Positions 1-64,000 of a DNA stretch of 64,000 bases are shown here, piece by piece. Below the pieces are notes generated by a model. The model ran no database searches and had not been told where the DNA came from. It saw only the letters and a program-made list of their open reading frames with translations. Made by a program: the position numbers and the translations under genes. This DNA comes from Myxococcales bacterium (GTDB lineage: Bacteria; Myxococcota_A; Polyangia; Polyangiales; Houyiibacteriaceae). Each line of letters begins with the position of its first letter. Within the stretch, counting starts at the first letter, position 1. The stretch is from contig JAHBWH010000007.1 of assembly GCA_019637115.1 (NCBI GenBank), forward strand, positions 1-64,000, in the 5' to 3' direction.

Positions 1-783
1 GACGCCGCCCCCCTGTAGATCCGGCTCTTGTCTGTAGAACGGCAACCCGAGGCTGCTCTTCTTGTAGAGGATGTCGGCCGCGAGCGAGGGCGCGAAGAAC
101 GTCCCCTCGAGCAGCTCCTTCGGTCGCGCGGTCGTCTTCACGGGGGCCTGACCAGTCTCCTCGTCTGCGGTCCGATACTTCGCGCGCGTGAGCTCGATGA
201 GCTTGTATCCGCCGCGTTGGTACGCCAGGCGGTAGCTCGTCTCGAACTCCTTCAGCGTCGCCTCGCCCGCTTCGACGCGCGCTTCGAGCGCGGGGTCTCG
301 GAGCTCGATGCGCTCGACCGGAAGGTTGAGGGAGGAGAGCTTCCGGCGCCCCGTCGACCGCGAGTTCTTCTTCGCGTCGCTTTCGGTCTCGCTCTTGGGG
401 TCGCTCTCGGCCTCGGTGACCTCTGCCGAGTTGCTCTCGGACTTCGCCAGGCCGAGCGTGGCCGCGGCTTGCTCGAACTCGCGCATCTTCTCCGCGAACT
501 CGAGCTCGAGCTGCTGCGTTTCGATTCGTTCGGCGGTCGCGACGATCAATCGGCGACGCAGGAGTTCGAGCTCTTGCTTCAGCCGCTCGTACGAACGGCG
601 GAGCGCGTCGCGCTCGCGCTCGTCCGCCAGCGCTCGCTGATGGGTCTGCTCGAGCTCGGCTGCCAGGGCCGCCCGCTGCGCATCGAAGGACGACTGCAAC
701 TCCGCTTGGGCCTTCCGCAGCGTCTCGACACGCGCTCGAAGCTTCGCGCCTCGGTTCTCCGCGGCGGCAGCCTTCGACGGCAC
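1..783 (-). CDS. tnpC: IS66 transposase TnpC, N-terminal part (truncated by window)
   Basis: The DDE transposase of the IS66 element; only about 260 N-terminal residues are visible. The frame opens just after tnpB; the first usable start is a GTG at 783 (VPSKAAAAENRG), and no ATG lies nearby. The visible part has a long Glu/Gln/Arg-rich coiled coil (about residues 10-110), a linker rich in Ser and Asp, then the segment LPVERIELRDP and the region corresponding to the IS66 zinc-finger/central domain (YKLIELTRAKYR). The catalytic DDE residues would lie beyond the window. Whether the transposase is intact cannot be judged. Confidence 0.72.
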   Translation of the reverse strand, partial: MPSKAAAAENRGAKLRARVETLRKAQAELQSSFDAQRAALAAELEQTHQRALADERERDALRRSYERLKQELELLRRRLIVATAERIETQQLELEFAEKMREFEQAAATLGLAKSESNSAEVTEAESDPKSETESDAKKNSRSTGRRKLSSLNLPVERIELRDPALEARVEAGEATLKEFETSYRLAYQRGGYKLIELTRAKYRTADEETGQAPVKTTARPKELLEGTFFAPSLAADILYKKSSLGLPFYRQEPDLQGGGV

Positions 784-871
784 GACGCTCTTGTAGTCGC
801 GCGCGATCGTCGCGTCGATCCTCGCACCGTGCGTTCGATCAACACACGACGCTTCAGTGCAGACGACGACG

Positions 872-1201
872 CTATCGTCGCATCGGAACCTCTACCGAGA
901 GCCCGTTCAAGAGGTCGTCCAGCTCCCGCTGCACGAGCTCTCGACACGCCTCGCCCTCGCGCAGAGCTTCCGGCACCCGGAACGTCCCACGGTCGAGTCG
1001 CTTGTAGAGGAGGCACAGGCCCGTCCCGTCGTAGAACAGCACCTTCATCGCCGTCCGGCGCCTCCCGAAGAACACGAAGAGCGCACCACCCCGCGCGACG
1101 TGTCCGAGCCGATGGGAGACCAGACCTGCGAGGCGGTCGAAGCCCCATCGGAGGTCGCTGGGCTCGAGGCCAACGAAGATCTTCACGCCGCACGGGATCA
1201 T
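872..1201 (-). CDS. tnpB: IS66 Orf2 accessory protein TnpB
   Basis: 109 residues, the usual length for the IS66 Orf2-like family (PF05717). It starts IPCGVKIFVGLEPSDLRWGFD and has the conserved core with 'GGALFVFFGRRRTAMKVLFYDGTG', split here as GGALFVFFGRR followed by KVLFYDGTGLCLLYKRLD. Its ATG overlaps the stop of tnpA by four bases (ATGA), as in intact IS66 elements, so the two are translationally coupled. The protein is needed for IS66 transposition in studied members, but its biochemical role is not well defined. Confidence 0.9.
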   Translation of the reverse strand: MIPCGVKIFVGLEPSDLRWGFDRLAGLVSHRLGHVARGGALFVFFGRRRTAMKVLFYDGTGLCLLYKRLDRGTFRVPEALREGEACRELVQRELDDLLNGLSVEVPMRR

Positions 1202-1512
1202 TCGCTCGCGTCCTCCCGCAGCACCGCGAAGACGGTCCGCAACGTCTCTGCATCGACACCATCGGGCACGTGCACGTGAAGGTCATCGACCTCGACGACG
1301 ATGCGCTCTCGCGTGCGCACCTCGCCGACCTTCACCATGGCGACGCTGGTCGACGTGTCGGCCGTCGGCAGCTCGCCCGACCGCCCCAGGCGGCTCGCGT
1401 ACCATCGCAACGTCGAGGCCGCGAAGTCGCTGCCCCGGCAGAACTCCGCAGCCGTCAGCCCACTACGCCGCCATGCCGCCACCCGTCGGGTCCAGATCTC
1501 GGTGTCTGCCAT
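1198..1512 (-). CDS. tnpA: IS66 Orf1 accessory protein TnpA (helix-turn-helix)
   Basis: 104 residues. The N-terminal half (WTRRVAAWRRSGLTAAEFC, then STLRWYASRLGR) is the helix-turn-helix typical of IS66 Orf1/IS3 OrfA-like DNA-binding proteins; the C-terminal half (VVEVDDLHVHVPDGVDAETL) is the conserved tail. It is first gene of the element and overlaps tnpB by ATGA. It probably binds the element ends. Length and order match intact family members. Confidence 0.88.
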   Translation of the reverse strand: MADTEIWTRRVAAWRRSGLTAAEFCRGSDFAASTLRWYASRLGRSGELPTADTSTSVAMVKVGEVRTRERIVVEVDDLHVHVPDGVDAETLRTVFAVLREDASE

Positions 1513-1714
1513 CCCTCCGAGCCTGACCCCTCGATCCGCTCCCTGCCTCCCCGGACCAAGAAGCGGTTACGATCCATCCGGCATCCTCGTCTCCACAAGG
1601 CCAGGTGCGACCTTCGCGCGCAGTGTCAGCGGCCGAGCGCGAGGCGAACGGGCCCGGCCGCGGGAGAGGCCCGGAGCAACGCGCCGTGGCGTCGCGGGCG
1701 CGCGCGAGACCGCG

Positions 1715-2872
1715 TCACTCCGGTGAGTGCTTTGGTCCGGTCCGCGCGCGCCACCAACTTTTGACATCGTCCCACCAAGATCGAATCCAGTACAAGTCGG
1801 AGTACAGCGGAGACTCCGCAATGTTGCGAACCAACTCAGGAAAAGAGTCTCGCCTCCGAATCATGAAAAGTCCTCCGGTAAGCTCTAGAGCAGATGTTCC
1901 ATCGCGAACATTGCGACGGTTCATGAGTCCATCGGACGCACATATGAGCGTAGGGTCCAACAGGTTGTGCCCCGAATCCAGGACGCTGAAAACGCCGAGT
2001 TCGTCAACAAGCAAACCGTCGCCGTCGGCCTGATCGGTCGATGGGAAGATTGACTTTCCCAAAGAAAATGCCTCCTCCATGTCCGACGCGGTAACCGTCG
2101 CGTACCTAGACTCCCCTACACCAATTTTATCACTCCTTATCAAGAATACGCGCCTCTTCTTGGCATCGATAGACGCGGAAACACTCGAGAAGTACGGGCA
2201 TTCTGCCGCGGTTAGCTTTGCTGTATCACGAAGCCACCACAAGATCCTCTCGTTCTGACGCGCTCCGTCCACATGATTTCCGCTTTCCAGCGTGAAGCCA
2301 TGGGATTCCTGGTAGTGTTTTTGCACGAAGACGCTTGGGCAGAGCTCGAACATGTCAAGCAAATATACAATGAGGCCAGGAGCAGAGAATTGCTCGTATA
2401 TCGACGGCACTGTTCGTGAGATAGAAAGACCGTTTCTGCCGACGGCGACGCCAATGGCAATCAAAGCATCGTCTCGGGACGAACGGCGGGCAAGCGGGGG
2501 CCGGGCCGAATAACTCGAAATCGTTTCGATCGCGCGATCTGCGAACTCTGGATCCGCACCCACGGCCGCTGCGCAGATGATTCTCCAGTCATCGAACGAC
2601 CAATCGATCGTGGACGCGCGCATTGCCTCGAAGATCACCGTCGGCTTGATGTCGGAGTTTGCTGCAAGGGAGGCCACCAAACTAGGCGAGAACCCGTATT
2701 CACGACGGCTACCTCCTTGTATATCGGCCATTATACGTGCACAAGAATGAACATTATGACTTCCGCGATCAATAGATGAAAGCTCTGCTAGCTCGATGCG
2801 AAGGTCGTCGCTTCGTCGAGATGCCTTAATTATGTCACCGAAATCAACGGTGTTTTTTGCACGCTTTCTCAT
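1715..2872 (-). CDS. Unrecognised 385-aa protein, candidate immunity/partner of the RHS protein
   Basis: I do not recognise a family. The protein is soluble, with no signal peptide or membrane segment. Its N-terminal half looks like helical repeats; the C-terminal half has a mixed pattern with several aromatic residues and ends RSWWDDVKSWWRA. Base composition is clearly AT-richer than the surrounding genes and codon choice is more relaxed, a common sign of a recently acquired toxin/immunity cassette. It starts nine bases after the RHS stop, on the same strand, the position where RHS immunity genes sit. At 385 aa it is large for a classical immunity protein, so a role as effector, chaperone or unrelated passenger remains possible. 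Confidence 0.6.
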   Translation of the reverse strand: MRKRAKNTVDFGDIIKASRRSDDLRIELAELSSIDRGSHNVHSCARIMADIQGGSRREYGFSPSLVASLAANSDIKPTVIFEAMRASTIDWSFDDWRIICAAAVGADPEFADRAIETISSYSARPPLARRSSRDDALIAIGVAVGRNGLSISRTVPSIYEQFSAPGLIVYLLDMFELCPSVFVQKHYQESHGFTLESGNHVDGARQNERILWWLRDTAKLTAAECPYFSSVSASIDAKKRRVFLIRSDKIGVGESRYATVTASDMEEAFSLGKSIFPSTDQADGDGLLVDELGVFSVLDSGHNLLDPTLICASDGLMNRRNVRDGTSALELTGGLFMIRRRDSFPELVRNIAESPLYSDLYWIRSWWDDVKSWWRARTGPKHSPE

Positions 2873-2881
2873 GTTTTTTTG

Positions 2882-5800
2882 CTAGAATACGAAGTAGCTC
2901 ATTCCAAGTGATGTTAGCTCCTCGACAGCTTCCATAATGCTAAGTGTCATGTGTGTTGGGCGTCGGGGACGAGCGGGAACGCTCAAACGAACGATGTCTT
3001 CTGCGGAGATCCTCGCGGCATAGCGCGGGTACATCGCATCGAATATTGGGTTCGCCCTGCACCGATACTCGGCTGTTCGACGAACGCTTGCGGCAGCGGT
3101 TTCTCGGTAGGCTGGAAGTGCTGGTCGAAAGCGGTCGATGTATCTCACTAGCTCGCATCCGGAATCCGAAGGACGGTTGCGCACTAGGGTCAGTCGGTCG
3201 GCGTAGTATCTGACCGCTGCGCCGACGGATGCAAGCGTGAAGACGGCCGCAACGGCCGCCATCTGACCGCTGAGAGTCGCCATCCGCCCATCCAGATCCA
3301 CCCACACCCACGGGTTCGCGTTCGCAAACGCGTAAGGCGCGAACGTCTCCGGCATCCCTCGGACCCCGGGGGCGGGGTCCCGGCTCAAAAACCTCCCTGT
3401 TTGCGGATCGTAGTTCCGTGCCCGGACATAGTACAGCCCAGTGCCGGGCTCGAGCCACATGCCGTGGAAGCGGAAATCTCCCCCGCGGTCCACGGGGAGG
3501 TCGGCGAGTGGGCCGGTCGCGTGGCGGAGGTTGCCGAAGCCGTCGTAGTGGATGGCGGCGTGCTCGGTGCCGTCGTCGCTGACGAGGCCGATGACCGAGC
3601 CCATCGCGTCGCGGAGGTAGTAGACGAGGGTGTCGGTGGCGGGGTCGACGCGCGCGAAGGGGCCGCGCTCGTCGAAGAGGTAGCCGCCGATGGGGTCGTC
3701 GGTCTCGGGGTCGGCGGCGGGGTCGAGGACGAGGTGGGGTGAGTCGAGGCCGTCGGCGGGGTTCGGCGCGCTGAGCCAGCGCAGCGTCGACAGCTCGGTG
3801 GCGCCGGCGCGGACGGTGCGTGCGACGCGGCGGCCGTCGCCGTCGAAGGTGAAGTCGGTGGTCTCGCCGGTCGCGGAGTCGTCGAGCGCGATGACGTGGT
3901 CGTCGGCGTCGTAGGTCAGGTCGAGCACGCGCGCGTCGCGCTGGATGCGGGTGACCCGGCCGGCGGCGTCGTAGGTGAACTGCTGCACTGGCGCGCCGCC
4001 GCGCTCGACCCGGAGCAGCTCGGCGCCGGGCGCGTAGACGTAGGTGTCGACCACGCCATCGCGGGTCACGCTGGTGCGGTTGCCGTCGGCGTCGTAGGTG
4101 TACGTGAGCTCCGAGGTGAGCACCTCGGCAGCGTCGTAGTAGCGCTCGCGCGTGATGCGCTGCGCGCCGTCGACCTCGAGCAGCACGTAGCTGCCGTCCT
4201 CGCGCTCGACGCGGGTCGGCTCGCCGGCCGCCTCGCGCGTGAGGTACGAGGCCGCCAAGAGCGCTTCGCTCGCGTCGCGGTGCTCGACCGAGACGATGCG
4301 GTCACGCGCGTCGTAGCCGAAGGTCGTGGTGACGCCGTTGGGGCGAACCACGCTGACCAGCCGGTCGGCGTCGTCGAAGGTCTGCGTCGTCACCCGGCCG
4401 AAGGGGTCGGTCAGCGTGGTCACGTGGCCGACCGGGTCGCGGCCGTAGTGCGTCACGAAGCGCCGGCTCGAGCCGAGCGCGCCGGCGCCGACGTCGACCG
4501 AGGTCAGCCGGTCGTCGGCGTCGTGCGTCTGCGCGAAGACCGCGCCCGATGGCGTGGTCAGCCCGGTGAGCCGCCCGGCGAGGTCGTGCGCGTAGCTCGT
4601 CGTCCCGGTGGCGTCGGTGGTGCTCGCCGGGAGCCCGCCCGCGACGTAGGTCCAGCCGAGGCTCGAGCCGTCGCTGCCGCTGCGCGACACCACCCGGCCC
4701 GCGGCGTCGTGCGCGAAGGTCAGCGTGGTGCCGTCCGGCAGCGTCTGGCTGGCGCGGCGACCGCTGACGGCGTCGTACGCGAAGGTCTCCTCGGCCCCGT
4801 TCGTGTGCGTGGTCGACAGCAGCCGGCCGGTCGCGGCGTCGTGGCTCCACGTCCGCAGGTCGCCCTCCGGCGTCGCGTAGCTCGTCATCCGGTCGGTCCA
4901 GGCGTCGAGCGCCGCCGGCCGCGGCGCGTCGCGCGACTCCTCGGCGTACGCGAAGCGGCTCACCGGGGAGCGCGCGCCGGGCGCGTCGAGCCGGACCTCG
5001 CCGCTCTGCACGTCCCAGGTCACGTCGGTGCCGACGAATGAGCCGTGCGCGTAGCTCCACCCGGCCCCGGCGAGATCGGTGACGCCCTGTAGCACGCCGT
5101 CGGCGTAGGCGAAGCCGCGCACCCGTCCGGCCTCGTCGATCTGCGTCTGCGGGAAGCTCGTCGCTGACTCGAAGCCGGTGGTGCCGTCGAAGGTCCGGCT
5201 CACGCTCGCGCCGTCGGCGAACGTGGTCGCGCTCGGCAGGCCGTAGGGCGTCCGCGACGAGGTCGTGGTCCGGCCGAGCGCGTCGGTGCTCACGCTCGAG
5301 GTCGCTCCGGCGCTCGACGTGCGCGCGTTGCCGCGGGCGTTGGTGGTCGTGGTCGCGTCGCCGCGTGGGCCGCGCACGAAGGTCGTGGTGTGGCCCTCGG
5401 GGCTGGTCGTGCTCGCGAGCCGGCCCGCCGCGTCGCGCGTGTAGGTGGTCGCGCCGCGCGCCGCGTCGTCGACGCTCACCAGCCGCGAAGCGTCGTCGTA
5501 GGTGTACGTCCGGACGTTGCCGCGCGGGTCGGTCTCGAGCCGCAGGTTGCCGGTCACGTCGTAGACCCGCGACCAGCTGTCGCCGGTCGGCTCGGTCCAC
5601 GAGCGCAGCTTCCCAGCCGCGCTCATGCGCCGCTCCACACGGCCGAAGGTCGGGCCCTCGATCGCCGTCCACGCGTCGGTCCCCTGCGCGTACTCGTAGC
5701 GCACCGTCACGCCGTGGCCGTAGTCGCGCAGCACCGGCCGCCCGGTCACGTCGTAGTGGAAGCGGTGCTCCTGCGCGCCGCGTACGATCCGTGTCACGTT

Positions 5801-8800
5801 GCCGAGGGCGTCGTACTCGAGCTCCGTCACGGTCCCGTCCGGCTCGGTCACCCGGGTCGGATCGGCGACGCCCTCGCTGTACTCGTAGGTCGTCGTCCCG
5901 AATCGGTTGGTCGTCGACGCCACGCGGCCGTCGGCGAGGAACGTCCGCCCGAGCACCACGCGATCCTCGTCATCGCGGACCGCCGTCTGGTTGCCCGCGT
6001 CGTCGTAGTCGTAGTGCAGGGTCCCGCCGCCAGGGAGCTGCATCGACTCGAGCACGGTGAGCCAGCGGCCGTCCGGCGTGGCCCGCGACCCATACGTCCA
6101 GCGCGTGGTGAAGTCGTCGGGGTCCTCTGCGGCCGAGGTCGGCTCGGTGATCGCCGTGACGCGCTGCCGGTCGTACGCGCGCTCGTAGATTGTCGTGTTG
6201 CCGAGCGGGTCCGTGACGGCCGATGGCAGCTGGTCGCTCAGGAACTGGTAAGCGTAGCTCGTGGCGTGGTCGAGGCCGTCGACCGCGGTCGTGATGCGGC
6301 CGCGTTGGTCGTAGAGGTGGCGCGTCGGTCGGCCGATCCCGTCCATCCGCACGAGCGTGCGCGCTGCGAGGTCGTACTCGCTCTCGACGCAGACCCCGTC
6401 CGCGTCGCAGAGCTCGCGCAGCCGCCCGTCCTCCTGGTACCCGAACGCCGCGCTGCGCACGCCGCGGTGGTCGACGATCGAGGTCAGGTGGTGCGGGTGC
6501 GCGGGGGCAGCGTACTCGAAGCGCATGGTGCGCTCGAGCGGGTCTTGCACCGCGACCAGGTCTCCGGCTGCGTCGTAGGTGTAGTGGACCTCGCGGCCCG
6601 CGGAGTCCTGGATGCGAGCGATGCGGCCGCGCGCGTCGCGGAAGAACTGGATGGCGCGGCCGGACGAGTGGATGACGCCGTTGCGCTCGAAGTAGAGCTC
6701 GTTGCCGTTGCGGTCCTCGAAGCGGGTGACGCCGCGGTCGGTGCTGAGGTCGAAGGTGCGCCCGTCACGGAGGCGCAGCCGGAAGGACCGGGGGTTGAAG
6801 AGCTCGCCCGTCGCGATGTCGAGGAGCTGGCCCTGGAGGTGGTAGTTCTCGGCGGTGATCGCCCCGAGGGCGCGCGCGCGGACGGTCGTGTTGCCGAACG
6901 CCGCGAGCTCGGCGCCGGGCGTCGATCCGTCGACGAACTCGTACGCGACGTCCGCCGAGCACGACCCCGAGAGCGGCTGCATGTTCACGAGGACCGGCCG
7001 GAAGACGTAGTACTCGTCGTCGCTCAGCCAGACCTCGGTGAAGTGGTACTCCTGCTCTTCGTAGATGGTGCAGGGCTCGAGCACGCCGCCGAGCAGGGAC
7101 AGCGGCGGGTTGGTGATGAGGATGTCCTCGCCCGGGTGGCGGTTGTGTTGCACGCGCCCCGAGCGCAGCTCGAGGTCCCACCCGTGGCCGAAGTCGCCCG
7201 AAGTTGCGGCGCGGCGGCTCTCGTAGCGCCGCACGACCGCGAGCGGGATGCCGACGTCGCGAAGGACGAGGTCCGTGAAGCTGAGCTGCACGTGGCCGAG
7301 CTTCGCTCCGCCCGTCACTCGAACGGGGACGCGGGCCTCGCCGATCTGGCCGTTGACGTCCTCGGCGCGCAGGCGGAGCCAGTAGCGCCCGTTGAGCAGG
7401 CGGGTGACGTCGAGCTCACCAAGGAGGCCGTCGAGGTTCTGGTCCCCGCGCAGCAAGGTCTGCCACTCGCCGCGGTCGGTCGGGCGCACGTCGACGGTCC
7501 ACTCGAGGAGGTGCTCGTCGAAGACCGCGCCGAGCGCGTCGTGCAAGTAGGTGAGCTCGGCGTCCGTCTCGGGTGTATCGAGGCGCACGAGCGGGGGAGC
7601 GGTGTCCGAGCCGTCCATCACCCGGAGCTCCGCGGCCGCCCGCCCACGGTTGCCGGACGGATCGACCGCCTCGACCACCACGCGGCGTACGCCGACGGCC
7701 AGGCCGTCGACCTCCGCGCGGCCGGCGGCGTCGAGCGTGAGGGGCGCGCCGTCCAGCAAGACGAGGTCGATGATTGCGTCGTCGTCGTCCCACGCGCTCA
7801 CGCTCAAGGTCGACGTCTCGCCCACGAGGATCGCGTAGGGCGCGAACGTCGCGCCCACGATGGGCGCCGTGGTGTCGCCGGTGACGGTGACCGTGAAGCG
7901 CTGAGGCTGGGAGAAGAGCCCCGTCAGGTCGAACGCGACCACCTCGACGGTGTGGGTCCCGGCCTGCGCGAGCGTCGGCGTCCAGTCGATGCGGCCGCTC
8001 GCCTGGACGATCGTCATCCCTTCGGGCGCCTCGAGGAGCTGGTAGCCCGCCACGACGCCGTCGGGGTAGGTCGTGTCCGGATCCTCAGCGAGGACGTCGT
8101 AGCGATACGGCGACCCGAACTGCGCCGTGCGCACGGGGGCCGAGACGATCACCGGCGGGCTCGGGACGGTGTCGACGACGAGGCCGAAGGTGAGCTGCGA
8201 AGAGGCGCCGCGGCAATCCTCCACGCGCACGGTGACCGGATACGTTCCGTCGTGACTCGGGAGCCAGAAGATCTCTCCGGTCGCGGCGTCGATGGTCATC
8301 CCTGGCGGCCCCGACACGAGCGACCAGGTGCGGGCGCAGTCGGGGTCGTCGTCGACGTCGATGGCGACGCAGGGGAGGGTGAGCGCGACGTGTTGCTGCA
8401 CGTTCACGATGGGCGCCATGTCGAAGCGAGGCGCGTCGTTCTGCGGAATCACGGAGAGCTCGACCGTCGCCGGCAGCGAGTGCTCGGTGCCATCGAAGAC
8501 CCGGAACGTGAACGAGGTATGCCCGTTCCAATCGGCTGCCGGCGTGTAGGTGACCGCGGGGAGGGTGCCCGAGAGCACGCCCACGGGCGGGAGCTCGAGC
8601 AGCTCATAGGTGATCGGGTCGCCGTTGGCGTCGAAGCCGGAGAGCACGAAGCTGACGGCGACGTCCTCACGCGTCGAGACGAAGGCGTCGTAGGCGACTG
8701 GGCGCACGTTCGGGAGCGAGACCGCGGGGTCATCGTGCGGCGGATCGTCCTCGCCGAGGGGGACGACGCGGAGCGCCGCTGGGTATCCGTAGCTGTCGTC

Positions 8801-11800
8801 GACGCCCCAACCGTAGGCATACGCGCCGAAGCCCACGAGGGGGTTCACGTGTCGCAGCCGGTGGGAGCCATTGGGGATCTCGATGGCGCCGTAGGCGTAG
8901 CCCGTCGCGCCGAAGGGTGTGAAGGTCGCGGTGACCGGCTCATCGCCCAGTCGGAGTCCGCCGACCTCGGACGCGGCGATGACGACACCGAGGTAGTTGG
9001 TGAACGAGTACGTCCGCTCCGGGGTGTCGGGGACGGTCGAGACGTAGACGTCGTTGTCGAAGAGGGCGGTCGGGATGACCTGCATCATGAAGGGGTCACC
9101 GCGCCGAGAGTCGGCTCTCGTGCCCTTGGCGTATTGCAAGACGAGCGCGGGCTCGCTGGTCTGGACGTGCAGCGGCACCTCGTCGGGCTCGTCGGTGGTG
9201 AGCGGATGCACCCGCGAGTACCACTGGCCTGCGTCGAGGGTCGCGACGAGCGCGCCATCGACGAGCACCTCGGTGTCGTCGCGGGCGGCGACCACGCGCA
9301 GCTCGTACCCGCGACGCCCGCGGAGCGGCGCGACGAGGTAGTCCTGCCCGAGGGACGGGACGGGAAGGAGCTGCTCGACGAGGTAGTCGCACGCGGGCGT
9401 GTACCAGGGGACCTCGGCGCAGGCGTGGCCCGAGAGCGCCGCCACCGGCGCGGAGGCCTGGATCAGGCTCCCCGTCAGGTCGTGGGCTCCAAACCCGCCT
9501 GGACCCGTGTGGGTCGCGCGCAGCTCGATCGACTCGCCCCGGTCGAGAGAGAAGGTGAGGGGCACGCCGGCTGGCTGATCTCCGAGCGTCGGCGTGCTCG
9601 GCCCTCCTCGGACCGCGACGGCGGGAAGGATGGAGACGCTCGTCGCGTCGACGGTGGCCGTTACGATGAGTGACGCTTCGGCGAAGTTCGATGTGTTGCC
9701 GAGCCGCCCGCCGTACGAGCCGACCACGTACTCGGTCCCGAGGACGCTGGTCGGGATGGCGACGAAACCATCCGAGCTGTTCCGCGTGGTCGCCATGCCT
9801 TGTACGCAGACCTCGGTGGGCGCCGTGATCTCGACCGCGTGCGCCGTGACCTCGCCCGTGGGTGGGTGGACGAATGCGTTGGGGAGCTCGACGGTCGCGA
9901 CCATTCCAGGTCGCACCTCGACGACCGCGGAGTAGCCGAGGCTCGGGATGCGCACCCGCGCGGGGGTCGGGCGTCGGCCGTAGAGGAAGAGGTACGGGCG
10001 GATGCGCTGATTTGGGTCGGTGGCCGTGTCCCACCCCTTGGGAAACGCGAGCAGGTATTCGGTGCCACAGTTCGTCGGGCGCGCCGGGAGGATCGCGTCG
10101 GGGCCGACTCGGTCGCCCGAGGCCGGCAAATAGTGGGAGTCGCCCGCGAAGCGGACGCGGACGTTCGCAGGGCCCCCCGCGAAGGAGAGCGTCGCTTCTG
10201 CCGTGCCCTCTGCGTCAGTGGTGGCCTGCACCTCGACGCCATCGAGCTCGAAGGTGACGGTCCGACCCTCCAGCGTGCGGCTCGGCTCGAGCTCATCGTA
10301 AAGGTGCGCGCGGACGAGGTGGGAGCCCGCGGCGTCGACACCCACGAGCGGATCCAGGGTGAGCACGCTCGGACGTCGAATGACCGTGACGAAGAACGTC
10401 TCGCGGGCCTCGGCGCCGCGGCTGTCGGTGACGGTGAAGCTCGCTTCGTAGACGCCCGGATCGGCGTAGGCGTGCGTGACGCCGAGGGCCGCGGGGGGAT
10501 AGGTGAGGTTGGGACGGCACGGCGTGACGAAGTGCTCGGTGCCGTCGCCGAATCGCCACGAGCACGACATGCCGAGCGCGATCTCGCTCGGCGAGACGTG
10601 GTAAACGAAGGGCGTCTCGCGAAGGGCGATTTCATGACCCCAGTATACGGTCTGATCGACGCCGCCAGACTCGCCGCGAGGCAACCCTGGGAGCACCTCG
10701 ATGACATCGTCGTAGCGTCCCGTTCGTCCGTGGGCGTCCATGATCTCGAGCGAGACCGGCGCCGGTCCGGGCTCGGGCGTCCAGATGTTGAGGTTCAGCG
10801 ACCACTCGCCGCCGCGGCTCTCGGAGCCGTCCGGGCGCCTCCAGACGCGGAGCAGGATCGGGGCATCGCTCGAGGAGCGGTCGGTTAGCGACACGCCGCC
10901 GCCCGCGACGACAGGACTTGGCGTGTGGGTGAAGAACGCCTCGGGCCCCGCTTCCGCTTGGTAGACCATCGACGTGGTGCTCGTCACGCCGTACTCGCTC
11001 ATGACGGTCAGCGTGACGAGGTAGCTGCCCGGCGCGGGGAAGACGTGGGTCGGGTGTTGGCGGGCGGAGCGGAAGCCGTCGCCGAAGTCCCAGCTCCACC
11101 CGACGATCGGGTCACCGCCTGGCAACGAAGCGTCGAGGAAGGTCGCTTCGAGGCCTCCGCGGTCTGCGGAGTAGACCTTGAAGTCCGGAACGTGGACGTA
11201 ATGGGCGCCATGGTTGCTGCGGACGACGAGCCGGACGTGCCGCGCCAGGGTCGGCTCGAAGAACGACCACCACTGGTTGGTGAGCGCCCGGAGCATCTCA
11301 CCGCCACCAACGTGGACGAAGTCCTCTGGCGCGAGGCCTCGCTCCGACACCCACAGCTCGTACTCGCGCATGTCGCGGTCGCCGTCGGTCGGTCGAAAGG
11401 CCACGCGATCGATCCGGTGAGGCAAGGTGCCGGGAAGCGTGAGCGTCACGGAGGCGCCCTCGATCTCGTCGAGGGCGGAGAGCCACGCGGAGCCTTGGAA
11501 GCCCGACTCCGAGTCGAAGAAGTCGTGCGCAGCGGAAGCGTTCGTCGGGTTGCTGGACGCGGTCGCGCTCGCACCGAGCTGCGGGAGCGAGAGCAATCCC
11601 CCGCTGCGCTCGGGACCGAAGACTCGGAACTTGGTCACGCGGGCGGAGCTGCTCGTGGCGCCGTTGGCGTCCAAGAGCACGAGCTTCAGGTAGCGCGCCG
11701 CGGTCACGGGGACCTCGTAGCGTTGAAGCTCGTAGCGCGGCGGAAGCTCGGCTTGCAAGACGCGCTCGAAGTCCGAGCTCTCCGTTCCAGTCCGAGAGAC

Positions 11801-12070
11801 CCAGACCTCGAAGCGACGCGCGAAGTACTCTGGACTTCCGCCTTCGAGATGGATGCTCGAGACCAGCTGCGGGTCCTCTGCGCGTCGCTGCCCGCGCAGC
11901 GCGAGCACGAGCTCGCCGCCGAGAGGGGTCATGACGCCCCAGCCGTTGACTCCCCCTTGCTTCCACGGAGCCCACGGCCCCGTGATGGAGTGGATCGTGG
12001 TCCCGCTGCCCTCGGAGGTCAGGTCGAGTCGTTGGGGCAGGTAGAAGCGCGCGATCGGCGCGGTCGGCAC
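2882..12070 (-). CDS. Giant RHS/YD-repeat protein with PKD, Ig-like and IgGFc-binding-like domains
   Basis: The 3062-codon frame reads, in order: two discoidin-like segments (residues about 25-150 and 165-290); a PKD domain (WSWDFGDG, about 315-400); a second PKD (FGDGTEHF, about 500-560); an Ig-like domain; an IgGFc-binding-like region (about 660-1050); cadherin/He_PIG-type Ig domains (about 1110-1440); many YD/RHS repeats (about 1700-2800); and the RHS core ending in YDPQTGRFLSRDP near 2893. A variable tail of about 160 residues follows, where composition becomes AT-richer. RHS shells encapsulate C-terminal toxins, so the tail is a candidate effector; I cannot name its activity. The frame has only a GTG at 12070, no ribosome site and no signal peptide. 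It is most likely the 3' part of the preceding lipoprotein gene, joined through the G8 tract at 12086-12093. Confidence 0.88.
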   Translation of the reverse strand: MPTAPIARFYLPQRLDLTSEGSGTTIHSITGPWAPWKQGGVNGWGVMTPLGGELVLALRGQRRAEDPQLVSSIHLEGGSPEYFARRFEVWVSRTGTESSDFERVLQAELPPRYELQRYEVPVTAARYLKLVLLDANGATSSSARVTKFRVFGPERSGGLLSLPQLGASATASSNPTNASAAHDFFDSESGFQGSAWLSALDEIEGASVTLTLPGTLPHRIDRVAFRPTDGDRDMREYELWVSERGLAPEDFVHVGGGEMLRALTNQWWSFFEPTLARHVRLVVRSNHGAHYVHVPDFKVYSADRGGLEATFLDASLPGGDPIVGWSWDFGDGFRSARQHPTHVFPAPGSYLVTLTVMSEYGVTSTTSMVYQAEAGPEAFFTHTPSPVVAGGGVSLTDRSSSDAPILLRVWRRPDGSESRGGEWSLNLNIWTPEPGPAPVSLEIMDAHGRTGRYDDVIEVLPGLPRGESGGVDQTVYWGHEIALRETPFVYHVSPSEIALGMSCSWRFGDGTEHFVTPCRPNLTYPPAALGVTHAYADPGVYEASFTVTDSRGAEARETFFVTVIRRPSVLTLDPLVGVDAAGSHLVRAHLYDELEPSRTLEGRTVTFELDGVEVQATTDAEGTAEATLSFAGGPANVRVRFAGDSHYLPASGDRVGPDAILPARPTNCGTEYLLAFPKGWDTATDPNQRIRPYLFLYGRRPTPARVRIPSLGYSAVVEVRPGMVATVELPNAFVHPPTGEVTAHAVEITAPTEVCVQGMATTRNSSDGFVAIPTSVLGTEYVVGSYGGRLGNTSNFAEASLIVTATVDATSVSILPAVAVRGGPSTPTLGDQPAGVPLTFSLDRGESIELRATHTGPGGFGAHDLTGSLIQASAPVAALSGHACAEVPWYTPACDYLVEQLLPVPSLGQDYLVAPLRGRRGYELRVVAARDDTEVLVDGALVATLDAGQWYSRVHPLTTDEPDEVPLHVQTSEPALVLQYAKGTRADSRRGDPFMMQVIPTALFDNDVYVSTVPDTPERTYSFTNYLGVVIAASEVGGLRLGDEPVTATFTPFGATGYAYGAIEIPNGSHRLRHVNPLVGFGAYAYGWGVDDSYGYPAALRVVPLGEDDPPHDDPAVSLPNVRPVAYDAFVSTREDVAVSFVLSGFDANGDPITYELLELPPVGVLSGTLPAVTYTPAADWNGHTSFTFRVFDGTEHSLPATVELSVIPQNDAPRFDMAPIVNVQQHVALTLPCVAIDVDDDPDCARTWSLVSGPPGMTIDAATGEIFWLPSHDGTYPVTVRVEDCRGASSQLTFGLVVDTVPSPPVIVSAPVRTAQFGSPYRYDVLAEDPDTTYPDGVVAGYQLLEAPEGMTIVQASGRIDWTPTLAQAGTHTVEVVAFDLTGLFSQPQRFTVTVTGDTTAPIVGATFAPYAILVGETSTLSVSAWDDDDAIIDLVLLDGAPLTLDAAGRAEVDGLAVGVRRVVVEAVDPSGNRGRAAAELRVMDGSDTAPPLVRLDTPETDAELTYLHDALGAVFDEHLLEWTVDVRPTDRGEWQTLLRGDQNLDGLLGELDVTRLLNGRYWLRLRAEDVNGQIGEARVPVRVTGGAKLGHVQLSFTDLVLRDVGIPLAVVRRYESRRAATSGDFGHGWDLELRSGRVQHNRHPGEDILITNPPLSLLGGVLEPCTIYEEQEYHFTEVWLSDDEYYVFRPVLVNMQPLSGSCSADVAYEFVDGSTPGAELAAFGNTTVRARALGAITAENYHLQGQLLDIATGELFNPRSFRLRLRDGRTFDLSTDRGVTRFEDRNGNELYFERNGVIHSSGRAIQFFRDARGRIARIQDSAGREVHYTYDAAGDLVAVQDPLERTMRFEYAAPAHPHHLTSIVDHRGVRSAAFGYQEDGRLRELCDADGVCVESEYDLAARTLVRMDGIGRPTRHLYDQRGRITTAVDGLDHATSYAYQFLSDQLPSAVTDPLGNTTIYERAYDRQRVTAITEPTSAAEDPDDFTTRWTYGSRATPDGRWLTVLESMQLPGGGTLHYDYDDAGNQTAVRDDEDRVVLGRTFLADGRVASTTNRFGTTTYEYSEGVADPTRVTEPDGTVTELEYDALGNVTRIVRGAQEHRFHYDVTGRPVLRDYGHGVTVRYEYAQGTDAWTAIEGPTFGRVERRMSAAGKLRSWTEPTGDSWSRVYDVTGNLRLETDPRGNVRTYTYDDASRLVSVDDAARGATTYTRDAAGRLASTTSPEGHTTTFVRGPRGDATTTTNARGNARTSSAGATSSVSTDALGRTTTSSRTPYGLPSATTFADGASVSRTFDGTTGFESATSFPQTQIDEAGRVRGFAYADGVLQGVTDLAGAGWSYAHGSFVGTDVTWDVQSGEVRLDAPGARSPVSRFAYAEESRDAPRPAALDAWTDRMTSYATPEGDLRTWSHDAATGRLLSTTHTNGAEETFAYDAVSGRRASQTLPDGTTLTFAHDAAGRVVSRSGSDGSSLGWTYVAGGLPASTTDATGTTSYAHDLAGRLTGLTTPSGAVFAQTHDADDRLTSVDVGAGALGSSRRFVTHYGRDPVGHVTTLTDPFGRVTTQTFDDADRLVSVVRPNGVTTTFGYDARDRIVSVEHRDASEALLAASYLTREAAGEPTRVEREDGSYVLLEVDGAQRITRERYYDAAEVLTSELTYTYDADGNRTSVTRDGVVDTYVYAPGAELLRVERGGAPVQQFTYDAAGRVTRIQRDARVLDLTYDADDHVIALDDSATGETTDFTFDGDGRRVARTVRAGATELSTLRWLSAPNPADGLDSPHLVLDPAADPETDDPIGGYLFDERGPFARVDPATDTLVYYLRDAMGSVIGLVSDDGTEHAAIHYDGFGNLRHATGPLADLPVDRGGDFRFHGMWLEPGTGLYYVRARNYDPQTGRFLSRDPAPGVRGMPETFAPYAFANANPWVWVDLDGRMATLSGQMAAVAAVFTLASVGAAVRYYADRLTLVRNRPSDSGCELVRYIDRFRPALPAYRETAAASVRRTAEYRCRANPIFDAMYPRYAARISAEDIVRLSVPARPRRPTHMTLSIMEAVEELTSLGMSYFVF

Positions 12071-14475
12071 GCACGGGCCTGCGACGGGGGGGGCCCGCGC
12101 CAGCAGGTGCCAGCTCCGTCACACGTCTCCAGCCCATTGCACTCGATACCATCGGAGCACGAGGCGCCCGCGGGCAGCGGCTCGTGCCGCACCCCGAGCA
12201 CCGGGTCGCAGATGCCGAGGGTACAGGGGTTGCCGTCGTCCACGAGAAGCGGCTCCCCGGGTTGGCATACCCCGTCGGCGTCGCATCGGGCGGTCCCCGC
12301 ACACACGTCCTCTTCCGAGCATGGCGTGTTTGCCTCCACCGGTTCGTGGGTCACCCCCGTCAGTGGATCGCAGGTTCCGGTCGTGCACGGGTTGCCGTCG
12401 TCGAGGGAGGGGGGCGTGCCGTCCAGGCAGAGTCCGAGCGAGCACGACTCGACGCCGTTGCACGCGTTCGCGTCGTCGCACTCGGTCGACACGAGGTTTC
12501 CATCGAGGCAATGCACTGCGGCCGTGACGTCGCAATGGGGAGAGAAGTCCTCGTCGATCGTGCCATCGCAGTCGTCGTCGATGCCGTCGCAGGTCAGGTC
12601 GCTGGCTGAGGGCGCGCCCGGCGCGCAGGTGTCGATCACGACGCCCGCGACACACGCCGCGAGGCCCACGTTCGCGCAGGCGCCCACGCCGCAGGAGGTC
12701 GGCAGCGGTACGTACGCTTCGTCGACGAGGCCATCGCAGTCGTCGTCGATGCCATTGCAGTCGTCGTCGGCGCCGGAGGGGGCGCCGGGTGTGCAGCCGT
12801 CGACGATCATGCCTGCGTGGCACGTGGCGAGGCCGGTTGCGCCGCAGGCACCGACGCCGCAAGCGGTGGGCTCGGGCGCGAAGTCCTCATCGATGAGCCC
12901 GTCGCAGTCGTCGTCGATGCCGTCGCACGTGGCGTCGTTCGCTGCGGCCGTGCCCGGAAGGCAGGAGTCGACGACCGCGCCGTCGACGCAGGAGGTGGCG
13001 CCGGTCGCGCCGCAAGCACCAACGCCGCAGCTCGTGGGCTCGGGCGCGAAATCTTCATCGACGAGGCCGTCGCAGTCGTCGTCGATGCCATCGCACGTCG
13101 CGTCGTTCGCGGCGGCGGTGCCTGGAGGACAGGAGTCCACGACCGCGCCGTCGACGCACGAGGTGGCGCCGGTCGCGCCGCAGCCACCGACGCCGCAGCT
13201 CGTGGGCTCGGGCGCGAAGTCCTCGTCGACGACGCCATCGCAGTCGTCGTCGACGCCGTCGCACGTGGCGTCGTTCGCGGCGGCCGTGCCCGGAAGGCAG
13301 GAGTCGACGACCGCGCCGTCGACGCAGGAGGTGGCGCCGGTCGCGCCGCAAGCACCGACGCCGCAGCTCGTGGGCTCGGGCGCGAAGTCATCATCGATGA
13401 GCCCGTCGCAGTCGTCGTCGATGCCATCGCACGTCGCGTCGTTCGCGGCGCACTCGGAGGAGTCGCCGCAGCCGCTCTCCCATCGCAGGCACGCGTAGGT
13501 CGACGGGCCACGGAAACCCCACACCGCCACGGTGTCGAACGCTGCGGCGACGAGGAACGCCTCGTCCTGCAGATCGGTCGTCCGCGCCGCTTCGGCCTCG
13601 TCGCAGCGACCGGCGACGTCACAGTCGAAGAACGCGCCTGGCGAGAGCGGCTCGTGGACCCACCCCACGAAAGCGAGGGGCGCTCCCGCGCTCGCGCCCC
13701 GCCCGTAAACCTGCGCGAAGCTCGAGGCGTTGCTCACCCCGACGACCACGCCCGCGTCGTAGTATCCGCCGCTCACGAGGACGTCGGAGTAGCTGTCCCG
13801 GACGTCGCTCTCCCACGCGTAGCCCACGAGCCCGCCCGCGAACACGCCCGCCGCGACGGACCCCGTCGCGAAGCTCTCGGAGATCGTCGTCCAGGTCGCA
13901 ATGCCGACGAGGCCACCGGCCTTCTCGGCCCCGCTGAAGGAGACCCCCTCGAGCCCGATCCGCTCGATCGTCGCGCCGTGCGTGCCGCCGAAGAGCCCGA
14001 CCCCGACACGCGCCGGCCGATGCGCGCGGAGGTTCCGGACCACGTGACCGCCGCCATCGAAGTGACCGTGAAACGGCGGCGGCTCGCCACCGAAGCCCCC
14101 GATCGGCCGGAAGCCGAGGCCGTCGCCAGCGTCGAAATCCGCGCAGTCGAGATCGCGCGTCAACCGATAGTGCGCGTAGAGATCTCGCTCCATCGCCTGA
14201 AGACACGCGCACGACTCGATCAGGAAGGGGTCTCCGGCGGCCCCGGTGCCTACGTCGCAGCCGTCGCCTTCGCCGCCTTCCGGCCCGGCGGAGTCTTCCC
14301 CTGCGTCGCCTGCCGCCTCGCCGACCGTGACCGCGTCGTCGGGCTCCCCGGCGTCGCTCACCTCGAGCGCCGCAGCGCTGGCAGCGACGGGTTCGTCGTG
14401 ATGATGACAGCCGAAGAAGAACGACGCCGCGAAAAGGGCGCAAGCGAAGAGGGCGCGCTGAGACAGACCAGGCAT
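12019..14475 (-). CDS. Lipoprotein with GLUG and MopE-type metal-binding repeats; N-terminal part of the RHS protein
   Basis: The start (MPGLSQRALFACALFAASFFFGC) is a lipoprotein signal peptide with Cys at about residue 23. An acidic linker follows, then a GLUG-type beta-helix region (FHGHFDGGGHVVRNL, then GGLVGIA and GGLVGYA motifs, about 130-290). Five or six repeats of CDGIDDDCDGLIDE alternate with SCGVGACGATG units (about 340-620), the putative metal-binding motif known from MopE-like proteins and common in myxobacteria. Cys-rich 'DDGNPCT' repeats follow (about 680-790). The last ~24 residues are low-complexity Arg/Pro sequence in the wrong frame after the G8 tract. The protein is expected to be anchored on the cell surface. 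Confidence 0.85.
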   Translation of the reverse strand: MPGLSQRALFACALFAASFFFGCHHHDEPVAASAAALEVSDAGEPDDAVTVGEAAGDAGEDSAGPEGGEGDGCDVGTGAAGDPFLIESCACLQAMERDLYAHYRLTRDLDCADFDAGDGLGFRPIGGFGGEPPPFHGHFDGGGHVVRNLRAHRPARVGVGLFGGTHGATIERIGLEGVSFSGAEKAGGLVGIATWTTISESFATGSVAAGVFAGGLVGYAWESDVRDSYSDVLVSGGYYDAGVVVGVSNASSFAQVYGRGASAGAPLAFVGWVHEPLSPGAFFDCDVAGRCDEAEAARTTDLQDEAFLVAAAFDTVAVWGFRGPSTYACLRWESGCGDSSECAANDATCDGIDDDCDGLIDDDFAPEPTSCGVGACGATGATSCVDGAVVDSCLPGTAAANDATCDGVDDDCDGVVDEDFAPEPTSCGVGGCGATGATSCVDGAVVDSCPPGTAAANDATCDGIDDDCDGLVDEDFAPEPTSCGVGACGATGATSCVDGAVVDSCLPGTAAANDATCDGIDDDCDGLIDEDFAPEPTACGVGACGATGLATCHAGMIVDGCTPGAPSGADDDCNGIDDDCDGLVDEAYVPLPTSCGVGACANVGLAACVAGVVIDTCAPGAPSASDLTCDGIDDDCDGTIDEDFSPHCDVTAAVHCLDGNLVSTECDDANACNGVESCSLGLCLDGTPPSLDDGNPCTTGTCDPLTGVTHEPVEANTPCSEEDVCAGTARCDADGVCQPGEPLLVDDGNPCTLGICDPVLGVRHEPLPAGASCSDGIECNGLETCDGAGTCWRGPPPSQARACRPRRSRASTCPNDST
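12086..12093. repeat. G8 homopolymer at the lipoprotein/RHS frame junction
   Basis: Eight consecutive G on the given strand (C8 in the coding sense). With eight, the lipoprotein frame continues for about 24 nonsense-looking residues and stops at 12019. With nine, it would read CWRGPPPVAGPCVPTAPIA and enter the RHS frame directly. The tract is therefore the point where one missing base splits a single large gene. Explanations are a sequencing or assembly error, a genuine mutation, phase variation by slipped-strand mispairing, or programmed frameshifting. Confidence 0.7.
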
Positions 14476-15451
14476 GATGGCTCCACGAAGTCGAAGCCCT
14501 CGTTTGACATGCGCCGGCGCCCACGCCTACACCCCTTTCGGGGGCAAATGGTCGAATTGTGGTTCACGAGATGAACGTTTGTTCTCCCCAATATGGGGGA
14601 GAAGATGGTCCGCGTGGCGCGCTCAGGCGATCGGTTTCTGACATCTCACCCGCCGGTTTTCGGCGCGCGCTTCGCCGAGCGAGCCCCGAGTTGCGGGGTG
14701 GCCTTCAGGTTGGTTGTGGTTTTCCCAGGACCATCATGTCCGCGAGGCCGACGTCCGCGGCTCTACCGGCCGGTGCGTGGCCCGGCACCCTCCTGGCGGG
14801 CGTGGGTGTGGGAACGAGACGCTGGCTGCCCGGAACCTCAGCCGATCTCGACGCTAACGTCGGCGGCTTCGAGCGCCACCGAGATTAGACGTCGAGGCCA
14901 GAGGCGACGACGCTGACGATCAGCGACAACGCCTGTTCGCGCTCCTGGAATTCCTTGCGCTCGTCCCACCAGCCGAGCGTTGGCAGGACGGCAGCGAGCT
15001 GCGAGCCGGCGAGGAGTGGTGCCTCGCCGGTCCAACGATCGCTCTGCACGCCGTTTACCCAGATAGAGCCCACCCGAGCGCGCTGGCGCGGCGAGCCGCC
15101 TCGCGACTATCGCGCGTCGTTCTCGGTCGACGCGATCTCGCGCGCAGAGGCCGCGGCGGTCGCGCGCCGTCGTTTCGACGCCGCTTGTCGAGTCTGGGGT
15201 GGGGTGGGTCCGCGAGGTGGTGGAGACGAGCGTGCAGGAGCTGGGCATCGCCTGAGCGCGCGACGTCGGCTCGCGAGCTGGGAGGACGACGGTCCCGAGG
15301 GCGTTGGGACGCTGCGGGTGGTCTGGTTCGCGGACCGCGACGAGAGCGCTCGAGTGTGACGAGGAGCTGAAGCCCGCGCCGCGGGATCATCTCGACGCTC
15401 GCTGGCGTCAGACGTCGGTCCGAGCCGACGTCTGGAAGTGGAGGTCTTCAC
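14476..15451. other. Intergenic region of about 975 bases
   Basis: It holds the upstream region of the lipoprotein gene (about 14476-14600), which contains a short AT-rich stretch (14555-14590) that could carry its promoter. Only one small open frame with natural-looking composition is present (62 codons, 14885-15073, minus). Otherwise I see no gene, RNA or clear repeat. Confidence 0.5.
14885..15073 (-). CDS. Possible small protein or gene remnant, 62 aa
   Basis: The frame from a GTG at 15073 gives a protein of ordinary composition (GSIWVNGVQSDRW, then LPTLGWWDERKEF and ALSLIVSVVASGLDV), unlike the Arg/Ala-rich noise of non-coding frames here. I do not recognise a family and see no clear ribosome site. 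It may be the C-terminal end of a decayed gene. Confidence 0.3.
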   Translation of the reverse strand: MGSIWVNGVQSDRWTGEAPLLAGSQLAAVLPTLGWWDERKEFQEREQALSLIVSVVASGLDV

Positions 15452-15859
15452 ATGTACGGGAACGACGAGGGTGTGTTGCGGCGGACCTACCGGATCGGGC
15501 GGTGGTCGGCGTGGGACGACCAGGTGAACGGGTTCGCGAACGACTTCTGCGCGACCTTCGGGACCTACCCGAACCTGCTGCAGGCCAGCGACGTCACGTT
15601 TCGCCGCATCGACATGGCGGCGCGGAAAGAGAACGTCTACAGCCCGGCCGGAGAGCCCGCGGAGGAGGGCGCCTACACCCCGCTCGGCGAGTTCGTCCGT
15701 CCCCACTACGCCCTCACGTTCGTGGTGGAGCCGTCGCTCGACGACGGCCAGGTCGTGCTCTTCTACGACGCAGACCCCGACGGCGATGGGGGGATCCCGC
15801 TCGAGGACACGGTGCCGTCGCGTGAGGTACTGGCCGCGCGTGGTCCGCGCGTCCGTTGA
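15452..15859 (+). CDS. Hypothetical protein, 135 aa
   Basis: A clear ribosome site (GGAGG, 15441-15445) precedes the ATG. The protein is soluble, rich in aromatic and acidic residues (RRTYRIGRWSAWDDQVNGF, FANDFCATFGTYPNLL, VLFYDADPDGDGG), with no signal peptide or membrane segment. I do not recognise the family. It stands alone; a short GC hairpin lies just downstream. Confidence 0.65.
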   Translation: MYGNDEGVLRRTYRIGRWSAWDDQVNGFANDFCATFGTYPNLLQASDVTFRRIDMAARKENVYSPAGEPAEEGAYTPLGEFVRPHYALTFVVEPSLDDGQVVLFYDADPDGDGGIPLEDTVPSREVLAARGPRVR

Positions 15860-15885
15860 CGCACCCGAACTGAAACAGGGACCAG

Positions 15886-15900
15886 GCAGGGACACCCTGC
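15886..15900 (+). terminator. Short GC hairpin after the 135-aa gene
   Basis: GCAGGG-ACA-CCCTGC is a perfect six-base-pair stem with a three-base loop, 27 bases after the stop codon. No T-tract follows, so this is a weak terminator candidate. Confidence 0.3.
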
Positions 15901-15978
15901 GGAACTCGGGCCCCGGACGCGCGGACGGCCGGGAGGACTCGTAGTCCAACCGGCCGTCATCGTTAGGGAATCTCCGGA

Positions 15979-16050
<72 letters not shown>

Positions 16051-16283
16051 GAGGGATGCCGAATCTATCGAGTCGGCGTCGGAAGTCAAGGGCGTCGCGT
16101 ATCGTTCTCCGATGTCCGAGCGGCCCTCCCTACGTCCCACGAAAGCTCCTCGGCCACGAGCGCGTGTCGACGGGCTCTGGCGATGCGCGTGACACGATCG
16201 CCGCGTTCTGGTCGTGGGCGTTCTCCGATCTCGTGGGCAACACCCTTCGCGGGGTCTTCGCCGAGTCCAGCGCGTCGAACGGG

Positions 16284-16946
16284 TCACGTCGCGAGCACCG
16301 CGCTCGCGCGGTCGAGCGTGCCCTGCACCTCGGTCGACGAGGCTTTGGCGCGTGCGCGCGCGAGGGTCTCTCGACGGCACGTCGCGCGAAGCCACGACCG
16401 GAGCGCGTCGCAGCGCGGCGGGCGTCGGCGCGCTTCGAGCAGCGCCCACGCGAGATGGAGCGCGGCGGGCTCCGACGCGTCGTCGGCCCAGGCGTCGAGC
16501 ACGAGGCGCACGTCGAACAGGTCCGCGAGCTCGTCCAGCTGCCCGACGACCGGCGAGTCGAGCTCGGGCGTGATCGTGAGTGACCGAAGCTGGACCTGCC
16601 GCAAGAAGGAGGTGACCGCCTCGCGTTCGTCGTTGGGCCAGCGGGCGAGCTCTCCGCGTCGCAGCTTCCCCGCGATGACATGGGTGAGGTAGCCAGGGAA
16701 GGGGGCGCCGAGTGCGTGTAGCTCGAGGATGCGCGGGAGGAAGTGCCGGTAGTCGTCTAGCTCGCCCCAGGTCGTCATCGCCTTGAACGCGAACCGGGCG
16801 AGCTGACGGTCGGTCAGCTCGCGCAAGGGGGCGTGGGTGAGGGCCCGGCGGTCGTCATCGTTCACGCAGCACGGGCACGCATGCATGGCGTGGCGACGTG
16901 GGTAGCGGGCGAAGACGTCGTACGGCGCGGGGAGGAGAGGGGGCAC
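16284..16946 (-). CDS. Conserved hypothetical protein, 220 aa
   Basis: A soluble protein with an N-terminal CPCCV motif followed by DDDRRALTHAPLRELTDRQL and a conserved-looking core, FAFKAMTTWGELDDYRHFLP, then a helical C-terminal half. I recognise the general layout from conserved hypothetical proteins found in many bacteria but know no function. The CxCC-type start could bind a metal. It is a single gene between the tRNA and the divergent SGNH hydrolase gene. Confidence 0.75.
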   Translation of the reverse strand: MPPLLPAPYDVFARYPRRHAMHACPCCVNDDDRRALTHAPLRELTDRQLARFAFKAMTTWGELDDYRHFLPRILELHALGAPFPGYLTHVIAGKLRRGELARWPNDEREAVTSFLRQVQLRSLTITPELDSPVVGQLDELADLFDVRLVLDAWADDASEPAALHLAWALLEARRRPPRCDALRSWLRATCRRETLARARAKASSTEVQGTLDRASAVLAT

Positions 16947-17146
16947 GGGTCGATCCGGCGAAGGAGCCTAAACGCGAGGCGTGCTTCTGGCACGGCGTCG
17001 ATCCGCGTCGCCGATGGGTCGCGCTTGGTCACATCGCCGAGAGGCGTCTCGCGCTTCTGGCTGGTAGATGTCCGGCGGTCGGTCTGCACGCCGACCCCTC
17101 AATGCGCCGCAGCTGCGGTGATCTTACTTCTTCAACCGGAGGACCC

Positions 17147-17911
17147 ATGTCCTATCTTAGCTTGCTCTCTGCCCTGGCCCTCATGGGGTTGGCCGTCGTC
17201 GTCGGTTGCGCCGACGACGCGGATCGCGCCGCTCGCCCGGCTGCCGATTCCGGGCTCACCTCGGACGCGGGGCCGGCGGGCCCCGTTCGCATTCTCCCGC
17301 TTGGCGACTCTCTGACCCTCGGCTTCGGCAGCGCGACGGAGGGCGCTGGCACGGAGGGGGGCTACCGGGTGCGCCTCGCCGAGCTCTTGGCGGCGGCGGG
17401 GGTGGACTTCGACTTCGTCGGGTCGCAGAGCCACGGCCCGGCGAGCCTCGCGGACAAGGATCACGAGGGGTACAACGGATATTCCGTCGCGCAGGTCGGC
17501 GAGATGGCGGGCCCCGCGCTGGCCGCCTACGACCCGGCGATCGTGCTCTTGCTGGCTGGCACGAACGATCAGATCACCTTCGTCCCCCCGAGCCAACCGC
17601 CCGCTGGGGCGGCGGAGGACATGGAGGCGCTGCTCGAGCAGCTCCACTCGGCCTCGCCGGCCATTCGGATCATCGTCGCGAAGGTCATCCCCCTCTCGTT
17701 CAACGCGGAGGGCGTCGAGGAGTTCAACGCGCTGCTCGACCCGCTCGTCGAGCGGCAACGCGAGCGTGGCGTGCACGTGGAGCTCGTGGACATGTACGCC
17801 ATCGGGACCGAGTTGCTCTCCGCCGACGGTATCCATCCGACTCCGGAGGGCTACGATCGGATGGCCGAGATCTGGTACCCGGCGATCATGAGCGCGCTGT
17901 CGTCTCGATAG
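17147..17911 (+). CDS. SGNH/GDSL-family hydrolase, lipoprotein
   Basis: The ATG at 17147 follows a good ribosome site (GGAGG) and starts a lipoprotein signal (LSLLSALALMGLAVVVGC, Cys near residue 21). After a short linker come the SGNH blocks: LPLGDSLTLG (nucleophile Ser, about 50), a conserved Gly (GYNGYS), LLLAGTNDQ (Asn of block III, about 142) and DGIHPT (Asp/His of block V, about 228-231). Family members are esterases or lipases acting on ester bonds; the substrate cannot be told. The frame is open further upstream, but only this start gives a signal peptide. Confidence 0.92.
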   Translation: MSYLSLLSALALMGLAVVVGCADDADRAARPAADSGLTSDAGPAGPVRILPLGDSLTLGFGSATEGAGTEGGYRVRLAELLAAAGVDFDFVGSQSHGPASLADKDHEGYNGYSVAQVGEMAGPALAAYDPAIVLLLAGTNDQITFVPPSQPPAGAAEDMEALLEQLHSASPAIRIIVAKVIPLSFNAEGVEEFNALLDPLVERQRERGVHVELVDMYAIGTELLSADGIHPTPEGYDRMAEIWYPAIMSALSSR

Positions 17912-17980
17912 CGTTGTGGCTTCGAGGGTCGTCGGGGCCCGGTGGTCCCGACGGGACCGGGTGGCCCCGGACGGGTCCGC

Positions 17981-18221
17981 GAGTTCGGTTCCGGATCCGG
18001 TCCGAGTCCGGTTCCGAGTCCGGTTCCGAGTCCGGTTCCGAGTCGGGTTCCGAGTCCGGTGCCGAGTTCGGTTCCGATTCGTGGGAAGCAACCCCGCTTC
18101 GCGAGTTCGAGCGCGTCGAGCACCACAACATCTCGTGGAGCGACTCGTCGCCCGTCTCCTACCCCTCGTGGCGGATCAGGGCTCGACACGCTTACTTCCC
18201 ACGAATTGGTTCCGAGTTCGG
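17981..18221. repeat. 12-bp tandem repeat next to a 27-bp imperfect inverted repeat
   Basis: 17981-18075 holds about eight copies of GTTCCGAGTCCG with small variations. The end of this array (18062-18088) and 18195-18221 are inverted copies over 27 bases, identical over the inner 12 (ATTCGTGGGAAG) and 22 of 27 overall. Together they bracket about 105 bases. The block lies between the convergent SGNH hydrolase and outer-membrane-like genes, so it may act as a bidirectional transcription end or be a small non-autonomous element. Confidence 0.6.
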
Positions 18222-18234
18222 TCTGGTTCGGGGG

Positions 18235-19830
18235 TCAGCGGGTCGTGAGCCGGATGCCGATGCTCGGGGTGGTGAGCGCCGCGCCGCCGCCGCCGAGGTC
18301 GCGCGAGATGAGCGAGACGTGGTCGAGGCCGACGACGAGCTGCACCCACGGCTGGAGCTGGATGCCGAGCTCGATGCGCGTGCCGAGGATGTAGGCGCGT
18401 CCGATGACGCCGGCGGTGCCGTCGACGGTGAAGCTCACGCGCTCGCCGAGGACGCCGAGGCCGGCGCCTGCGTCGACGCCCGTCAGCGCGCCCTCGACGT
18501 CACGGAAGCGGCGGAGGCCGCTGCCGAGGCGGACGTAGAAGGCGTCGGAGCCCATGCGATAGCTGAGCGCGAAGCGGCCGAGGCCGAGCGCGTCGGGCTG
18601 GCCTGCGTAGCCTTCGGCCAGATAGCCCGCGTAGCCGAGGTCGAGCTCGAAGCCGCGGGGGAACGAGATCCGAGCGTCGATGGAGCCGCGGACGGCGCCC
18701 TGGATCGTGTACCCGAGGTTGAGGCCGAGGTGGGCGCGCATGCGGAAGGGCGTCTCGGGGGCGACCTCGACGACCTCGGCGGGCACACCGACGACGAGCT
18801 CGTTGGCGTGCTCGGCGTGGCCCATCGGCTCGAGGATGACCTGGCCGTCGACGTAGGTGGCGCTGCCGTGCTCGATGATCTCCACGCCGGGCTCGTCGAA
18901 CTGCTCGTCGAACTGGGCCGAGGCCCAGTCTTGGTGCTCGACGACGTCGACGCCGTAGTCGACGTAGGTCTCGCCGTGCGCGATGAGCGTGGGGGGCTGC
19001 TCGACGACCACGGAGGGCCCTCGTCCTCGCACCACGACGCCGCTCCCGCCACCGCTGGCGGGGTGGCGGACGTCGACGCGCACGGGCGGCGCGCGGCGCG
19101 GGTCGGTGCCGCGCGGGTCGACCCGGACGGTGGCGTCGCCTCCGCGGACTTGCACGACGCTCGGGTCGCGGGTGGTGGCTGCGCCCCCGCGGACCTGGAC
19201 GGTGGCCGGCGCGCGGGTGGTCGCGGTGCCCCCGCGGACCTCGACGCTCGGTGCGGTGGTGACCGGGCGGACGGGCTGAGGGGCGACCGGCCGCGGCGCG
19301 ATCGGGGTGACGCGGACCGGCGTGGCCCGGACGGGCGTCGACTGGACGGGCGTCGGCCGGACGACGTGTGACGCCGCGCGCGTCGGCGCCGGCGCGCGGG
19401 TGAAGGTGGTCGAGCGGCTCGGCGCTGGCGCGCGGGTGAAGGTGGTCGAGCGGCTCGGCGTCGACGCCGTCGAACGAGTCGGCGCCGAGTAGCTCGTCGA
19501 CCGCGGCGAGCTCGAGCGCGAGCTGCCGAACGAGCTCGAGCCGCTGGAGCGCGAGCTCCCGAAGGAGCTGGAAGACGAGCGGGAACTGCTGGAGCTGCTC
19601 GAGCGCGCGCTGCCCGAGGAGGACGACGACGAGCCTCGGACCGACGAGCTCGCGCCTCGCACCTGCGCGTCGACGAGCCTCAGGTCGAAGCAGAGCGTCG
19701 CGGCGAGCGCGAAGAGCGCGAGCGTCGAGCGCCGGGACCGCGCGGGGGAGGCGTGGCGGCTGGGGCCCGGAAGCCCTCGCCGCGGCGCCGTGGCCTGGGC
19801 GTGTCGATTCCTCCTCATGCCTTGGAGCAT
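18235..19830 (-). CDS. Secreted Ser/Thr-rich protein with VRGG repeats and a beta-barrel-like C-terminal domain
   Basis: From the ATG at 19830 (or 19818) the protein has an Arg-rich start, a hydrophobic signal (STLALFALAATLCFDLRLVDA), a long Ser-rich low-complexity segment (about 55-125), and repeats of TFTRAPAP and of 'VQVRGGxATTR' (about 190-250). The C-terminal 200 residues alternate polar and hydrophobic strands (LGLNLGYTIQGAVRGSIDA, FALSYRMGSDAFYVRLG, TRIELGIQLQPWVQLVVG), typical of an outer-membrane beta-barrel. It is divergent from the histidine phosphatase gene, sharing a 69-base spacer. The function is unknown; an outer-membrane surface protein is the simplest reading. Confidence 0.75.
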   Translation of the reverse strand: MLQGMRRNRHAQATAPRRGLPGPSRHASPARSRRSTLALFALAATLCFDLRLVDAQVRGASSSVRGSSSSSSGSARSSSSSSSRSSSSSFGSSRSSGSSSFGSSRSSSPRSTSYSAPTRSTASTPSRSTTFTRAPAPSRSTTFTRAPAPTRAASHVVRPTPVQSTPVRATPVRVTPIAPRPVAPQPVRPVTTAPSVEVRGGTATTRAPATVQVRGGAATTRDPSVVQVRGGDATVRVDPRGTDPRRAPPVRVDVRHPASGGGSGVVVRGRGPSVVVEQPPTLIAHGETYVDYGVDVVEHQDWASAQFDEQFDEPGVEIIEHGSATYVDGQVILEPMGHAEHANELVVGVPAEVVEVAPETPFRMRAHLGLNLGYTIQGAVRGSIDARISFPRGFELDLGYAGYLAEGYAGQPDALGLGRFALSYRMGSDAFYVRLGSGLRRFRDVEGALTGVDAGAGLGVLGERVSFTVDGTAGVIGRAYILGTRIELGIQLQPWVQLVVGLDHVSLISRDLGGGGAALTTPSIGIRLTTR

Positions 19831-19899
19831 GGGGCCTTCGAGAGCACGCGCGCCGTCAAGGTTCGTCAAGATTCGTGATCTCGTGGTACGGCCTGGGCC

Positions 19900-20799
19900 A
19901 TGTCCACGCGTTCCTCTTCCTCGGAGTCCTCGAGCGCGGAGTTCCGGCGCATGGGGCGTTCGCTCGGCGGACGTTCGCTGGGCGGACGTTCGCTCGGTGG
20001 ACGTTCGCTCGGCGGACGTTCGCTCGGCGGACGTTCGCTCGGTGGACGTTCGCTCGGTGGACGTTCGCTCGGTGGACGTTCGCTCGGTGGACGTTCGCTC
20101 GGTGGACGTTCGGTCGGCGCACGTTCGGTCGGCCGACGTTCGCTCGTGCTGCTTTGGCTCGCGGTCTGGGGCGCCGCATGCGGCGGCGAGCCCGCGCCGA
20201 GCGTCGCGCCTGCGCCACGGGGCGAGCCCGCTGCGCCTGCCGCGCCCGCTGAGCCTGCGCCGAGCGGTGCTCCTTCGAGCCTCTGCGTCGTCCGGCACGC
20301 GGAGGCGTACAAGAACCTCTCGCCCGTGCCCGCGGACATGAGCGAGTCGGCGCTCGACGCGCTCACGCCCAACGGCGAGGGGCAAGCGCGTCGTCTCGTG
20401 CCTTCGCTCCCCGACGGGGTGCGCTTCGTGTGGAGCAGCCCCGCCGGGCGCACGCGAGAGACCGCGGCGATCCTCGGCCGCGAGGTCGAGGTGCTGACGG
20501 AGCTGCGCCAGCTCGATGGGGACGTCGCGTGGGAGGAGCGTGTCCGCGCGTGGGGCGAGGGGCATGACCCGCGCCCCGACGACCGGGAGTCGCTCGCCGA
20601 CGGAGAGCGTCGGGCGGACGAGGTGCTGCGCCGCGCCCGTGGGGCCCTCGCCGAGGGGGGCCACGGGGTCGTCGTGACGCATGGGGACGTCGCATCACTC
20701 CTGCTGGGCGCGCTGCGGGGGACGCCGCTGCTCCAGCGCCCGACGACCGACGTGTTGGCCACCGGTGAGATGGCCTGCGTCCCGATCGTCGAGCGCTGA
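19900..20799 (+). CDS. Histidine phosphatase (phosphoglycerate mutase-like) lipoprotein with GRSLG repeats
   Basis: The C-terminal 190 residues are a histidine phosphatase domain: VVRHAEAY (RHA variant of the RHG motif), SSPAGRTRETA, and HGDV near the end. Family members remove phosphate from diverse substrates. Before it lies a lipoprotein-like signal (LVLLWLAVWGAAC) and a Pro/Ala linker, so it is probably exported. In front of the signal is a run of ten GRSLG units plus three decayed ones, which is not part of any phosphatase. Possible starts are 19900 and 19951, or a GTG near 20146 that would skip the repeats. The start is uncertain; the domain is not. Confidence 0.8.
   Translation: MSTRSSSSESSSAEFRRMGRSLGGRSLGGRSLGGRSLGGRSLGGRSLGGRSLGGRSLGGRSLGGRSLGGRSVGARSVGRRSLVLLWLAVWGAACGGEPAPSVAPAPRGEPAAPAAPAEPAPSGAPSSLCVVRHAEAYKNLSPVPADMSESALDALTPNGEGQARRLVPSLPDGVRFVWSSPAGRTRETAAILGREVEVLTELRQLDGDVAWEERVRAWGEGHDPRPDDRESLADGERRADEVLRRARGALAEGGHGVVVTHGDVASLLLGALRGTPLLQRPTTDVLATGEMACVPIVER
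19951..20149 (+). repeat. 15-bp minisatellite, about 13 copies
   Basis: Units of GGYGGACGTTCGCTC repeat about 13 times head to tail with one to three substitutions at the edges. The unit is a multiple of three, so copy-number changes keep the reading frame and only lengthen or shorten the Arg/Gly-rich N-terminal extension of the phosphatase. Confidence 0.9.
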
Positions 20800-20835
20800 T
20801 CGCGGCAGCGTCTCAGCGCGCCCGGCCCGTCCAAG

Positions 20836-21050
20836 GGCGGCGACACCGTGAGGCGGCGACACCATGAGGGCGGCGACACCGTGAGGCGCCGACATCCTGA
20901 GGCGGCGACACCGTGAGGCGGCGACACCGTGAGGCGGCGACACCGTGAGGCCGCCGACATCCTGAGGCGCGACACGCGTGAGGCGGCGACTCCCGTGAGG
21001 CGGCGACTCCCGTGAGGCGGTGACGCAGGCTGCGACACCGTGAGGGGGCG
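20836..21050. repeat. 16-bp tandem repeat between convergent genes
   Basis: About 12 copies of CGACACCGTGAGGCGG and variants (CGACATCCTGAGGCG, CGACTCCCGTGAGGCGG) run without spacers between the stop of the phosphatase gene and the stop of the ABM-like gene. It is a simple minisatellite, not a CRISPR array. Confidence 0.85.
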
Positions 21051-21061
21051 CCCGCGTGGAC

Positions 21062-21565
21062 TCACCAGAACGCGGGGCGCTCGGGCAGCGTCGCGTCACA
21101 TTTCGTGCACGCGCGGTGGTCGTCGTCGACGTCCTCGAGCGACCCGCACGACGTGCAGCGCACCCAGAGGCGGTTCATCCGTTGCGCCGTCCAGACGCTC
21201 GTCCAGACGCTCGCGACGAAGTCCCCCGCGAAGAGCTCGCGCATCGCCTCGGCGTGGTGCCCGGCGAGCGCGCGCTTCATCGAGGCCTCGTCCTCCCACG
21301 CGGTGACGGTGAAGCCGCGCAACCCGATGAAGCCGGTGACGATCGAGATGAACCCCGGCTCCTCGAGGAAGTCCTTCACGTTCTGCTTCGAATGCGCGCG
21401 GATGCGCTCGCGGTCCCGTTCGTGTCGGCCAGCGATCCAGGTCAACGCGATCACCCCCGGCGGGCGCGGGTTGCCGGAGGCGACCCGCATGGCGTAGCCG
21501 TAGCGGGCCGGGCCGCTCTCGATGGGCTCGGCGAGCGCCAGCGCAACGAAGTCGTCCGGGCTCAT
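21062..21565 (-). CDS. Antibiotic-biosynthesis-monooxygenase-like protein with C-terminal zinc ribbon
   Basis: The N-terminal part (about 35-120) resembles the ABM/dimeric alpha-beta barrel fold, with the segment FISIVTGFIGLRGFTVTAWED and a following EASMKRALAGHHAEAM helix. The C-terminal 30 residues carry two Cys pairs (RCTSCGSLE and ACTKCDATL), a probable zinc ribbon. Family members include heme-degrading and quinol-type monooxygenases, but many lack known activity. The zinc ribbon on such a barrel is unusual. Single gene on the minus strand. Confidence 0.65.
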   Translation of the reverse strand: MSPDDFVALALAEPIESGPARYGYAMRVASGNPRPPGVIALTWIAGRHERDRERIRAHSKQNVKDFLEEPGFISIVTGFIGLRGFTVTAWEDEASMKRALAGHHAEAMRELFAGDFVASVWTSVWTAQRMNRLWVRCTSCGSLEDVDDDHRACTKCDATLPERPAFW

Positions 21566-21653
21566 CGCGAGGCTTCCCTCTGACGGGCGGTGTGACGATC
21601 GAGCCTGGCCTCGCGGCCGGTCGACGCGAGGTGGGTGGCGGGGTTCGTCCGCA

Positions 21654-22397
21654 TCAGCGCCCCAGCGCCTCGATGACCAGGCGCGCCGCGGCCGCGCCCG
21701 AGTATTGCTGCTGCCCCGTGACGAGCAGGCCGTCGCGGACGGCGAACTCCCGAAAGCGTTGGTCCACGACGAAGTTCGTGCCCTCGATGCGACGCGCTTC
21801 GTCCTCGATCCAGAAGGGCTGCAGCCGCTGGCCGACGAAGTCGTCGGCGAACTTCTCCTCGCTGTTCGCGAAGCCCGTCCAGGTCTTACCCGCGACGAGG
21901 AGCGCGCCAGTCGAGAGCCGGGTCTCGAGGAGCACGCACGTGGCGTGGCAGACGATCGCGGTGATCTTGCCCGCCTCGTAGAACGACGCGACGAGCTTCT
22001 GGATCTTCGCGTTCTCGCGGAAGGTGAACATCGGCGACTGCCCGCCGACCAGGAAGAGGCCGTCGTAGGCGCTCGGGTCCACGCCTTCGACGCTCTTCGT
22101 GTCCTCGACGAGCGCCCGATGCGTCGCGGACTTCTTGAACCCGAGGCTGAGGATGTCGTGGGCGGAGTAGCCGCTCGCGTCCTCGGGATCGCTGAATCCG
22201 TCGGCCTCTAGCGCGCCGCCGTCGGGGCTGCGGATCTCGACCTCGTAGCCGGCCTCGACGAAAGCCCAGTACGGGTGGGTGAGCTCGGCCCACCAGAAGC
22301 CGACGGGCCATCCCGTGGTGGTGGACGTCGCCGGGTTTGCGGCGACGAGCAGGATCTTCTTCTTGGTGTCGTTCGTGACGTTGAGGTTCGCGCTCAT
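21654..22397 (-). CDS. DJ-1/PfpI-family protein (class I glutamine amidotransferase-like)
   Basis: About 247 residues. The pattern is that of the Hsp31/DJ-1 group: KKILLVAANPA at the start, GGQSPMFTF before the elbow, and the nucleophile elbow AIVCHATC with Cys near residue 145, then LVAGKTWTGFANSEE. Members act as glyoxalase-III-type deglycases, chaperones or stress proteins. A start 15 bases upstream (22412, MERETM) is also possible; I chose 22397 because MSANLNVTND resembles family N-termini. A LysR gene lies upstream on the same strand and may regulate it. Confidence 0.88.
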   Translation of the reverse strand: MSANLNVTNDTKKKILLVAANPATSTTTGWPVGFWWAELTHPYWAFVEAGYEVEIRSPDGGALEADGFSDPEDASGYSAHDILSLGFKKSATHRALVEDTKSVEGVDPSAYDGLFLVGGQSPMFTFRENAKIQKLVASFYEAGKITAIVCHATCVLLETRLSTGALLVAGKTWTGFANSEEKFADDFVGQRLQPFWIEDEARRIEGTNFVVDQRFREFAVRDGLLVTGQQQYSGAAAARLVIEALGR

Positions 22398-22603
22398 GGT
22401 CTCTCGCTCCATCTTCGGCGGGGCGGCTCGTCGCCCCGGACGAGGACCATCTTCGGTCCGCCACGGGATTCGACCACCGAAGGTTTGGAAACGAGGACTT
22501 GCACGAGATGCAATATGATCGCGCTCCGTTCCTCGGCGTGGCGGCGGTGGCCGCGCGCACGGGAGGTCACGCGTGGTGCGACCCTGGCTCGCGCTTGGGG
22601 GAG

Positions 22604-23578
22604 CTACTTGCGCGGGCGCTTGGCGGGCGCGCCGGTGGTCGGATCGGTCGCGCTGAGACGCCGCCGAGCGCGTGGATGAGCGTCGGCGCCCGCGGTCGCC
22701 TCCAGGAGCTGCGCGCGGAGCCATTGGTGGGCCTCGTCGCCGTCGAAGCGAGGGTGCCAGACCATGCTGAGTGTGAAGGGCTCGAGCGGGAGCGGCGGGG
22801 GCACGACCTTCAGGCGGAGCGCCGGACCGAGCGCCTTCGCGATGCGCTCCGAGATCGTGAGCACGTAGTCGGAGCGCGCGGTCATCGCGAGCGCGACCTG
22901 GAAGTAGGGGACGGCCCTGGCGACGCGGCGGCGCAGCCCGCGCTCGGCGAGCAGCTCGTCGACGTAGCCGCCCGGACGACCGCGAGGGGCGACCTGGACG
23001 TGGTCGACGCGAACGAACTCGTCGAGCGAGAGGCGGCCGCGGATCGTCGGGTGATCCTCGCGGACGACGCAGACGAAGCGGTCGGTGATGAGCGGGCGCG
23101 TCCGGAGCTCTGGCGGGAGGGAGCCGTAGATGCCGACGGCGAGATCCGTCTCGCCGCTGCGAAGTCGCTCGGCGTCGTCGACGGAGTTGGGGAGGAAGCG
23201 CAGATCGAGCCGCGGGGCCCGGCCGCGGATCTGTCGCTCGAGGGCCTCGCCGAAGACCACCATGACGTAGTCGGTCGCGCTGAGCGTGAAGCCGCGCTCC
23301 TCGGTCGCGGGGTCGAAGGCCACGGGGGCTTCGAAGACCCGCGCGGAGAGGGCGACGGCGTCCCGCACCGGCTCGCGGAGCGCTTTGGCGCGTGGGGTGA
23401 GCACCATGCTGCGGCCGGCGCGGACGAGCAGAGGATCGTCGAAGCGCTCGCGCAAGCGGGCGAGCGCGTGGCTCGTCGCTGGCGTCGAGAGGCCGAGGCG
23501 GCGGGCCGCGCGCGTGACGCTGCCCTCTTGGAGGAGCGCGTCGAGCGTGACGAGCATGGCGAGGTCCGAGGGTTGCAT
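22604..23578 (-). CDS. LysR-family transcriptional regulator
   Basis: The start at 23578 (MQPSDLAMLVTLDALLQEGS) gives a canonical LysR winged helix-turn-helix (SVTRAARRLGLSTPATSHALARLRERFDDPLLVR, residues about 18-52). The substrate-binding half (about 90-290) contains LRSGETDLAVGIY and VVREDHPTIRG. The tail after 295 is Arg/Ala-rich. It lies 206 bases upstream of the DJ-1 gene in the same direction and back to back with the GNAT gene, so either could be its target. Confidence 0.92.
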   Translation of the reverse strand: MQPSDLAMLVTLDALLQEGSVTRAARRLGLSTPATSHALARLRERFDDPLLVRAGRSMVLTPRAKALREPVRDAVALSARVFEAPVAFDPATEERGFTLSATDYVMVVFGEALERQIRGRAPRLDLRFLPNSVDDAERLRSGETDLAVGIYGSLPPELRTRPLITDRFVCVVREDHPTIRGRLSLDEFVRVDHVQVAPRGRPGGYVDELLAERGLRRRVARAVPYFQVALAMTARSDYVLTISERIAKALGPALRLKVVPPPLPLEPFTLSMVWHPRFDGDEAHQWLRAQLLEATAGADAHPRARRRLSATDPTTGAPAKRPRK

Positions 23579-23679
23579 GAGGCGAAAGATAACCCGGAGC
23601 GCATCTCGCCGAGCGCATCTCGCCGAGCGCATCGTCATGGTGGGGAGCTCGCCTCGTGGTCTCGTCGCGCGGTTGCTCT

Positions 23680-24210
23680 ATGATGCGCGCGATGGACGGT
23701 CTGCGTGTGGCGCGACCCACCGAGGTGGGCGCGATCGTGGCGCTCGTGGAGAGCGCGTACCGAGGGGAGGGCAGCCGCGTCGGGTGGACGACCGAGGCGG
23801 ATCTGCTCGGCGGTCGACGCACGGGCGAGGACGAGGTGGGCCCGCTCGTCGACGCAGGCGCGATGCACGTGTGGGTCCGGGGCGGCGAGGTCGTGGGGTG
23901 TGTCCTCTTGCGGCCCGAGGCCGCCGGGCCGGCCTACCTCGGGATGCTCACCGTGCGCCCGACCGAGCAGGGGCGCGCCGTCGGCGACGCGATCCTCGCC
24001 GCCGCCGAGCGCTACGCGCGGAACGTGCTCGGTGCCCGCGCGATCCGCATGACGGTGATCTCGGTCCGCTCCGAGCTCATCGCCTGGTACGCGCGCCGCG
24101 GCTACCAGCGGACGGGCGAGCGCGCGCCTTTCCCCTACGGCGACGCACGTTTCGGTGAGCCGAAGCGCGACGATCTCGAGTTCGTGGTCCTGCAGAAATC
24201 GATCGGCTGA
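23680..24210 (+). CDS. GNAT-family N-acetyltransferase
   Basis: About 176 residues. It has the GNAT layout: VARPTEVGAIVALVESAY, VWVRGGEVVGCVLL (beta4), AYLGMLTVRPTEQGRAVGDAI (acetyl-CoA-binding loop, Q/R-x-x-G-x-G/A type) and IAWYARRGYQRTGE (C-terminal motif). The substrate is unknown. Starts at 23680, 23683 and 23692 are equally possible; none has a strong ribosome site. Confidence 0.88.
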   Translation: MMRAMDGLRVARPTEVGAIVALVESAYRGEGSRVGWTTEADLLGGRRTGEDEVGPLVDAGAMHVWVRGGEVVGCVLLRPEAAGPAYLGMLTVRPTEQGRAVGDAILAAAERYARNVLGARAIRMTVISVRSELIAWYARRGYQRTGERAPFPYGDARFGEPKRDDLEFVVLQKSIG

Positions 24211-24264
24211 CAGGCGACGAGGGTCCGCTGGCTCGTCGGATGTGGTCCGCTCGCGCATGGCGAC

Positions 24265-24419
24265 GTCCCGTGCGCCCGCGCATACGCGGAGTGAGCGTCC
24301 TCAGCCGCGGCCGCGTCGCTCGTTCTCATCGTGTGCCCGCGCGTGCGCCGAGCGAGGCTGAGTGATCTCCCTGCGGCGCGACCGTCGAATGCGTGCCCGC
24401 GCGTGCGCGGAGCGAGGGG
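24265..24419. repeat. Three copies of a 25-bp repeat spaced about 62 bp
   Basis: GTGCCCGCGCGTGCGCSGAGCGAGG occurs near 24329 and 24391, and a more diverged copy near 24267. The even spacing suggests duplicated intergenic units. They lie between the convergent GNAT and oxidoreductase genes. Confidence 0.5.
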
Positions 24420-25070
24420 TTACGGAGCGGGGCGGGGGCGCCTCAGCGCGGCCCAGACGAGGTGCGGAGAGGCGCCGTGCGCGCGCACCATCCGCACCCA
24501 GAGCAGCGTCATGTGCTCGAGGTGAAGCGCTTGCGCGAGCCCGCCGACGTCGACGGGCTCGAAGCCGCAATCCATGATGAGCGTCGCGACGCGCTGCTTG
24601 GAGCCGGCGTCGTCGCCGCAGAAGAGCATCGCCGCGCGCACGTCGTAGCCGTCGTAGGTGGGGTCCTCGAAGTTCTCGAACCCGTAGATGGAGAAGGCCT
24701 TCACCACGTGGGCCTTCGGGACCAGCGATTGCACGAGCTCGCTCCCGGCGCGCTCGCTCTTCAAGCCGTGGCTGAGCCCGGGCCCGACGGGGTTGGTGCA
24801 GTCGACGAGGACCTTGTCCGCGAGGCGTTCGGCGAGGGGCTCGAGGAGCGCTGCGTTCGCGCCGAAGGGCGTCGCGAGGAAGACGACGTCGGCGCGCTGC
24901 ACGGCGTCCAGGAGCGGGCGCGAGGTCAGCCGCGTCGAGCGCGCGAGCGCGCGGGCGAGGGAGTCGGAGCCCTCCTTCGTCTCGGCGAGGGTCACCTCGT
25001 GGGCGGCTTCGGCGAGTCGCGCGGCGAGCGGGGCCCCGACCTGGCCGGCGCCGATGAACGCGATCTTCAT
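24420..25070 (-). CDS. NADPH-dependent F420 reductase-like oxidoreductase
   Basis: 216 residues from an ATG at 25070 that follows a GGAGG ribosome site. The N-terminus, KIAFIGAGQVGAPLAARL, is a Rossmann dinucleotide-binding motif; VVFLATPFGA and LVDCTNPVGPG match the F420_oxidored/NADP-reductase family (PF03807). C-terminal segments KAHVVKAFSIYGFENFEDP and AMLFCGDDAGSKQRV also fit. Family members move hydride between NAD(P)H and F420 or act as related reductases; whether this organism uses F420 is not shown here. Confidence 0.85.
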   Translation of the reverse strand: MKIAFIGAGQVGAPLAARLAEAAHEVTLAETKEGSDSLARALARSTRLTSRPLLDAVQRADVVFLATPFGANAALLEPLAERLADKVLVDCTNPVGPGLSHGLKSERAGSELVQSLVPKAHVVKAFSIYGFENFEDPTYDGYDVRAAMLFCGDDAGSKQRVATLIMDCGFEPVDVGGLAQALHLEHMTLLWVRMVRAHGASPHLVWAALRRPRPAP

Positions 25071-25442
25071 GCGGCCTCCGTGGGGCGGCGGGGTGGCGTG
25101 AGGCAGGGACGACGACGGTGGCTCTCGATCATGGCGGCTCCTCGGCGCGGTGAGACGAGCGAACAGTGTGACGGAGCGGATCGTGGTGCCTTCGGGCCCC
25201 GGAATCACCGTCATTGGCTCGAATGTGTCGTTGCACGGCGTGCAACGTCGGACGGCGCGGCCACGTTGCGCCCTCGCGCTCGTCAGCGCCTCGGCCTGAC
25301 GCTGTCCGTCGACCGGCGACCAAGGGGGTGCACACCTCGCGATCTGGCTCGCGCTCCATCTCGAGCCGCAGAGGCCTACGCGCTCGGGTCGACCGAGGGT
25401 CGGCATCTTGCGGAGGCTCGTCGTCTGGCTGCGCGGCGGCGC
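25071..25442. other. Intergenic region of about 370 bases with one strong palindrome
   Basis: The region separates the oxidoreductase gene from kptA (both minus strand). It carries the palindrome at 25229-25247. I see no convincing gene; the remaining sequence may include a decayed frame. Confidence 0.4.
25229..25247. promoter_or_regulatory. Perfect 8-bp-arm palindrome, candidate operator
   Basis: CGTTGCAC-GGC-GTGCAACG is perfectly symmetric. It lies about 160 bases upstream of the oxidoreductase start, the expected place for a dimeric repressor site; no TetR- or MarR-type gene is adjacent. It may regulate the oxidoreductase. Confidence 0.45.
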
Positions 25443-25997
25443 TCAATCGTCGTCGAGGCCAGCGATGAACGTGCTCGGAACCGTCTCGGTGAGCCAGACG
25501 TCGTTGGGCGTTCGGAAGAAGACGTGCCCGGCCTCGCGCATGGCGCGCGCGTCGACGCGCAGGATCACGGGCGCGCCACGTCGGCGCCCCACGTTGCGGG
25601 CGGTCGGCACGTCGGCCGAGAGGTGGACGTGGTGTCGCTGCATCCGCTGCAGGCCCGCCTCACGGATGGACGGGAGCAGCCGGTGCACGGTGCCGTGGAA
25701 GAGGACGTCGGGGGGCTCGGCGGGCTCGTAGCCGAGCTCGACCGCCGTCGAGTGGCCCTGGCTCGCGCGGATGCGCCCGCCGTCCTCGGAGAACGCGAAG
25801 CGGCGCTTGTCGTTCGTCGCGACGAGGTCCTCGAGCTCGGCCCGGGAGAGCGGGCGGTGATGCGCAGCGAGGGCCTTGAGGAGCTCGTCGACCTCGACCC
25901 AGCCGGCGGCATCGAGCGACAGCCCGACCGCCTCCGGCTCGTGTCGGAGCACGAAGCTCAGGAACTTGCTCGTCGCTTTTCTGCGTGGGTCGCTCAT
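25443..25997 (-). CDS. kptA: RNA 2'-phosphotransferase (Tpt1/KptA family)
   Basis: 184 residues, the usual length. The start at 25997 (MSDPRRKATSKFLSFVLRHEP) matches the family N-terminus. Signature parts seen: VLRHEPEAVGLSLDAAGWVEV, KRRFAFSEDGGRIRASQGHS, LFHGTVHRLLPSIREAGL and RHHVHLSADVPTARNVG, with the conserved Arg/His residues that bind NAD+. The enzyme transfers an internal RNA 2'-phosphate to NAD+. Its role in bacteria without tRNA splicing is not settled; RNA repair is a common suggestion. Confidence 0.95.
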   Translation of the reverse strand: MSDPRRKATSKFLSFVLRHEPEAVGLSLDAAGWVEVDELLKALAAHHRPLSRAELEDLVATNDKRRFAFSEDGGRIRASQGHSTAVELGYEPAEPPDVLFHGTVHRLLPSIREAGLQRMQRHHVHLSADVPTARNVGRRRGAPVILRVDARAMREAGHVFFRTPNDVWLTETVPSTFIAGLDDD

Positions 25998-26083
25998 CGT
26001 CGGTCGTTCGTCGAAGGCCACGGCTCGTGTTGGAGCACGCGGGCTGGAGTTGGGCGGCCCGATAAGACTGGTTCGCGCCCTTG

Positions 26084-26682
26084 TCACCGTGCGTCGCGAC
26101 CAAGACGGTAGAGGACGTGGCGGCGGAGCGGGTGCCCGGCGGGCAGGCGGGGGTGATCGAAGTCCTCGGACGGGTCGCGTCGCATGCCGAGCTTCTCCAT
26201 CACGCGCCGCGAGGCGAGGTTGTCGGGGACGGTGAACGAGACGAGCTCGGCGAGGCCCCGCTCCTCGAACGCATCACGCACCACCTCGCGCGCGCCCTCG
26301 GTCGCGAGACCGAGACCCCAGTGGTCCGCGTCGACGCGCCAGCCGATCTCGACGCAAGGCGTGAAGTGCGCCTCGAAGGTCGGGATCGAGAGCCCGACGA
26401 ACCCGATGAAGGGGCGCGCGGGGTGGTCGCGGCGCTCGACCGCCCAGAGCCCGAGGCCGTCGCGTTCGAACGCGGCGCGGATGCGCGCGGCGAAGGCGTC
26501 GCTCTCGGCGCGGCTCAGCGTGGAGGGGAGGAAGCGCGCGACGCGCGGGTCGGCGTTGAGGGCCGCGAAGGGGGCGAGGTCCTCGTCGCGCCACGGACGG
26601 AGCAAGAGCCGCGCGGTCGTCAGCTGGGTCACGGGGCTCTCGTGTGCATACGGTGGCGTTCGGCGGTGGCGTTCGGTCGCGG

Positions 26683-26686
<4 letters not shown>
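26084..26686 (-). CDS. GNAT acetyltransferase (RimJ/RimL type) at the end of the ars operon
   Basis: From a GTG at 26686 the frame overlaps the arsC-VOC stop by four bases (GTGA), arguing for translational coupling; a second in-frame GTG at 26632 would give the conventional start ([13 protein letters not shown]). The domain is of the RimJ/RimL/Acetyltransf_3 type: [44 protein letters not shown] (acetyl-CoA site) and [13 protein letters not shown]. Similar genes occur in ars operons, but modification of an arsenical by this one is only an inference. Confidence 0.85.
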
Positions 26687-27549
<863 letters not shown>

Positions 27550-27554
27550 GGGTC

Positions 27555-28604
<1,050 letters not shown>

Positions 28605-28608
28605 GGTG

Positions 28609-28628
28609 GCTGTCTATCTATCGTCGTT
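28609..28628. promoter_or_regulatory. Candidate second ArsR site before acr3
   Basis: The octamer TATCGTCG occurs at 28619-28626, between arsR and acr3, and again at 29030-29037 upstream of arsR. A shared element in both leaders suggests a common repressor, most simply ArsR. Confidence 0.35.
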
Positions 28629-28685
28629 CGGCGGAATACGATGGTTGCGGGCGAGGGCGGTCCCTCGTCGAGGCGGTGGGCGCGG

Positions 28686-29015
<330 letters not shown>

Positions 29016-29017
29016 GG

Positions 29018-29041
29018 AGTTATAGCGTTTATCGTCGATAG
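29018..29041. promoter_or_regulatory. AT-rich ars operon promoter/operator candidate
   Basis: The stretch immediately upstream of arsR (GTTATAGCGTTTATCGTCGATAGG) is AT-rich and partly symmetric, and holds TTATCGTCGATA. It is the only such stretch in the leader, so it is the likely promoter and ArsR-binding site. Confidence 0.45.
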
Positions 29042-29188
29042 GCGATGGGTGCGGTGGGGTCAAGGGCGAGGATGGTCGGCGTCGGTATCGAATGCTTGGT
29101 CTCTCGCTGGCTTCGCGATGAGCCTCGCGGCGGGTCGGGTCGAGCGCATGCGGTCAACCGACCCTCGGCGCGAGTCGAGCGCGTGCGG

Positions 29189-29800
29189 TCAACCCCTCGG
29201 CTCGAGCGGGAAGCCGTACTTCGCGGCGCCACGCTCGACGACGCGCGCGTTCTCGGGCTCGCGCACGACGAAGATGAGCCTCGCGAGCGCGTCGCGCTCG
29301 CCCGGCGGCGAGACGCGCAGGTGCTGGTGGACCGCGCCCATCATCGCGTCCACGGAGACCACCGGCCCCAGGCCCCCGGCGCCCGCGCCGAGGAGGGGCG
29401 TGGCCACCACGAGCTGGCCCGCGAGGCCGTGATCCCTCGCCAGCGACGCCGCCGCCTCGAGGAACGCCCGCACGCACGAACGAACGCGGCGCGGCCCCGA
29501 GGGCCCACCGGTCTCCGGATCTCGCTCGCGGTAGTCGACCGCGGGGACGTGCAGCACCCAGCGGAAGGCGGTGCAGGTGCCGGCCGAGGTGACGAGGCAA
29601 TCGTCCGGCTCGAGCTCCGAGTCGAAGTCCTCTTCGAGCCGGTCGCGAAGCTCCTCTTGGAAGGCCGCGCCGCCGCACGCCGCGCGGAGCGCGGCCGACA
29701 CGCCGCTCCCGAGCGCGACGCTGGGGTTCGAGGCGTTGACGACGGCGTGCGCGCCGATGGCGGGGTCGACGAGCGAGCCCGCGTGGAGGGCGAGGATCAT
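29189..29800 (-). CDS. Macro-domain protein
   Basis: 203 residues from the ATG at 29800. [20 protein letters not shown] is the macro-domain ADP-ribose-binding loop (Asn-Ala-Ser/Ala-Asn followed by a GxG loop), and [16 protein letters not shown] is the second conserved loop. Macro domains bind or hydrolyse ADP-ribose derivatives. A 20-bp direct repeat (TCGAGCGCRTGCGGTCAACC) lies at 29132-29151 and 29169-29188, right at the stop. The adjacent genes do not tell the substrate. Confidence 0.88.
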
Positions 29801-29905
29801 CGGCGGACCGTAGTACGGTCTCGGGGCGTCGCACGCGGAGCGCGTCGTGCTCGACCCGTTTGCGGGTTTCGTTTGCGAGCTCCGTGATGCACCGTGAGGC
29901 GGCCG

Positions 29906-30082
29906 ATGAACCCTGAACTGCGGAAGAGCGAGACCGCGGTCGCCACTGGACTCGAGCGGCGGCCAGCTCGGGCTTCCGCCGCGCAGGTGGTGGACGGCTG
30001 CATCCAACGCGTGCGCCAGACGATCGACGCGGAGCATGCCGCCGCGATGGACGCTGCGCTCCAGGGTGGGAGGAGGCCGTGA
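29906..30082 (+). CDS. Small 58-aa protein upstream of and coupled to an APC permease
   Basis: The frame starts NPELRKSETAVATGLERRP, then VVDGCIQRVRQTIDAEHAAAMDAAL, a natural-looking helical protein. Its stop overlaps the GTG of the permease (GTGA), which supports co-translation. I do not recognise it. It may be a small partner of the transporter or only a leader frame. Confidence 0.5.
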   Translation: MNPELRKSETAVATGLERRPARASAAQVVDGCIQRVRQTIDAEHAAAMDAALQGGRRP

Positions 30083-31404
30083 GTGCCGCTCCGGACGCGC
30101 CGGCCTCGGGCGGCCCGGACTCCCTCGCGCGCGTCGTCGGGCTGTGGGGCGCCGTGTGGATGGGCCTCGGCTCGATCCTCGGCACCGGCGTGTTCGTCAG
30201 CCTCGGCATCGCCGCCGGCGTCGTCGGCTCGGGGATTGTCTTCGCGGTCGCCCTCGCGGCCCTCGTCGCCACCGCCAACGGCCTCTCGAGCGCGCAGCTC
30301 GCAGCCGCCCACCCCGTCAGCGGCGGCACCTACGAGTACGGGCACCGGTTCGTCCACCCGGTCGCGGGCTTCGCCGCGGGCTGGATGTTTCTCGCCGCCA
30401 AGAGCGCGTCCGCGGCGACCGCGGCCCTCGGGTGCGCCGGCTACCTGCTTCACAGCCTCGGGCTCGCCGATGACGTGCCGACCCGCGTCGGCGTGGCGCT
30501 CGCCATCGTCTTGGTGCTCACCGCGCTGGTCGCCGGCGGAGTGCGGCGGTCCAACCACGCCAACATCGCGATCGTGACGCTGACCCTCACGGCGCTCGGC
30601 GCCTTCGTCGTGTTCGGGTGGCTGAGCGTCGACGAGGCGCTGCTGGCCGAGCGGATCGGGCCAGCGACCTGGGCCCGCGCGCTCGGCTCCCCGGCCGCGC
30701 TCTTGCACGCGACGGCGCTGATGTTCGTCGCCTACACCGGCTACGGGCGCATCGCCACGCTCGGCGAGGAGGTGCGCGAGCCAACGCGGATCATCCCGCG
30801 GGCGATCATCGCGACCCTCGTGCTGTCGATGCTCCTGTACGTCTCGGTCTCGGCGACCGCGGTGGCGGTGGTGGGGCCCGAGGCCTTCGCGGCGTCGACC
30901 CGTGAGGCCGCCGCGCCGCTCGAGGTGGTGGCGCGAGCGTTCCGGCACCCACAGGCGGCGTGGCTCGTCGCCGTCGGCGCGGTCACGGCGATGGCCGGGG
31001 TGCTGCTCAACTTGTTACTCGGCTTGAGCCGCGTGCTCCTCGCGATGGCGCGGCGCCGCGAGATGCCGTCCGCGCTCGATCACGTCAGCGAGGCGACGAG
31101 TAGCCCGACGCGGGCCGTGTGGGCGATCGGGGCGTTCATCGCGGCGTTGGTGCTGCTCGGCGACATCAAGACCACGTGGTCGTTCAGCGCCTTCACCGTG
31201 CTCGTCTACTACGGGCTGACAAACCTCTCCGCGCTCCGGCTTCCGGTCGAGGCGCGGCGCTTCCCGCGCTGGGTGGCGTGGGCTGGGCTCGTGAGCTGCT
31301 TCGGCCTCGCGTTCTTCGTCGAGTGGCAGGTCTGGCTCGCGGGGCTCGGCCTGCTCGGGCTCGGCTTCATCGTGCGTGCGGGCATGAAGGCGCGCCGAGC
31401 CTGA
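30079..31404 (+). CDS. APC-family amino-acid permease
   Basis: 441 residues with about 12 hydrophobic segments. The first membrane segment, LWGAVWMGLGSILGTGVFVSLG, holds the conserved G-S/T-I-x-G-T-G substrate/Na+ site of APC transporters; HPVSGGTYEYGHRF and VAYTGYGRIATLGEEVREP (TM6-loop) match the amino acid/polyamine/cation family. It likely imports or exchanges an amino acid or polyamine. The GTG at 30079 is chosen because it overlaps the preceding small frame. Confidence 0.9.
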   Translation: MSAAPDAPASGGPDSLARVVGLWGAVWMGLGSILGTGVFVSLGIAAGVVGSGIVFAVALAALVATANGLSSAQLAAAHPVSGGTYEYGHRFVHPVAGFAAGWMFLAAKSASAATAALGCAGYLLHSLGLADDVPTRVGVALAIVLVLTALVAGGVRRSNHANIAIVTLTLTALGAFVVFGWLSVDEALLAERIGPATWARALGSPAALLHATALMFVAYTGYGRIATLGEEVREPTRIIPRAIIATLVLSMLLYVSVSATAVAVVGPEAFAASTREAAAPLEVVARAFRHPQAAWLVAVGAVTAMAGVLLNLLLGLSRVLLAMARRREMPSALDHVSEATSSPTRAVWAIGAFIAALVLLGDIKTTWSFSAFTVLVYYGLTNLSALRLPVEARRFPRWVAWAGLVSCFGLAFFVEWQVWLAGLGLLGLGFIVRAGMKARRA

Positions 31405-31407
31405 GCG

Positions 31408-32550
31408 TCATCGCTGCGCCATCGCGCTTCGCCACGACCGAATCAGCGCGTCGGCTGCGCGCTCGAGGTCGTCCTCGGACGTGTGCCGGCCAAGGGTCAA
31501 CCGCACCGAGCCGATCGCCTCCTCGGGTGGCACGCCCATCGCGGTCACCACCGCGGACGCCGTCGTATGCCCCGCGTGGCAGGCCGAGCCGGTCGAGGCG
31601 GCGACCTCGGGCGCGCCCCCCAGCAAGGCGTCGCCCGACACATCCGGGAAGCGGATGTTGAGGGTGTTGGGCAGCCGCTGCTCCGGGTGTCCGTTGAGGC
31701 GCAGTCCGGGGATCGCGGCGACCAGCCGCTCCCAGAGCGCCTCGCGCAGCCGCTGCATCCGCGCCGCGAGCTCGTCGAGGTCGCGCTCCGCAGCCGCGCA
31801 CGCCACGCCGAGCCCGACGATGGAGGCGACGTTCTCGGTGCCCGGCCGAAGACCTCGCTCGTGCCCCGCGCCCAGGGTGAACGGCGCGATCCGCGTGCCG
31901 CGCCGGATGTAGAGCGCGCCTACGCCCTTGGGCGCGTAGAGCTTGTGCCCGGCGACCGAGAGCAGATCGACGCCGAGGTCGTCGACCTTCACCGGCACCT
32001 TGCCGAGGGATTGGGCCGCGTCGGTGTGGATGACGGCCTGCACCGCGTGGCCCAGACGCGCGAGCGCCTCGATGGGTTGGAGCACGCCGGTCTCGTTGTT
32101 GCCGTGCATCACCGTGACGAGCGCCGTGTCCGGCGTGAGAGCGTGCTCGGCCTCGTCGAGGCGCGTGCGGCCGTGCTCGTCGACGCCGAGCCGCACGACG
32201 TGCGTGCCTCGCCGCTCGAGCCACGCGCACGGCTGCTCGGTCGCCGGGTGCTCGATCGCCGAGGTGACGATGCGGCCACGACCGGCGGCCTCCATCACGC
32301 CGCGGATCGCCAGGTTGTTAGCCTCCGTCCCGCCGGAGGTGAACACCACCTCGTCGTCCGCGCAGCCGAGCAGCGAGGCGACCTGGCGGCGCGCCTCCGC
32401 GATAGCCAGCTGAGAGCGCCTGCCGTAGGCGTGCCCGCTCGACGGGTTGCCGAAGTGCTCACGCAGGTACGGAAGCATCGCGTCGACGACCTCGGGCAAG
32501 AGCGGCGTCGTGGCGTTGTGGTCGAGGTAGATCGGGGCGTTCGAGCTCAT
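31408..32550 (-). CDS. Cysteine desulfurase (NifS/IscS family)
   Basis: 380 residues, the normal length. IYLDHNATTPLLPEV is the N-terminal signature; FTSGGTEANNLAI binds pyridoxal phosphate; HTDAAQSLGKV and SVAGHKLYAPKGVG contain the catalytic Asp/His set and the Lys near 206; the nucleophile Cys is in STGSACHAGHT (about 322). It converts cysteine to alanine and forms a persulfide. It is last of a five-gene operon with two rhodanese-domain proteins and so is likely part of a sulfane-sulfur pathway rather than general Fe-S assembly; no iscU or isc genes are adjacent. Confidence 0.95.
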   Translation of the reverse strand: MSSNAPIYLDHNATTPLLPEVVDAMLPYLREHFGNPSSGHAYGRRSQLAIAEARRQVASLLGCADDEVVFTSGGTEANNLAIRGVMEAAGRGRIVTSAIEHPATEQPCAWLERRGTHVVRLGVDEHGRTRLDEAEHALTPDTALVTVMHGNNETGVLQPIEALARLGHAVQAVIHTDAAQSLGKVPVKVDDLGVDLLSVAGHKLYAPKGVGALYIRRGTRIAPFTLGAGHERGLRPGTENVASIVGLGVACAAAERDLDELAARMQRLREALWERLVAAIPGLRLNGHPEQRLPNTLNIRFPDVSGDALLGGAPEVAASTGSACHAGHTTASAVVTAMGVPPEEAIGSVRLTLGRHTSEDDLERAADALIRSWRSAMAQR

Positions 32551-32554
32551 GGTG

Positions 32555-33078
32555 TCACTGTGGTTTGATGGCCGAGACGGCGAGGAACGCCGCGCCTGGC
32601 GCGTGGGCTCGCGAGAGCCACGGGTCGACGGGTGCGAGCAGACGGGCCGCGCGCGCGCTCGGCGGGTAGTGGATCGCGCCGCGGACGTCGTCGACGTCGA
32701 GCGCGGCCTCGCTCAGCTGCTGTCGCAGCTCACCGCGCGTCCAGAAGTGCGCGGCCCGCCAGGTCGGCGACCCGAGCCAGCCGCGGACCCGGCGCGACGC
32801 GGCCCAGAGGTTGTGGCGACCGAGCTCGCCGATGACCGCGCGAGCGCGGGTGTGGGCGAGCGCCTCGGCTGAGATATCGGCCACGGAGATGCGCTCGAAT
32901 CCTCGGGCCAGCAGGTCGTCCACGAGCGTCGAGGCGCCGCCGCCGACATCGACCACGTGGGCGCGGCGGTCGCACCGGTCGATCCAGGCGAGGGACTGCT
33001 CGAGGCGCGGCCAGTACAGCTGACCGAGTCCGGCGACTTGCTGCGATAGACCCCATCCCAGTGATCGCGCGTGCTCAT
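32555..33078 (-). pseudogene. SAM-dependent methyltransferase with one-base frameshift
   Basis: The start at 33078 reads MSTRDHWDGVYRSKSPDSVS, a familiar start of small class I methyltransferases. It then goes out of frame near 33016-33020. The next frame continues YWPRLEQSLAWIDRC and VVDVGGGASTLVDDLLARGF (SAM-binding motif I), VADISAEALAH and a normal end. One extra G would join them (SVS-WYWPRLEQ). The gene overlaps the 41-aa peptide gene (ATGA) and stops five bases before the desulfurase start, so it belongs to the operon. The defect may be a mutation or a sequence error. Confidence 0.75.
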
Positions 33079-33200
33079 GCTTCCTCCCAGCTCGGCATCC
33101 ACGGTTTCGCCCGGTAGCGATCCCAGCTGTCACACATCACGGTGATGACCGGGCCACACAGGCCGCCGCGGGTGGCCACGCGCAAGAGGGTCTTGGACAT
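33075..33200 (-). CDS. 41-aa cysteine-containing peptide
   Basis: The frame begins MSKTLLRVATRGGLCGP, continues VITVMCDSWDRYRAKPW and ends MPSWEEA. It begins three bases after the MFS-rhodanese stop and overlaps the methyltransferase start by four bases, the packing of a real gene. Two Cys separated by seven residues could bind metal or be modified. I know no family. It may be a small accessory protein for sulfur handling or a modified-peptide precursor, the latter only a speculation. Confidence 0.55.
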   Translation of the reverse strand: MSKTLLRVATRGGLCGPVITVMCDSWDRYRAKPWMPSWEEA

Positions 33201-33202
33201 GG

Positions 33203-34765
33203 TCAGGCTTCTCGTGAGGTGACTGGATGCTGGGCCAGCCACGCCTGCGTTCCACCGCAGAGCGAGCGCGCGGAGGCGAAGCCGAGCTCGCGCAGGAGCG
33301 CGGCGCCTTGCTCGGAGCGGCCGCCACCTTTGCCGCAGGCGGTGACCAGCAGCGCGTCCGTGGACAGCTCGGCGGCTCGGTCTGCGAGCACGTCGAGGGG
33401 GATGTTCAGCGCGCCGTCGACGTGGGCCTCCGCGTACTCGTCGGGGGAGCGCACGTCGATGATGACCGCGCCCGGCAGCGCGGTGAGCGCCTCGGGCTCG
33501 ATGCAGCTCGCGCTCGGCTTCGTCGGTTGCGATGGTGCCTCTCGGCGGAGCGTCTCGCGCATCCGCACGGCGACCAGCACGCCGGAGGCGAAGGTCAGCG
33601 CGGCGATGGTGAGGGTGGCGGCCGAGAGCCCGAAGGCGTCCGCGACGATCCCGGCCAGGAGCGCGCCGACGGCGTAGCCCATGTCGCGCCACAGGCGATA
33701 CACGCCGACGGCCGAGGCGCGCCAGCTCGGGTGGGCGACGTCGCCGATCGCCGCGAGGAGGGTGGGGTAGACCATCGCGGTGCCGAGGCCGAGCAGCACC
33801 GCGCCCGTTGCGAAGAGCGCGAACGTGGAGGCGAGCGCGATGACCACGATGCCGGCCGCCTGCGTCCACATGCCGGCGACGATCAGCCCCTTGCGGCCGA
33901 TCCTGTCGGACCAGGCGCCGGTCACGAGCTGCGCGAGCCCCCAGACCGCCGGGTAGATGGCCGCGAGCGTGCCGATCTCGGCGAGCGACATGTTCGCGGC
34001 AGCGAAGACCAGCGGGAACAGCCCCCAGGCCATGCCGTCGTTGAGGTTGTTGATCATGCCCGCCTGGCTCACCGACGACAGGTCGGGGTCGGTGAAGCTG
34101 GTGCGGGTGATGACCTCGCGCTGCGAGAGCGCGTCGTGGGTGCCCGCGAGCTTCGACTCGTGGGTCACGTGGTGCAGCGTCTCCTTCACCGCGAAGAGCG
34201 AGAGCAGCGCGCCGAGGGCCACGAAGCCGACGCCCAGGTAGAAGGGCTGGGGCCGCAGGCCGACCTCGGCCGCGATGAAGCCGGTCGCCAGGGCGGAGAG
34301 CGCGACCGCGAAGTAGCCGGCGAACTCGTTGAGCCCCATGGCGAGGCCGCGGTTCTTCGGGCCCGCGAGGTCGATCTTCATGATGACCGTCGTCGACCAG
34401 GTGAGCCCCTGGCTGACGCCGAGGAGCACGTTGGCCACGAGGATCCACGACCACGACGGCGCCCACATCAACAAGAAAGGCACCGGCGCGGCGACCAGCC
34501 AGCCGGCGACCAGCACGTGCTTGCGCCCGAAGCGATCGGACCAGCGGCCGGCGAAATAGTTGGTCAGCGCCTTGGTGACGCCGAAGACGACGATGAACGA
34601 GAGGATCGCCGTGCGCGCGGCGAGCTGGAACTCGTCCTCGGCGATGGCGGGCAGGATGCTGCGCTCCATCCCGACCATGGCGCCGACGAAGGCGTTGACG
34701 ACGACGAGCAACGAGAACTGGGCCCAGTTCTCGCGGAGACCGAGCTGGACGGCGGGCTTGCTCAT
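33203..34765 (-). CDS. MFS transporter with C-terminal rhodanese domain
   Basis: 520 residues. Residues 15-415 form a 12-helix major facilitator (GREN-WAQFSLLVVVNAFVGAM, VFGVTKALTNYFAGRWSDRFGRK between TM2 and TM3, and a second GAWSDRIGRKG half). Residues 425-515 are a rhodanese domain: VIIDVRSPDEYAEAHVDGALNIP, active-site loop TACGKGGGRSEQ with Cys near 475. Rhodaneses move sulfane sulfur. The fusion suggests transport of a sulfur compound linked to cytoplasmic transfer of its sulfur. It overlaps the preceding ArsR-rhodanese stop by ATGA. Confidence 0.92.
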   Translation of the reverse strand: MSKPAVQLGLRENWAQFSLLVVVNAFVGAMVGMERSILPAIAEDEFQLAARTAILSFIVVFGVTKALTNYFAGRWSDRFGRKHVLVAGWLVAAPVPFLLMWAPSWSWILVANVLLGVSQGLTWSTTVIMKIDLAGPKNRGLAMGLNEFAGYFAVALSALATGFIAAEVGLRPQPFYLGVGFVALGALLSLFAVKETLHHVTHESKLAGTHDALSQREVITRTSFTDPDLSSVSQAGMINNLNDGMAWGLFPLVFAAANMSLAEIGTLAAIYPAVWGLAQLVTGAWSDRIGRKGLIVAGMWTQAAGIVVIALASTFALFATGAVLLGLGTAMVYPTLLAAIGDVAHPSWRASAVGVYRLWRDMGYAVGALLAGIVADAFGLSAATLTIAALTFASGVLVAVRMRETLRREAPSQPTKPSASCIEPEALTALPGAVIIDVRSPDEYAEAHVDGALNIPLDVLADRAAELSTDALLVTACGKGGGRSEQGAALLRELGFASARSLCGGTQAWLAQHPVTSREA

Positions 34766-35424
34766 GCGGGGACTGCTGCGGCGTCGAGGCTGTAGACGGA
34801 GACGTCGCTGCGGCGCGCGTCGAAGCCGAGCTCGCGCAGCCGCCGGACGGCTTCGGCCGAGAGCGTGCAGAACGGCCCCCGGCAGTAGGCGACGATGGTG
34901 CGGTCCTGCGGGAGGTCGCCGAGCCGCGACTCGAGCAGCGGCAGCGGCACCGAGAGCGCGCCGGGCAGGTGCCCCTCGGCGAACTCACGTTCCGGGCGCA
35001 CGTCGAGCAGCGTCACGTCGTGGGCGCGCAGCCGCTCGAGCAGCGTGTCCCGATCGACCGGCTCGAGACCCGCCGGGTCGTCGAAGAACTCCCGCGTCAG
35101 CTTCTCGAGCCCCGCGATGTGCCGAGTGGCGACGGCCTGGAGGTGCACGAGCAGGCGCGCGACGTCCGCGCTGGCCATCGAGTAGACGACGTGCAGGCCG
35201 TCGCGCTCGGCGGAGACGAGCTGGGGGCGCTTGAGCGCCTGCAAGTGGTGCGAGGTGTTCGCCACCGACTGGTCGATCTCGCCGGCGAGCACTTCCACCG
35301 TCCGCGGCGCCTGGGCGAGCAGCTCCAGGATCTCGAGCCGCGCCGGGCTCGACAGCGCCTTCCCGACCTCGGCGAGGTGGGCGTAGGCGGCGTTCTTGAA
35401 GGTTCGTGACTTGGACTTCGACAC
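34762..35424 (-). CDS. ArsR-type repressor fused to a rhodanese domain
   Basis: 220 residues. N-terminal winged helix (LAEVGKALSSPARLEILELLAQ, VEVLAGEIDQSVANTSHHLQALKRPQLVSAERDGL, about 15-90); C-terminal rhodanese (VTLLDVRPEREFAEGHLPGALSVPLP, active-site loop AYCRGPFC, Cys near 182). ArsR-rhodanese proteins are known bacterial regulators thought to sense sulfane sulfur. It is first gene of the operon and probably binds the palindrome at 35447-35464 as a self-repressing switch. Confidence 0.93.
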   Translation of the reverse strand: MSKSKSRTFKNAAYAHLAEVGKALSSPARLEILELLAQAPRTVEVLAGEIDQSVANTSHHLQALKRPQLVSAERDGLHVVYSMASADVARLLVHLQAVATRHIAGLEKLTREFFDDPAGLEPVDRDTLLERLRAHDVTLLDVRPEREFAEGHLPGALSVPLPLLESRLGDLPQDRTIVAYCRGPFCTLSAEAVRRLRELGFDARRSDVSVYSLDAAAVPA

Positions 35425-35446
35425 GTCGTTCTCGTGGTATCAAGTG

Positions 35447-35464
35447 TTCAAGCGATGGCTTGAA
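35447..35464. promoter_or_regulatory. Operator candidate of the rhodanese operon
   Basis: TTCAAGC-GATG-GCTTGAA, a perfect seven-base inverted repeat, lies 23 bases upstream of the ArsR-rhodanese start, with TCAAG repeated at 35440-35444. Sites of this size and position fit an ArsR dimer. Confidence 0.65.
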
Positions 35465-35693
35465 TAAGGCGGCGGTGAGGGAAGTCAACCCGGGCCGGCC
35501 TGCATCAGAGGCTGCTGGAGGAGCACCGCTTCGACTGCAGCACCGATGCTCGACGACCTCGCGCGCACTGCGCTCACGCTGAGTCGGCTGCGCATGTCGC
35601 GGACGTGAATCGAATGTGAACGCGGTGCGTGCACAATCTCTGCGCGGACCAGGGACTCGGGTCACCCGACGAGCTTCCGAGCATCGGACGCGA

Positions 35694-36326
35694 TCAATCG
35701 TCCGGATCGCGGTGCCCGACCGCGTCCTCGTCGACCCAGTCCTCCTCCTCCCAGCTCATGCCCTTGCGGCCGGGTACCTTGCGGGTCGGCCCAGCCTCGT
35801 AGAGGCGGCACGAGAGCGGACCGTAGCAGAAGGTCTCCGTCCGGTAGCGCTTCTGGCTCGGGTTCCAGTGGTCGACGATCATCTCCACGGCCATGAGCGC
35901 ACCCCAGATGCAGCTCTGGCACGAGGTGTCGTACGTGCGCGCCGCGAGCCGCCGGTGCCCGCGCTCGCGGTAGACCGGCAGCGCCGGGGCAAGGCCGTGC
36001 CACGGCGGCGGCACGCTCGGGTCTCCGGCGGCGCGAGCCAGCACGCGCAGCTTGCTCGCTTTGTAGACCTCGGCGGTCTCGAGCCGGGGATCGGCGACGG
36101 GCTCGCCCTCGCCGCTCACCGTGTCGCCTGTCTGGAAGCCGTGCTTGGCCTGCGCGGCTTCGCCGATCGCGATCGAGACCTCGCGCGCCTCGTCGCCGAC
36201 CGTCCCACGGACGCGCAGGACGTAGCCCTGGTAGGTGTGGCTCCGCTGGTCGAACGATCGCGTGAGCCGGATGCGCGGCTGCACCGAGGTGACGACGCCG
36301 CTCCATGCGATCTTACCTGCGCTCAT
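35694..36326 (-). CDS. Conserved hypothetical protein, 210 aa
   Basis: A strong ribosome site (GGGGAGGAAG) precedes the ATG at 36326. The N-terminal 100 residues look like an OB-fold-like beta domain (WSGVVTSVQPRIRL, YQGYVLRVRGTVG, GDTVSGEGEPV). The C-terminal half has Cys pairs CQSC and CYGPLSC, suggesting metal binding, then an acidic tail. I do not know the function. It is a single gene or first of a loose minus-strand series. Confidence 0.7.
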   Translation of the reverse strand: MSAGKIAWSGVVTSVQPRIRLTRSFDQRSHTYQGYVLRVRGTVGDEAREVSIAIGEAAQAKHGFQTGDTVSGEGEPVADPRLETAEVYKASKLRVLARAAGDPSVPPPWHGLAPALPVYRERGHRRLAARTYDTSCQSCIWGALMAVEMIVDHWNPSQKRYRTETFCYGPLSCRLYEAGPTRKVPGRKGMSWEEEDWVDEDAVGHRDPDD

Positions 36327-36513
36327 GAGTCTTCCTCCCCGCCTTTCCATGGATTGCTGGGCAGCCGCGCCGCGAGCTCGTCGCGCGTAGTGGGGCTGCC
36401 CCCTCGATGTCCACGTTGCCCGCGGAGTGAAAACCATCTCGATGGGTGGGGCGCGGTCACGACGCCATCTTCTTCTGGAGTCGGCGCACCTCTCCAGCAT
36501 TACGCGAGAACCA

Positions 36514-37524
36514 TTAGTGCAGGCTCTCGCGATGCTTGGCGCCCACAGCAACCTCGTGTGCCCACATCTCTTCCCAGCCTCGCCCGTGGCGGACGTCGTC
36601 CCAACACCAACGCACACCCTGGTTGTCGTTCGGGTTCAGCGACAGGATGCGCTCGAACACCTGCTCTGCCTCCGCGAGCCTGCCGAGACGCCAGAGGCAG
36701 AGCCCGTAGCCGTGCAAGCAGCGAAGGAACGGCCGGTTGTAGATCCGTCCCCAGACCAGCACGCCGTCGAAGCCTGGTGGAAGCGACAGCTCGCCGATCC
36801 GGATCCCGATCTCGTAGTGGATCATCGCCCGCGTCGCGGACCGGTCGAACTCGAGGTTGCCGAGGTGAGCATGCGCGTCGATGCAGCGAACGTCCGTGCC
36901 GAGCAGATCCATCAAGAGCTCGCGAGCCCCTTCGTGGTCCCCCGCCGCCGCGAGGTCGGCGGCGTCGCACGTCAGGTCCTCGTCGTCGTCCCGGCCCGGG
37001 AACGCACCCCAGGCGATCGGATCCATCTCGAACCAAGCGCGAGGCTTCGCCGTCAGCTTCCTCCAGAGGGGCGCGTAGGGATCGGGGCTTCGGTATGGTT
37101 CGTAGGCGGACCGCAGGTCTTGGAGGTCGCCGCCCTCGAGCGGAAGCGGAACGAGGCCGAGCTTGTCGACGGCGATGCGCAGGTTCTCGACCCGGCCGGC
37201 CGCGTAGGCGTCACCGCGCCACGTCCACCTCTTCTCGATGACGAGCGTGACGAGGTGCCCCGGCACGACCTCCCGCGCGTCCCGCGACCGGAACGTGATC
37301 TGTCCCTCCTCGCCGAGGATGCGGACCCGCGCAGACTGCTGGTTCACCTTGAGTACGGCCGCGTCGGCGCGCACGGGTGAGGAGGCGCTCTCGCCTGCGT
37401 CGTCGTGCAGGCCAAGCAAGGTGGCCCGCTCGCGCATCACGTGGACGCGCGCGGCGGTGTAGGACTCGCCAGTCTTCGCCTGACGGTCACGGATAATTCG
37501 CTTCAGATCTCGATGGGCGGTCAT
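36514..37524 (-). CDS. Hypothetical protein with TPR-like C-terminal half, 336 aa
   Basis: The ATG at 37524 follows GAGGAG. The first 35 residues (AHRDLKRIIRDRQAKTGESYTA and RVHVMRER) match the short toxin/ankyrin-linked 'DLKR.IR' N-terminal motif of several myxobacterial hypothetical proteins. Residues 200-320 contain helix pairs ending LGRLAEAEQVFERILSLNPND, which fits a tetratricopeptide repeat. No signal peptide. Function unknown; TPR suggests protein-protein contact. Confidence 0.7.
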   Translation of the reverse strand: MTAHRDLKRIIRDRQAKTGESYTAARVHVMRERATLLGLHDDAGESASSPVRADAAVLKVNQQSARVRILGEEGQITFRSRDAREVVPGHLVTLVIEKRWTWRGDAYAAGRVENLRIAVDKLGLVPLPLEGGDLQDLRSAYEPYRSPDPYAPLWRKLTAKPRAWFEMDPIAWGAFPGRDDDEDLTCDAADLAAAGDHEGARELLMDLLGTDVRCIDAHAHLGNLEFDRSATRAMIHYEIGIRIGELSLPPGFDGVLVWGRIYNRPFLRCLHGYGLCLWRLGRLAEAEQVFERILSLNPNDNQGVRWCWDDVRHGRGWEEMWAHEVAVGAKHRESLH

Positions 37525-37819
37525 CGTCGTTCTCCTCGCTCCGCGCCGCCTCGGCCCCCGCCCTCGGCTGCGCAGCGAAAAGATCACGCGACGAGCGAAC
37601 CGGAGGAGTGTGCTCCCCTTTGCCCCGGTCGAGCGATCCCGCGGGGGTGGATCCATCGGGGTTCGGCGTCGGTGCCGCCGTCCCCGAAAATCCCACAGGC
37701 CCGCCGGTGCCGTCAACGCCTTCGCGATCTACGCCTCGGAGGTGCGCAGGCGGGCGCCCTGCCGCAGGTCGGGCCGCTGCGCACCTTGTCCCGGTCGATG
37801 TCGATCTTCTGCTTCCGAA

Positions 37820-38383
37820 TCATCGGTCGAACTCCGCCTTCGTCTTCGCGAGGTCGAACGCATCAGGCCGCCAACCCTCGAGCCACTCAGCGAGCCCGTC
37901 GGGGTCGTCGTCGTAGGTGTCCTCGCCGGTCTCGACGAAGTGGACCATCCGCTCGTAGCCAGGCGTCCCGCCGCAGTCCTCCGGCGGCGCGGCCCGCTGT
38001 CCATCGAGGAGCCGGCGCTTGAACGCCTCGTTGTCCGAGCGCACCGCGATGAGCTTCACGTCGTGAGCCCAGTCGTCGCCGAAGTCGTAGACATACTCGC
38101 ACCACTCCACGACCCTGCTGCCGGTGAAGTAGGTGCTGAGCTTGACGGTCTTCGCGTTGGGCGTCGGGCGATCGTACTCCTCGCCACCAGGTAGCCCCGC
38201 GATGGGACGGCCCCGATAGGTGGGTAGCCGGAACTCCCAGAGGTGGCTCTCCTGCCAGCCGAAGCTCTGCTGAATCGCTTGGTGGAGCTGCGCGAAGGTC
38301 GAGGTGGTGCGGAGCAGGAAGCGCCGCCAGATCCGCGGCTGGATCTCCTGCAAGGAGACTTCGAATTCGTAGTACTTCGGCAT
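37820..38383 (-). CDS. Plasmid pRiA4b ORF-3-family protein
   Basis: 187 residues of the PF07929 (PRiA4_ORF3) family: YYEFEVSLQEIQPRIWRRF, TFAQLHQAIQQSFGWQESHLWEF, YVYDFGDDWAHDVKL and CGGTPGYERMVHFV are the conserved blocks. The domain is widespread, often next to transposons or TA genes; its role is unknown. The stop overlaps a 36-codon frame (37713-37823, ATGA) that I do not support as a gene. Confidence 0.9.
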   Translation of the reverse strand: MPKYYEFEVSLQEIQPRIWRRFLLRTTSTFAQLHQAIQQSFGWQESHLWEFRLPTYRGRPIAGLPGGEEYDRPTPNAKTVKLSTYFTGSRVVEWCEYVYDFGDDWAHDVKLIAVRSDNEAFKRRLLDGQRAAPPEDCGGTPGYERMVHFVETGEDTYDDDPDGLAEWLEGWRPDAFDLAKTKAEFDR

Positions 38384-38391
38384 CGGTCGAT

Positions 38392-39333
38392 TCAGTCCGG
38401 CTGAGGGGTGGGCGGGCTCGCCGGCGTCGTCCAGCGCCAGGCGGTGGGCTCCCACGCCACGCCGCGCCGCCAGACCCGGCGAGGACGTGGGTCCAAGAAC
38501 GCGCGCGCCGCCTCGAAGGCGTCGACGAGCGTCGGCCAGCGCAGCTTGTCTTCCCGCACGATGATGGCGTGGGAGCTACCCACGTGTCGGGCGGCGTAGG
38601 GAGACCTTGGGTCATCGCTCGAGACCTCCGAAGGGCGTGAGCGCGGCCTCGACGGCGGCGATCTCGCGACCCACGACCAGCCCGCGGTCGAGTGCATCGA
38701 GGGCGGCGCCCCAGAGCAGCTCGGGCGACAGGTGCTCCGCGGCGCAGTCCTCGAGCGTCCGCAGCGGAGCCGTCGCTGGCACAGGGCCGAACCATCGCCG
38801 CTCGCTCTCGGCGACGTCGGCGTAGTGGAGGATGACGCCGTCTGGCACGCGGAGCCGCCGCTGGCGCCATGCCTCGGGAACCGTGAGGTGCACCTACGAG
38901 GGGAGGACGTCGGAGAGGTCATGCAGAGCGAGCGCAGTCTGGTGGGAGAAGACGCCCTCCTGCTCCGACCAGACCCAGACCACCGTGAGATCCTCGTGGT
39001 CTCCCGCGGGGAAGTGCACGAGTCGGTACACGCCGCGTCGCACGCGGACCATGCGCCGATCTTCACGACCAGGCGCTCGACGGCCACCGGGTCGTTGTCG
39101 GTCCGCAGGGGCAGCAGATCCACGTCGCGCGTGGCTCGGCGTAGGTCGAGGGCGGCCAGCAGCAGCCCGCCGCTCGTCGTGTTGTGAGCGGATGAGGCGG
39201 CGGAGGAAGCTCTCGAGGACGTAGAGCTGAAGCAGCTCGGCGGTGGCGCGCTTCTGCGCTCGCGCGAGGCGCTGGAGCGCGAGGTGCCGGGAGCCCGCGA
39301 GGTCGGCGTGGGTGGGGTGGGTTTCGGCGTCAC
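38392..39333 (-). pseudogene. Decayed AbiEi/AbiEii toxin-antitoxin remnants
   Basis: Reading the minus strand: 39330-39063 has an AbiEii-like nucleotidyltransferase start in two frames (HLALQRLARAQKRATAELLQ, then GGLLLAALDLRRATRDVDLL). From 39060 to 38612 follows an AbiEi part (VRRGVYRLVHFPAGDHEDL, GVFSHQTALALHDLSDVLPS) interrupted by an in-frame TAG, after which VHLTVPEAWRQRRLRVPDG continues to the end. An AbiEii-type tail (IIVREDKLRWPTLVDAFEAA) ends at 38392. The AbiEi part is a close relative of the intact one at 44631-45221. None can make a complete protein. Confidence 0.75.
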
Positions 39334-39550
39334 GAGAGGATCCTGAGGGCCTGCAGGAGGGAAGGCTCGACCTTGGGGAAGCTCCGGGCCATTGCGAGGA
39401 GATCAGCAAAGACGAACCGGAGCAAGTGCGACGCCCGCACCCGATCGCACCACCGAGCCACCACGCCGGTTGTGTTTGGGTCGAATTGGGGGTTGCGTTT
39501 GGGTCGTTTGGGGGCCATGCTCTGAGTGTCGAGTGAAATGAGGTCGAGCC

Positions 39551-40054
39551 ATGCCCAGTTCCGCAGCAGTCGCATTCGAAGAGTCGGTACGCCGCATGAC
39601 CCCAGTCGCGGCGCCCGAGGACCAACGCGAGAGCGTGGCGGCCTTGATGCAGCTGCTCAAGCACGTCACGTCCGATCTGCCGGAGGAGGCGGCCTACAAG
39701 CTGGTGAGTCCGACGAGGGAGGTCATCGAGCTGCCTCAGTCGGTGCTCCTCCTGCTGGAGCGGATCATCGAGGTCCTCGCCCGGGGCGACGCGCTCACCA
39801 TCGTGCCCATCGCCAAAGAGCTCACCACGCAGCAGGCCGCGAGCATCCTCAACGTGTCGCGTCAGTACGTGGTGCGGCTGCTCGACGACGGTCGCATCCC
39901 GTACCGCAGAACGGGGACTCACCGCCGTGTTCGCATGGATGACCTCCTGGCCTACAAGCGGCAGCGCGACCGCGACCGCATGGCCTCGCTCGACGACCTG
40001 TCGCGCCTCAGTCAGGAGTTCGGGGGCTACGAGGAGATCCCTGGGGACGACTGA
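39551..40054 (+). CDS. Antitoxin with excisionase-type helix-turn-helix (partner of the PIN toxin)
   Basis: 167 residues. ELTTQQAASILNVSRQYVVRLLDDGRIPYRRTGTHRRV (split here) at about 90-128 is the HTH_17/excisionase DNA-binding domain; the preceding 85 residues are helical. It overlaps the PIN gene by one base (TGATG), the arrangement of type II antitoxins. It probably represses its own promoter; the upstream leader has two direct copies of GTTTGGGTCG (39474-39515), a likely operator. Confidence 0.88.
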   Translation: MPSSAAVAFEESVRRMTPVAAPEDQRESVAALMQLLKHVTSDLPEEAAYKLVSPTREVIELPQSVLLLLERIIEVLARGDALTIVPIAKELTTQQAASILNVSRQYVVRLLDDGRIPYRRTGTHRRVRMDDLLAYKRQRDRDRMASLDDLSRLSQEFGGYEEIPGDD

Positions 40055-40620
40055 TGGTTCCAGCGCCATTCCGCGTCGTCCTCGACGCCAACGTCCTGTT
40101 CCCGTTCACTGTGCGCGACACGCTCCTGCGCGCCGCGGCGCTCGGGATGTACCAAGTTCACTGGTCCGAGGAGATCCTCGCCGAGGCGACTCGCAACTTG
40201 ATCGCCACTGGCCGGATGAACGACGAGCAGGCCGCGCACCTCATGGCCGCGATGCGCAACGCCTTCCCTGAAGCGCTCGTCCGAGGTCACGAGGAACTCA
40301 CCGGGTCGATGCCCAACGAGGAGAAGGACCGACATGTTGCGGCGGTGGCGGTGAAGGCCGGCGCCCAGGTTGTCGTCACCAGCAACCTCAAAGATTTCCA
40401 CCCCATGCCGGACGGCGTCGAGGCCCAGAGCCCCGACGACTTTCTGCTCGATCTCTTCGATCTCGCTCCCCATGAGATGGTCGAGTTGCTGCGGCGGCAA
40501 GCAGCCGCGCTGAAGCGACCTGCGGCTCGTGGAGGAGCGGTTCGACGAGGCGCGCGCGCGGCTCGGCGTCGGGGCAGGGCGTCCTCGCCCCGTGCTCGGG
40601 GAGCTCAGCGCGGAGGCTAA
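40054..40620 (+). CDS. PIN-domain toxin (COG1569/VapC-like)
   Basis: The N-terminal 145 residues are a PIN domain: VVLDANVLFPF (first Asp), EEILAEATRNL (Glu), NEEKDRHVAAVAV (Asp) and VVTSNLKDF, giving the four acidic residues that bind metal and cut RNA. It is coupled to the preceding antitoxin by TGATG. The last ~35 residues are Arg/Ala/Gly-rich and lie antisense to an AbiEii fragment, so the natural C-terminus may have been replaced or frameshifted. Confidence 0.85.
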   Translation: MVPAPFRVVLDANVLFPFTVRDTLLRAAALGMYQVHWSEEILAEATRNLIATGRMNDEQAAHLMAAMRNAFPEALVRGHEELTGSMPNEEKDRHVAAVAVKAGAQVVVTSNLKDFHPMPDGVEAQSPDDFLLDLFDLAPHEMVELLRRQAAALKRPAARGGAVRRGARAARRRGRASSPRARGAQRGG

Positions 40621-40860
40621 GGCTGCACCGCGCCGCTTCGCCCAGAATCGCCACGCCGCCGCGCTCGATCATGAGGTCGAGGTCCTCGGAGAGGCGCTCG
40701 ATGATCCCGAAGCCCTTCGAGAGGCTTGCCGCCCTTGAACCAGATGGCGAGCTCGGTCTCGTGCAGCGCCCACAGGCTGTGGGTGATCCAGTCCCCGCAC
40801 CCTCACGAAGGTCACCACGCGTTCCCAGCGTCCGAATGTACACTCGGTCGACGTGACCGC
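40520..40860 (-). pseudogene. AbiEii nucleotidyltransferase fragment with frameshift
   Basis: The minus strand reads WITHSLWALHETELAIWFKGG in one frame and SLSKGFGIIERLSEDLDLM followed by IERGG in the next: the nucleotidyltransferase core (GG-T/S ... D-x-D) of the AbiEii toxin family, broken by one base. No start or complete end is present. Its partner region may be the fragment at 42308-42429, which lacks just this stretch. Confidence 0.7.
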
Positions 40861-42326
40861 CTCGTCGCCGTTCCTCGCGCTCGATCGCAGCCGTTGGGTC
40901 GCCTCGAACGACCTCGCGTTCGCGATCCGCGACGGCTTCCCGGTCACAGAGGGGCACACGCTCGTCATCACGAGGCGCGTCGTGGCGACCTTTTTCGACG
41001 CCACGCCCGAGGAGCAGCGCGCCGTGCTCGAGCTCGTCGAAGTGGTGAAGCGAGAGCTCGACGAGCTTTCGGCCCGACGGGTACAACGTGGGGTTCAACG
41101 CGGGGGAGGCGGCCGGGCAGACGGTGATGCATCTGCACGTGCACGTCATCCCGCGCTACCGCGGGGACATGGACGACCCGCGCGGCGGGGTGCGGCACGT
41201 CATCCCGCACAAGGGGAACTACAAGCGGCTCGTGCGCTCGCTCGCCGTTGGGGGCGATGCGGATCCGCTGCTCAGCCATCTGCTTCCGCTCTTCCATCGC
41301 GCGGAGCAGGTGGCCGTCGTCGCGGCGTTCGTGCAGCAGAGCGGGCTCGACCGGCTGCGCGACGCGGTCGATCGCGCCGTGGCGCGCGGCGCCTCGGTTC
41401 GGATCCTCACAGGCGACTACCTCAACATCACGCAGGCGGCCGCGCTCGAGGATCTGGTGGACTGGGCCGCGGCGTCGGCGGTGGACGACCCTCCCCCCAG
41501 CCTCGAGCGATCGGGCGAGGGCGAGGGCGAGCGCGGTTCGCTCGAGGCGCGCATCATCGAGGTCGCGAGGCTGGCGGGTCCGCCGCGCGCGTTCCATCCG
41601 AAGTCGTGGCGCTTCGAGTCGGCGTCGATGGGCGCGCTCTTCGTGGGCAGCAGCAACATCTCGCGATCGGCGCTCGAGACGGGTGTGGAGTGGAACCTCC
41701 GCGTGGATCGCGACGGAGACGCGGGCGCGTTCGCGACGGCGGTCGCCGAGTTCGAGAGGCTGTGGGCGCAGGCGCGCGTGCTCGACGCGGCCTGGGTCGC
41801 CGACTACGCGCGGCGCGCGCGCTCGTCGCCGCTCGCGCTTCCGCCGGGCGAGGAGCTCGCCGACCCGCTCGCCTCTCCTCCCGAGCCTCACGCGGTGCAG
41901 CGCGCGGCGCTCACCGAGCTCGCGCGGGCGCGCGAGCGCGGGCAGCGGCGCTCCCTGGCGGTGCTCGCGACCGGGCTCGGCAAGACGTGGCTGGCGGCGT
42001 TCGACGTCGCCGCCTTCGCGGAGGAGACGCGGCGGCTGCCGCGGGTGCTGTTCCTCGCGCACCGGCGCGAGATCCTCGCGCAGGCCGCGCGCACGTTCAG
42101 GACGATGCTGCGGCCCCACGCGCCGAGGGTCTCGTGGTTCGTGGGGCCGGGCGGCTCCCTCGACGGCGACCTGGTCTTCGCGTCGGTGCAGAAGCTCGCC
42201 CGTCGCGACGCGCTCTCGTCGCTCGACCCGCGGGCGTTCGACTACGTGATCGTCGACGAGGTGCACCACGCGACGGGCTCGACCGACACGCCGGAGATGG
42301 CGAACGCCAAGGGGAGCGCGTCGTAG
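40853..42326 (+). pseudogene. HIT-PLD-DEAD helicase gene, frameshifted and truncated
   Basis: The first frame starts with a HIT-family domain (LALDRSRWVASNDLAFAIRDG). Near 41070 it shifts by one base to DGYNVGFNAGEAAGQT and HLHVHVIPRYRGD (HIT motif). The same frame then has a phospholipase-D-like nuclease (FHPKSWRF, FVGSSNISRSAL) and the start of a superfamily 2 helicase (LATGLGKTWLA, DEVHHA). It stops at 42326, before helicase motif III; the rest is lost and joined to AbiEii sequence. Complete HIT/PLD/helicase proteins are known in bacteria and probably act in DNA defence. Confidence 0.8.
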
Positions 42327-42429
42327 AACGCGCGACGCTGAGCCGTCGGGGCCTCGTTGGTGTTCGCCCAGTTCGTGACCTCGGGCAGTGTCGCCACGCC
42401 CCCTCGGGGTCTTCGTGGACGAAGCTCAT
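42308..42429 (-). pseudogene. AbiEii toxin fragment coupled to an AbiEi gene
   Basis: The ATG at 42429 overlaps the AbiEi stop (ATGA), as in complete pairs, and reads MSFVHEDPEG. A frame change then leads to ATLPEVTNWANTNEAPTAQRRAFYDAL, the middle block of the AbiEii family. The nucleotidyltransferase core between them is missing. The fragment ends at the helicase junction. Confidence 0.6.
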
Positions 42430-43016
42430 GCGGCGCTCGCCTCCGTCTCGTGGAGCGCCCCCTCGACGAGGGCGAGCGTCGCCTTGGTGCCATAGGTCTC
42501 CGCCATCTCCCGCAAGCGCTCCCGATCCCAGCGATCGAGCCGCAGCGTGGCCACGAGCCCCTCGCGCAGCTCGCTCAGCGCGACGCCCGCCATGTCGTGG
42601 TGCTGGAGCAGGTCGACCACGAACCACTCCGGGGTGGGCTCCCGCGGGAAGTACACGCGACGCAGCAGAAAGCGCCGACCGCCCAGCTGGAACTCGCCGC
42701 TACGCCGTGTGTTGTATACGAGCGTGACCGCGAACATCGCCGTCGAGCCGAGACCCAGGGCGTTCCAGTACGGCGGACCTGTGACGAGGAAGGGTTCTCC
42801 TCCCAGGAAGGCCCGCAGCAGCTCCTCGCTTGGCGGAGGCGCGGGGCCGAAGCGCGTCGGGATCGGCGCGTAGTAGAGCCCGTGCGCGGCCGCCCGCAGC
42901 TTGCCCTCGTCCACGAGCCGCCGCGCGAGCCGCGTGGGGTTCGCGCTCCATCGACGCAGGTCCCGGGTGCGGTACGCGCGGCCGGGCTCTAGCTGGGGTT
43001 GTGCGGCGGTGCTCAT
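42426..43016 (-). CDS. AbiEi/DUF6088-type antitoxin
   Basis: 196 residues from the ATG at 43016 (a further ATG lies at 43058). The N-terminal helix-turn-helix (YRTRDLRRWSANPTRLARRLVDEGKLRAAAHGLYYAP) and the body (LVTGPPYWNALGLGSTAMFAVTLVYNTRR, FLLRRVYFP, PEWFVVDLLQHHDMAGV) fit the DUF6088/AbiEi antitoxin group of type IV systems. Such proteins repress their operon and protect against AbiEii. Its toxin downstream is destroyed, so this is an orphan. Confidence 0.8.
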   Translation of the reverse strand: MSTAAQPQLEPGRAYRTRDLRRWSANPTRLARRLVDEGKLRAAAHGLYYAPIPTRFGPAPPPSEELLRAFLGGEPFLVTGPPYWNALGLGSTAMFAVTLVYNTRRSGEFQLGGRRFLLRRVYFPREPTPEWFVVDLLQHHDMAGVALSELREGLVATLRLDRWDRERLREMAETYGTKATLALVEGALHETEASAA

Positions 43017-43236
43017 GGCTGACTCTGGAAGAAACTTACCGTAGAAAACATACCGCACCTGCCGCCACGCGGGGAGCAGCGATGCCCCCGCTGCTCCCCC
43101 GCTGCTGAGAACGAGGTCCGTGTCTCTCGATTTTGTCGAGCGCTAGTAACGTACGCTTGACTTGCGGAAGGCGTTGGTAAAGAATTCGTTCCTAGTCGCT
43201 GCCATTGGGCACGCGACCTTTACCAGCGAGCGGATC

Positions 43237-44415
43237 ATGTCGAAGCGAGAGACAGGGCGATACGAGAGCACCTCGGCGGGCGGCGAGCAGGTCCGGGCCT
43301 TTGTGCCCCACACGCTGCCTCCTACCGGCCCGCCCGTCCTCATCGAGGGTGAGCTGGCGGAGCGGGTGCGCGCCGCGGAGCAGGCGCTCGTACGCCTCGA
43401 GCTGGCTGGCGAGATGGTTCCTTCGCTCGACTGGTTCGTCTACGCGTTCGTGCGCAAGGAGGCGGTGCTCTCGTCCCAGATCGAGGGCACGCAGGCAACA
43501 CTCATGGACCTCCTCAACTACGAGGCAGAGCACGACGCGGCCCCGCCAAACGCGGACGTCGAGGAGGTCTGCAACTACCTCGACGCGCTGACCTTCGCTC
43601 GCGAGCAGCTCGCCGACCCATCGGGGCTGTCGCTCTCGATGCGGCTGCTCAATGAGACTCACCGGCTCTTGCTCCGAGGGGTCCGCGGCGAGAACAAGCA
43701 GCCCGGCGAGGTACGCCGCAGCCAGAACTGGATCGGAGGCAGCCGCCCCGGCAACGCCGCCTACGTGCCCCCGCCCCCCAACGCGCTGTCCGACGTGCTC
43801 TCGGCGTTCGAGCGCTACATCCACGCTGACGACGAGCTCCCGCCGGTGGTACGCGCGGGACTGCTCCATGTGCAGTTCGAGACCATCCACCCTTACCTCG
43901 ACGGCAACGGCCGCATCGGTCGCTTGCTCGTCACGCTGCTGCTCGAGCACTGGCGCCTGCTCACACGCCCGCTGCTCTACCTCAGCCTCTTCTTCAAGCG
44001 CCACCGACAGGAATACTACCGCCGCCTCAACGCGGTGCGCGTCGACGGCGACTGGGAGGCGTGGCTGGACTTCTTCCTCGACGGCGTGGCGACCATCGCC
44101 GACGAGGCCGTCGCCACTTCGCGCGACCTCTTCACCCTGGTGACCGCCGACCGGCAGCGCGTCATCCACCACACCGGCGTCAACCTCCTCGCCGTGCAGC
44201 TCTTCGAGCGCCTGCCGAGCCGGCCCATCGTCACCGCGCCCTGGGTCGTCGAGGCGCTGTCGACGACGAAGCCCACCGCGGGCCGCGCCATCGAGGCGCT
44301 CGAGGCCGCCGGCGTCCTGGTGGAGACCACGGGCAAGAAGCGCGACCGCGTCTACGCGTACCAGTCCTACCTCGACCGGCTGCGCGCTGGGACCGAGCTC
44401 GGCGACGAAGGCTGA
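43237..44415 (+). CDS. Fic-family AMP-transferase
   Basis: 392 residues. The active-site loop HPYLDGNGRIGRLL (HxFx(D/E)GNGRxxR type, with Tyr in place of Phe) lies near residue 218. An N-terminal inhibitory helix, SSQIEGTQ (S/TxxxEG, near 78), places it in the class II, self-inhibited Fic proteins. A DUF4172-like/winged-helix C-terminal part (APWVVEALSTTKPTAGRAIEALEAAGVL) follows. Fic enzymes attach AMP to Tyr/Thr/Ser of target proteins. I chose the ATG at 43237; a start at 43162 is possible. No separate antitoxin is needed. Confidence 0.92.
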   Translation: MSKRETGRYESTSAGGEQVRAFVPHTLPPTGPPVLIEGELAERVRAAEQALVRLELAGEMVPSLDWFVYAFVRKEAVLSSQIEGTQATLMDLLNYEAEHDAAPPNADVEEVCNYLDALTFAREQLADPSGLSLSMRLLNETHRLLLRGVRGENKQPGEVRRSQNWIGGSRPGNAAYVPPPPNALSDVLSAFERYIHADDELPPVVRAGLLHVQFETIHPYLDGNGRIGRLLVTLLLEHWRLLTRPLLYLSLFFKRHRQEYYRRLNAVRVDGDWEAWLDFFLDGVATIADEAVATSRDLFTLVTADRQRVIHHTGVNLLAVQLFERLPSRPIVTAPWVVEALSTTKPTAGRAIEALEAAGVLVETTGKKRDRVYAYQSYLDRLRAGTELGDEG

Positions 44416-44630
44416 CCTCCAACCTCTGCGCACGGAACCCTCAGCGAGGCTTTAGTTTCGTGCGTCCCGAACTCACCCCTTGTGGCGAAGCGGATGGCCG
44501 CCTTGGATCGGAAAGTGGCCATGAATCTCGTGGGGTTGCGAGCGACGCGGGGGCTCCAGAGCACTTCGTGTGAACCAGCTCCGTGTCCAAGAGCCGAGGC
44601 GCTGCGACGAAGCCAGACGCGCTGGGCGTC

Positions 44631-45221
44631 TCATCGGTGTTCGGCGCTTTGGGTCTCGCGCAGCCGCGCTTCGAGCTGGTCGGCCTCGTCCCCGTCGAGG
44701 AGGCCGCGGCGTCGGGCATCGGCGAGGGCTCGCTCGATGTGCTCCGGGGAGAGGTGGGCGTCGATGACGTCGCGGATGGCCCGCGCCGGCTTCGTGATCG
44801 GGACCGGACCGAGCCAGGTGCGCTCTGCGTCTGGGACGTGCCCGTGGTGGAGTACCAGGCCCTCGGGCACGCGGAGCCTTCGCCCTCGCCATTCCTCGGG
44901 GACCGTGAGGTGTACGTGCTTCGGCAGGACGTCCGACAGGTCGTGGTAGCAGAGCGCGGTCTCGTGTGAGAACACGCCGGCCTGCCCGGCCCAGAGCCAG
45001 CACTCGACGAGGTGCTCGTCGTCGCTCATCGGGAAGTGGACCAGGCGGTAGACGCCGCGGCGGACGCGGCGGATGCGACCGGCCTTGAGGTGCTTGTAGA
45101 GCAGCTGTGGCGAGTAGCCGGCCTCCGCCGCTTGCACGGTGGTGAAGTAGCCGGCCTGAAGCTCGGCCGTGGCGTAGAGCGCATCCCAGCTGGGCGAGGT
45201 GGCATCGGGCATCGGGCTCAC
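44631..45221 (-). CDS. AbiEi-type antitoxin coupled to a DUF1016 nuclease
   Basis: 196 residues. Complete AbiEi-like protein: helix-turn-helix AGYFTTVQAAEAGYSPQLLYKHLKAGRIRRVRRGVYRL (about 20-60), then FPMSDDEHLVECWLWAGQAG, FSHETALCYHDLSDVLPKHVHLTVP and RTWLGPVPITKPARAIRDVI. The GTG at 45221 overlaps the DUF1016 stop by four bases. No AbiEii follows, so its partner may be the DUF1016 gene itself. Confidence 0.85.
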   Translation of the reverse strand: MSPMPDATSPSWDALYATAELQAGYFTTVQAAEAGYSPQLLYKHLKAGRIRRVRRGVYRLVHFPMSDDEHLVECWLWAGQAGVFSHETALCYHDLSDVLPKHVHLTVPEEWRGRRLRVPEGLVLHHGHVPDAERTWLGPVPITKPARAIRDVIDAHLSPEHIERALADARRRGLLDGDEADQLEARLRETQSAEHR

Positions 45222-46282
45222 CCGTCGGCGTCGGGGAGGGCCAGAGACTCACCGGCCAGCGCGCGGGCGCGGGCGTGCTCGATGCTCTCGAGCAGCTTGC
45301 GCTCGAGGAGCTCCCGCGGCGGCAGCTCGGTCAGGTAGCTGGCGACGCGCACGGAGCCCTCGGTGAGCTCGAGGAGCTCGATCTGCTCCTCGTTCTTGTC
45401 GGCGCAGAGGATGAGCCCCAGCGGCGGGTTCTCGTCCGGCTGGCGCTCGTGCTTGTCGAGCCAGCGCAGGTAGAGCTCCATCTGCCCCTTGTCGCGGGCG
45501 TCGAAGCGGCCAAGCTTCAGCTCGATGGCGACCAGGGCTCGCAGGGGGCGGTGGAAGAAGAGCAGGTCCAGGTAGTAGTCGTCCGCCCCGATGGACATCC
45601 GCTTCTGGCGGGCGATGAAGCTGAACCCCTGGCCGAGCTCGAGCAGAAACGCCTCCAGCTCCCGCAGGATCGCGGCCTCGAGCTCGGCCTCGCTGAAGTC
45701 CGAGGGCAGCCCGAGGAAGTCGAGCACGTAGGGGTCACGAAAGACGAGGTCCGGGGAGATCCGATCCTCGTCTCGCAGGGCCTCGAGCGCGCTCTCGACG
45801 ACGGCGTGCGGGCGCTTGGCGATCGCGGTCCGCTCGAAGAGCAGCCCGTCCATCTTGCTCTTGAGGGTGCGGGTGCTCCACCGCTCGACACGGCAGAGCT
45901 CGGTGTAGAACCGCCGCTTGAGCGGGTCGTCGATGGCGATGAGCTCGCGGAAGTGGGTCCAGCTCAATTGTCCACGCAGTGCGTGCACAATCTCCGTGTC
46001 CGGAAATCGCTCCACAAAGTTCATCATGTTGTAGAGGTTGCTTCGGCTGAACCCGCGGCCGAACTCGGCCGTCAGCGCCTTGGCGACCTCGGCGACGACC
46101 TCCTCCCCGTAGGCGGCGCGCTCGTCTCCGAGCACCTCCTCGCGGAGCCGCTTGCCGACCTGCCAGTAGAGGGCGACCAGCTCGCTGTTCACGGTCTGCG
46201 CGACGCGGCCGCGGGTTGCCTCGATCAGAGACCGCAGCTCTTCGACGACGGCGTCGGAAGACGGGACGAGCTTGTCGGTCAT
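45218..46282 (-). CDS. DUF1016/YhcG-type PD-(D/E)XK nuclease
   Basis: 354 residues. N-terminal domain (about 15-165): VNSELVALYWQVGKRLREE, YGEEVVAEVAKALTAEFGRGFSRSNLYNM and QLSWTHFRELIAIDDPLKR; C-terminal nuclease domain (about 185-345) with the core DDYYLDLLFFHRPLRALVAIELK, giving D and ExK of a PD-(D/E)XK fold. DUF1016 proteins occur in type I restriction and defence loci. It leads a two-gene operon with AbiEi downstream. Confidence 0.92.
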   Translation of the reverse strand: MTDKLVPSSDAVVEELRSLIEATRGRVAQTVNSELVALYWQVGKRLREEVLGDERAAYGEEVVAEVAKALTAEFGRGFSRSNLYNMMNFVERFPDTEIVHALRGQLSWTHFRELIAIDDPLKRRFYTELCRVERWSTRTLKSKMDGLLFERTAIAKRPHAVVESALEALRDEDRISPDLVFRDPYVLDFLGLPSDFSEAELEAAILRELEAFLLELGQGFSFIARQKRMSIGADDYYLDLLFFHRPLRALVAIELKLGRFDARDKGQMELYLRWLDKHERQPDENPPLGLILCADKNEEQIELLELTEGSVRVASYLTELPPRELLERKLLESIEHARARALAGESLALPDADG

Positions 46283-46329
46283 GGGTGCTCCGAGAATGAG
46301 CCGGAAGGAACGTCCGGCGCGACTCAATG

Positions 46330-46344
46330 TAAACCTACGGTTTA
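46330..46344. promoter_or_regulatory. Palindromic operator candidate for DUF1016-abiEi
   Basis: TAAACC-TAC-GGTTTA, perfect six-base arms, in an AT-rich stretch 48 bases upstream of the DUF1016 start and 110 bases upstream of the divergent AbiEi gene. AbiEi proteins bind inverted repeats, so this is the likely control site. Confidence 0.55.
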
Positions 46345-46453
46345 GTTTTGCGCAAGTGTCCAAAGTCGGTCCGATGTCCCAGCCGGTGCAGGAGTCGGCT
46401 CTACTCCGCTGAGGGCGTGGGCCTGGGGCTACGCCCAAGAATACCCACGAGGC

Positions 46454-47176
46454 GTGTCCCAGCGAGGAGATCGACTGGCTCTACTTCTTGCCATCAAGAT
46501 GACGCTCTACCGGTTGAAGCAGAGCGGCGCCATCGTCACGCCGAGGCGGGACTTCTTCGTCGTGGTGCCGAGGGAGTACCGCGCGGCCGGCTGCCCGCCG
46601 GCGAGCTGGTTCATCGACGACCTCATGCGTCACATGGGGCGGCGCTACTACGTCGGGCTGCTCACGGCGGCCGCGCTCCACGGGGCGGGGCATCAGCAGC
46701 CCATGGCCTTCCAGGTGATCGTGGACTCGGCCAAGCGCGACATCGAGGTGGGGCGCGTCCGCATCGACTTCCACATGAGCAGCGTCTTCGATGGCGCGGC
46801 CACACAGCCCATGCAGACCGAGACCGGCACGATGCAGGTCGCGACGCCCGAGACGACCGCCTTTGATCTCGTGCGCTTCCCGGCCGCAGCGGGGTACTGG
46901 AGCAAGATCGCGACCGTCCTCTCGGAGCTGGCGGAGAAGCTCGACCCCGAGGCGCTCGCCGCCGGCACCGCGCGCATGGCTCGGACGGACGTGCAGCGCC
47001 TCGGCTGGCTCCTCGACTGCGTGGAGCAGCCGGACCTCGCGGGCGCCCTCGCCGCCGCGGTTGAGGGCAAGCGCCTGCTGCCGACCCCGCTCACGGGGGC
47101 CCGCGAGTCGGCGGGCGCTCCCCTCGACCCCCGCTGGCACGTGCTGGTCAACGACGACGTGGAGCCCGACCTGTGA
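46454..47176 (+). CDS. AbiEi antitoxin with degenerate N-terminus
   Basis: From a GTG at 46454. PRRDFFVVVPREYRAAGCPPASWFIDDLMRHMGRRYYVGLLTAAALHGAGHQQPM and ETTAFDLVRFPAAAGYW are the core of the AbiEi antitoxin C-terminal domain (type IV systems). The winged helix that should occupy the first 60 residues is short and unusual (RLALLLAIKMTLYRLKQSGAIV), so the 5' end may be truncated or frameshifted. Its stop overlaps the AbiEii start (GTGA). Partner is truncated, so the pair is probably inactive. Confidence 0.78.
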   Translation: MSQRGDRLALLLAIKMTLYRLKQSGAIVTPRRDFFVVVPREYRAAGCPPASWFIDDLMRHMGRRYYVGLLTAAALHGAGHQQPMAFQVIVDSAKRDIEVGRVRIDFHMSSVFDGAATQPMQTETGTMQVATPETTAFDLVRFPAAAGYWSKIATVLSELAEKLDPEALAAGTARMARTDVQRLGWLLDCVEQPDLAGALAAAVEGKRLLPTPLTGARESAGAPLDPRWHVLVNDDVEPDL

Positions 47177-47595
47177 TCCCGAGAGCGAGCATCACCGCGT
47201 GGCGCAAGGCCGCGCCCTGGCCCGACAACACGCAGGTGGAGCAGGACCTCGTGCTCTCCCGCGCGCTCGTCGAGCTCTTCCGCCGCCCCGCGTTCGCCGA
47301 GGGCGCCGTGTTCCGCGGCGGAACGGCGCTGCACAAGCTCTTCTTCGATCCGCCCGGTCGCTACTCCGAAGACATCGATCTGGTGCAGCGCACGGCGGGG
47401 CCGATCGGCCCGCTCGTCGACGAGATCCGCGCCCCCCTCGACCCCTGGCTCGGCAAGCCGAAGTGGAAGGCCGGCCAGGGCCGCTTCACTCTGTACTACC
47501 GCTTCGACACGACCTTCACGCCCGTCGTGCAGATGCGCGTGAAGATCGAGATCAACACGCGCGAGCACGGCTGGTGGCCCCTCTGCGCCAGGTAG
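47173..47595 (+). CDS. AbiEii nucleotidyltransferase toxin, C-terminally truncated
   Basis: 140 residues against roughly twice that for complete members. FRGGTALHKLFFDPPGRYSEDIDLVQ holds the nucleotidyltransferase GG-T and D-x-D residues; IEINTREHG follows. It then ends abruptly (WWPLCAR) where unrelated nuclease sequence in the opposite direction begins, about 47590. AbiEii toxins modify tRNA acceptor ends with nucleotides. This copy lacks the C-terminal half and is probably dead. Confidence 0.8.
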   Translation: MIPRASITAWRKAAPWPDNTQVEQDLVLSRALVELFRRPAFAEGAVFRGGTALHKLFFDPPGRYSEDIDLVQRTAGPIGPLVDEIRAPLDPWLGKPKWKAGQGRFTLYYRFDTTFTPVVQMRVKIEINTREHGWWPLCAR

Positions 47596-47596
47596 C

Positions 47597-48270
47597 GTGA
47601 GGAAGGCGAGCACCGTGGCCCGGCCGCCCGCGCGCGCATCCAGTGCGGTCGGGTACCGCTGGCGCTGAGACGGCCCTTCGGCGGCGTCGACCTTCACCTC
47701 GATGAACGCCAGCAGCGAGGGGCTCTCGACCTGGAGGTCGACACGTCCGCCGGGATCACGACTTCAGTCGACACGACTGCGGCAGAGACGCTGTCGTCAT
47801 CGGCTGCTTCAGCCGGAGCATCGATCATGGCGAGCATCTCGCCAAGGAGAGGTTCGGCCAGCCCAGGGACTCGACGGCGGTCCATGAAGTAGCCGAGCAC
47901 GCGAGAATGAGCAGGCTCATAGCGCAGCTCGCCAAGCGGTGAGAGTAGGTCGGGCGAGACTTCGAGCGCGCGCAATGCTGCGCGCTGATCACGGTCGAGC
48001 CCGCGTAGTCGCTGGACGTTCGCCCCCAACAAGCGACGACGGAGGCCCTCCGGTCTCGCCATCACGAGGTGCCGTAACAGGTTCAGGTCCTCGGCTCCGA
48101 TGGGGGCCGGAGCCTGTACGTTCTGGGCGCGCTGCGCGAGCTGGCGCAAATAGTCGATGAAGCATCGACGCAGGCGGACGCCCCGCCGCCCAGAGTTCAG
48201 CGAGGCGCCGGTAGTACGCGAGGCGCGGTGTCGGCTCAGGGACGACGGGCAGGACCATCGTGTTTATCAT
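47597..48270 (-). pseudogene. PD-(D/E)XK nuclease family gene, two frameshifts and truncated
   Basis: From 48270 the first frame reads INTMVLPVVPEPTPRLAYYRRLAELWAAGR; after a shift near 48175 it continues DYLRQLAQRAQN, EDLNLLRHLVMARPEGLRRR and RYEPAHSRVLGYFMDRR; after a second near 47755 it gives SLLAFIEVKVDAAEGPSQRQRY, where E-x-K is the nuclease motif, and ends at the AbiEii junction. The 3' end is missing. It resembles the PD-(D/E)XK nuclease family proteins of defence islands. Confidence 0.7.
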
Positions 48271-48310
48271 CGCGCGTTCGTTTCCGGCAGTCGACGCTCG
48301 TGTCCGTGCG

Positions 48311-49234
48311 CTACGCCGGTGCGCTGGTCGTGATGGTCGGGACCCAGATCGCGCCTTCCCATTCTTTCACGAGCTGCTCTTGCCACGTCGGGTCGGGCGC
48401 GAGGACCGGGCGGCAGCCGTTCTCCGCGTGGAGGATGGCCGTGCAGAGCGCGACGAAGGCGTCGGCCACGTCGTAGTCGGGCGTCTTCGTGGTACCCGAG
48501 CTGTAGCGGCACGCGAGGGCGACGAGCCGAAGATCGACGTCGAGCTTGATGCCAGCGGCGGTGCACGCGGCGATGCCGAGACGCACTGCTTCGTCGGGCC
48601 TCGACTTGTAGCTCGCGAGCCCCATCGTGCGCAGCGTCGCGCCCGGGTAGACCTCGATGATCTCGCCAGCGCCGCGACCGCCCGGAAACGGCAGCACGCG
48701 GTAGTGGTGCGACTCCCACAGCTTCGAGAGCAGCGCGTTCCCGAGGAGCGTCATCTGGAACGTCGCCTGGAACTTGTCCTTGAGCGGCGGCTGCCCACCG
48801 GCGGCGATGTCCGTCGCGCGCCTCGTCCAGAGCCGCGCGCGCTCGCCGCGGTCGCGCCACGGGGCGAAGGGCGCGAAGTCGAGCGGGTCGCTGAGCGGGA
48901 GGCGCTGCGCGATCCACCAGTTGAAGGAGCGCCAGCCGAGGAACGCGCCGTCCTTGTAGCCGACGTCGACGGCGAACTTTAGGTCGCGCAGGAGCCGGTG
49001 CGGGACGCAGAACGGGAAGTCGAACCCGACGACGCGGGCCGGTCGGGCCGTGAGCTCGTCGACGAGCTCCTTCGCGGTCCAGCCCGGAGGGTCGTTCGCG
49101 AGGAGCCGTGTGTTCATCCCGGTCGCGTCGACGCGGTAGGAGTGCCATCCCGTCGAGTGCGCGGCGATGGCGATGATCTTCCGCCGCTGGTCGCGCGCCC
49201 GCTGCGGCGCACCGAAGTCGACGCCGACGATCAT
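48311..49234 (-). CDS. DUF429-family protein, predicted RNase H-fold nuclease
   Basis: 307 residues. IVGVDFGAPQRARDQRRKI holds the first acidic residue of an RNase H fold; RVVGFDFPFCVPH, EIIEVYPGATLRTMG and YDVADAFVALCTAIL are the other DUF429 (PF04250) blocks, with Asp/Glu residues consistent with a metal site. The family is common beside defence genes; its substrate is unknown. It is a single minus-strand gene, separated from the six-gene cluster by about 700 bases. Confidence 0.85.
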   Translation of the reverse strand: MIVGVDFGAPQRARDQRRKIIAIAAHSTGWHSYRVDATGMNTRLLANDPPGWTAKELVDELTARPARVVGFDFPFCVPHRLLRDLKFAVDVGYKDGAFLGWRSFNWWIAQRLPLSDPLDFAPFAPWRDRGERARLWTRRATDIAAGGQPPLKDKFQATFQMTLLGNALLSKLWESHHYRVLPFPGGRGAGEIIEVYPGATLRTMGLASYKSRPDEAVRLGIAACTAAGIKLDVDLRLVALACRYSSGTTKTPDYDVADAFVALCTAILHAENGCRPVLAPDPTWQEQLVKEWEGAIWVPTITTSAPA

Positions 49235-49937
49235 CTCGACCTCGGGTGCGCGGCGAAGGAGACCAACGGGACCATGACGCTTCAGTTCCCGCCGCCGTGG
49301 TCCAGGGCGAATCGCGCGGCGAAGGCGGTCGCGCCTGCGCGCGCGGGGACCGGGACCGAGCGATCAACAGGCCCATCGCCGCCCCCGATTACGCCGACGA
49401 GCAAAGCTCGCGCGACCAGCTCTCCACGCGCGAGGGCGGGCACCGTTCGTCGCTACTCGCGAGCCATCGCCCCGATGATCAACGATGATCAACAGGCTCG
49501 GCCCCGTCGCGGGCGCCGAAGCTGCTAACCAACGGGGCCGACTGTTGATCGCCGGGTACGCAGTTAAACGCCTCTCGGCTTCTCTCTCCCCACCGGGACA
49601 GGAGAGAGAGCGGGAGAGCTGTCCCACGCGGCGCTCATCGAGCTCACTCGGCGCTCTCTGCGAGCACGCGCGAGAGCGCCGCTGAGGCACGCGCAGCGCG
49701 CGGAACGCCTGGGGAGAAACGGCGAAGCCCCCTCGGATCGCTCCTTGGAGGCTTCTGTTTACCGACCCTCGCCGTCGGTTGGCGACGAGAGAAAAATGGC
49801 TCCCCTCGCGGGAGCTTGCGACGAAGCAGGCCGGATGAGGGCGCGGGCGCAAGTGGTGGATCTCGCAGGGGTCCCGGAGATCGCGGGCTTCCGAGAGCGC
49901 CTCGTGTGAAACAGCGGCGGGGGCGAGAGCCGAGACG
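49235..49937. other. Non-coding gap of about 700 bases with two hairpins
   Basis: No convincing gene. Two structures: the long inverted repeat at 49487-49550 and a short one, CTCTCTCC...GGAGAGAG, at about 49582-49608. Either could end transcription of the defence cluster, which reads toward this gap. Confidence 0.5.
49487..49550. other. Long imperfect inverted repeat (hairpin)
   Basis: GATCAACAGGCTCGGCCCCGT (49487-49507) pairs with ACGGGGCCGACTGTTGATC (49532-49550): 19 pairs with one two-base bulge, around a 24-base loop. ATGATCAAC is repeated just before (49475-49483). It is far stronger than chance in this sequence. It could be a terminator, an RNA element or a recombination site. Confidence 0.65.
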
Positions 49938-51104
49938 CTACGACGAGGCGGGATGGCCAACTGCATAGACCTCCGTCCAGGGCCGAACTTCGAACGTCTT
50001 GCCTTCGTCACGCACCACGACATCCAGGAGGCGGACACAGCTACCGGCTTCGAAAGGCGGGAGGTGCTGGCCGACTGCTGCGTCGTACACGACGTTGACC
50101 TCACGCCCGCTCGTCTCGGCGAGGAAGCCGTTGGGCGACGGCTCTGCGCTGACCGTCACCTCGAGGTCCGTCGTACCCGCGCGCGGGCGCCCAAGGCTTG
50201 CCTGGTACGCCCGCCAGCCGGCCGCACAGCGGGCGCGGGCGGGACAGTAGCCGCAGTCCTCGCCGGGGCGAGCTTCCGCCGGCGTGTCGGCCAACAGCCG
50301 CTTTGCGTCGTCGATGCTTTCTTCGAGGCGCCGCTCCGCAGCGAGCAGCTCCGCCTCGCCGATCCGCCACTCCGACCGCTCGTTCAGGTACTGGACTACC
50401 AGGCGTGCTGGTCGGAACCCTGTCCTGCGCCACCAGAGCACGCCGTACAGCTTCAGTTGCATCTCGTGCTCGGCCTTGCGCTTGCCCGTCTTGAAGTCGA
50501 CGACCTGCACGTCGCCGTCGACGAGCTCAACGAGGTCGATGATGCCGCGAAACGGCAGTGCAGGATGATCCACCTCAACCTCGCTGACTGCCCCACGCTG
50601 CTCGAGAAGCTGCATGGGTTCAACTGAGCTCGAGGGGGCGGCGCTTGCCCCGGTGGTCCGGGGCGCGGCGTCCAGAGGTGTGTACTGCTCGCGGAACAGC
50701 CGAATCGCGCGGTTGGCGAGTTCTCGTGGTGGGGTGCGAAGGACGAAGAAGGGGCCTGACCGGGGGTGACGCGCGAGTCGATCATTCCACTGGTCGACGG
50801 CTCGCGCGAAGTGGCCCCAGAAGTCGACTTCAGCAACGGCCTCCCTGAAGGCCGGCGAGGTGATGCTCGGAAGCCCGCGCTTCCCCAATGCCCGAACGAG
50901 CAGCTCGATTCCCTCGTGCACGATGGTGCCCTCGAGCGCCTTCGGGTGCGGTCGCTGCGGGAATCGGCCGTGTTCCCCCCACTCCGAGTGGAGGAGCTGC
51001 CACTTGCGCGGGCAGGCGCCAATAGCCTGGAGGCTCGAGAAGCTGAAGTGGTCAGGAGGCGCGGCCCAGCTGGTCGGCGCCTCCAGCTGGTAGAAGCTGG
51101 TCAT
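49938..51104 (-). CDS. Cas4/RecB-like PD-(D/E)XK nuclease with Fe-S cluster motif
   Basis: 388 residues. SLQAIGACPRKW has the first Cys (about 31); GIIDLVELVDGDVQVVDFKTGKRK (about 188-212) is the nuclease core with D and DxK; CGYCPARARC (about 284-293) supplies three more Cys, completing a Cas4/AddB-type 4Fe-4S site. A small 80-residue C-terminal domain follows. Such nucleases process DNA ends behind a helicase. It is last gene of the six, overlapping the 1940-aa helicase stop by ATGA. Confidence 0.88.
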   Translation of the reverse strand: MTSFYQLEAPTSWAAPPDHFSFSSLQAIGACPRKWQLLHSEWGEHGRFPQRPHPKALEGTIVHEGIELLVRALGKRGLPSITSPAFREAVAEVDFWGHFARAVDQWNDRLARHPRSGPFFVLRTPPRELANRAIRLFREQYTPLDAAPRTTGASAAPSSSVEPMQLLEQRGAVSEVEVDHPALPFRGIIDLVELVDGDVQVVDFKTGKRKAEHEMQLKLYGVLWWRRTGFRPARLVVQYLNERSEWRIGEAELLAAERRLEESIDDAKRLLADTPAEARPGEDCGYCPARARCAAGWRAYQASLGRPRAGTTDLEVTVSAEPSPNGFLAETSGREVNVVYDAAVGQHLPPFEAGSCVRLLDVVVRDEGKTFEVRPWTEVYAVGHPASS

Positions 51105-54100
51105 GGCGTCGATCCGTCTGGGAGCTGCAGCTGTCGAACGGCTTCGGGGAGGTCGTGAACGAGCGTGAAGGCATCGAGCTCGACCACCTCTTGGAATGCG
51201 AGCTGAGCGGCGCCGGTGACATCCGAAGGCCGGAGCGTCGGGTCCACCAGCGGATGATGGACGTCGAGCCAGACTCGCCCGCTGGCGGCTTCGAACTGCA
51301 TCGGGACGACCACTCCGTCTGTCGTGACGGCTTCCTGAACCGAGATCCCCCGCAGGCCCAGGTACTCGCGCAACCCGATCAGGGACTGCGCCTTGTCGGC
51401 ATCACCGACAGCGGGGACCTCGCCCGTTCGCACATGGCGAAGCAATGCCAGTGCGAGGTGCCGGTCGAGCGACGCGTGGATCCAGTTGTTGCCGTAGTGC
51501 CGGATGCACCGGTAGCAGGACGACGAACAGTCGCAGTCGTCCAGCAGCTTCTCTGTGGCATCGAGGACCTGCTCGAGCGCATCCCCGACCGCCCGCGCAT
51601 ACCCGGCTCCGCCGGGAAGCAGGTCGTATAGGTAGAGCTGGGCCTCGTCGGTGCGTCCGCCGAGCACTGGCGCCCACCAGCCCGAAAGCTCCCCTTCGTC
51701 GATCTGCAGCTCGCGAGAGGCCGCAAGAGCAATGGCTTCGACCAGCGACGTCAGCGCCATGCGTGCTGCACGGCTGAGCAAGCCTTGGGTCGTCGGCGTG
51801 CCGAGGCGCATGGGGTCGCCGACCTTCAACCGCAGCAGCAACGCGTCCGTGGGGAAGCGGTGGCCGAGGTAGAACGGCCCGTGCGCGACGCCGACGCAGA
51901 TCGCGCCCTTCTCCAGGGGATGACGATGCTGAACGGGGTTGCCGCCCTTCGTCAGCGTCGTGTTGGTGAACCCCGGGCCGTACTCTGGCTCCGAACGGCC
52001 GCAGTCCGGGCACACGCGGAAGCCACGCTCGCCGACGCCCTTGTTCACGACCGCGAGCATCCTCGGCCCAGTCCAGATCCGGAGCCGGCCAGCGCAGGCT
52101 TCCAGATGCCAATCTTCTGGCGGATCCTGTACTTCGAGCCGCGCGCGATCCGTCATTCCCGCATAGGTGATGGCCTGCCCGCGATCGACCTCTCGCTTGG
52201 TGTTGATATCCGGCGCGAAGCCCGCCGGCGTGATGAACTCCGCGTGCGCGACCTGGTCGCTCCCGCAGCAGGGGCAGAGCGTCATCGCCGAGGCCGAGGG
52301 GTCCAAGCTCACGAAGCTGCATGCTCGGCACGCCGTGTACGGCTGGCGCCGCGACAGCGTGGGTTCCGGCGTCGGCTCGTAGGGTGAGAACAGGGCAGCG
52401 GACTCGAACCGCCACTTGTCGATGGTGAGGCTGCGACCCGGCGCGTACTCGGTCAGCGCAAGTTGCAGGTCACGCTGGGGCTCGTAGTCGAACGTCCGGC
52501 GACCGGTCGGATCACCTGGCCGCCGCGGCTTGGAGACCCAGAACGACACGACGTCGGTGGGAAAGGCGTAGCGCGGGAACACGGCGCGGCCGATGAGCGT
52601 CTGCAGTAGCTCGTCCTCGAGGCGGCGTTCGAGAGCTTCTCGTTCAAGCCCCTCCAGCTCGTCGCGCTTCGCGAACTCCTCGACGGGCAGAACGTCGCGC
52701 AGTCGCGCCTTCAGGCGTGGCACCGCCTCAGCTATCGTCTGCTCAACTTTGGGGATCGCCTCGTCGAGACCATACGAGAACGTCGGCGCCCAGTGGCGCA
52801 GTTCTTCTCGTAGCGTGGCCTCGTTGTCGGTCAGCCAGGCCTCAAGGCGCTCCAGCGAACACGGATGGGCCTCGGAGAGAAACTGCTCCACTGTGCCAAG
52901 GGACTCGAAGAGGATGTAGGCACTCGAACCGGTGTCGGTCGGCACCCGCTCATGGAAGAAGCGCTGCACCAGGTACGCGTGGATGTGGCGCTCCAGGACC
53001 TGCTGGTTCTCCACGTAGACGATCGGGGCCCGCACATCGCCCGAGATGATTGCCGCGGGATGCTCGAAGAAGTGCGAGTCGTGCGAGGTGCCGTGCGCGT
53101 ACGTCACGACCGAGGCAATGGAGCGCCCGCGGCGGCCGGCGCGACCAGCTCGCTGCTGGTAGTTCGCGACATGCGGCGGCACGTTCCGTAGGGCGACGCC
53201 CGACAGTGCCCCGATGTCGATGCCAACCTCCATCGTCGTCGTGCAGCTGAGGACGTCGATGGGGGGCTTGCCGTCCAACGGGATGTCCTGGAACCGGAGC
53301 TCGTACTCCTCCACCTTGTTGAAGGCGCTGTCATCGGCGTTGCCGGTGAGCTGAGCCGAGTGCTCGGCCGCCGAAAGCCCAAAGGGCTCGAGCGACGCTG
53401 GTTCGAAGGCACGAAGGACCTGGTCGCGGTAGAAACCTGTCCGGGCGTCCAGGTAGGCCGGGTCGGCTTCGACCAGCCGCCCGCAGCATCCAGGGCAGAT
53501 GTCCTCAAGGGATTCCGGGTGGATCCGACCGCAGTCCACGCAGCGCAGCCACGACGCATCGAGGCGTAGATTCAAGCTCAACCCGAGTGGCCGCAGGTAG
53601 TAGAGGTCGCCCTCGAAGTCGAGGACCTCGCTGTTTCGCACGAGCGCTTTGAACCAGTCGGCGACCTTGGTAGCGGCGTCCTCGTCGCCCCCCAAGACTC
53701 GAAGGACGTATTCGTCGAGGCGATTCGGCAGCACCTGGTTCATGAGCTCGGCGTTGATGCCTACAGGGCCCGCCCACCCCTCTCCCAAGTCCCGGAGCTC
53801 CGCACCGTCGGGTCGAAAGCTCCGACGTTCCAGGTGAAGCCGCACCCACGATCGAAACAGGACGCGGATCGCTTCGTCGTCGAGCCCAACGGCCGGGAAG
53901 TCCTCGAAGACGTGGTCGAGGTCCGGGTCCTCCTGGATGGTTCCCAGAGCCAACGACGGCAGGGAGTAGTAGCGATCGGTCAGCTCGCTGAAGAGCGCCT
54001 GTGCGAACGAGCTCGTCGGTCGAAGCCCACCTCGGTTGGCGAGCTTCATCGCCTCCTTGAGCGACTTGCCCTTCACCCGACGAAGGTGGTTGTGAAACTC

Positions 54101-56923
54101 GACCTCCTCGGCTGACGGGAAGAGGTCGTAGCCGCGGTTTCCACAAAGCCACACCACCGCGGGATACAGCCAGTGCATCCCCGTCAGCCCCTCCTGCTCT
54201 CGCAGCTCGTGAGCGGCGAGAGCGATGACCTGCCTGAACAAATCGCGCGCGTGGCTGTGCTCCAGAGCTGGAGCGAGGCGGGCAGCCTTCTGCCGGCCAT
54301 CGCTGAAGACGAGCACCTTCCTGCCATGGTTCGGCAGCTTCGGGTCCAGCTTCTGCGGCGCTTGCTCAGCGAACTGAGCCTCGATGAGTGCCGTGAATGG
54401 CTGCTCGCCACGCGTCCGGAAGTCGTAGATCCGTGCACGGGACGGCGCGCTGGGCTGGCACATCGCACAGCGCCCGAACTCAGGCTGGCGGCCACCGTCG
54501 CCATCCACGCAGATGTAGAGGCTTCGGACCTCGTCGTCCGCGTACCGGACGTGCGGGTCGAGGTAGCCAGTCTTGAGGTGAACGCGCAGCTCCTCGGTCC
54601 GCTCCGGGTACCGAGGCGTGACCGGCAAGAGCTGGAAGCGAACCAGGTTGCCTTCCGTCTCACCCCAGAGGAACTCGATGGTGTCGAGTGTTCCCGACTC
54701 AGCGTACGCAAGCACGTACGGCGTCCCACACGAGCGGCACGACGCGAGCTCGAAGACACGAGATCCGCAGGCGTCACAGGTCGCGCGAGGAAACGAGAAG
54801 AGCTTCCCGACGACGGCCTCTTCACTCGGCTCGGCTTGGCGACCCGAGCAGCAGGGATTCACGCATGCGTAGAGACCGTGCAGCCCACGGAACATGCCGT
54901 GCACCCGCGTGGGTACGAGGCCCGGGCTGTCCGGCTTCTTCCGGGCCAGCGTACCCAGGGCGAGCAGCGCTTGCAGCGCACGCTCTTTCCTCGGGTGACC
55001 TGGGAAAACTCGGTCTGCGAGCTCGCTCAGGGCCCTGGCATTGCCGGCGGCCTCGAGCACCAGTTGATTGACCATCGGGCGCTGTGACAACGCATCGTGC
55101 AGGGCCGCCAGGAGGCTTGCCTCGTCTTCTGACGAGGCCGACTGCCCGTAGAACGCGAGCACCGGAGAGAGGCACCGCGCGAGCGCCTCGCCAGTCAGTG
55201 CCCGGTTGAGCGCGTTCAAGTCAACCGATGCGAGGAGGTCCGCCTCTTCCCCAGTCGCGGGAGCCGCCGGCTCAGGGACTTCACGTGTGCCCGTGATGGC
55301 AGTGAAGTCGTCGGGCGTCTTGCCCGACAGGTCGGCTGCGAAGCGCCGGATGTTCGACAATGCCGCAGCGTCCGTGCCCAAGGAGGCGCTCGTGGCGATG
55401 ACTCGCAACTTGTCCGGCCGATCGTGAATCCCGAGGCGTGCGCGAAGCCGCCGGAGCAGGAACGCCACCTCCGCCCCCTTGGCCCCGCGGTACATGTGGG
55501 CTTCGTCAAGAACGAGAAGAAGTTGTGCGTCGTCCCGCTCGAGCCAGCGGCGCGTCTCGCTGAAGATGGGGCGTTCGAACGGCCTCATCAGCATGTACTC
55601 GAGCATCGAGTAGTTCGTAACCAGGACGTCCGGGGAGTGGCCCGGTCGGGTGCCGACGCCGTGCACCATCTCGTGCCGCGTCAGGAGCTCACGGTCGCCC
55701 GGGGAGGTGTGCAGGCGGCGCTCCCAGTGGTGCTTCGTGTACTCCGTGCCCGCGCGCTCACCGGTCTGATAGGTCGCCCGACGTTCTTCATTCTTGGCGA
55801 AGAAGGCCCGCAGGTCCTTCGCGGGGTATCGTCCGAGTTCACGCAGCCGCTGCTCGAGGTCGGCGTCCATGTTCAGGTAGTACTCGAGCAGCGGCGCCAC
55901 GCGTTCGCTGTCCTTCCCTCCCTTGCGCGGCCCGGGATACGGCGTGCGCCCCGTGTACATCCCGAAGCGCGGGAACCGAGCCGACGGCAGCTTCGAGAAC
56001 TCCTCCGCTACAGCCTGCTCGCCGAAGAGCAAGCGAAGCCGCGACAGCTGGTCGTTCACGAGCGCATTCATCGGGTAGAGGATCAGCGCTCGTACGGCAG
56101 GCAGCGCGAAAGAGTCGGGCCGCTCGTGTGCTTCATCGTAGAGGGAGCCGAGCATCGGCACGAGGAAGCACTCCGTCTTGCCCGATCCCGTTCCCGTGGC
56201 GACGACGATGTCCTTGCCCTCGACGAGGAACGAGGTGAACGCGCGCTCCTGGTGTCCGTACATGCTGGGGTAGAGGATTCGACGCTCCTCCCCGCCGGCG
56301 CTGGCCCGGGTCGGGGTCATCGCCAGGCTCGAGAAGAACCTGCCGACATGGTCGGGCAGGCCGAGCTCATCGTAGCCCCGAGGCGACGACGCGTAGCGCG
56401 TGGTCGTCTCGATGAACGGCTCCTGGGCGAGCAGGTGGCCGCCGGCCTCGGTCTCGAGCAGTCGGCGACGTGCGCGAACTAGCGTTGGATCGCTCAGGGG
56501 GTAGGCGCTCTCGATGTATCCGCGCAGCGAGTCACTCAGCCGCTGGACCAGCCGGGTGGGCGTGAACCGGTCATCCGTGATCGGCGGGCGCTCCAGCGCC
56601 GGTGGAGGTGAACTCGGCTTGGTCACCCGGACGCGTGCGCGAGGACGCGAGCGCTCGATAGGCTTCACAGGTTCGCTGGCACGGTCGACCCAGGCGGCCA
56701 GTGCCGCATCGACCGCATCGCTCATTCCAACGAGGCGGTCTCCGATGGACTCGGCGGTCTCACCCTCGAGAAGAGCGTCCAGGAAAGCGGAGGACACCTC
56801 TGTGACGCCGGAGAAGTCGAGAGTGATCCCTGGCTCGAGCTTGCGTCGCAGAAAGGCCGCGTCTCCGACGTCCAGGAGGCGCAGCGCATCGTCGGTGTAC
56901 TTGGCGAGCTTGAGTGCGGTCAT
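51101..56923 (-). CDS. Giant DEAD/DEAH helicase with N-terminal STAS-like and C-terminal DUF1998 regions
   Basis: 1940 residues from the ATG at 56923, chosen because it overlaps the preceding stop (ATGA). Residues 10-70 are STAS-like (ITLDFSGVTEVSSAFLDALLEG). Helicase: ATGTGSGKTECF (Walker A, 242-252), LLVLDEAHMYRG (about 475), SCTTTMEVGIDIG and YQQRAGRAGRRGR (about 1220-1265). Several zinc-knuckle segments (CDACGSR...CRSCG near 700, CVDCG...CPGCCGR near 1130, CRAC...CPCCGS near 1540) separate them. CDCSSSCYRCIRHYGN (about 1795) marks DUF1998. Size and order recall DruE of Druantia and DUF1998 helicases of other phage-defence systems, but the STAS-like start and the neighbours differ. It likely translocates on DNA. 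Confidence 0.9.
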   Translation of the reverse strand: MTALKLAKYTDDALRLLDVGDAAFLRRKLEPGITLDFSGVTEVSSAFLDALLEGETAESIGDRLVGMSDAVDAALAAWVDRASEPVKPIERSRPRARVRVTKPSSPPPALERPPITDDRFTPTRLVQRLSDSLRGYIESAYPLSDPTLVRARRRLLETEAGGHLLAQEPFIETTTRYASSPRGYDELGLPDHVGRFFSSLAMTPTRASAGGEERRILYPSMYGHQERAFTSFLVEGKDIVVATGTGSGKTECFLVPMLGSLYDEAHERPDSFALPAVRALILYPMNALVNDQLSRLRLLFGEQAVAEEFSKLPSARFPRFGMYTGRTPYPGPRKGGKDSERVAPLLEYYLNMDADLEQRLRELGRYPAKDLRAFFAKNEERRATYQTGERAGTEYTKHHWERRLHTSPGDRELLTRHEMVHGVGTRPGHSPDVLVTNYSMLEYMLMRPFERPIFSETRRWLERDDAQLLLVLDEAHMYRGAKGAEVAFLLRRLRARLGIHDRPDKLRVIATSASLGTDAAALSNIRRFAADLSGKTPDDFTAITGTREVPEPAAPATGEEADLLASVDLNALNRALTGEALARCLSPVLAFYGQSASSEDEASLLAALHDALSQRPMVNQLVLEAAGNARALSELADRVFPGHPRKERALQALLALGTLARKKPDSPGLVPTRVHGMFRGLHGLYACVNPCCSGRQAEPSEEAVVGKLFSFPRATCDACGSRVFELASCRSCGTPYVLAYAESGTLDTIEFLWGETEGNLVRFQLLPVTPRYPERTEELRVHLKTGYLDPHVRYADDEVRSLYICVDGDGGRQPEFGRCAMCQPSAPSRARIYDFRTRGEQPFTALIEAQFAEQAPQKLDPKLPNHGRKVLVFSDGRQKAARLAPALEHSHARDLFRQVIALAAHELREQEGLTGMHWLYPAVVWLCGNRGYDLFPSAEEVEFHNHLRRVKGKSLKEAMKLANRGGLRPTSSFAQALFSELTDRYYSLPSLALGTIQEDPDLDHVFEDFPAVGLDDEAIRVLFRSWVRLHLERRSFRPDGAELRDLGEGWAGPVGINAELMNQVLPNRLDEYVLRVLGGDEDAATKVADWFKALVRNSEVLDFEGDLYYLRPLGLSLNLRLDASWLRCVDCGRIHPESLEDICPGCCGRLVEADPAYLDARTGFYRDQVLRAFEPASLEPFGLSAAEHSAQLTGNADDSAFNKVEEYELRFQDIPLDGKPPIDVLSCTTTMEVGIDIGALSGVALRNVPPHVANYQQRAGRAGRRGRSIASVVTYAHGTSHDSHFFEHPAAIISGDVRAPIVYVENQQVLERHIHAYLVQRFFHERVPTDTGSSAYILFESLGTVEQFLSEAHPCSLERLEAWLTDNEATLREELRHWAPTFSYGLDEAIPKVEQTIAEAVPRLKARLRDVLPVEEFAKRDELEGLEREALERRLEDELLQTLIGRAVFPRYAFPTDVVSFWVSKPRRPGDPTGRRTFDYEPQRDLQLALTEYAPGRSLTIDKWRFESAALFSPYEPTPEPTLSRRQPYTACRACSFVSLDPSASAMTLCPCCGSDQVAHAEFITPAGFAPDINTKREVDRGQAITYAGMTDRARLEVQDPPEDWHLEACAGRLRIWTGPRMLAVVNKGVGERGFRVCPDCGRSEPEYGPGFTNTTLTKGGNPVQHRHPLEKGAICVGVAHGPFYLGHRFPTDALLLRLKVGDPMRLGTPTTQGLLSRAARMALTSLVEAIALAASRELQIDEGELSGWWAPVLGGRTDEAQLYLYDLLPGGAGYARAVGDALEQVLDATEKLLDDCDCSSSCYRCIRHYGNNWIHASLDRHLALALLRHVRTGEVPAVGDADKAQSLIGLREYLGLRGISVQEAVTTDGVVVPMQFEAASGRVWLDVHHPLVDPTLRPSDVTGAAQLAFQEVVELDAFTLVHDLPEAVRQLQLPDGSTP

Positions 56924-58989
56924 CGCGCGTCCTCCACGTGCCAGTCGTCGGTGTTCAGCTCGAGAAGCGCATCGTGCCGACATCCGTCGGGGACGACGAG
57001 CATCAGCCCTCGCATGGCTCGAGTGAGCCCCACGTAGAGAAGACGCCGCTCATGTCGCATGCGCTCGTCGAAGAGCTCGGGATCGTCGAAGTCCTCCGCC
57101 ACCGGATACGTCCCGTCGTGGAAGCCTGCCGCCACCACGATCGGGAACTCGAGGCCCTTCGCGCTGTAGAGGGTGATCACCTTGACAACGTCCGCAGCGA
57201 GGTCGAGCTCACGGCCGGCAAAGTAGCGCGCCGGCAGCCCAGCGTCGGAGAGAGATTGCGCGAGGTTTTCGCCAACGGCTCCGGCGGGAACGAGGACGGC
57301 GGCTGCACTCGGACGCAGATGGAGATGCCGCGACATCTGCCGCACGAACCGTGCGATCCACTCCGCCTCGTTTGCTTCGTCGACGCCGCGAACAAGCACC
57401 GGTAGCGGCCCCTCATGGACACTGTTCGATGCCTCCAGCTTCTCGTCCGTCTCGGGCCGGAGCATTGTGAAAGCCGCGCGGTCGATCTCCTTGGTCGAGC
57501 GGTAGTTTCGACGAAGGACGGCTGTGCGGCCACGGAACTGAAGCCGAGGATGCGCTGCCGACCAGGTGTAGTTACGCGAGTAGATGGACTGCTTCGAGTC
57601 GGCGGCGAAGAACAGGCCCTCTGGTGTGCGGGCCACCTCGGCCATGAGCGCAAGTGCCGTTGGGCTGAGATCTTGCGCTTCGTCGACGAACACAAAGTCC
57701 CATTGGAGGTTGGAGCTCCCCGCGCGGACGACCTCGAGCGCCTCCTTTCTCAGGGCCGGAAACCGCTCGCCTGCATGCTCGAGGAACACTTGCCGTAGCT
57801 CCCACAGGGTCTCACGGAGGCCTTCGTTGAAGGCCACGCCCCGGCCTGGCCGCGGCGCGGCCTTGTACTCATCGACGGTGCGGAGATCTCGGCCGTCGAT
57901 GATCCAATCGAACTCCTCCACGATGTACTTGTCGGAGAGCCGGTCGAGCGCCCGCTTCCTGCGTTTCGCCTCGAAGGCCGAGGGGCTCGTCGGTACGAAT
58001 GCGCTCCTGAGCTTCTTCAGTCGCTTCATCGCGTCGTAGTCGGACTCCAACGCGCCGACCTTGCGCCGCTCCGAGACGACCTCGCGCGCGATCTGGTCGA
58101 CCGTCGCAACACGAACGCGAGCCATCTGCGCTGGGCTCAGGATCTGCTCGAGCAGCTGCCGGGTTACGGTAAGGAGGGCGCGGGTGTAGGTTGTGAAGAG
58201 GACCGTCTCGTCGCCCGTGGCCCCGGCGCTCTCGAGCACCTCCTTGACGCGGTAGAGCGCCACGGTGCTCTTGCCGGTTCCGGCCCCCCCGCGAACCATC
58301 GTCGGACCCTTCATCGCCCAGCGCGTGAGCCGTACCTGGTCCTCATCCAGCCGGAGCAGGAAGCCCAGGAGGTCGCCCTCCTTGTACCGAACGAGATGCT
58401 CGGTAGACGGAACGACGAGGTCCGGCTGTTGGGCGACCACCTCCAGGCTCGGCGGAAACATGGCGTCCAGAACCCGCGCAAGTACATCGCCGCCAACCGG
58501 GGCCTCGAGCAGGTCCTCCTCCGTCTTGCAGCGGAGAAGGAACGGGTAGGCTCCGGCGGGGACGCTCTGCTCTTTCAGCCAGTCCTTCGTGATCGCGATG
58601 GGCAAAGCCTTCACGGTCGATGCGGGCTCGAAGGTGAAGCTCGGTGGAGTAGCAGCCTCGAGCACGTCGTCGAGGTCGTCGTCGAAGTCCGGCGGGAGCT
58701 GCGGGGACTGGTCGCCATCGGGAATAGCCCGGTAGGTGTCTTCCTGGCGCCGGCGTACGCCGAGCAGGCTGACCCAGTCGTCCCCAAAGCGATAGAACAC
58801 GCGATGGTCACCGACCCGAAGCCGATAGATGCCATCCCCGCCCTGGAGCTTCTTCTTCAGCTTTCCGTCGGGAAACGGATCGGTGACGAGCCAGTTGATC
58901 TTCTCCCACAGTGAGGCGGCGCGCTCCGCCGGGAACACCAGCAGTTCGCGCATACATGTGGGCTTGATGGTGATCTGACGCTTGCTCAT
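56920..58989 (-). CDS. RelE-like domain fused to a UvrD/Rep-type helicase
   Basis: 689 residues. Residues 1-90 look like a RelE/ParE-fold toxin domain: LWEKINWLVTDPFPDGKLKKKLQG and GIYRLRVGDHRVFYRFGDDWVSLLGVRRR. Residues 220-680 are a superfamily 1A helicase: VRGGAGTGKSTVALYRV (Walker A, 234-241), FVFVDEAQDLSPTALAL (about 434), RRNYRSTKEIDRAAF, TLYSAKGLEFPIVV (about 610) and RRLLYVGLTRAMRGL. Overlaps both neighbours by ATGA. The RelE-like part may bind RNA or ribosomes, or be a repurposed fold. Confidence 0.9.
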   Translation of the reverse strand: MSKRQITIKPTCMRELLVFPAERAASLWEKINWLVTDPFPDGKLKKKLQGGDGIYRLRVGDHRVFYRFGDDWVSLLGVRRRQEDTYRAIPDGDQSPQLPPDFDDDLDDVLEAATPPSFTFEPASTVKALPIAITKDWLKEQSVPAGAYPFLLRCKTEEDLLEAPVGGDVLARVLDAMFPPSLEVVAQQPDLVVPSTEHLVRYKEGDLLGFLLRLDEDQVRLTRWAMKGPTMVRGGAGTGKSTVALYRVKEVLESAGATGDETVLFTTYTRALLTVTRQLLEQILSPAQMARVRVATVDQIAREVVSERRKVGALESDYDAMKRLKKLRSAFVPTSPSAFEAKRRKRALDRLSDKYIVEEFDWIIDGRDLRTVDEYKAAPRPGRGVAFNEGLRETLWELRQVFLEHAGERFPALRKEALEVVRAGSSNLQWDFVFVDEAQDLSPTALALMAEVARTPEGLFFAADSKQSIYSRNYTWSAAHPRLQFRGRTAVLRRNYRSTKEIDRAAFTMLRPETDEKLEASNSVHEGPLPVLVRGVDEANEAEWIARFVRQMSRHLHLRPSAAAVLVPAGAVGENLAQSLSDAGLPARYFAGRELDLAADVVKVITLYSAKGLEFPIVVAAGFHDGTYPVAEDFDDPELFDERMRHERRLLYVGLTRAMRGLMLVVPDGCRHDALLELNTDDWHVEDAR

Positions 58990-59999
58990 GCCGGCGCCTC
59001 CTCCTTGAGGTCGAGCCCGAGGCGGCGGCAGAGCGTGTCGAGCACATCGTCAGCGCGAGAGAGGGGGATCGACCATTGTTGGTGGTTCTCGGCTCGCACT
59101 GGAGCGGCGAGAGACGCGAGGTATCGGTACTCGGCCCGTGGCAGCCACTCGCGAAGTCGCAGGTGGGCAGACGTATCGTCACGCTCGACGGCCGCAGGCA
59201 CGGGGCGGTCGACCTCGCGTGCCACTGCGAACAGCGCCCGAGTCGCCTCGTCGGCCATCAGCGACACGAAGGGCGCGCTCGAGGGTGTTTCGCCAGGTTC
59301 TGTCCAGGCCCAGACCCAGCGACCGAAGGACGTCCGAGCACGCCAGAGTCGCGGCGGCTCGTCGGACTTTCGACGCCACCGTGGGCCGTCGTCGGTCAAG
59401 ACGAGACACTTCCAGTCCAACGCGCCGTCGCGCTCGAGGCTGCCTCCGGATTCAGGCTCCCACTGCAGTCGTTGGTCGAGGCCATCCAACCACGCTGGAC
59501 CTGCGACCGGAGCCAGGTCCAAGCCTGCCCAAGCTTCCGGCGACAGGACCACGCCGCCCATGGATTGCACCGCGCTCTCCGCCTCGGCGACCGCATTGGG
59601 GGCGAATCGATGGATGCGCCGCACGCCGTCGACGACGAGGTCCCCCGGGAGCATGGGGCGGAGCCGGTGGCATGGAAGGCTGCACACGAGGCGGTGGGAC
59701 GTGCCGTCCAGACGGATCGCGCGGAGAGGGCTGATGTGGAGCACGCCGCCGCTCGATGCGGAGATGTCGCCCTCGTACTCGAGGGCATCGCAGAGCTCGC
59801 GCAGGCGAGCCCGAGAGTGCTCCGCTTCGCCACCGAGTGCGCGTTCGAGTCGCTGCAACATGGTCCAGCGAGCGCAGCTGCTGCGCGCGGTCACTTCAGC
59901 GCGCATGAGATCCATCAGGGTCTCGTCGCGCTGCAGGTCCCCCCAGCGCCCGAGAGTCCGCTCGGCAATGTGGTCGGGTGTAGCGATGACCAGCTTCAT
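58986..59999 (-). CDS. Unrecognised 337-aa protein of the six-gene cluster
   Basis: Starts MKLVIATPDHIAERTLGRW; its ATG overlaps the S24-domain gene by one base (TGATG) and its stop overlaps the helicase start (ATGA). It is soluble, with helical N-terminal 100 residues (LRELCDALEYEGDISASSGG) and beta-rich middle and end (LVCSLPCHRLRPMLPGDLVVDGVRRIHRF, LWRARTSFGRWVWAWTE, then LRLREWLPRAEYRYLASLAAP). I know no family. Conserved context suggests a core part of the system. Confidence 0.8.
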   Translation of the reverse strand: MKLVIATPDHIAERTLGRWGDLQRDETLMDLMRAEVTARSSCARWTMLQRLERALGGEAEHSRARLRELCDALEYEGDISASSGGVLHISPLRAIRLDGTSHRLVCSLPCHRLRPMLPGDLVVDGVRRIHRFAPNAVAEAESAVQSMGGVVLSPEAWAGLDLAPVAGPAWLDGLDQRLQWEPESGGSLERDGALDWKCLVLTDDGPRWRRKSDEPPRLWRARTSFGRWVWAWTEPGETPSSAPFVSLMADEATRALFAVAREVDRPVPAAVERDDTSAHLRLREWLPRAEYRYLASLAAPVRAENHQQWSIPLSRADDVLDTLCRRLGLDLKEEAPA

Positions 60000-62722
60000 C
60001 ACACGCCCTCCGCGACGTCCCGGAGGAATGCAATGAGCAACTCGTCCTGGCCGAGAACCTCCTCCAGGTCCCACACCTTCAGGGGCAGCCTGCTGCGCCT
60101 GCGGTGCTCCGCCCAGCCGAGGCCAGTGCTGATCAACGCGTTGTCGACGCCGAAGCGCAGACACACGCCGTCGATCCACTCGAGAAGGTCTTCGCCGAGC
60201 GCCGGTTGCAGCTCCTCCAGCATTACGAGCACCCGCTTGCAGCGGCGACCGATACCCTCGGACCGCCTCTCCGTGACCAGCAGCCTGGCGGCCGCCGCAT
60301 GCAGCGGAGGTTCCTCCGGAAGGTCCGCGATGGGTTCGACCTCGTAGCCAAGGCATTGCCCAACGGGCTCGAACCACATCGGCAGCAGCTGCGCGAATGC
60401 GCCGCCGCGGCGCCGGACGAAGTCACTCTTCGCCCTCACCAGCTCGCCGAGCTTCTCGCCCACGCCGTTCACAGTCGCATGCCGTTCGTGCTCCAGAAGG
60501 AGCGAGCCGAGCTCCGCGAGGTCGAGAACGAGATCGCCCAGCAAACGGCGTTCGCGGCGCCCTCGCGTCAGGCTGAGAAGCCTGCCCATGTCGAGCTGGC
60601 CGGTAGTGTCCAGCTCGACGGTCGCGAGGTAGTCGTCGGCGACCTCACGCCAGAGCACGCGGACGCCCCATCCAGGGGGACCTTCGATGACCAAGTCCTC
60701 CCGCTGCAAGAGCGCAAGGTCGCCACGCCAGATGCGCATTGCCGTGTTCGGTGCGCCCGTGTGCAGGGTTCCCGCGACCATGGCGCTCCATGATGCTCGC
60801 GGCGGTGCCGACAGGTCCGTGCTCACCTCGAAGGGAAGGTGGGCGGGCTGAATCCGGGTGCGCTGATGCAGCAGCGTGCAGAAATAGCGCCCAACGGGCA
60901 GGCTCGAGAGCCCGATGGTCGCGGACGTGCCTGCTGGCAGGGCAACGCGACGCGGGCCATCGGGCCCGTGAACGAAGATCTGCGCCTCGCCGTCGACCTC
61001 TGCATCGTACCCATTCGCCGCGACGGTCACGGAGGCCGTGCCCTCGCTGCACGCCGCGAAGGCAGCGAAGGCATCTCCTCGCGGGGTCGAGCGCCATTCG
61101 TCGGGCCAGCTGGGCAGCCCGAACGAGAGGCGCGGAGCGAGGTCACCGAGGCGGAGCCCGAGACGCTCAATGGCCTGAACCAGCTCAGGACCGGGTGCAG
61201 AAGGCAACGCCAGCTCGGCGAGGTACCAGCCGTCCGCGAGAGGGGTTGCCGCGATGGAGTGGTCCGCGGGCTCCCACAGTCCGGGCGGGAGCAGCAGACG
61301 GTATTCTTGCCCCGGCGATAGTTGATCCCCGCTCAACAGCCGGCCGACTCCATCGACTCCGACGCGGAAGGCGGTGACGTGATCGTGTGGCAGTCCGGCC
61401 ACGTCGAGGGCCGAGAGATCGACGTCCGGGTCGTCTTCGAAGCCGTGGGCGCGGCAGGTCCACGCCCCCTCCGACGGCAGCACAGGCACCTGCACCGGGC
61501 GCAGCCTCGCGTTGGACGCGAGGGTCTGCCGGCTTTCGCCCGTGACCCCGCGGACGACGAGAAGCTTCACGAATGTCCAGAGGCCGAACAGCGGCCCGAG
61601 CTCGAGGTGTGGACCGCCCGCACCCATGTCGAGGCACACGAGCTGGCTGTTCCACGCCGCGGTGTTCGGCTTCTCGTCCCCTTCGGCTGTTGGCGAAGGT
61701 GTGGACTCGAAGAAGCGCGCGGCTCGTGCCGAAAGGCGCTCGTGGACCTTTTCGAGCGCGTCCCTGGTGTCCAGCTCCCGGCGGCCTGGCCGTCGCAGGG
61801 GCTTCGGGCGGCGCGCGTACTCGTCGGGCGACAGCGGCTGGATGACCTTCGCAACGACGGTCAACGCCTCCTCGTCCTCTACCTGGAGCTCGATGTCCGG
61901 ATAGCGCTCCTTGTCCGGGTTGAGCGAGACAAGCGTGATCTGACGGTGGCGCCCTTCCTCGTCACGCTGATCCGCCACGTACTTCTTGACGGCGTAGCTG
62001 CCTGTCTCCGGGTCACGAAACGAGCCGCGTACCAGGACGCTGAGAAGCTGCTTCGTGCCCGATGGCCACAGCTCGAAGATCGCGTAGCCACCGTCGACGA
62101 GGCCGCTGCGGCCATCGTCCATGCTGTGCCCTTCGACCTGGGCCACGAACATCCGCGAGTTCAAGCGCCGCCGGTTGGACACGCGGATCCACCCGAGCGT
62201 TTCAATCAGCTGCTCCTGGGCTCCCGGCCCCCACTCGCCGGCCGGCTCGGAGGCGGCCGCAGCCTTCAGGCTGTGGAGAGGGAGGTGCGTCGTGTACTTC
62301 TCCAGCTCGCCCACTTCGTCTTCGATGGCCGGGTGCTTGGAGAGCTCGGCTGCCGCGAGTCGTACTTCGTCGCCGACCAGCACCAGACGCGGGTCAGCCG
62401 GACACAGGACGCACCGTCGGCCGAAGTGCCGCCCGATCGCCGCGAGCGCCGTGCTCAGGTCCGCGCTCCCACTGCGGCTGCCATGCAGCTCTCGATGGAG
62501 GGCGTCGTTGGCGACCAGGTCTTCGGCTCGAATCCAGCGCTGCCAGGGCGTCTGACGGAAGCGCGCGTCCTCTCGGAGTCGTGCGTCCTCACCGAGGTTC
62601 CAGTGCGTAGTCTGGAGCAACTCGGGCTCCGACAGGGACGTGAGGGAGCGGCCGAGCCGGTCCAGCAGTGTGTCGAACGACGGACGACGCGCGGACCGAC
62701 CGAGCTGGAAGGTGCGTGTCAT
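59999..62722 (-). CDS. 907-aa protein with embedded LexA/S24 peptidase-like domain
   Basis: Start at 62722, overlapping the McrC stop by one base (TGATG). Residues 1-180 are unrecognised (helical, with CVLC near 104). Residues 180-275 resemble the S24/LexA serine-lysine peptidase fold: NSRMFVAQVEGHSMDDG with Ser200, GLVDGGYAIFELW, VLVRGSF and SYAVKKYVAD with Lys246/247, the usual catalytic spacing. Residues 300-700 are beta-rich (WTFVKLLVVRG, GQEYRLLLPPGLWEP), and the last 200 are helical. No transmembrane or helicase motif. A damage- or invasion-sensing self-cleaving subunit would fit, but cleavage is not shown. Confidence 0.82.
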   Translation of the reverse strand: MTRTFQLGRSARRPSFDTLLDRLGRSLTSLSEPELLQTTHWNLGEDARLREDARFRQTPWQRWIRAEDLVANDALHRELHGSRSGSADLSTALAAIGRHFGRRCVLCPADPRLVLVGDEVRLAAAELSKHPAIEDEVGELEKYTTHLPLHSLKAAAASEPAGEWGPGAQEQLIETLGWIRVSNRRRLNSRMFVAQVEGHSMDDGRSGLVDGGYAIFELWPSGTKQLLSVLVRGSFRDPETGSYAVKKYVADQRDEEGRHRQITLVSLNPDKERYPDIELQVEDEEALTVVAKVIQPLSPDEYARRPKPLRRPGRRELDTRDALEKVHERLSARAARFFESTPSPTAEGDEKPNTAAWNSQLVCLDMGAGGPHLELGPLFGLWTFVKLLVVRGVTGESRQTLASNARLRPVQVPVLPSEGAWTCRAHGFEDDPDVDLSALDVAGLPHDHVTAFRVGVDGVGRLLSGDQLSPGQEYRLLLPPGLWEPADHSIAATPLADGWYLAELALPSAPGPELVQAIERLGLRLGDLAPRLSFGLPSWPDEWRSTPRGDAFAAFAACSEGTASVTVAANGYDAEVDGEAQIFVHGPDGPRRVALPAGTSATIGLSSLPVGRYFCTLLHQRTRIQPAHLPFEVSTDLSAPPRASWSAMVAGTLHTGAPNTAMRIWRGDLALLQREDLVIEGPPGWGVRVLWREVADDYLATVELDTTGQLDMGRLLSLTRGRRERRLLGDLVLDLAELGSLLLEHERHATVNGVGEKLGELVRAKSDFVRRRGGAFAQLLPMWFEPVGQCLGYEVEPIADLPEEPPLHAAAARLLVTERRSEGIGRRCKRVLVMLEELQPALGEDLLEWIDGVCLRFGVDNALISTGLGWAEHRRRSRLPLKVWDLEEVLGQDELLIAFLRDVAEGV

Positions 62723-64000
62723 CACGATCCACCTCCCATACTGGCGAGCGTTTCGCCCTCGGGGAGGTGGAGCCCGAAGCCCTCTCGAACGATGGTCTCG
62801 AGTTGCTGTGCGAGCGCAGTCCTGCCCGAGCTCGTCCACAGGCGATGACGAAGGTCGACGAAACGAACGCCCACGGTGCCCACCCGCGTGCCCGCGTGTC
62901 GAGCCAGCGCATCGAGATCGCGCGTCGATACGCCGTCGGTGTGGGGGTAGAGCAGGAAGGCGCGATCGCAATCGTAGCGATGCAGGTAGGCGTAGAGCTG
63001 GTACAGGTCGTCGTTGCTCGGGCGCGCAGCGTGCTTGTCCGAGAGGCGCTTCCACTTCGTGTCGATGATGAGAGTGCGACGGCCGCCCGGGCCGTCGAGG
63101 GTGAAGAGCAGGTCGGGCGCGAGGCGAAGGACGTCCTCGCGGCCGGCTCCGTCACCGTCGCGATAGAGGCTGAAACGGTGTCCCTTGGCCTGCGGGAAGA
63201 GGCTTGCTCCGGCGACCCGTGGAATCACGTGTGTCGCGAGGAACGCGGCGATGTACCGCTCGAAGACCTGGTCCATGTCGAAGAGCAGGGAGAAGGTCTC
63301 CACGTCTCCAGCCCTGGCGTCCGCGGCCTGGCCCTCGATGAGCATCCGCGCGAAGGCGTAGATGTCTTCGAAGCGTTCGTTCTGACGGTTGAAGACGGGA
63401 TCCGGCTCGTGGAGCCGTGCCGACTGCTCGGGGACGTTGTCGAGCAGCGCGAGAACCTGGTTGCACTTCACATGCAGCGCTGCCGGCAAGGTACGCCCAG
63501 CGAGCAGTCGACAGGCCTGCTTCAGTCGACGCGAGATGGGCGTCGCTTCCGAGAGGACGTCATGTCGGCAGTAGAAGCGATGCTTCTGTGCGCTGTTGCG
63601 GGCGACGTGACGTGAGAGCAGAAGCTTGCCCCGCAGCGTGCCGAGGTTCGACTCTTCGGCCAGATACCCTCGGTCCACCCCTCGCCGGAGCTCGTAGAGC
63701 GCGCGGTCGAGAAAGGCATCAACCAACTGGTCGTGGAGTGTGCCGCGCTTGAGCGACAGGTCCGCCAGTCCGCGTGCACGCACCGCCCCAAGGCCTCCGC
63801 GGAGCAGCATCTCCATGAGGTTGCATCGCGTGTCCTTGACGAAGCCCTCGTCGGCAGGCGCCTCGCGTTCGTCCGTCTTCGGAAGGATCTCCACCTGGAG
63901 ACCCGGGACCTGCATCACGCCGACCCACGGGCCAACCAGGCAGTAGTTCCGTCGCCAGCTGAAGATCGCGGACTCGCCCCGTTCCTCGCGCGCAGACTCC
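62722..64000 (-). CDS. mcrC: McrC-family nuclease subunit (5' end outside the window)
   Basis: The frame runs off the window end; about 425 residues are visible. It starts (in the window) with NYCLVGPWVGV and GLQVEILPK, the N-terminal McrC domain, then LLSRHVARNSAQKHRFYCRHDVLSE and ENERFEDIYAFARML, and a PD-(D/E)XK domain: APDLLFTLDGPGGRRTLIIDTKWK (D ... DxK). McrC partners McrB, a GTPase that translocates DNA. McrB should lie just upstream, outside the window. First visible gene of the six. Confidence 0.93.
   Translation of the reverse strand, partial: ESAREERGESAIFSWRRNYCLVGPWVGVMQVPGLQVEILPKTDEREAPADEGFVKDTRCNLMEMLLRGGLGAVRARGLADLSLKRGTLHDQLVDAFLDRALYELRRGVDRGYLAEESNLGTLRGKLLLSRHVARNSAQKHRFYCRHDVLSEATPISRRLKQACRLLAGRTLPAALHVKCNQVLALLDNVPEQSARLHEPDPVFNRQNERFEDIYAFARMLIEGQAADARAGDVETFSLLFDMDQVFERYIAAFLATHVIPRVAGASLFPQAKGHRFSLYRDGDGAGREDVLRLAPDLLFTLDGPGGRRTLIIDTKWKRLSDKHAARPSNDDLYQLYAYLHRYDCDRAFLLYPHTDGVSTRDLDALARHAGTRVGTVGVRFVDLRHRLWTSSGRTALAQQLETIVREGFGLHLPEGETLASMGGGS

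Follow-up and report, generated by a model that had tools for sequence, protein, structure and literature searches.

The stretch of DNA analyzed here (64,000 nucleotides; the window) ends in six minus-strand open reading frames at positions 49938-64000. In the direction of transcription these encode McrC (62722..64000, continuing to base 64134 of the contig; complete length 470 aa), an S24 hinge protein (59999..62722; 907 aa), a homolog of DruD (g4; 58986..59999; 337 aa), a RelE-like domain fused to a UvrD/GajB-type helicase (RelE-UvrD; 56920..58989; 689 aa), DruE, a YprA-family DEAD helicase with MZB/DUF1998 (51101..56923; 1940 aa), and a Cas4/DruK-like PD-(D/E)XK nuclease (49938..51104; 388 aa). 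Neighboring genes overlap by 1 base at mcrC/s24 and s24/g4 and by 4 bases at g4/relUvrD, relUvrD/druE, and druE/nuc, which confirms the six overlapping genes of a first-pass annotation; its description of all six as full length does not extend to mcrC, which runs off the window.

The six genes make up the 3′ half of an operon that extends beyond the window. Past position 64000, where that annotation had proposed to look for mcrB or other genes, the same contig encodes McrB (64134-66089), a DUF3644 protein (66153-67388), a Type ISP-like methyltransferase (67497-71573), and a SNF2 helicase (71567-76180), and the full order reads SNF2 helicase, methyltransferase, DUF3644 gene, McrB, McrC, S24 protein, DruD homolog, RelE-UvrD, DruE, and nuclease. 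mcrB and mcrC overlap by 1 base, and the seven consecutive genes from McrB to the nuclease are chained by 1- or 4-base overlaps. The reported lack of a methylase is therefore true only inside the window, given the methyltransferase gene on the contig beyond it. The adjacent 10 kb had been described as wreckage; among four neighboring frames examined, this applies to AbiEii, a truncated frame that covers profile positions 1-114 of 238, and to DUF429, whose match covers only half of the profile, whereas YhcG and AbiEi look complete.

Whether these genes occur together elsewhere had been left as a check, and they do: as far as the contigs reach, the same gene order is present in nine other genomes, from myxobacteria, Burkholderiales, and another proteobacterium, at 29-76% protein identity to the window genes, which with the window gives 10 distinct loci and exceeds what chance would produce. 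The 3′ cassette is found in two more genomes, behind a Type III restriction-modification pair in G568 and behind HmaB-HmaC in G526. RelE-UvrD lies between DruD and DruE, G568 excepted. Megablast identified no phage DNA similar to the 12.8-kb stretch compared.

Enzymes of the front module and the back cassette

The domain assignments of the first-pass annotation agree with Pfam (McrBC; DEAD and MZB; UvrD and ParE; PDDEXK_1). McrC matches Pfam McrBC with 206 bits, and a loose D.K[WY] pattern for its nuclease motif is present in all 10 copies; McrB matches Pfam AAA_5, and all 10 of its copies have Walker A and MNTADR, nine of them also a Walker B pattern. With these the pair shows the AAA+ GTPase features of McrB (Walker A/B, NxxD signature) and, in the adjoining protein, the PD-(D/E)XK motif of McrC. 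The methyltransferase contains a Type ISP C-terminal domain (214 bits). We rejected the DUF3644 gene as a core component because only the window copy of the operon has one.

DruE is matched by PADLOC DruE1 with 1575 bits across most of its length, the PADLOC models being applied here protein by protein, without system rules. Pfam identifies DEAD and MZB (DUF1998) regions, and a weak N-terminal STAS-like stretch corresponds to a DUF4325 match below its cut-off. In our phylogenetic tree DruE falls inside the Druantia type I clade (SH-aLRT 100), whose reference rows are all best matched by DruE1. The 337-aa protein g4, which the first-pass annotation left without an identity and proposed as a search anchor, aligns with five proteins from the DruD position (hhalign probability 98.7, E 2.6e-16, 289 columns). 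PADLOC DruD1 detects its copies in loci L046 (6.4e-13) and L047 (1e-10), is weak for the window's own protein (E 0.056) and for L042 (0.0022), and finds none in G568 and G526. The conclusion that all DruABCD components are absent must therefore be abandoned, given a DruD homolog next to a helicase inside the Druantia I DruE clade. The AlphaFold2 model of the DruD homolog has a mean pLDDT of 87. Foldseek gave no match to it at E <= 0.001, and residues 17-91 show a partial winged-helix arrangement (best Z 7.7, rmsd 3.1, 75 aligned) that is within the range of chance.

The RelE-UvrD protein matches Pfam UvrD and ParE_toxin, and its N-terminus (residues 5-81) has a profile match (E 0.0006) to the solved chain 1wmi_A, an entry titled hypothetical protein PHS013 that we take to be a RelE. 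Its reading is interrupted in L044. A strict helicase motif VI pattern is present in six of 11 copies of RelE-UvrD and in seven of 12 of DruE, where some sequences are truncated. The nuclease matches Pfam PDDEXK_1 (84 bits) and PADLOC DruK and Cas4 (63.7 and 46.6 bits); its D-F/Y-K-S/T motif is conserved in 7/7 copies and CxxC..C in 5/7, including the window protein, and the gene is present in all eight loci with sequence reaching past DruE.

The S24 gene as a junction between two blocks

The S24 protein consists of an N-terminal half (residues 1-300) with a LexA-like S24 Ser-Lys pair and a beta-rich C-terminal half (about 301-907). Pfam detects S24 weakly in the window protein (E 0.15) and at 1.4e-10 in a relative. 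Ser200 and Lys246/247 are invariant in 8/8 aligned copies, and an A/S/T-G pair lies 38 residues ahead of the serine in all 10 McrBC-type copies and is absent in G526 and G568; this spacing resembles that of LexA/UmuD. The structure model is of low confidence (overall pLDDT 58, N-half poor) and gives the C-half an Ig-like appearance, with matches too weak to name a fold (best Z 7.9, rmsd 27, 166 aligned; all under Z 8). We rejected the protein as a relative of DruB, DruC, or DruH, for which phmmer gave no match; its profile has no hhalign link above 40% to DruA, DruB, or DruC. We found no matches to it in plasmids or viral contigs, and together with the phage comparison these searches gave no sign of transfer by known phages, viral contigs, or plasmids.

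Distance matrices were correlated across six rows, one per close group, with 720 permutations. The S24 C-half follows DruE (r 0.97, reached by 2/720 permutations), RelE-UvrD (r 0.93), and DruD (r 0.86), and McrB follows McrC (r 0.90), whereas correlations between the two sets are almost absent (McrC-DruE r -0.09, S24 C-half-McrC -0.13, McrB-DruE -0.12). Including every copy, close relatives too, gives correlations of 0.41-0.82 between the blocks. McrB and McrC on one side and the S24 C-half, DruD, RelE-UvrD, and DruE on the other are thus two blocks with different histories, as seen in six rows, which are few. SNF2, for which only four of these rows could be compared, correlates with both blocks. 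The S24 N-half sides with McrC (r 0.70, reached by 20/720 permutations), a preference owed to L047, since without that locus DruE (0.49) and RelE-UvrD (0.53) fit about as well as McrC (0.46). Compared with the S24 protein of L045, that of L047 shows 76-94% identity as far as residue 300 and 12-43% over the remainder; read from these identities, the L047 copy changes ancestry within the S24 gene at residue ~300. The C-half keeps with the back cassette behind three front types and in four loci forms the end of another long protein, which Pfam or PADLOC identifies as an ATPase in the two cases examined.

Given the gene overlaps, the fixed order, the clade of DruE, the identity of g4 as DruD, and the junction in the S24 gene, we posit, with even confidence, an anti-phage operon of composite make-up: through the S24 gene, restriction front ends that can be exchanged for one another would be coupled to a helicase machine of the Druantia I kind. 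Marking self DNA would fall to the front module (SNF2 translocase, a Type ISP-like methyltransferase that includes a target-recognition domain, the GTPase McrB, and the nuclease McrC), which is also predicted to attack DNA with the wrong methylation, and the back cassette (DruD, RelE-UvrD, DruE, and the Cas4/DruK-like nuclease) would load on the resulting ends or single strands and degrade the DNA. The S24 protein would link the modules, its C-half on the Druantia side and its exchangeable N-half probably on the restriction side, and may relay a signal through LexA-like self-cleavage. We infer defense activity, physical coupling, order of action, the side taken by the N-half, and self-cleavage from these genomic patterns. 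A broader form of this proposal, to which we give slightly under an even chance, is that a portable Druantia I-type cassette (S24 C-half, DruD, usually RelE-UvrD, DruE, and nuclease) has been plugged onto unrelated detectors (SNF2/Type ISP with McrBC, Type III restriction-modification, Hma, a Tiamat-like ATPase) by swapping the adaptor N-half, with the joint always close to residue 300. G568 has neither the S24 motif nor RelE-UvrD, so both appear dispensable for some cassettes.

Alternatively, the operon might hold two defense-island neighbors, a Type ISP-like restriction-modification plus McrBC unit and a unit like Druantia I, co-expressed and each independent, with no physical coupling. We regard this as doubtful: gene overlaps and order are fixed in 10 loci, the block junction passes through one hinge gene, and the C-half stays with its cassette, as opposed to the nearly unrelated block matrices after thinning and the additional genes inside the operon (DUF3644 in the window operon, a long ATPase-like gene in four loci, a Schlafen/Fic-like gene in G585), which suit simple neighbors. 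Different block histories are also expected of mere neighbors, and this counts against coupling. The conserved Ser-Lys pair and the upstream A/S/T-G pair would also suit an SOS-type switch, a damage sensor rather than an adaptor, in which RecA filaments trigger self-cleavage that arms or expresses the cassette. This is improbable in our estimate, as Pfam identified no DNA-binding domain in the S24 protein, the motif is absent in G568, and the co-variation of the C-half with DruE points to a protein partner.

The coupled reading bears on how DruE-type helicases outside type III are told which DNA to attack. Subtype-specific partners have been argued, in the available text of PMC13192584, to set the activation of the DruE core. 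Because the S24 partner gene visibly switches ancestry at one joint, activation could be uncoupled from effector function, and each exchanged, in laboratory constructs. The pattern suggests that bacteria may build phage defenses by attaching one shared weapon to different detectors.

Relation to known systems

A divergent ARMADA type II system is very improbable, and we reject membership: the same four enzyme kinds are present (ArmA SNF2, ArmB methyltransferase, ArmC YprA helicase, ArmD RelE-GajB) and RelE-UvrD scores 129 bits against ArmD, but the helicases and methyltransferase come from other lineages or families, given that DruE groups with Druantia I and not ArmC, RelE-UvrD falls outside the ArmD clade and lies upstream of the helicase whereas ArmD comes after ArmC, the Type ISP methyltransferase does not match the Klebsiella and Streptomyces ArmB (PglX-like) used, and SNF2 scores only 26 bits against ArmA. 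The available description of ARMADA names no McrBC, S24, DruD, or Cas4-like component. DISARM has separate DrmA and DrmB genes, whereas this operon has one fused DruE with MZB, and Pfam found no PLD family, as in the DrmC nuclease, among the ten operon proteins. The hallmark of Dpd is its 7-deazaguanine/TGT genes; none was found by Pfam among the ten proteins, and we set aside the PADLOC DpdJ, DpdF, and DpdE matches as matches to helicase motors.

McrBC has been associated with DISARM-like, YprA-encoding cassettes in general terms, with gene lists not given in the available text (PMC11090510, PMC12458937), and the operon provides a concrete case of what is mentioned there only in passing. Judged from their listings, none of the papers turned up by our literature searches describes this gene set, the supplementary tables of PMC12458937 aside. 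The adjacent, overlapping McrB (Walker A, MNTADR) and McrC (nuclease motif) resemble McrBC Type IV restriction and differ from it in being embedded between a Type ISP-like restriction-modification pair and a Druantia cassette. Hma and Type III restriction-modification precede the same cassette in G526 and G568, outside the window operon. Druantia type III (DruH-DruE) similarly combines a DruE helicase with a beta-rich, possibly Ig-like partner, and PMC13192584 treats DruH, which has Ig-like domains, as the likely sensor there and assigns the role of helicase-nuclease effector to DruE; the S24 protein and DruH showed no connection in sequence or profile comparisons. The operon resembles Druantia type I (DruABCDE) in the clade of its DruE and in having a DruD homolog that lies immediately upstream of DruE or with one gene between. 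With phmmer, DruA, DruB, DruC, and DruH matched nothing in the window, L002, L003, or the remaining loci to the extent of their sequence, and the operon adds RelE-UvrD, the nuclease, the S24 protein, and McrB and McrC with intact motifs. The first-pass proposal of a candidate new defense system thus stands insofar as this is a conserved multi-gene operon matched as a whole by no named system, and is qualified by its being a Druantia-related hybrid of known kinds, one that ties together Type ISP, Type III, Type IV, and Druantia defenses.

Gene order and recurrence of the operon

The six overlapping genes that the first-pass annotation proposed as a defence system are borne out, together with their overlaps, when the ORFs are re-read, and McrB, which it suggested looking for past position 64,000, is encoded on the same contig, of which the window forms the first 64,000 of 97,572 bases (8.9 Mb draft genome). 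McrB (64134-66089, 651 aa) overlaps McrC, which is 470 aa in full, so that seven genes in a row are linked by overlaps of 1 or 4 bases. Upstream of McrB lie a DUF3644 gene (66153-67388) after a gap of 63 bases, a methyltransferase gene (67497-71573) after a further 108, and an SNF2 helicase gene (71567-76180) that shares seven bases with the methyltransferase gene. Directly upstream of the operon is a large serine recombinase frame (L002 16998-18272) that lacks the N-terminal part of its resolvase domain. The window also encodes an apparently intact YhcG/DUF1016 PD-(D/E)XK nuclease (45218-46438; PADLOC PDC-S02, 424 bits), an AbiEi antitoxin and, after it, an AbiEii that is truncated to profile positions 1-114 of 238 (46454-47595 for the pair), and a 3062-aa protein with IgGFc-binding, PKD, bacterial Ig and RHS repeats (2882-12070).

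The same gene order, which the first-pass annotation proposed to look for, recurs in other genomes. Two S24 peptide patterns, run once against the genomes of about 85,000 species, yielded seven loci, all of which keep the order as far as each reaches. A second search, covering 317 genomes of the window's class, gave eight with a match at E ≤ 1e-30. Counting genome G281 with locus L042 and G472 with L045, and taking G589 as a repeat of L047 on its matching coordinates, this search contributed two new copies (G585, and G533 on two contigs) and two variants (G568 and G526). There are thus at least 12 distinct cassette loci, 10 with an McrBC front, a count that is a lower bound because the scan was limited by its patterns. 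McrB, McrC, the methyltransferase, the S24 protein, DruD, RelE-UvrD and DruE are present in 10 of 10 McrBC-front loci, the methyltransferase being cut in L047 and G533 and RelE-UvrD interrupted in L044, from Xenophilus, where about 0.8 kb with an opposite-strand ORF breaks the gene (17558-21025). SNF2 occurs in all eight loci whose sequence reaches its place, and the nuclease in all eight with sequence beyond DruE (G568 counted); the sequence spans both ends in the window, G281, G472 and G585, and partly in L046. The DUF3644 gene is confined to the window copy among the loci compared. Two named isolates carry the operon, Ramlibacter cellulosilyticus USB13 and Xenophilus sp. Marseille-Q4582, both of which we take to be Burkholderiales. 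Between McrC and S24 in G585 lies a 1021-aa ORF (Schlafen AlbA_2/Fic-like C-terminus; L122 428-3493).

Walker A and MNTADR are found in 10/10 McrB copies and the McrC motif in 10/10, Walker A and DEAQD in 11/11 RelE-UvrD copies, and DEAH in 12/12 and Walker A in 11/12 DruE copies. The methyltransferase has NPPY and the SAM motif in nine of 10 copies (L047 is cut), and SNF2 has Walker A and DEAH in two of eight, the remaining rows being cut before those motifs. A strict motif VI pattern matches 6/8 SNF2, 6/11 RelE-UvrD and 7/12 DruE rows. The S24 serine is present in 11/13 rows and the lysine in 10/13, rows that include the cut piece of G533, G568 without either residue, and G526 with a variant lysine stretch.

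Kinship of the individual proteins

The 1,940-aa helicase matches PADLOC DruE1 over most of its length at 1,575 bits; with the remaining DruE types, the top model of each scores 611-689 bits. A quick-method tree of 33 YprA-family proteins places the four full-length copies of the system in one clade (SH-aLRT 100), nested in a group of eight (SH-aLRT 100) whose other members are four Druantia I proteins; one more Druantia I reference, from Meiothermus (L056), falls just outside, and the ARMADA helicases branch elsewhere. DruE1 is the best match of all five Druantia I references, and the other row labels were assigned by us from annotated neighbors. DruE profile scores are 756-1,229 bits for these references, 365-609 for other rows typed as Druantia, 165-254 for ARMADA-like rows, 242-396 for four untyped rows, and 35 for the L101 row, which is DISARM DrmA. 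The window's genome encodes a second DruE-like helicase, nearest to DruE3 models (L041 13132-18402).

The 337-aa protein (58986-59999, minus strand) aligns over its full length with five DruD-position proteins (probability 98.7, E 2.6e-16), two of which are DruD by PADLOC (490-538 bits), one weakly so, and two by position only. PADLOC DruD1 matches the L046 (6.4e-13) and L047 (1e-10) copies, is weak for those of L042 (0.0022) and the window (0.056), and gives no match for those of G568 or G526. The last operon gene encodes a PD-(D/E)XK nuclease, with DruK and Cas4 nearest in PADLOC. The methyltransferase is Type ISP, with a C-terminal specificity domain (214 bits) and 40% identity to a Nostoc Type ISP enzyme across 63% of its length. 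Similarity of the SNF2 helicase to DrmD, DpdE and BrxHI is confined to the motor. In locus L046, McrB (5498-8593) has a different N-terminus, matching PD-T4-1 and PDC-S02 models, which suggests a swapped recognition domain.

The N-terminus of RelE-UvrD matches ParE/RelE and the solved small protein 1wmi. In a tree, the system's copies group together (98/99), separate from ArmD, within a larger group that includes proteins of two Myxococcota DISARM loci, two Pseudanabaena plasmid operons and one Deinococcus BREX locus. The DISARM assignment rests on DrmA and DrmB in both loci, which RelE-UvrD adjoins (L100 801-13350; L101 2660-10523), and on DrmD, which it follows, in L100; the RelE-UvrD proteins of these two loci are 41-44% identical to the window's. 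In the Deinococcus plasmid BREX cluster, the helicase gene (L051 13836-15857) is flanked by brxC and a gene for an N-6 DNA methylase. One Pseudanabaena plasmid (L050 1-21787) carries a row of genes for DUF2357 (McrC-type), SNF2, a probable methyltransferase, RelE-UvrD and a YprA-family helicase, and a separate Druantia-like cassette faces this row.

The S24 protein and the two blocks

The 907-aa protein has a weak Pfam match to S24 peptidases, yet Ser200 and Lys246/247 are kept in 8/8 aligned copies. A possible cleavage site, A/S/T161-G162, lies 38 residues ahead of Ser200, a spacing we take to be LexA-like, in 10/10 McrBC-type copies; the pair is absent from G526 and G568. The C-half is beta-rich in a low-confidence model, with Ig-like matches below the trustworthy level. 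An S24 domain is also found at the C-terminus of proteins in L006, L007 and L013, where it is combined with a domain that resembles the Type I R subunit or (weakly) a helicase.

Pairwise protein distances were correlated between genes. Across all copies, S24, DruD, RelE-UvrD and DruE correlate mutually at 0.92-0.98 and SNF2, McrB and McrC at 0.87-0.93, with 0.41-0.82 across the blocks; the nuclease follows the former block more loosely (0.64-0.86), and the methyltransferase correlates poorly with every other gene (0.16-0.51). Close relatives (L042-L045 and L048) push these values up, and the test was therefore repeated with one row per close group (six rows, 15 pairs, 720 row permutations). 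The S24 C-half then correlates with DruE at 0.97 (reached by 2/720 permutations), RelE-UvrD at 0.93 (6/720) and DruD at 0.86 (26/720), and McrB with McrC at 0.90, whereas across the blocks the values are -0.09 for McrC and DruE (383/720), -0.12 for McrB and DruE (401/720) and -0.13 for the S24 C-half and McrC (432/720). The N-half gives 0.70 with McrC (20/720), 0.43 with McrB (117/720) and -0.07 with DruE. With L047 left out, the N-half gives 0.46 with McrC, 0.49 with DruE and 0.53 with RelE-UvrD, and the C-half 0.95 with DruE and 0.23 with McrC; the place of the C-half with the DruE side is therefore firm, whereas the siding of the N-half with McrC rests on one recombinant, L047. Given that SNF2 is comparable in four thinned rows only and there follows the two blocks alike (its values with the back block are 0.70-0.93), we assign it firmly to neither.

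The joint is directly visible in L047, whose S24 protein is 76-94% identical to that of L045 in 50-residue windows to residue 300 and 12-43% beyond; identity between these loci is 83% for McrC and 51% for DruE. Four loci (L042, L043, L044 and L048) have an additional gene between S24 and DruD (about 1,510 aa; L042 12589-17145), which in 4/4 ends in a duplicate of the S24 C-half; in L044 the copy starts at the same residue, about 301, and is 58-78% identical per window to the locus's own S24 protein. In L042 and L043, the two scanned with Pfam, the N-terminus of the additional protein is a Sacsin/Hsp90-like ATPase, and in PADLOC the one from L042 is TmtA (196 bits), presumably Tiamat.

The cassette also stands behind other front ends. 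In G568, a Type III R-M pair (Mod 990 bits, Res 30 bits) comes first, with a 742-aa S24 C-half protein lacking the S24 motif, DruD, DruE and the nuclease behind it, and McrB-like (246 bits) and McrC-like (49 bits) genes lie divergently beside the cassette. In G526, HmaB (1,341 bits) and HmaC (965 bits) precede the S24 protein, DruD, RelE-UvrD and DruE; HmaA was not seen in this contig, which starts inside a DUF3427-S24 frame (L126 1-1032) just before HmaB.

Proposed mechanism and comparison with known systems

In PMC13192584, DruH of Druantia III, with three Ig-like domains, is reported as the likely sensor and DruE as a helicase-nuclease loading on ssDNA-containing intermediates, and activation of a DruE core set by subtype-specific partners is proposed. 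By analogy, we infer for the present operon a mechanism in which the restriction front end would detect foreign DNA by methylation and create ends or gaps, the S24 protein would couple this action to DruD and DruE, and DruE, RelE-UvrD and the nuclease would together degrade the DNA. According to PMC12458937, Druantia I helicases have a Vsr nuclease domain that is predicted to be inactive, in which case cutting would fall to the separate nuclease.

The operon has the sequence features of McrBC. The first-pass annotation had set it apart from DISARM, Dpd and Druantia: it indeed belongs to neither of the first two, and it is not a complete Druantia I, having no DruABC, but a DruD homolog and a type I DruE are present. 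Nor does it belong to ARMADA II, as defined in PMC12458937, in view of the separate positions of the ARMADA helicases and ArmD in our trees. PMC11090510 notes that branches of McrB are prevalently associated with a DISARM-like system, and PMC12458937 that canonical McrBC is often accompanied by a DISARM-like cassette in which the helicase is YprA-like; the general McrBC/DISARM-like association is therefore already known. S24, LexA, DruD, Cas4 and Hma do not occur as whole words in the main text of PMC12458937. The texts consulted do not describe the S24 hinge, the type I identity of DruD and DruE, the nuclease or the swapping of front ends.
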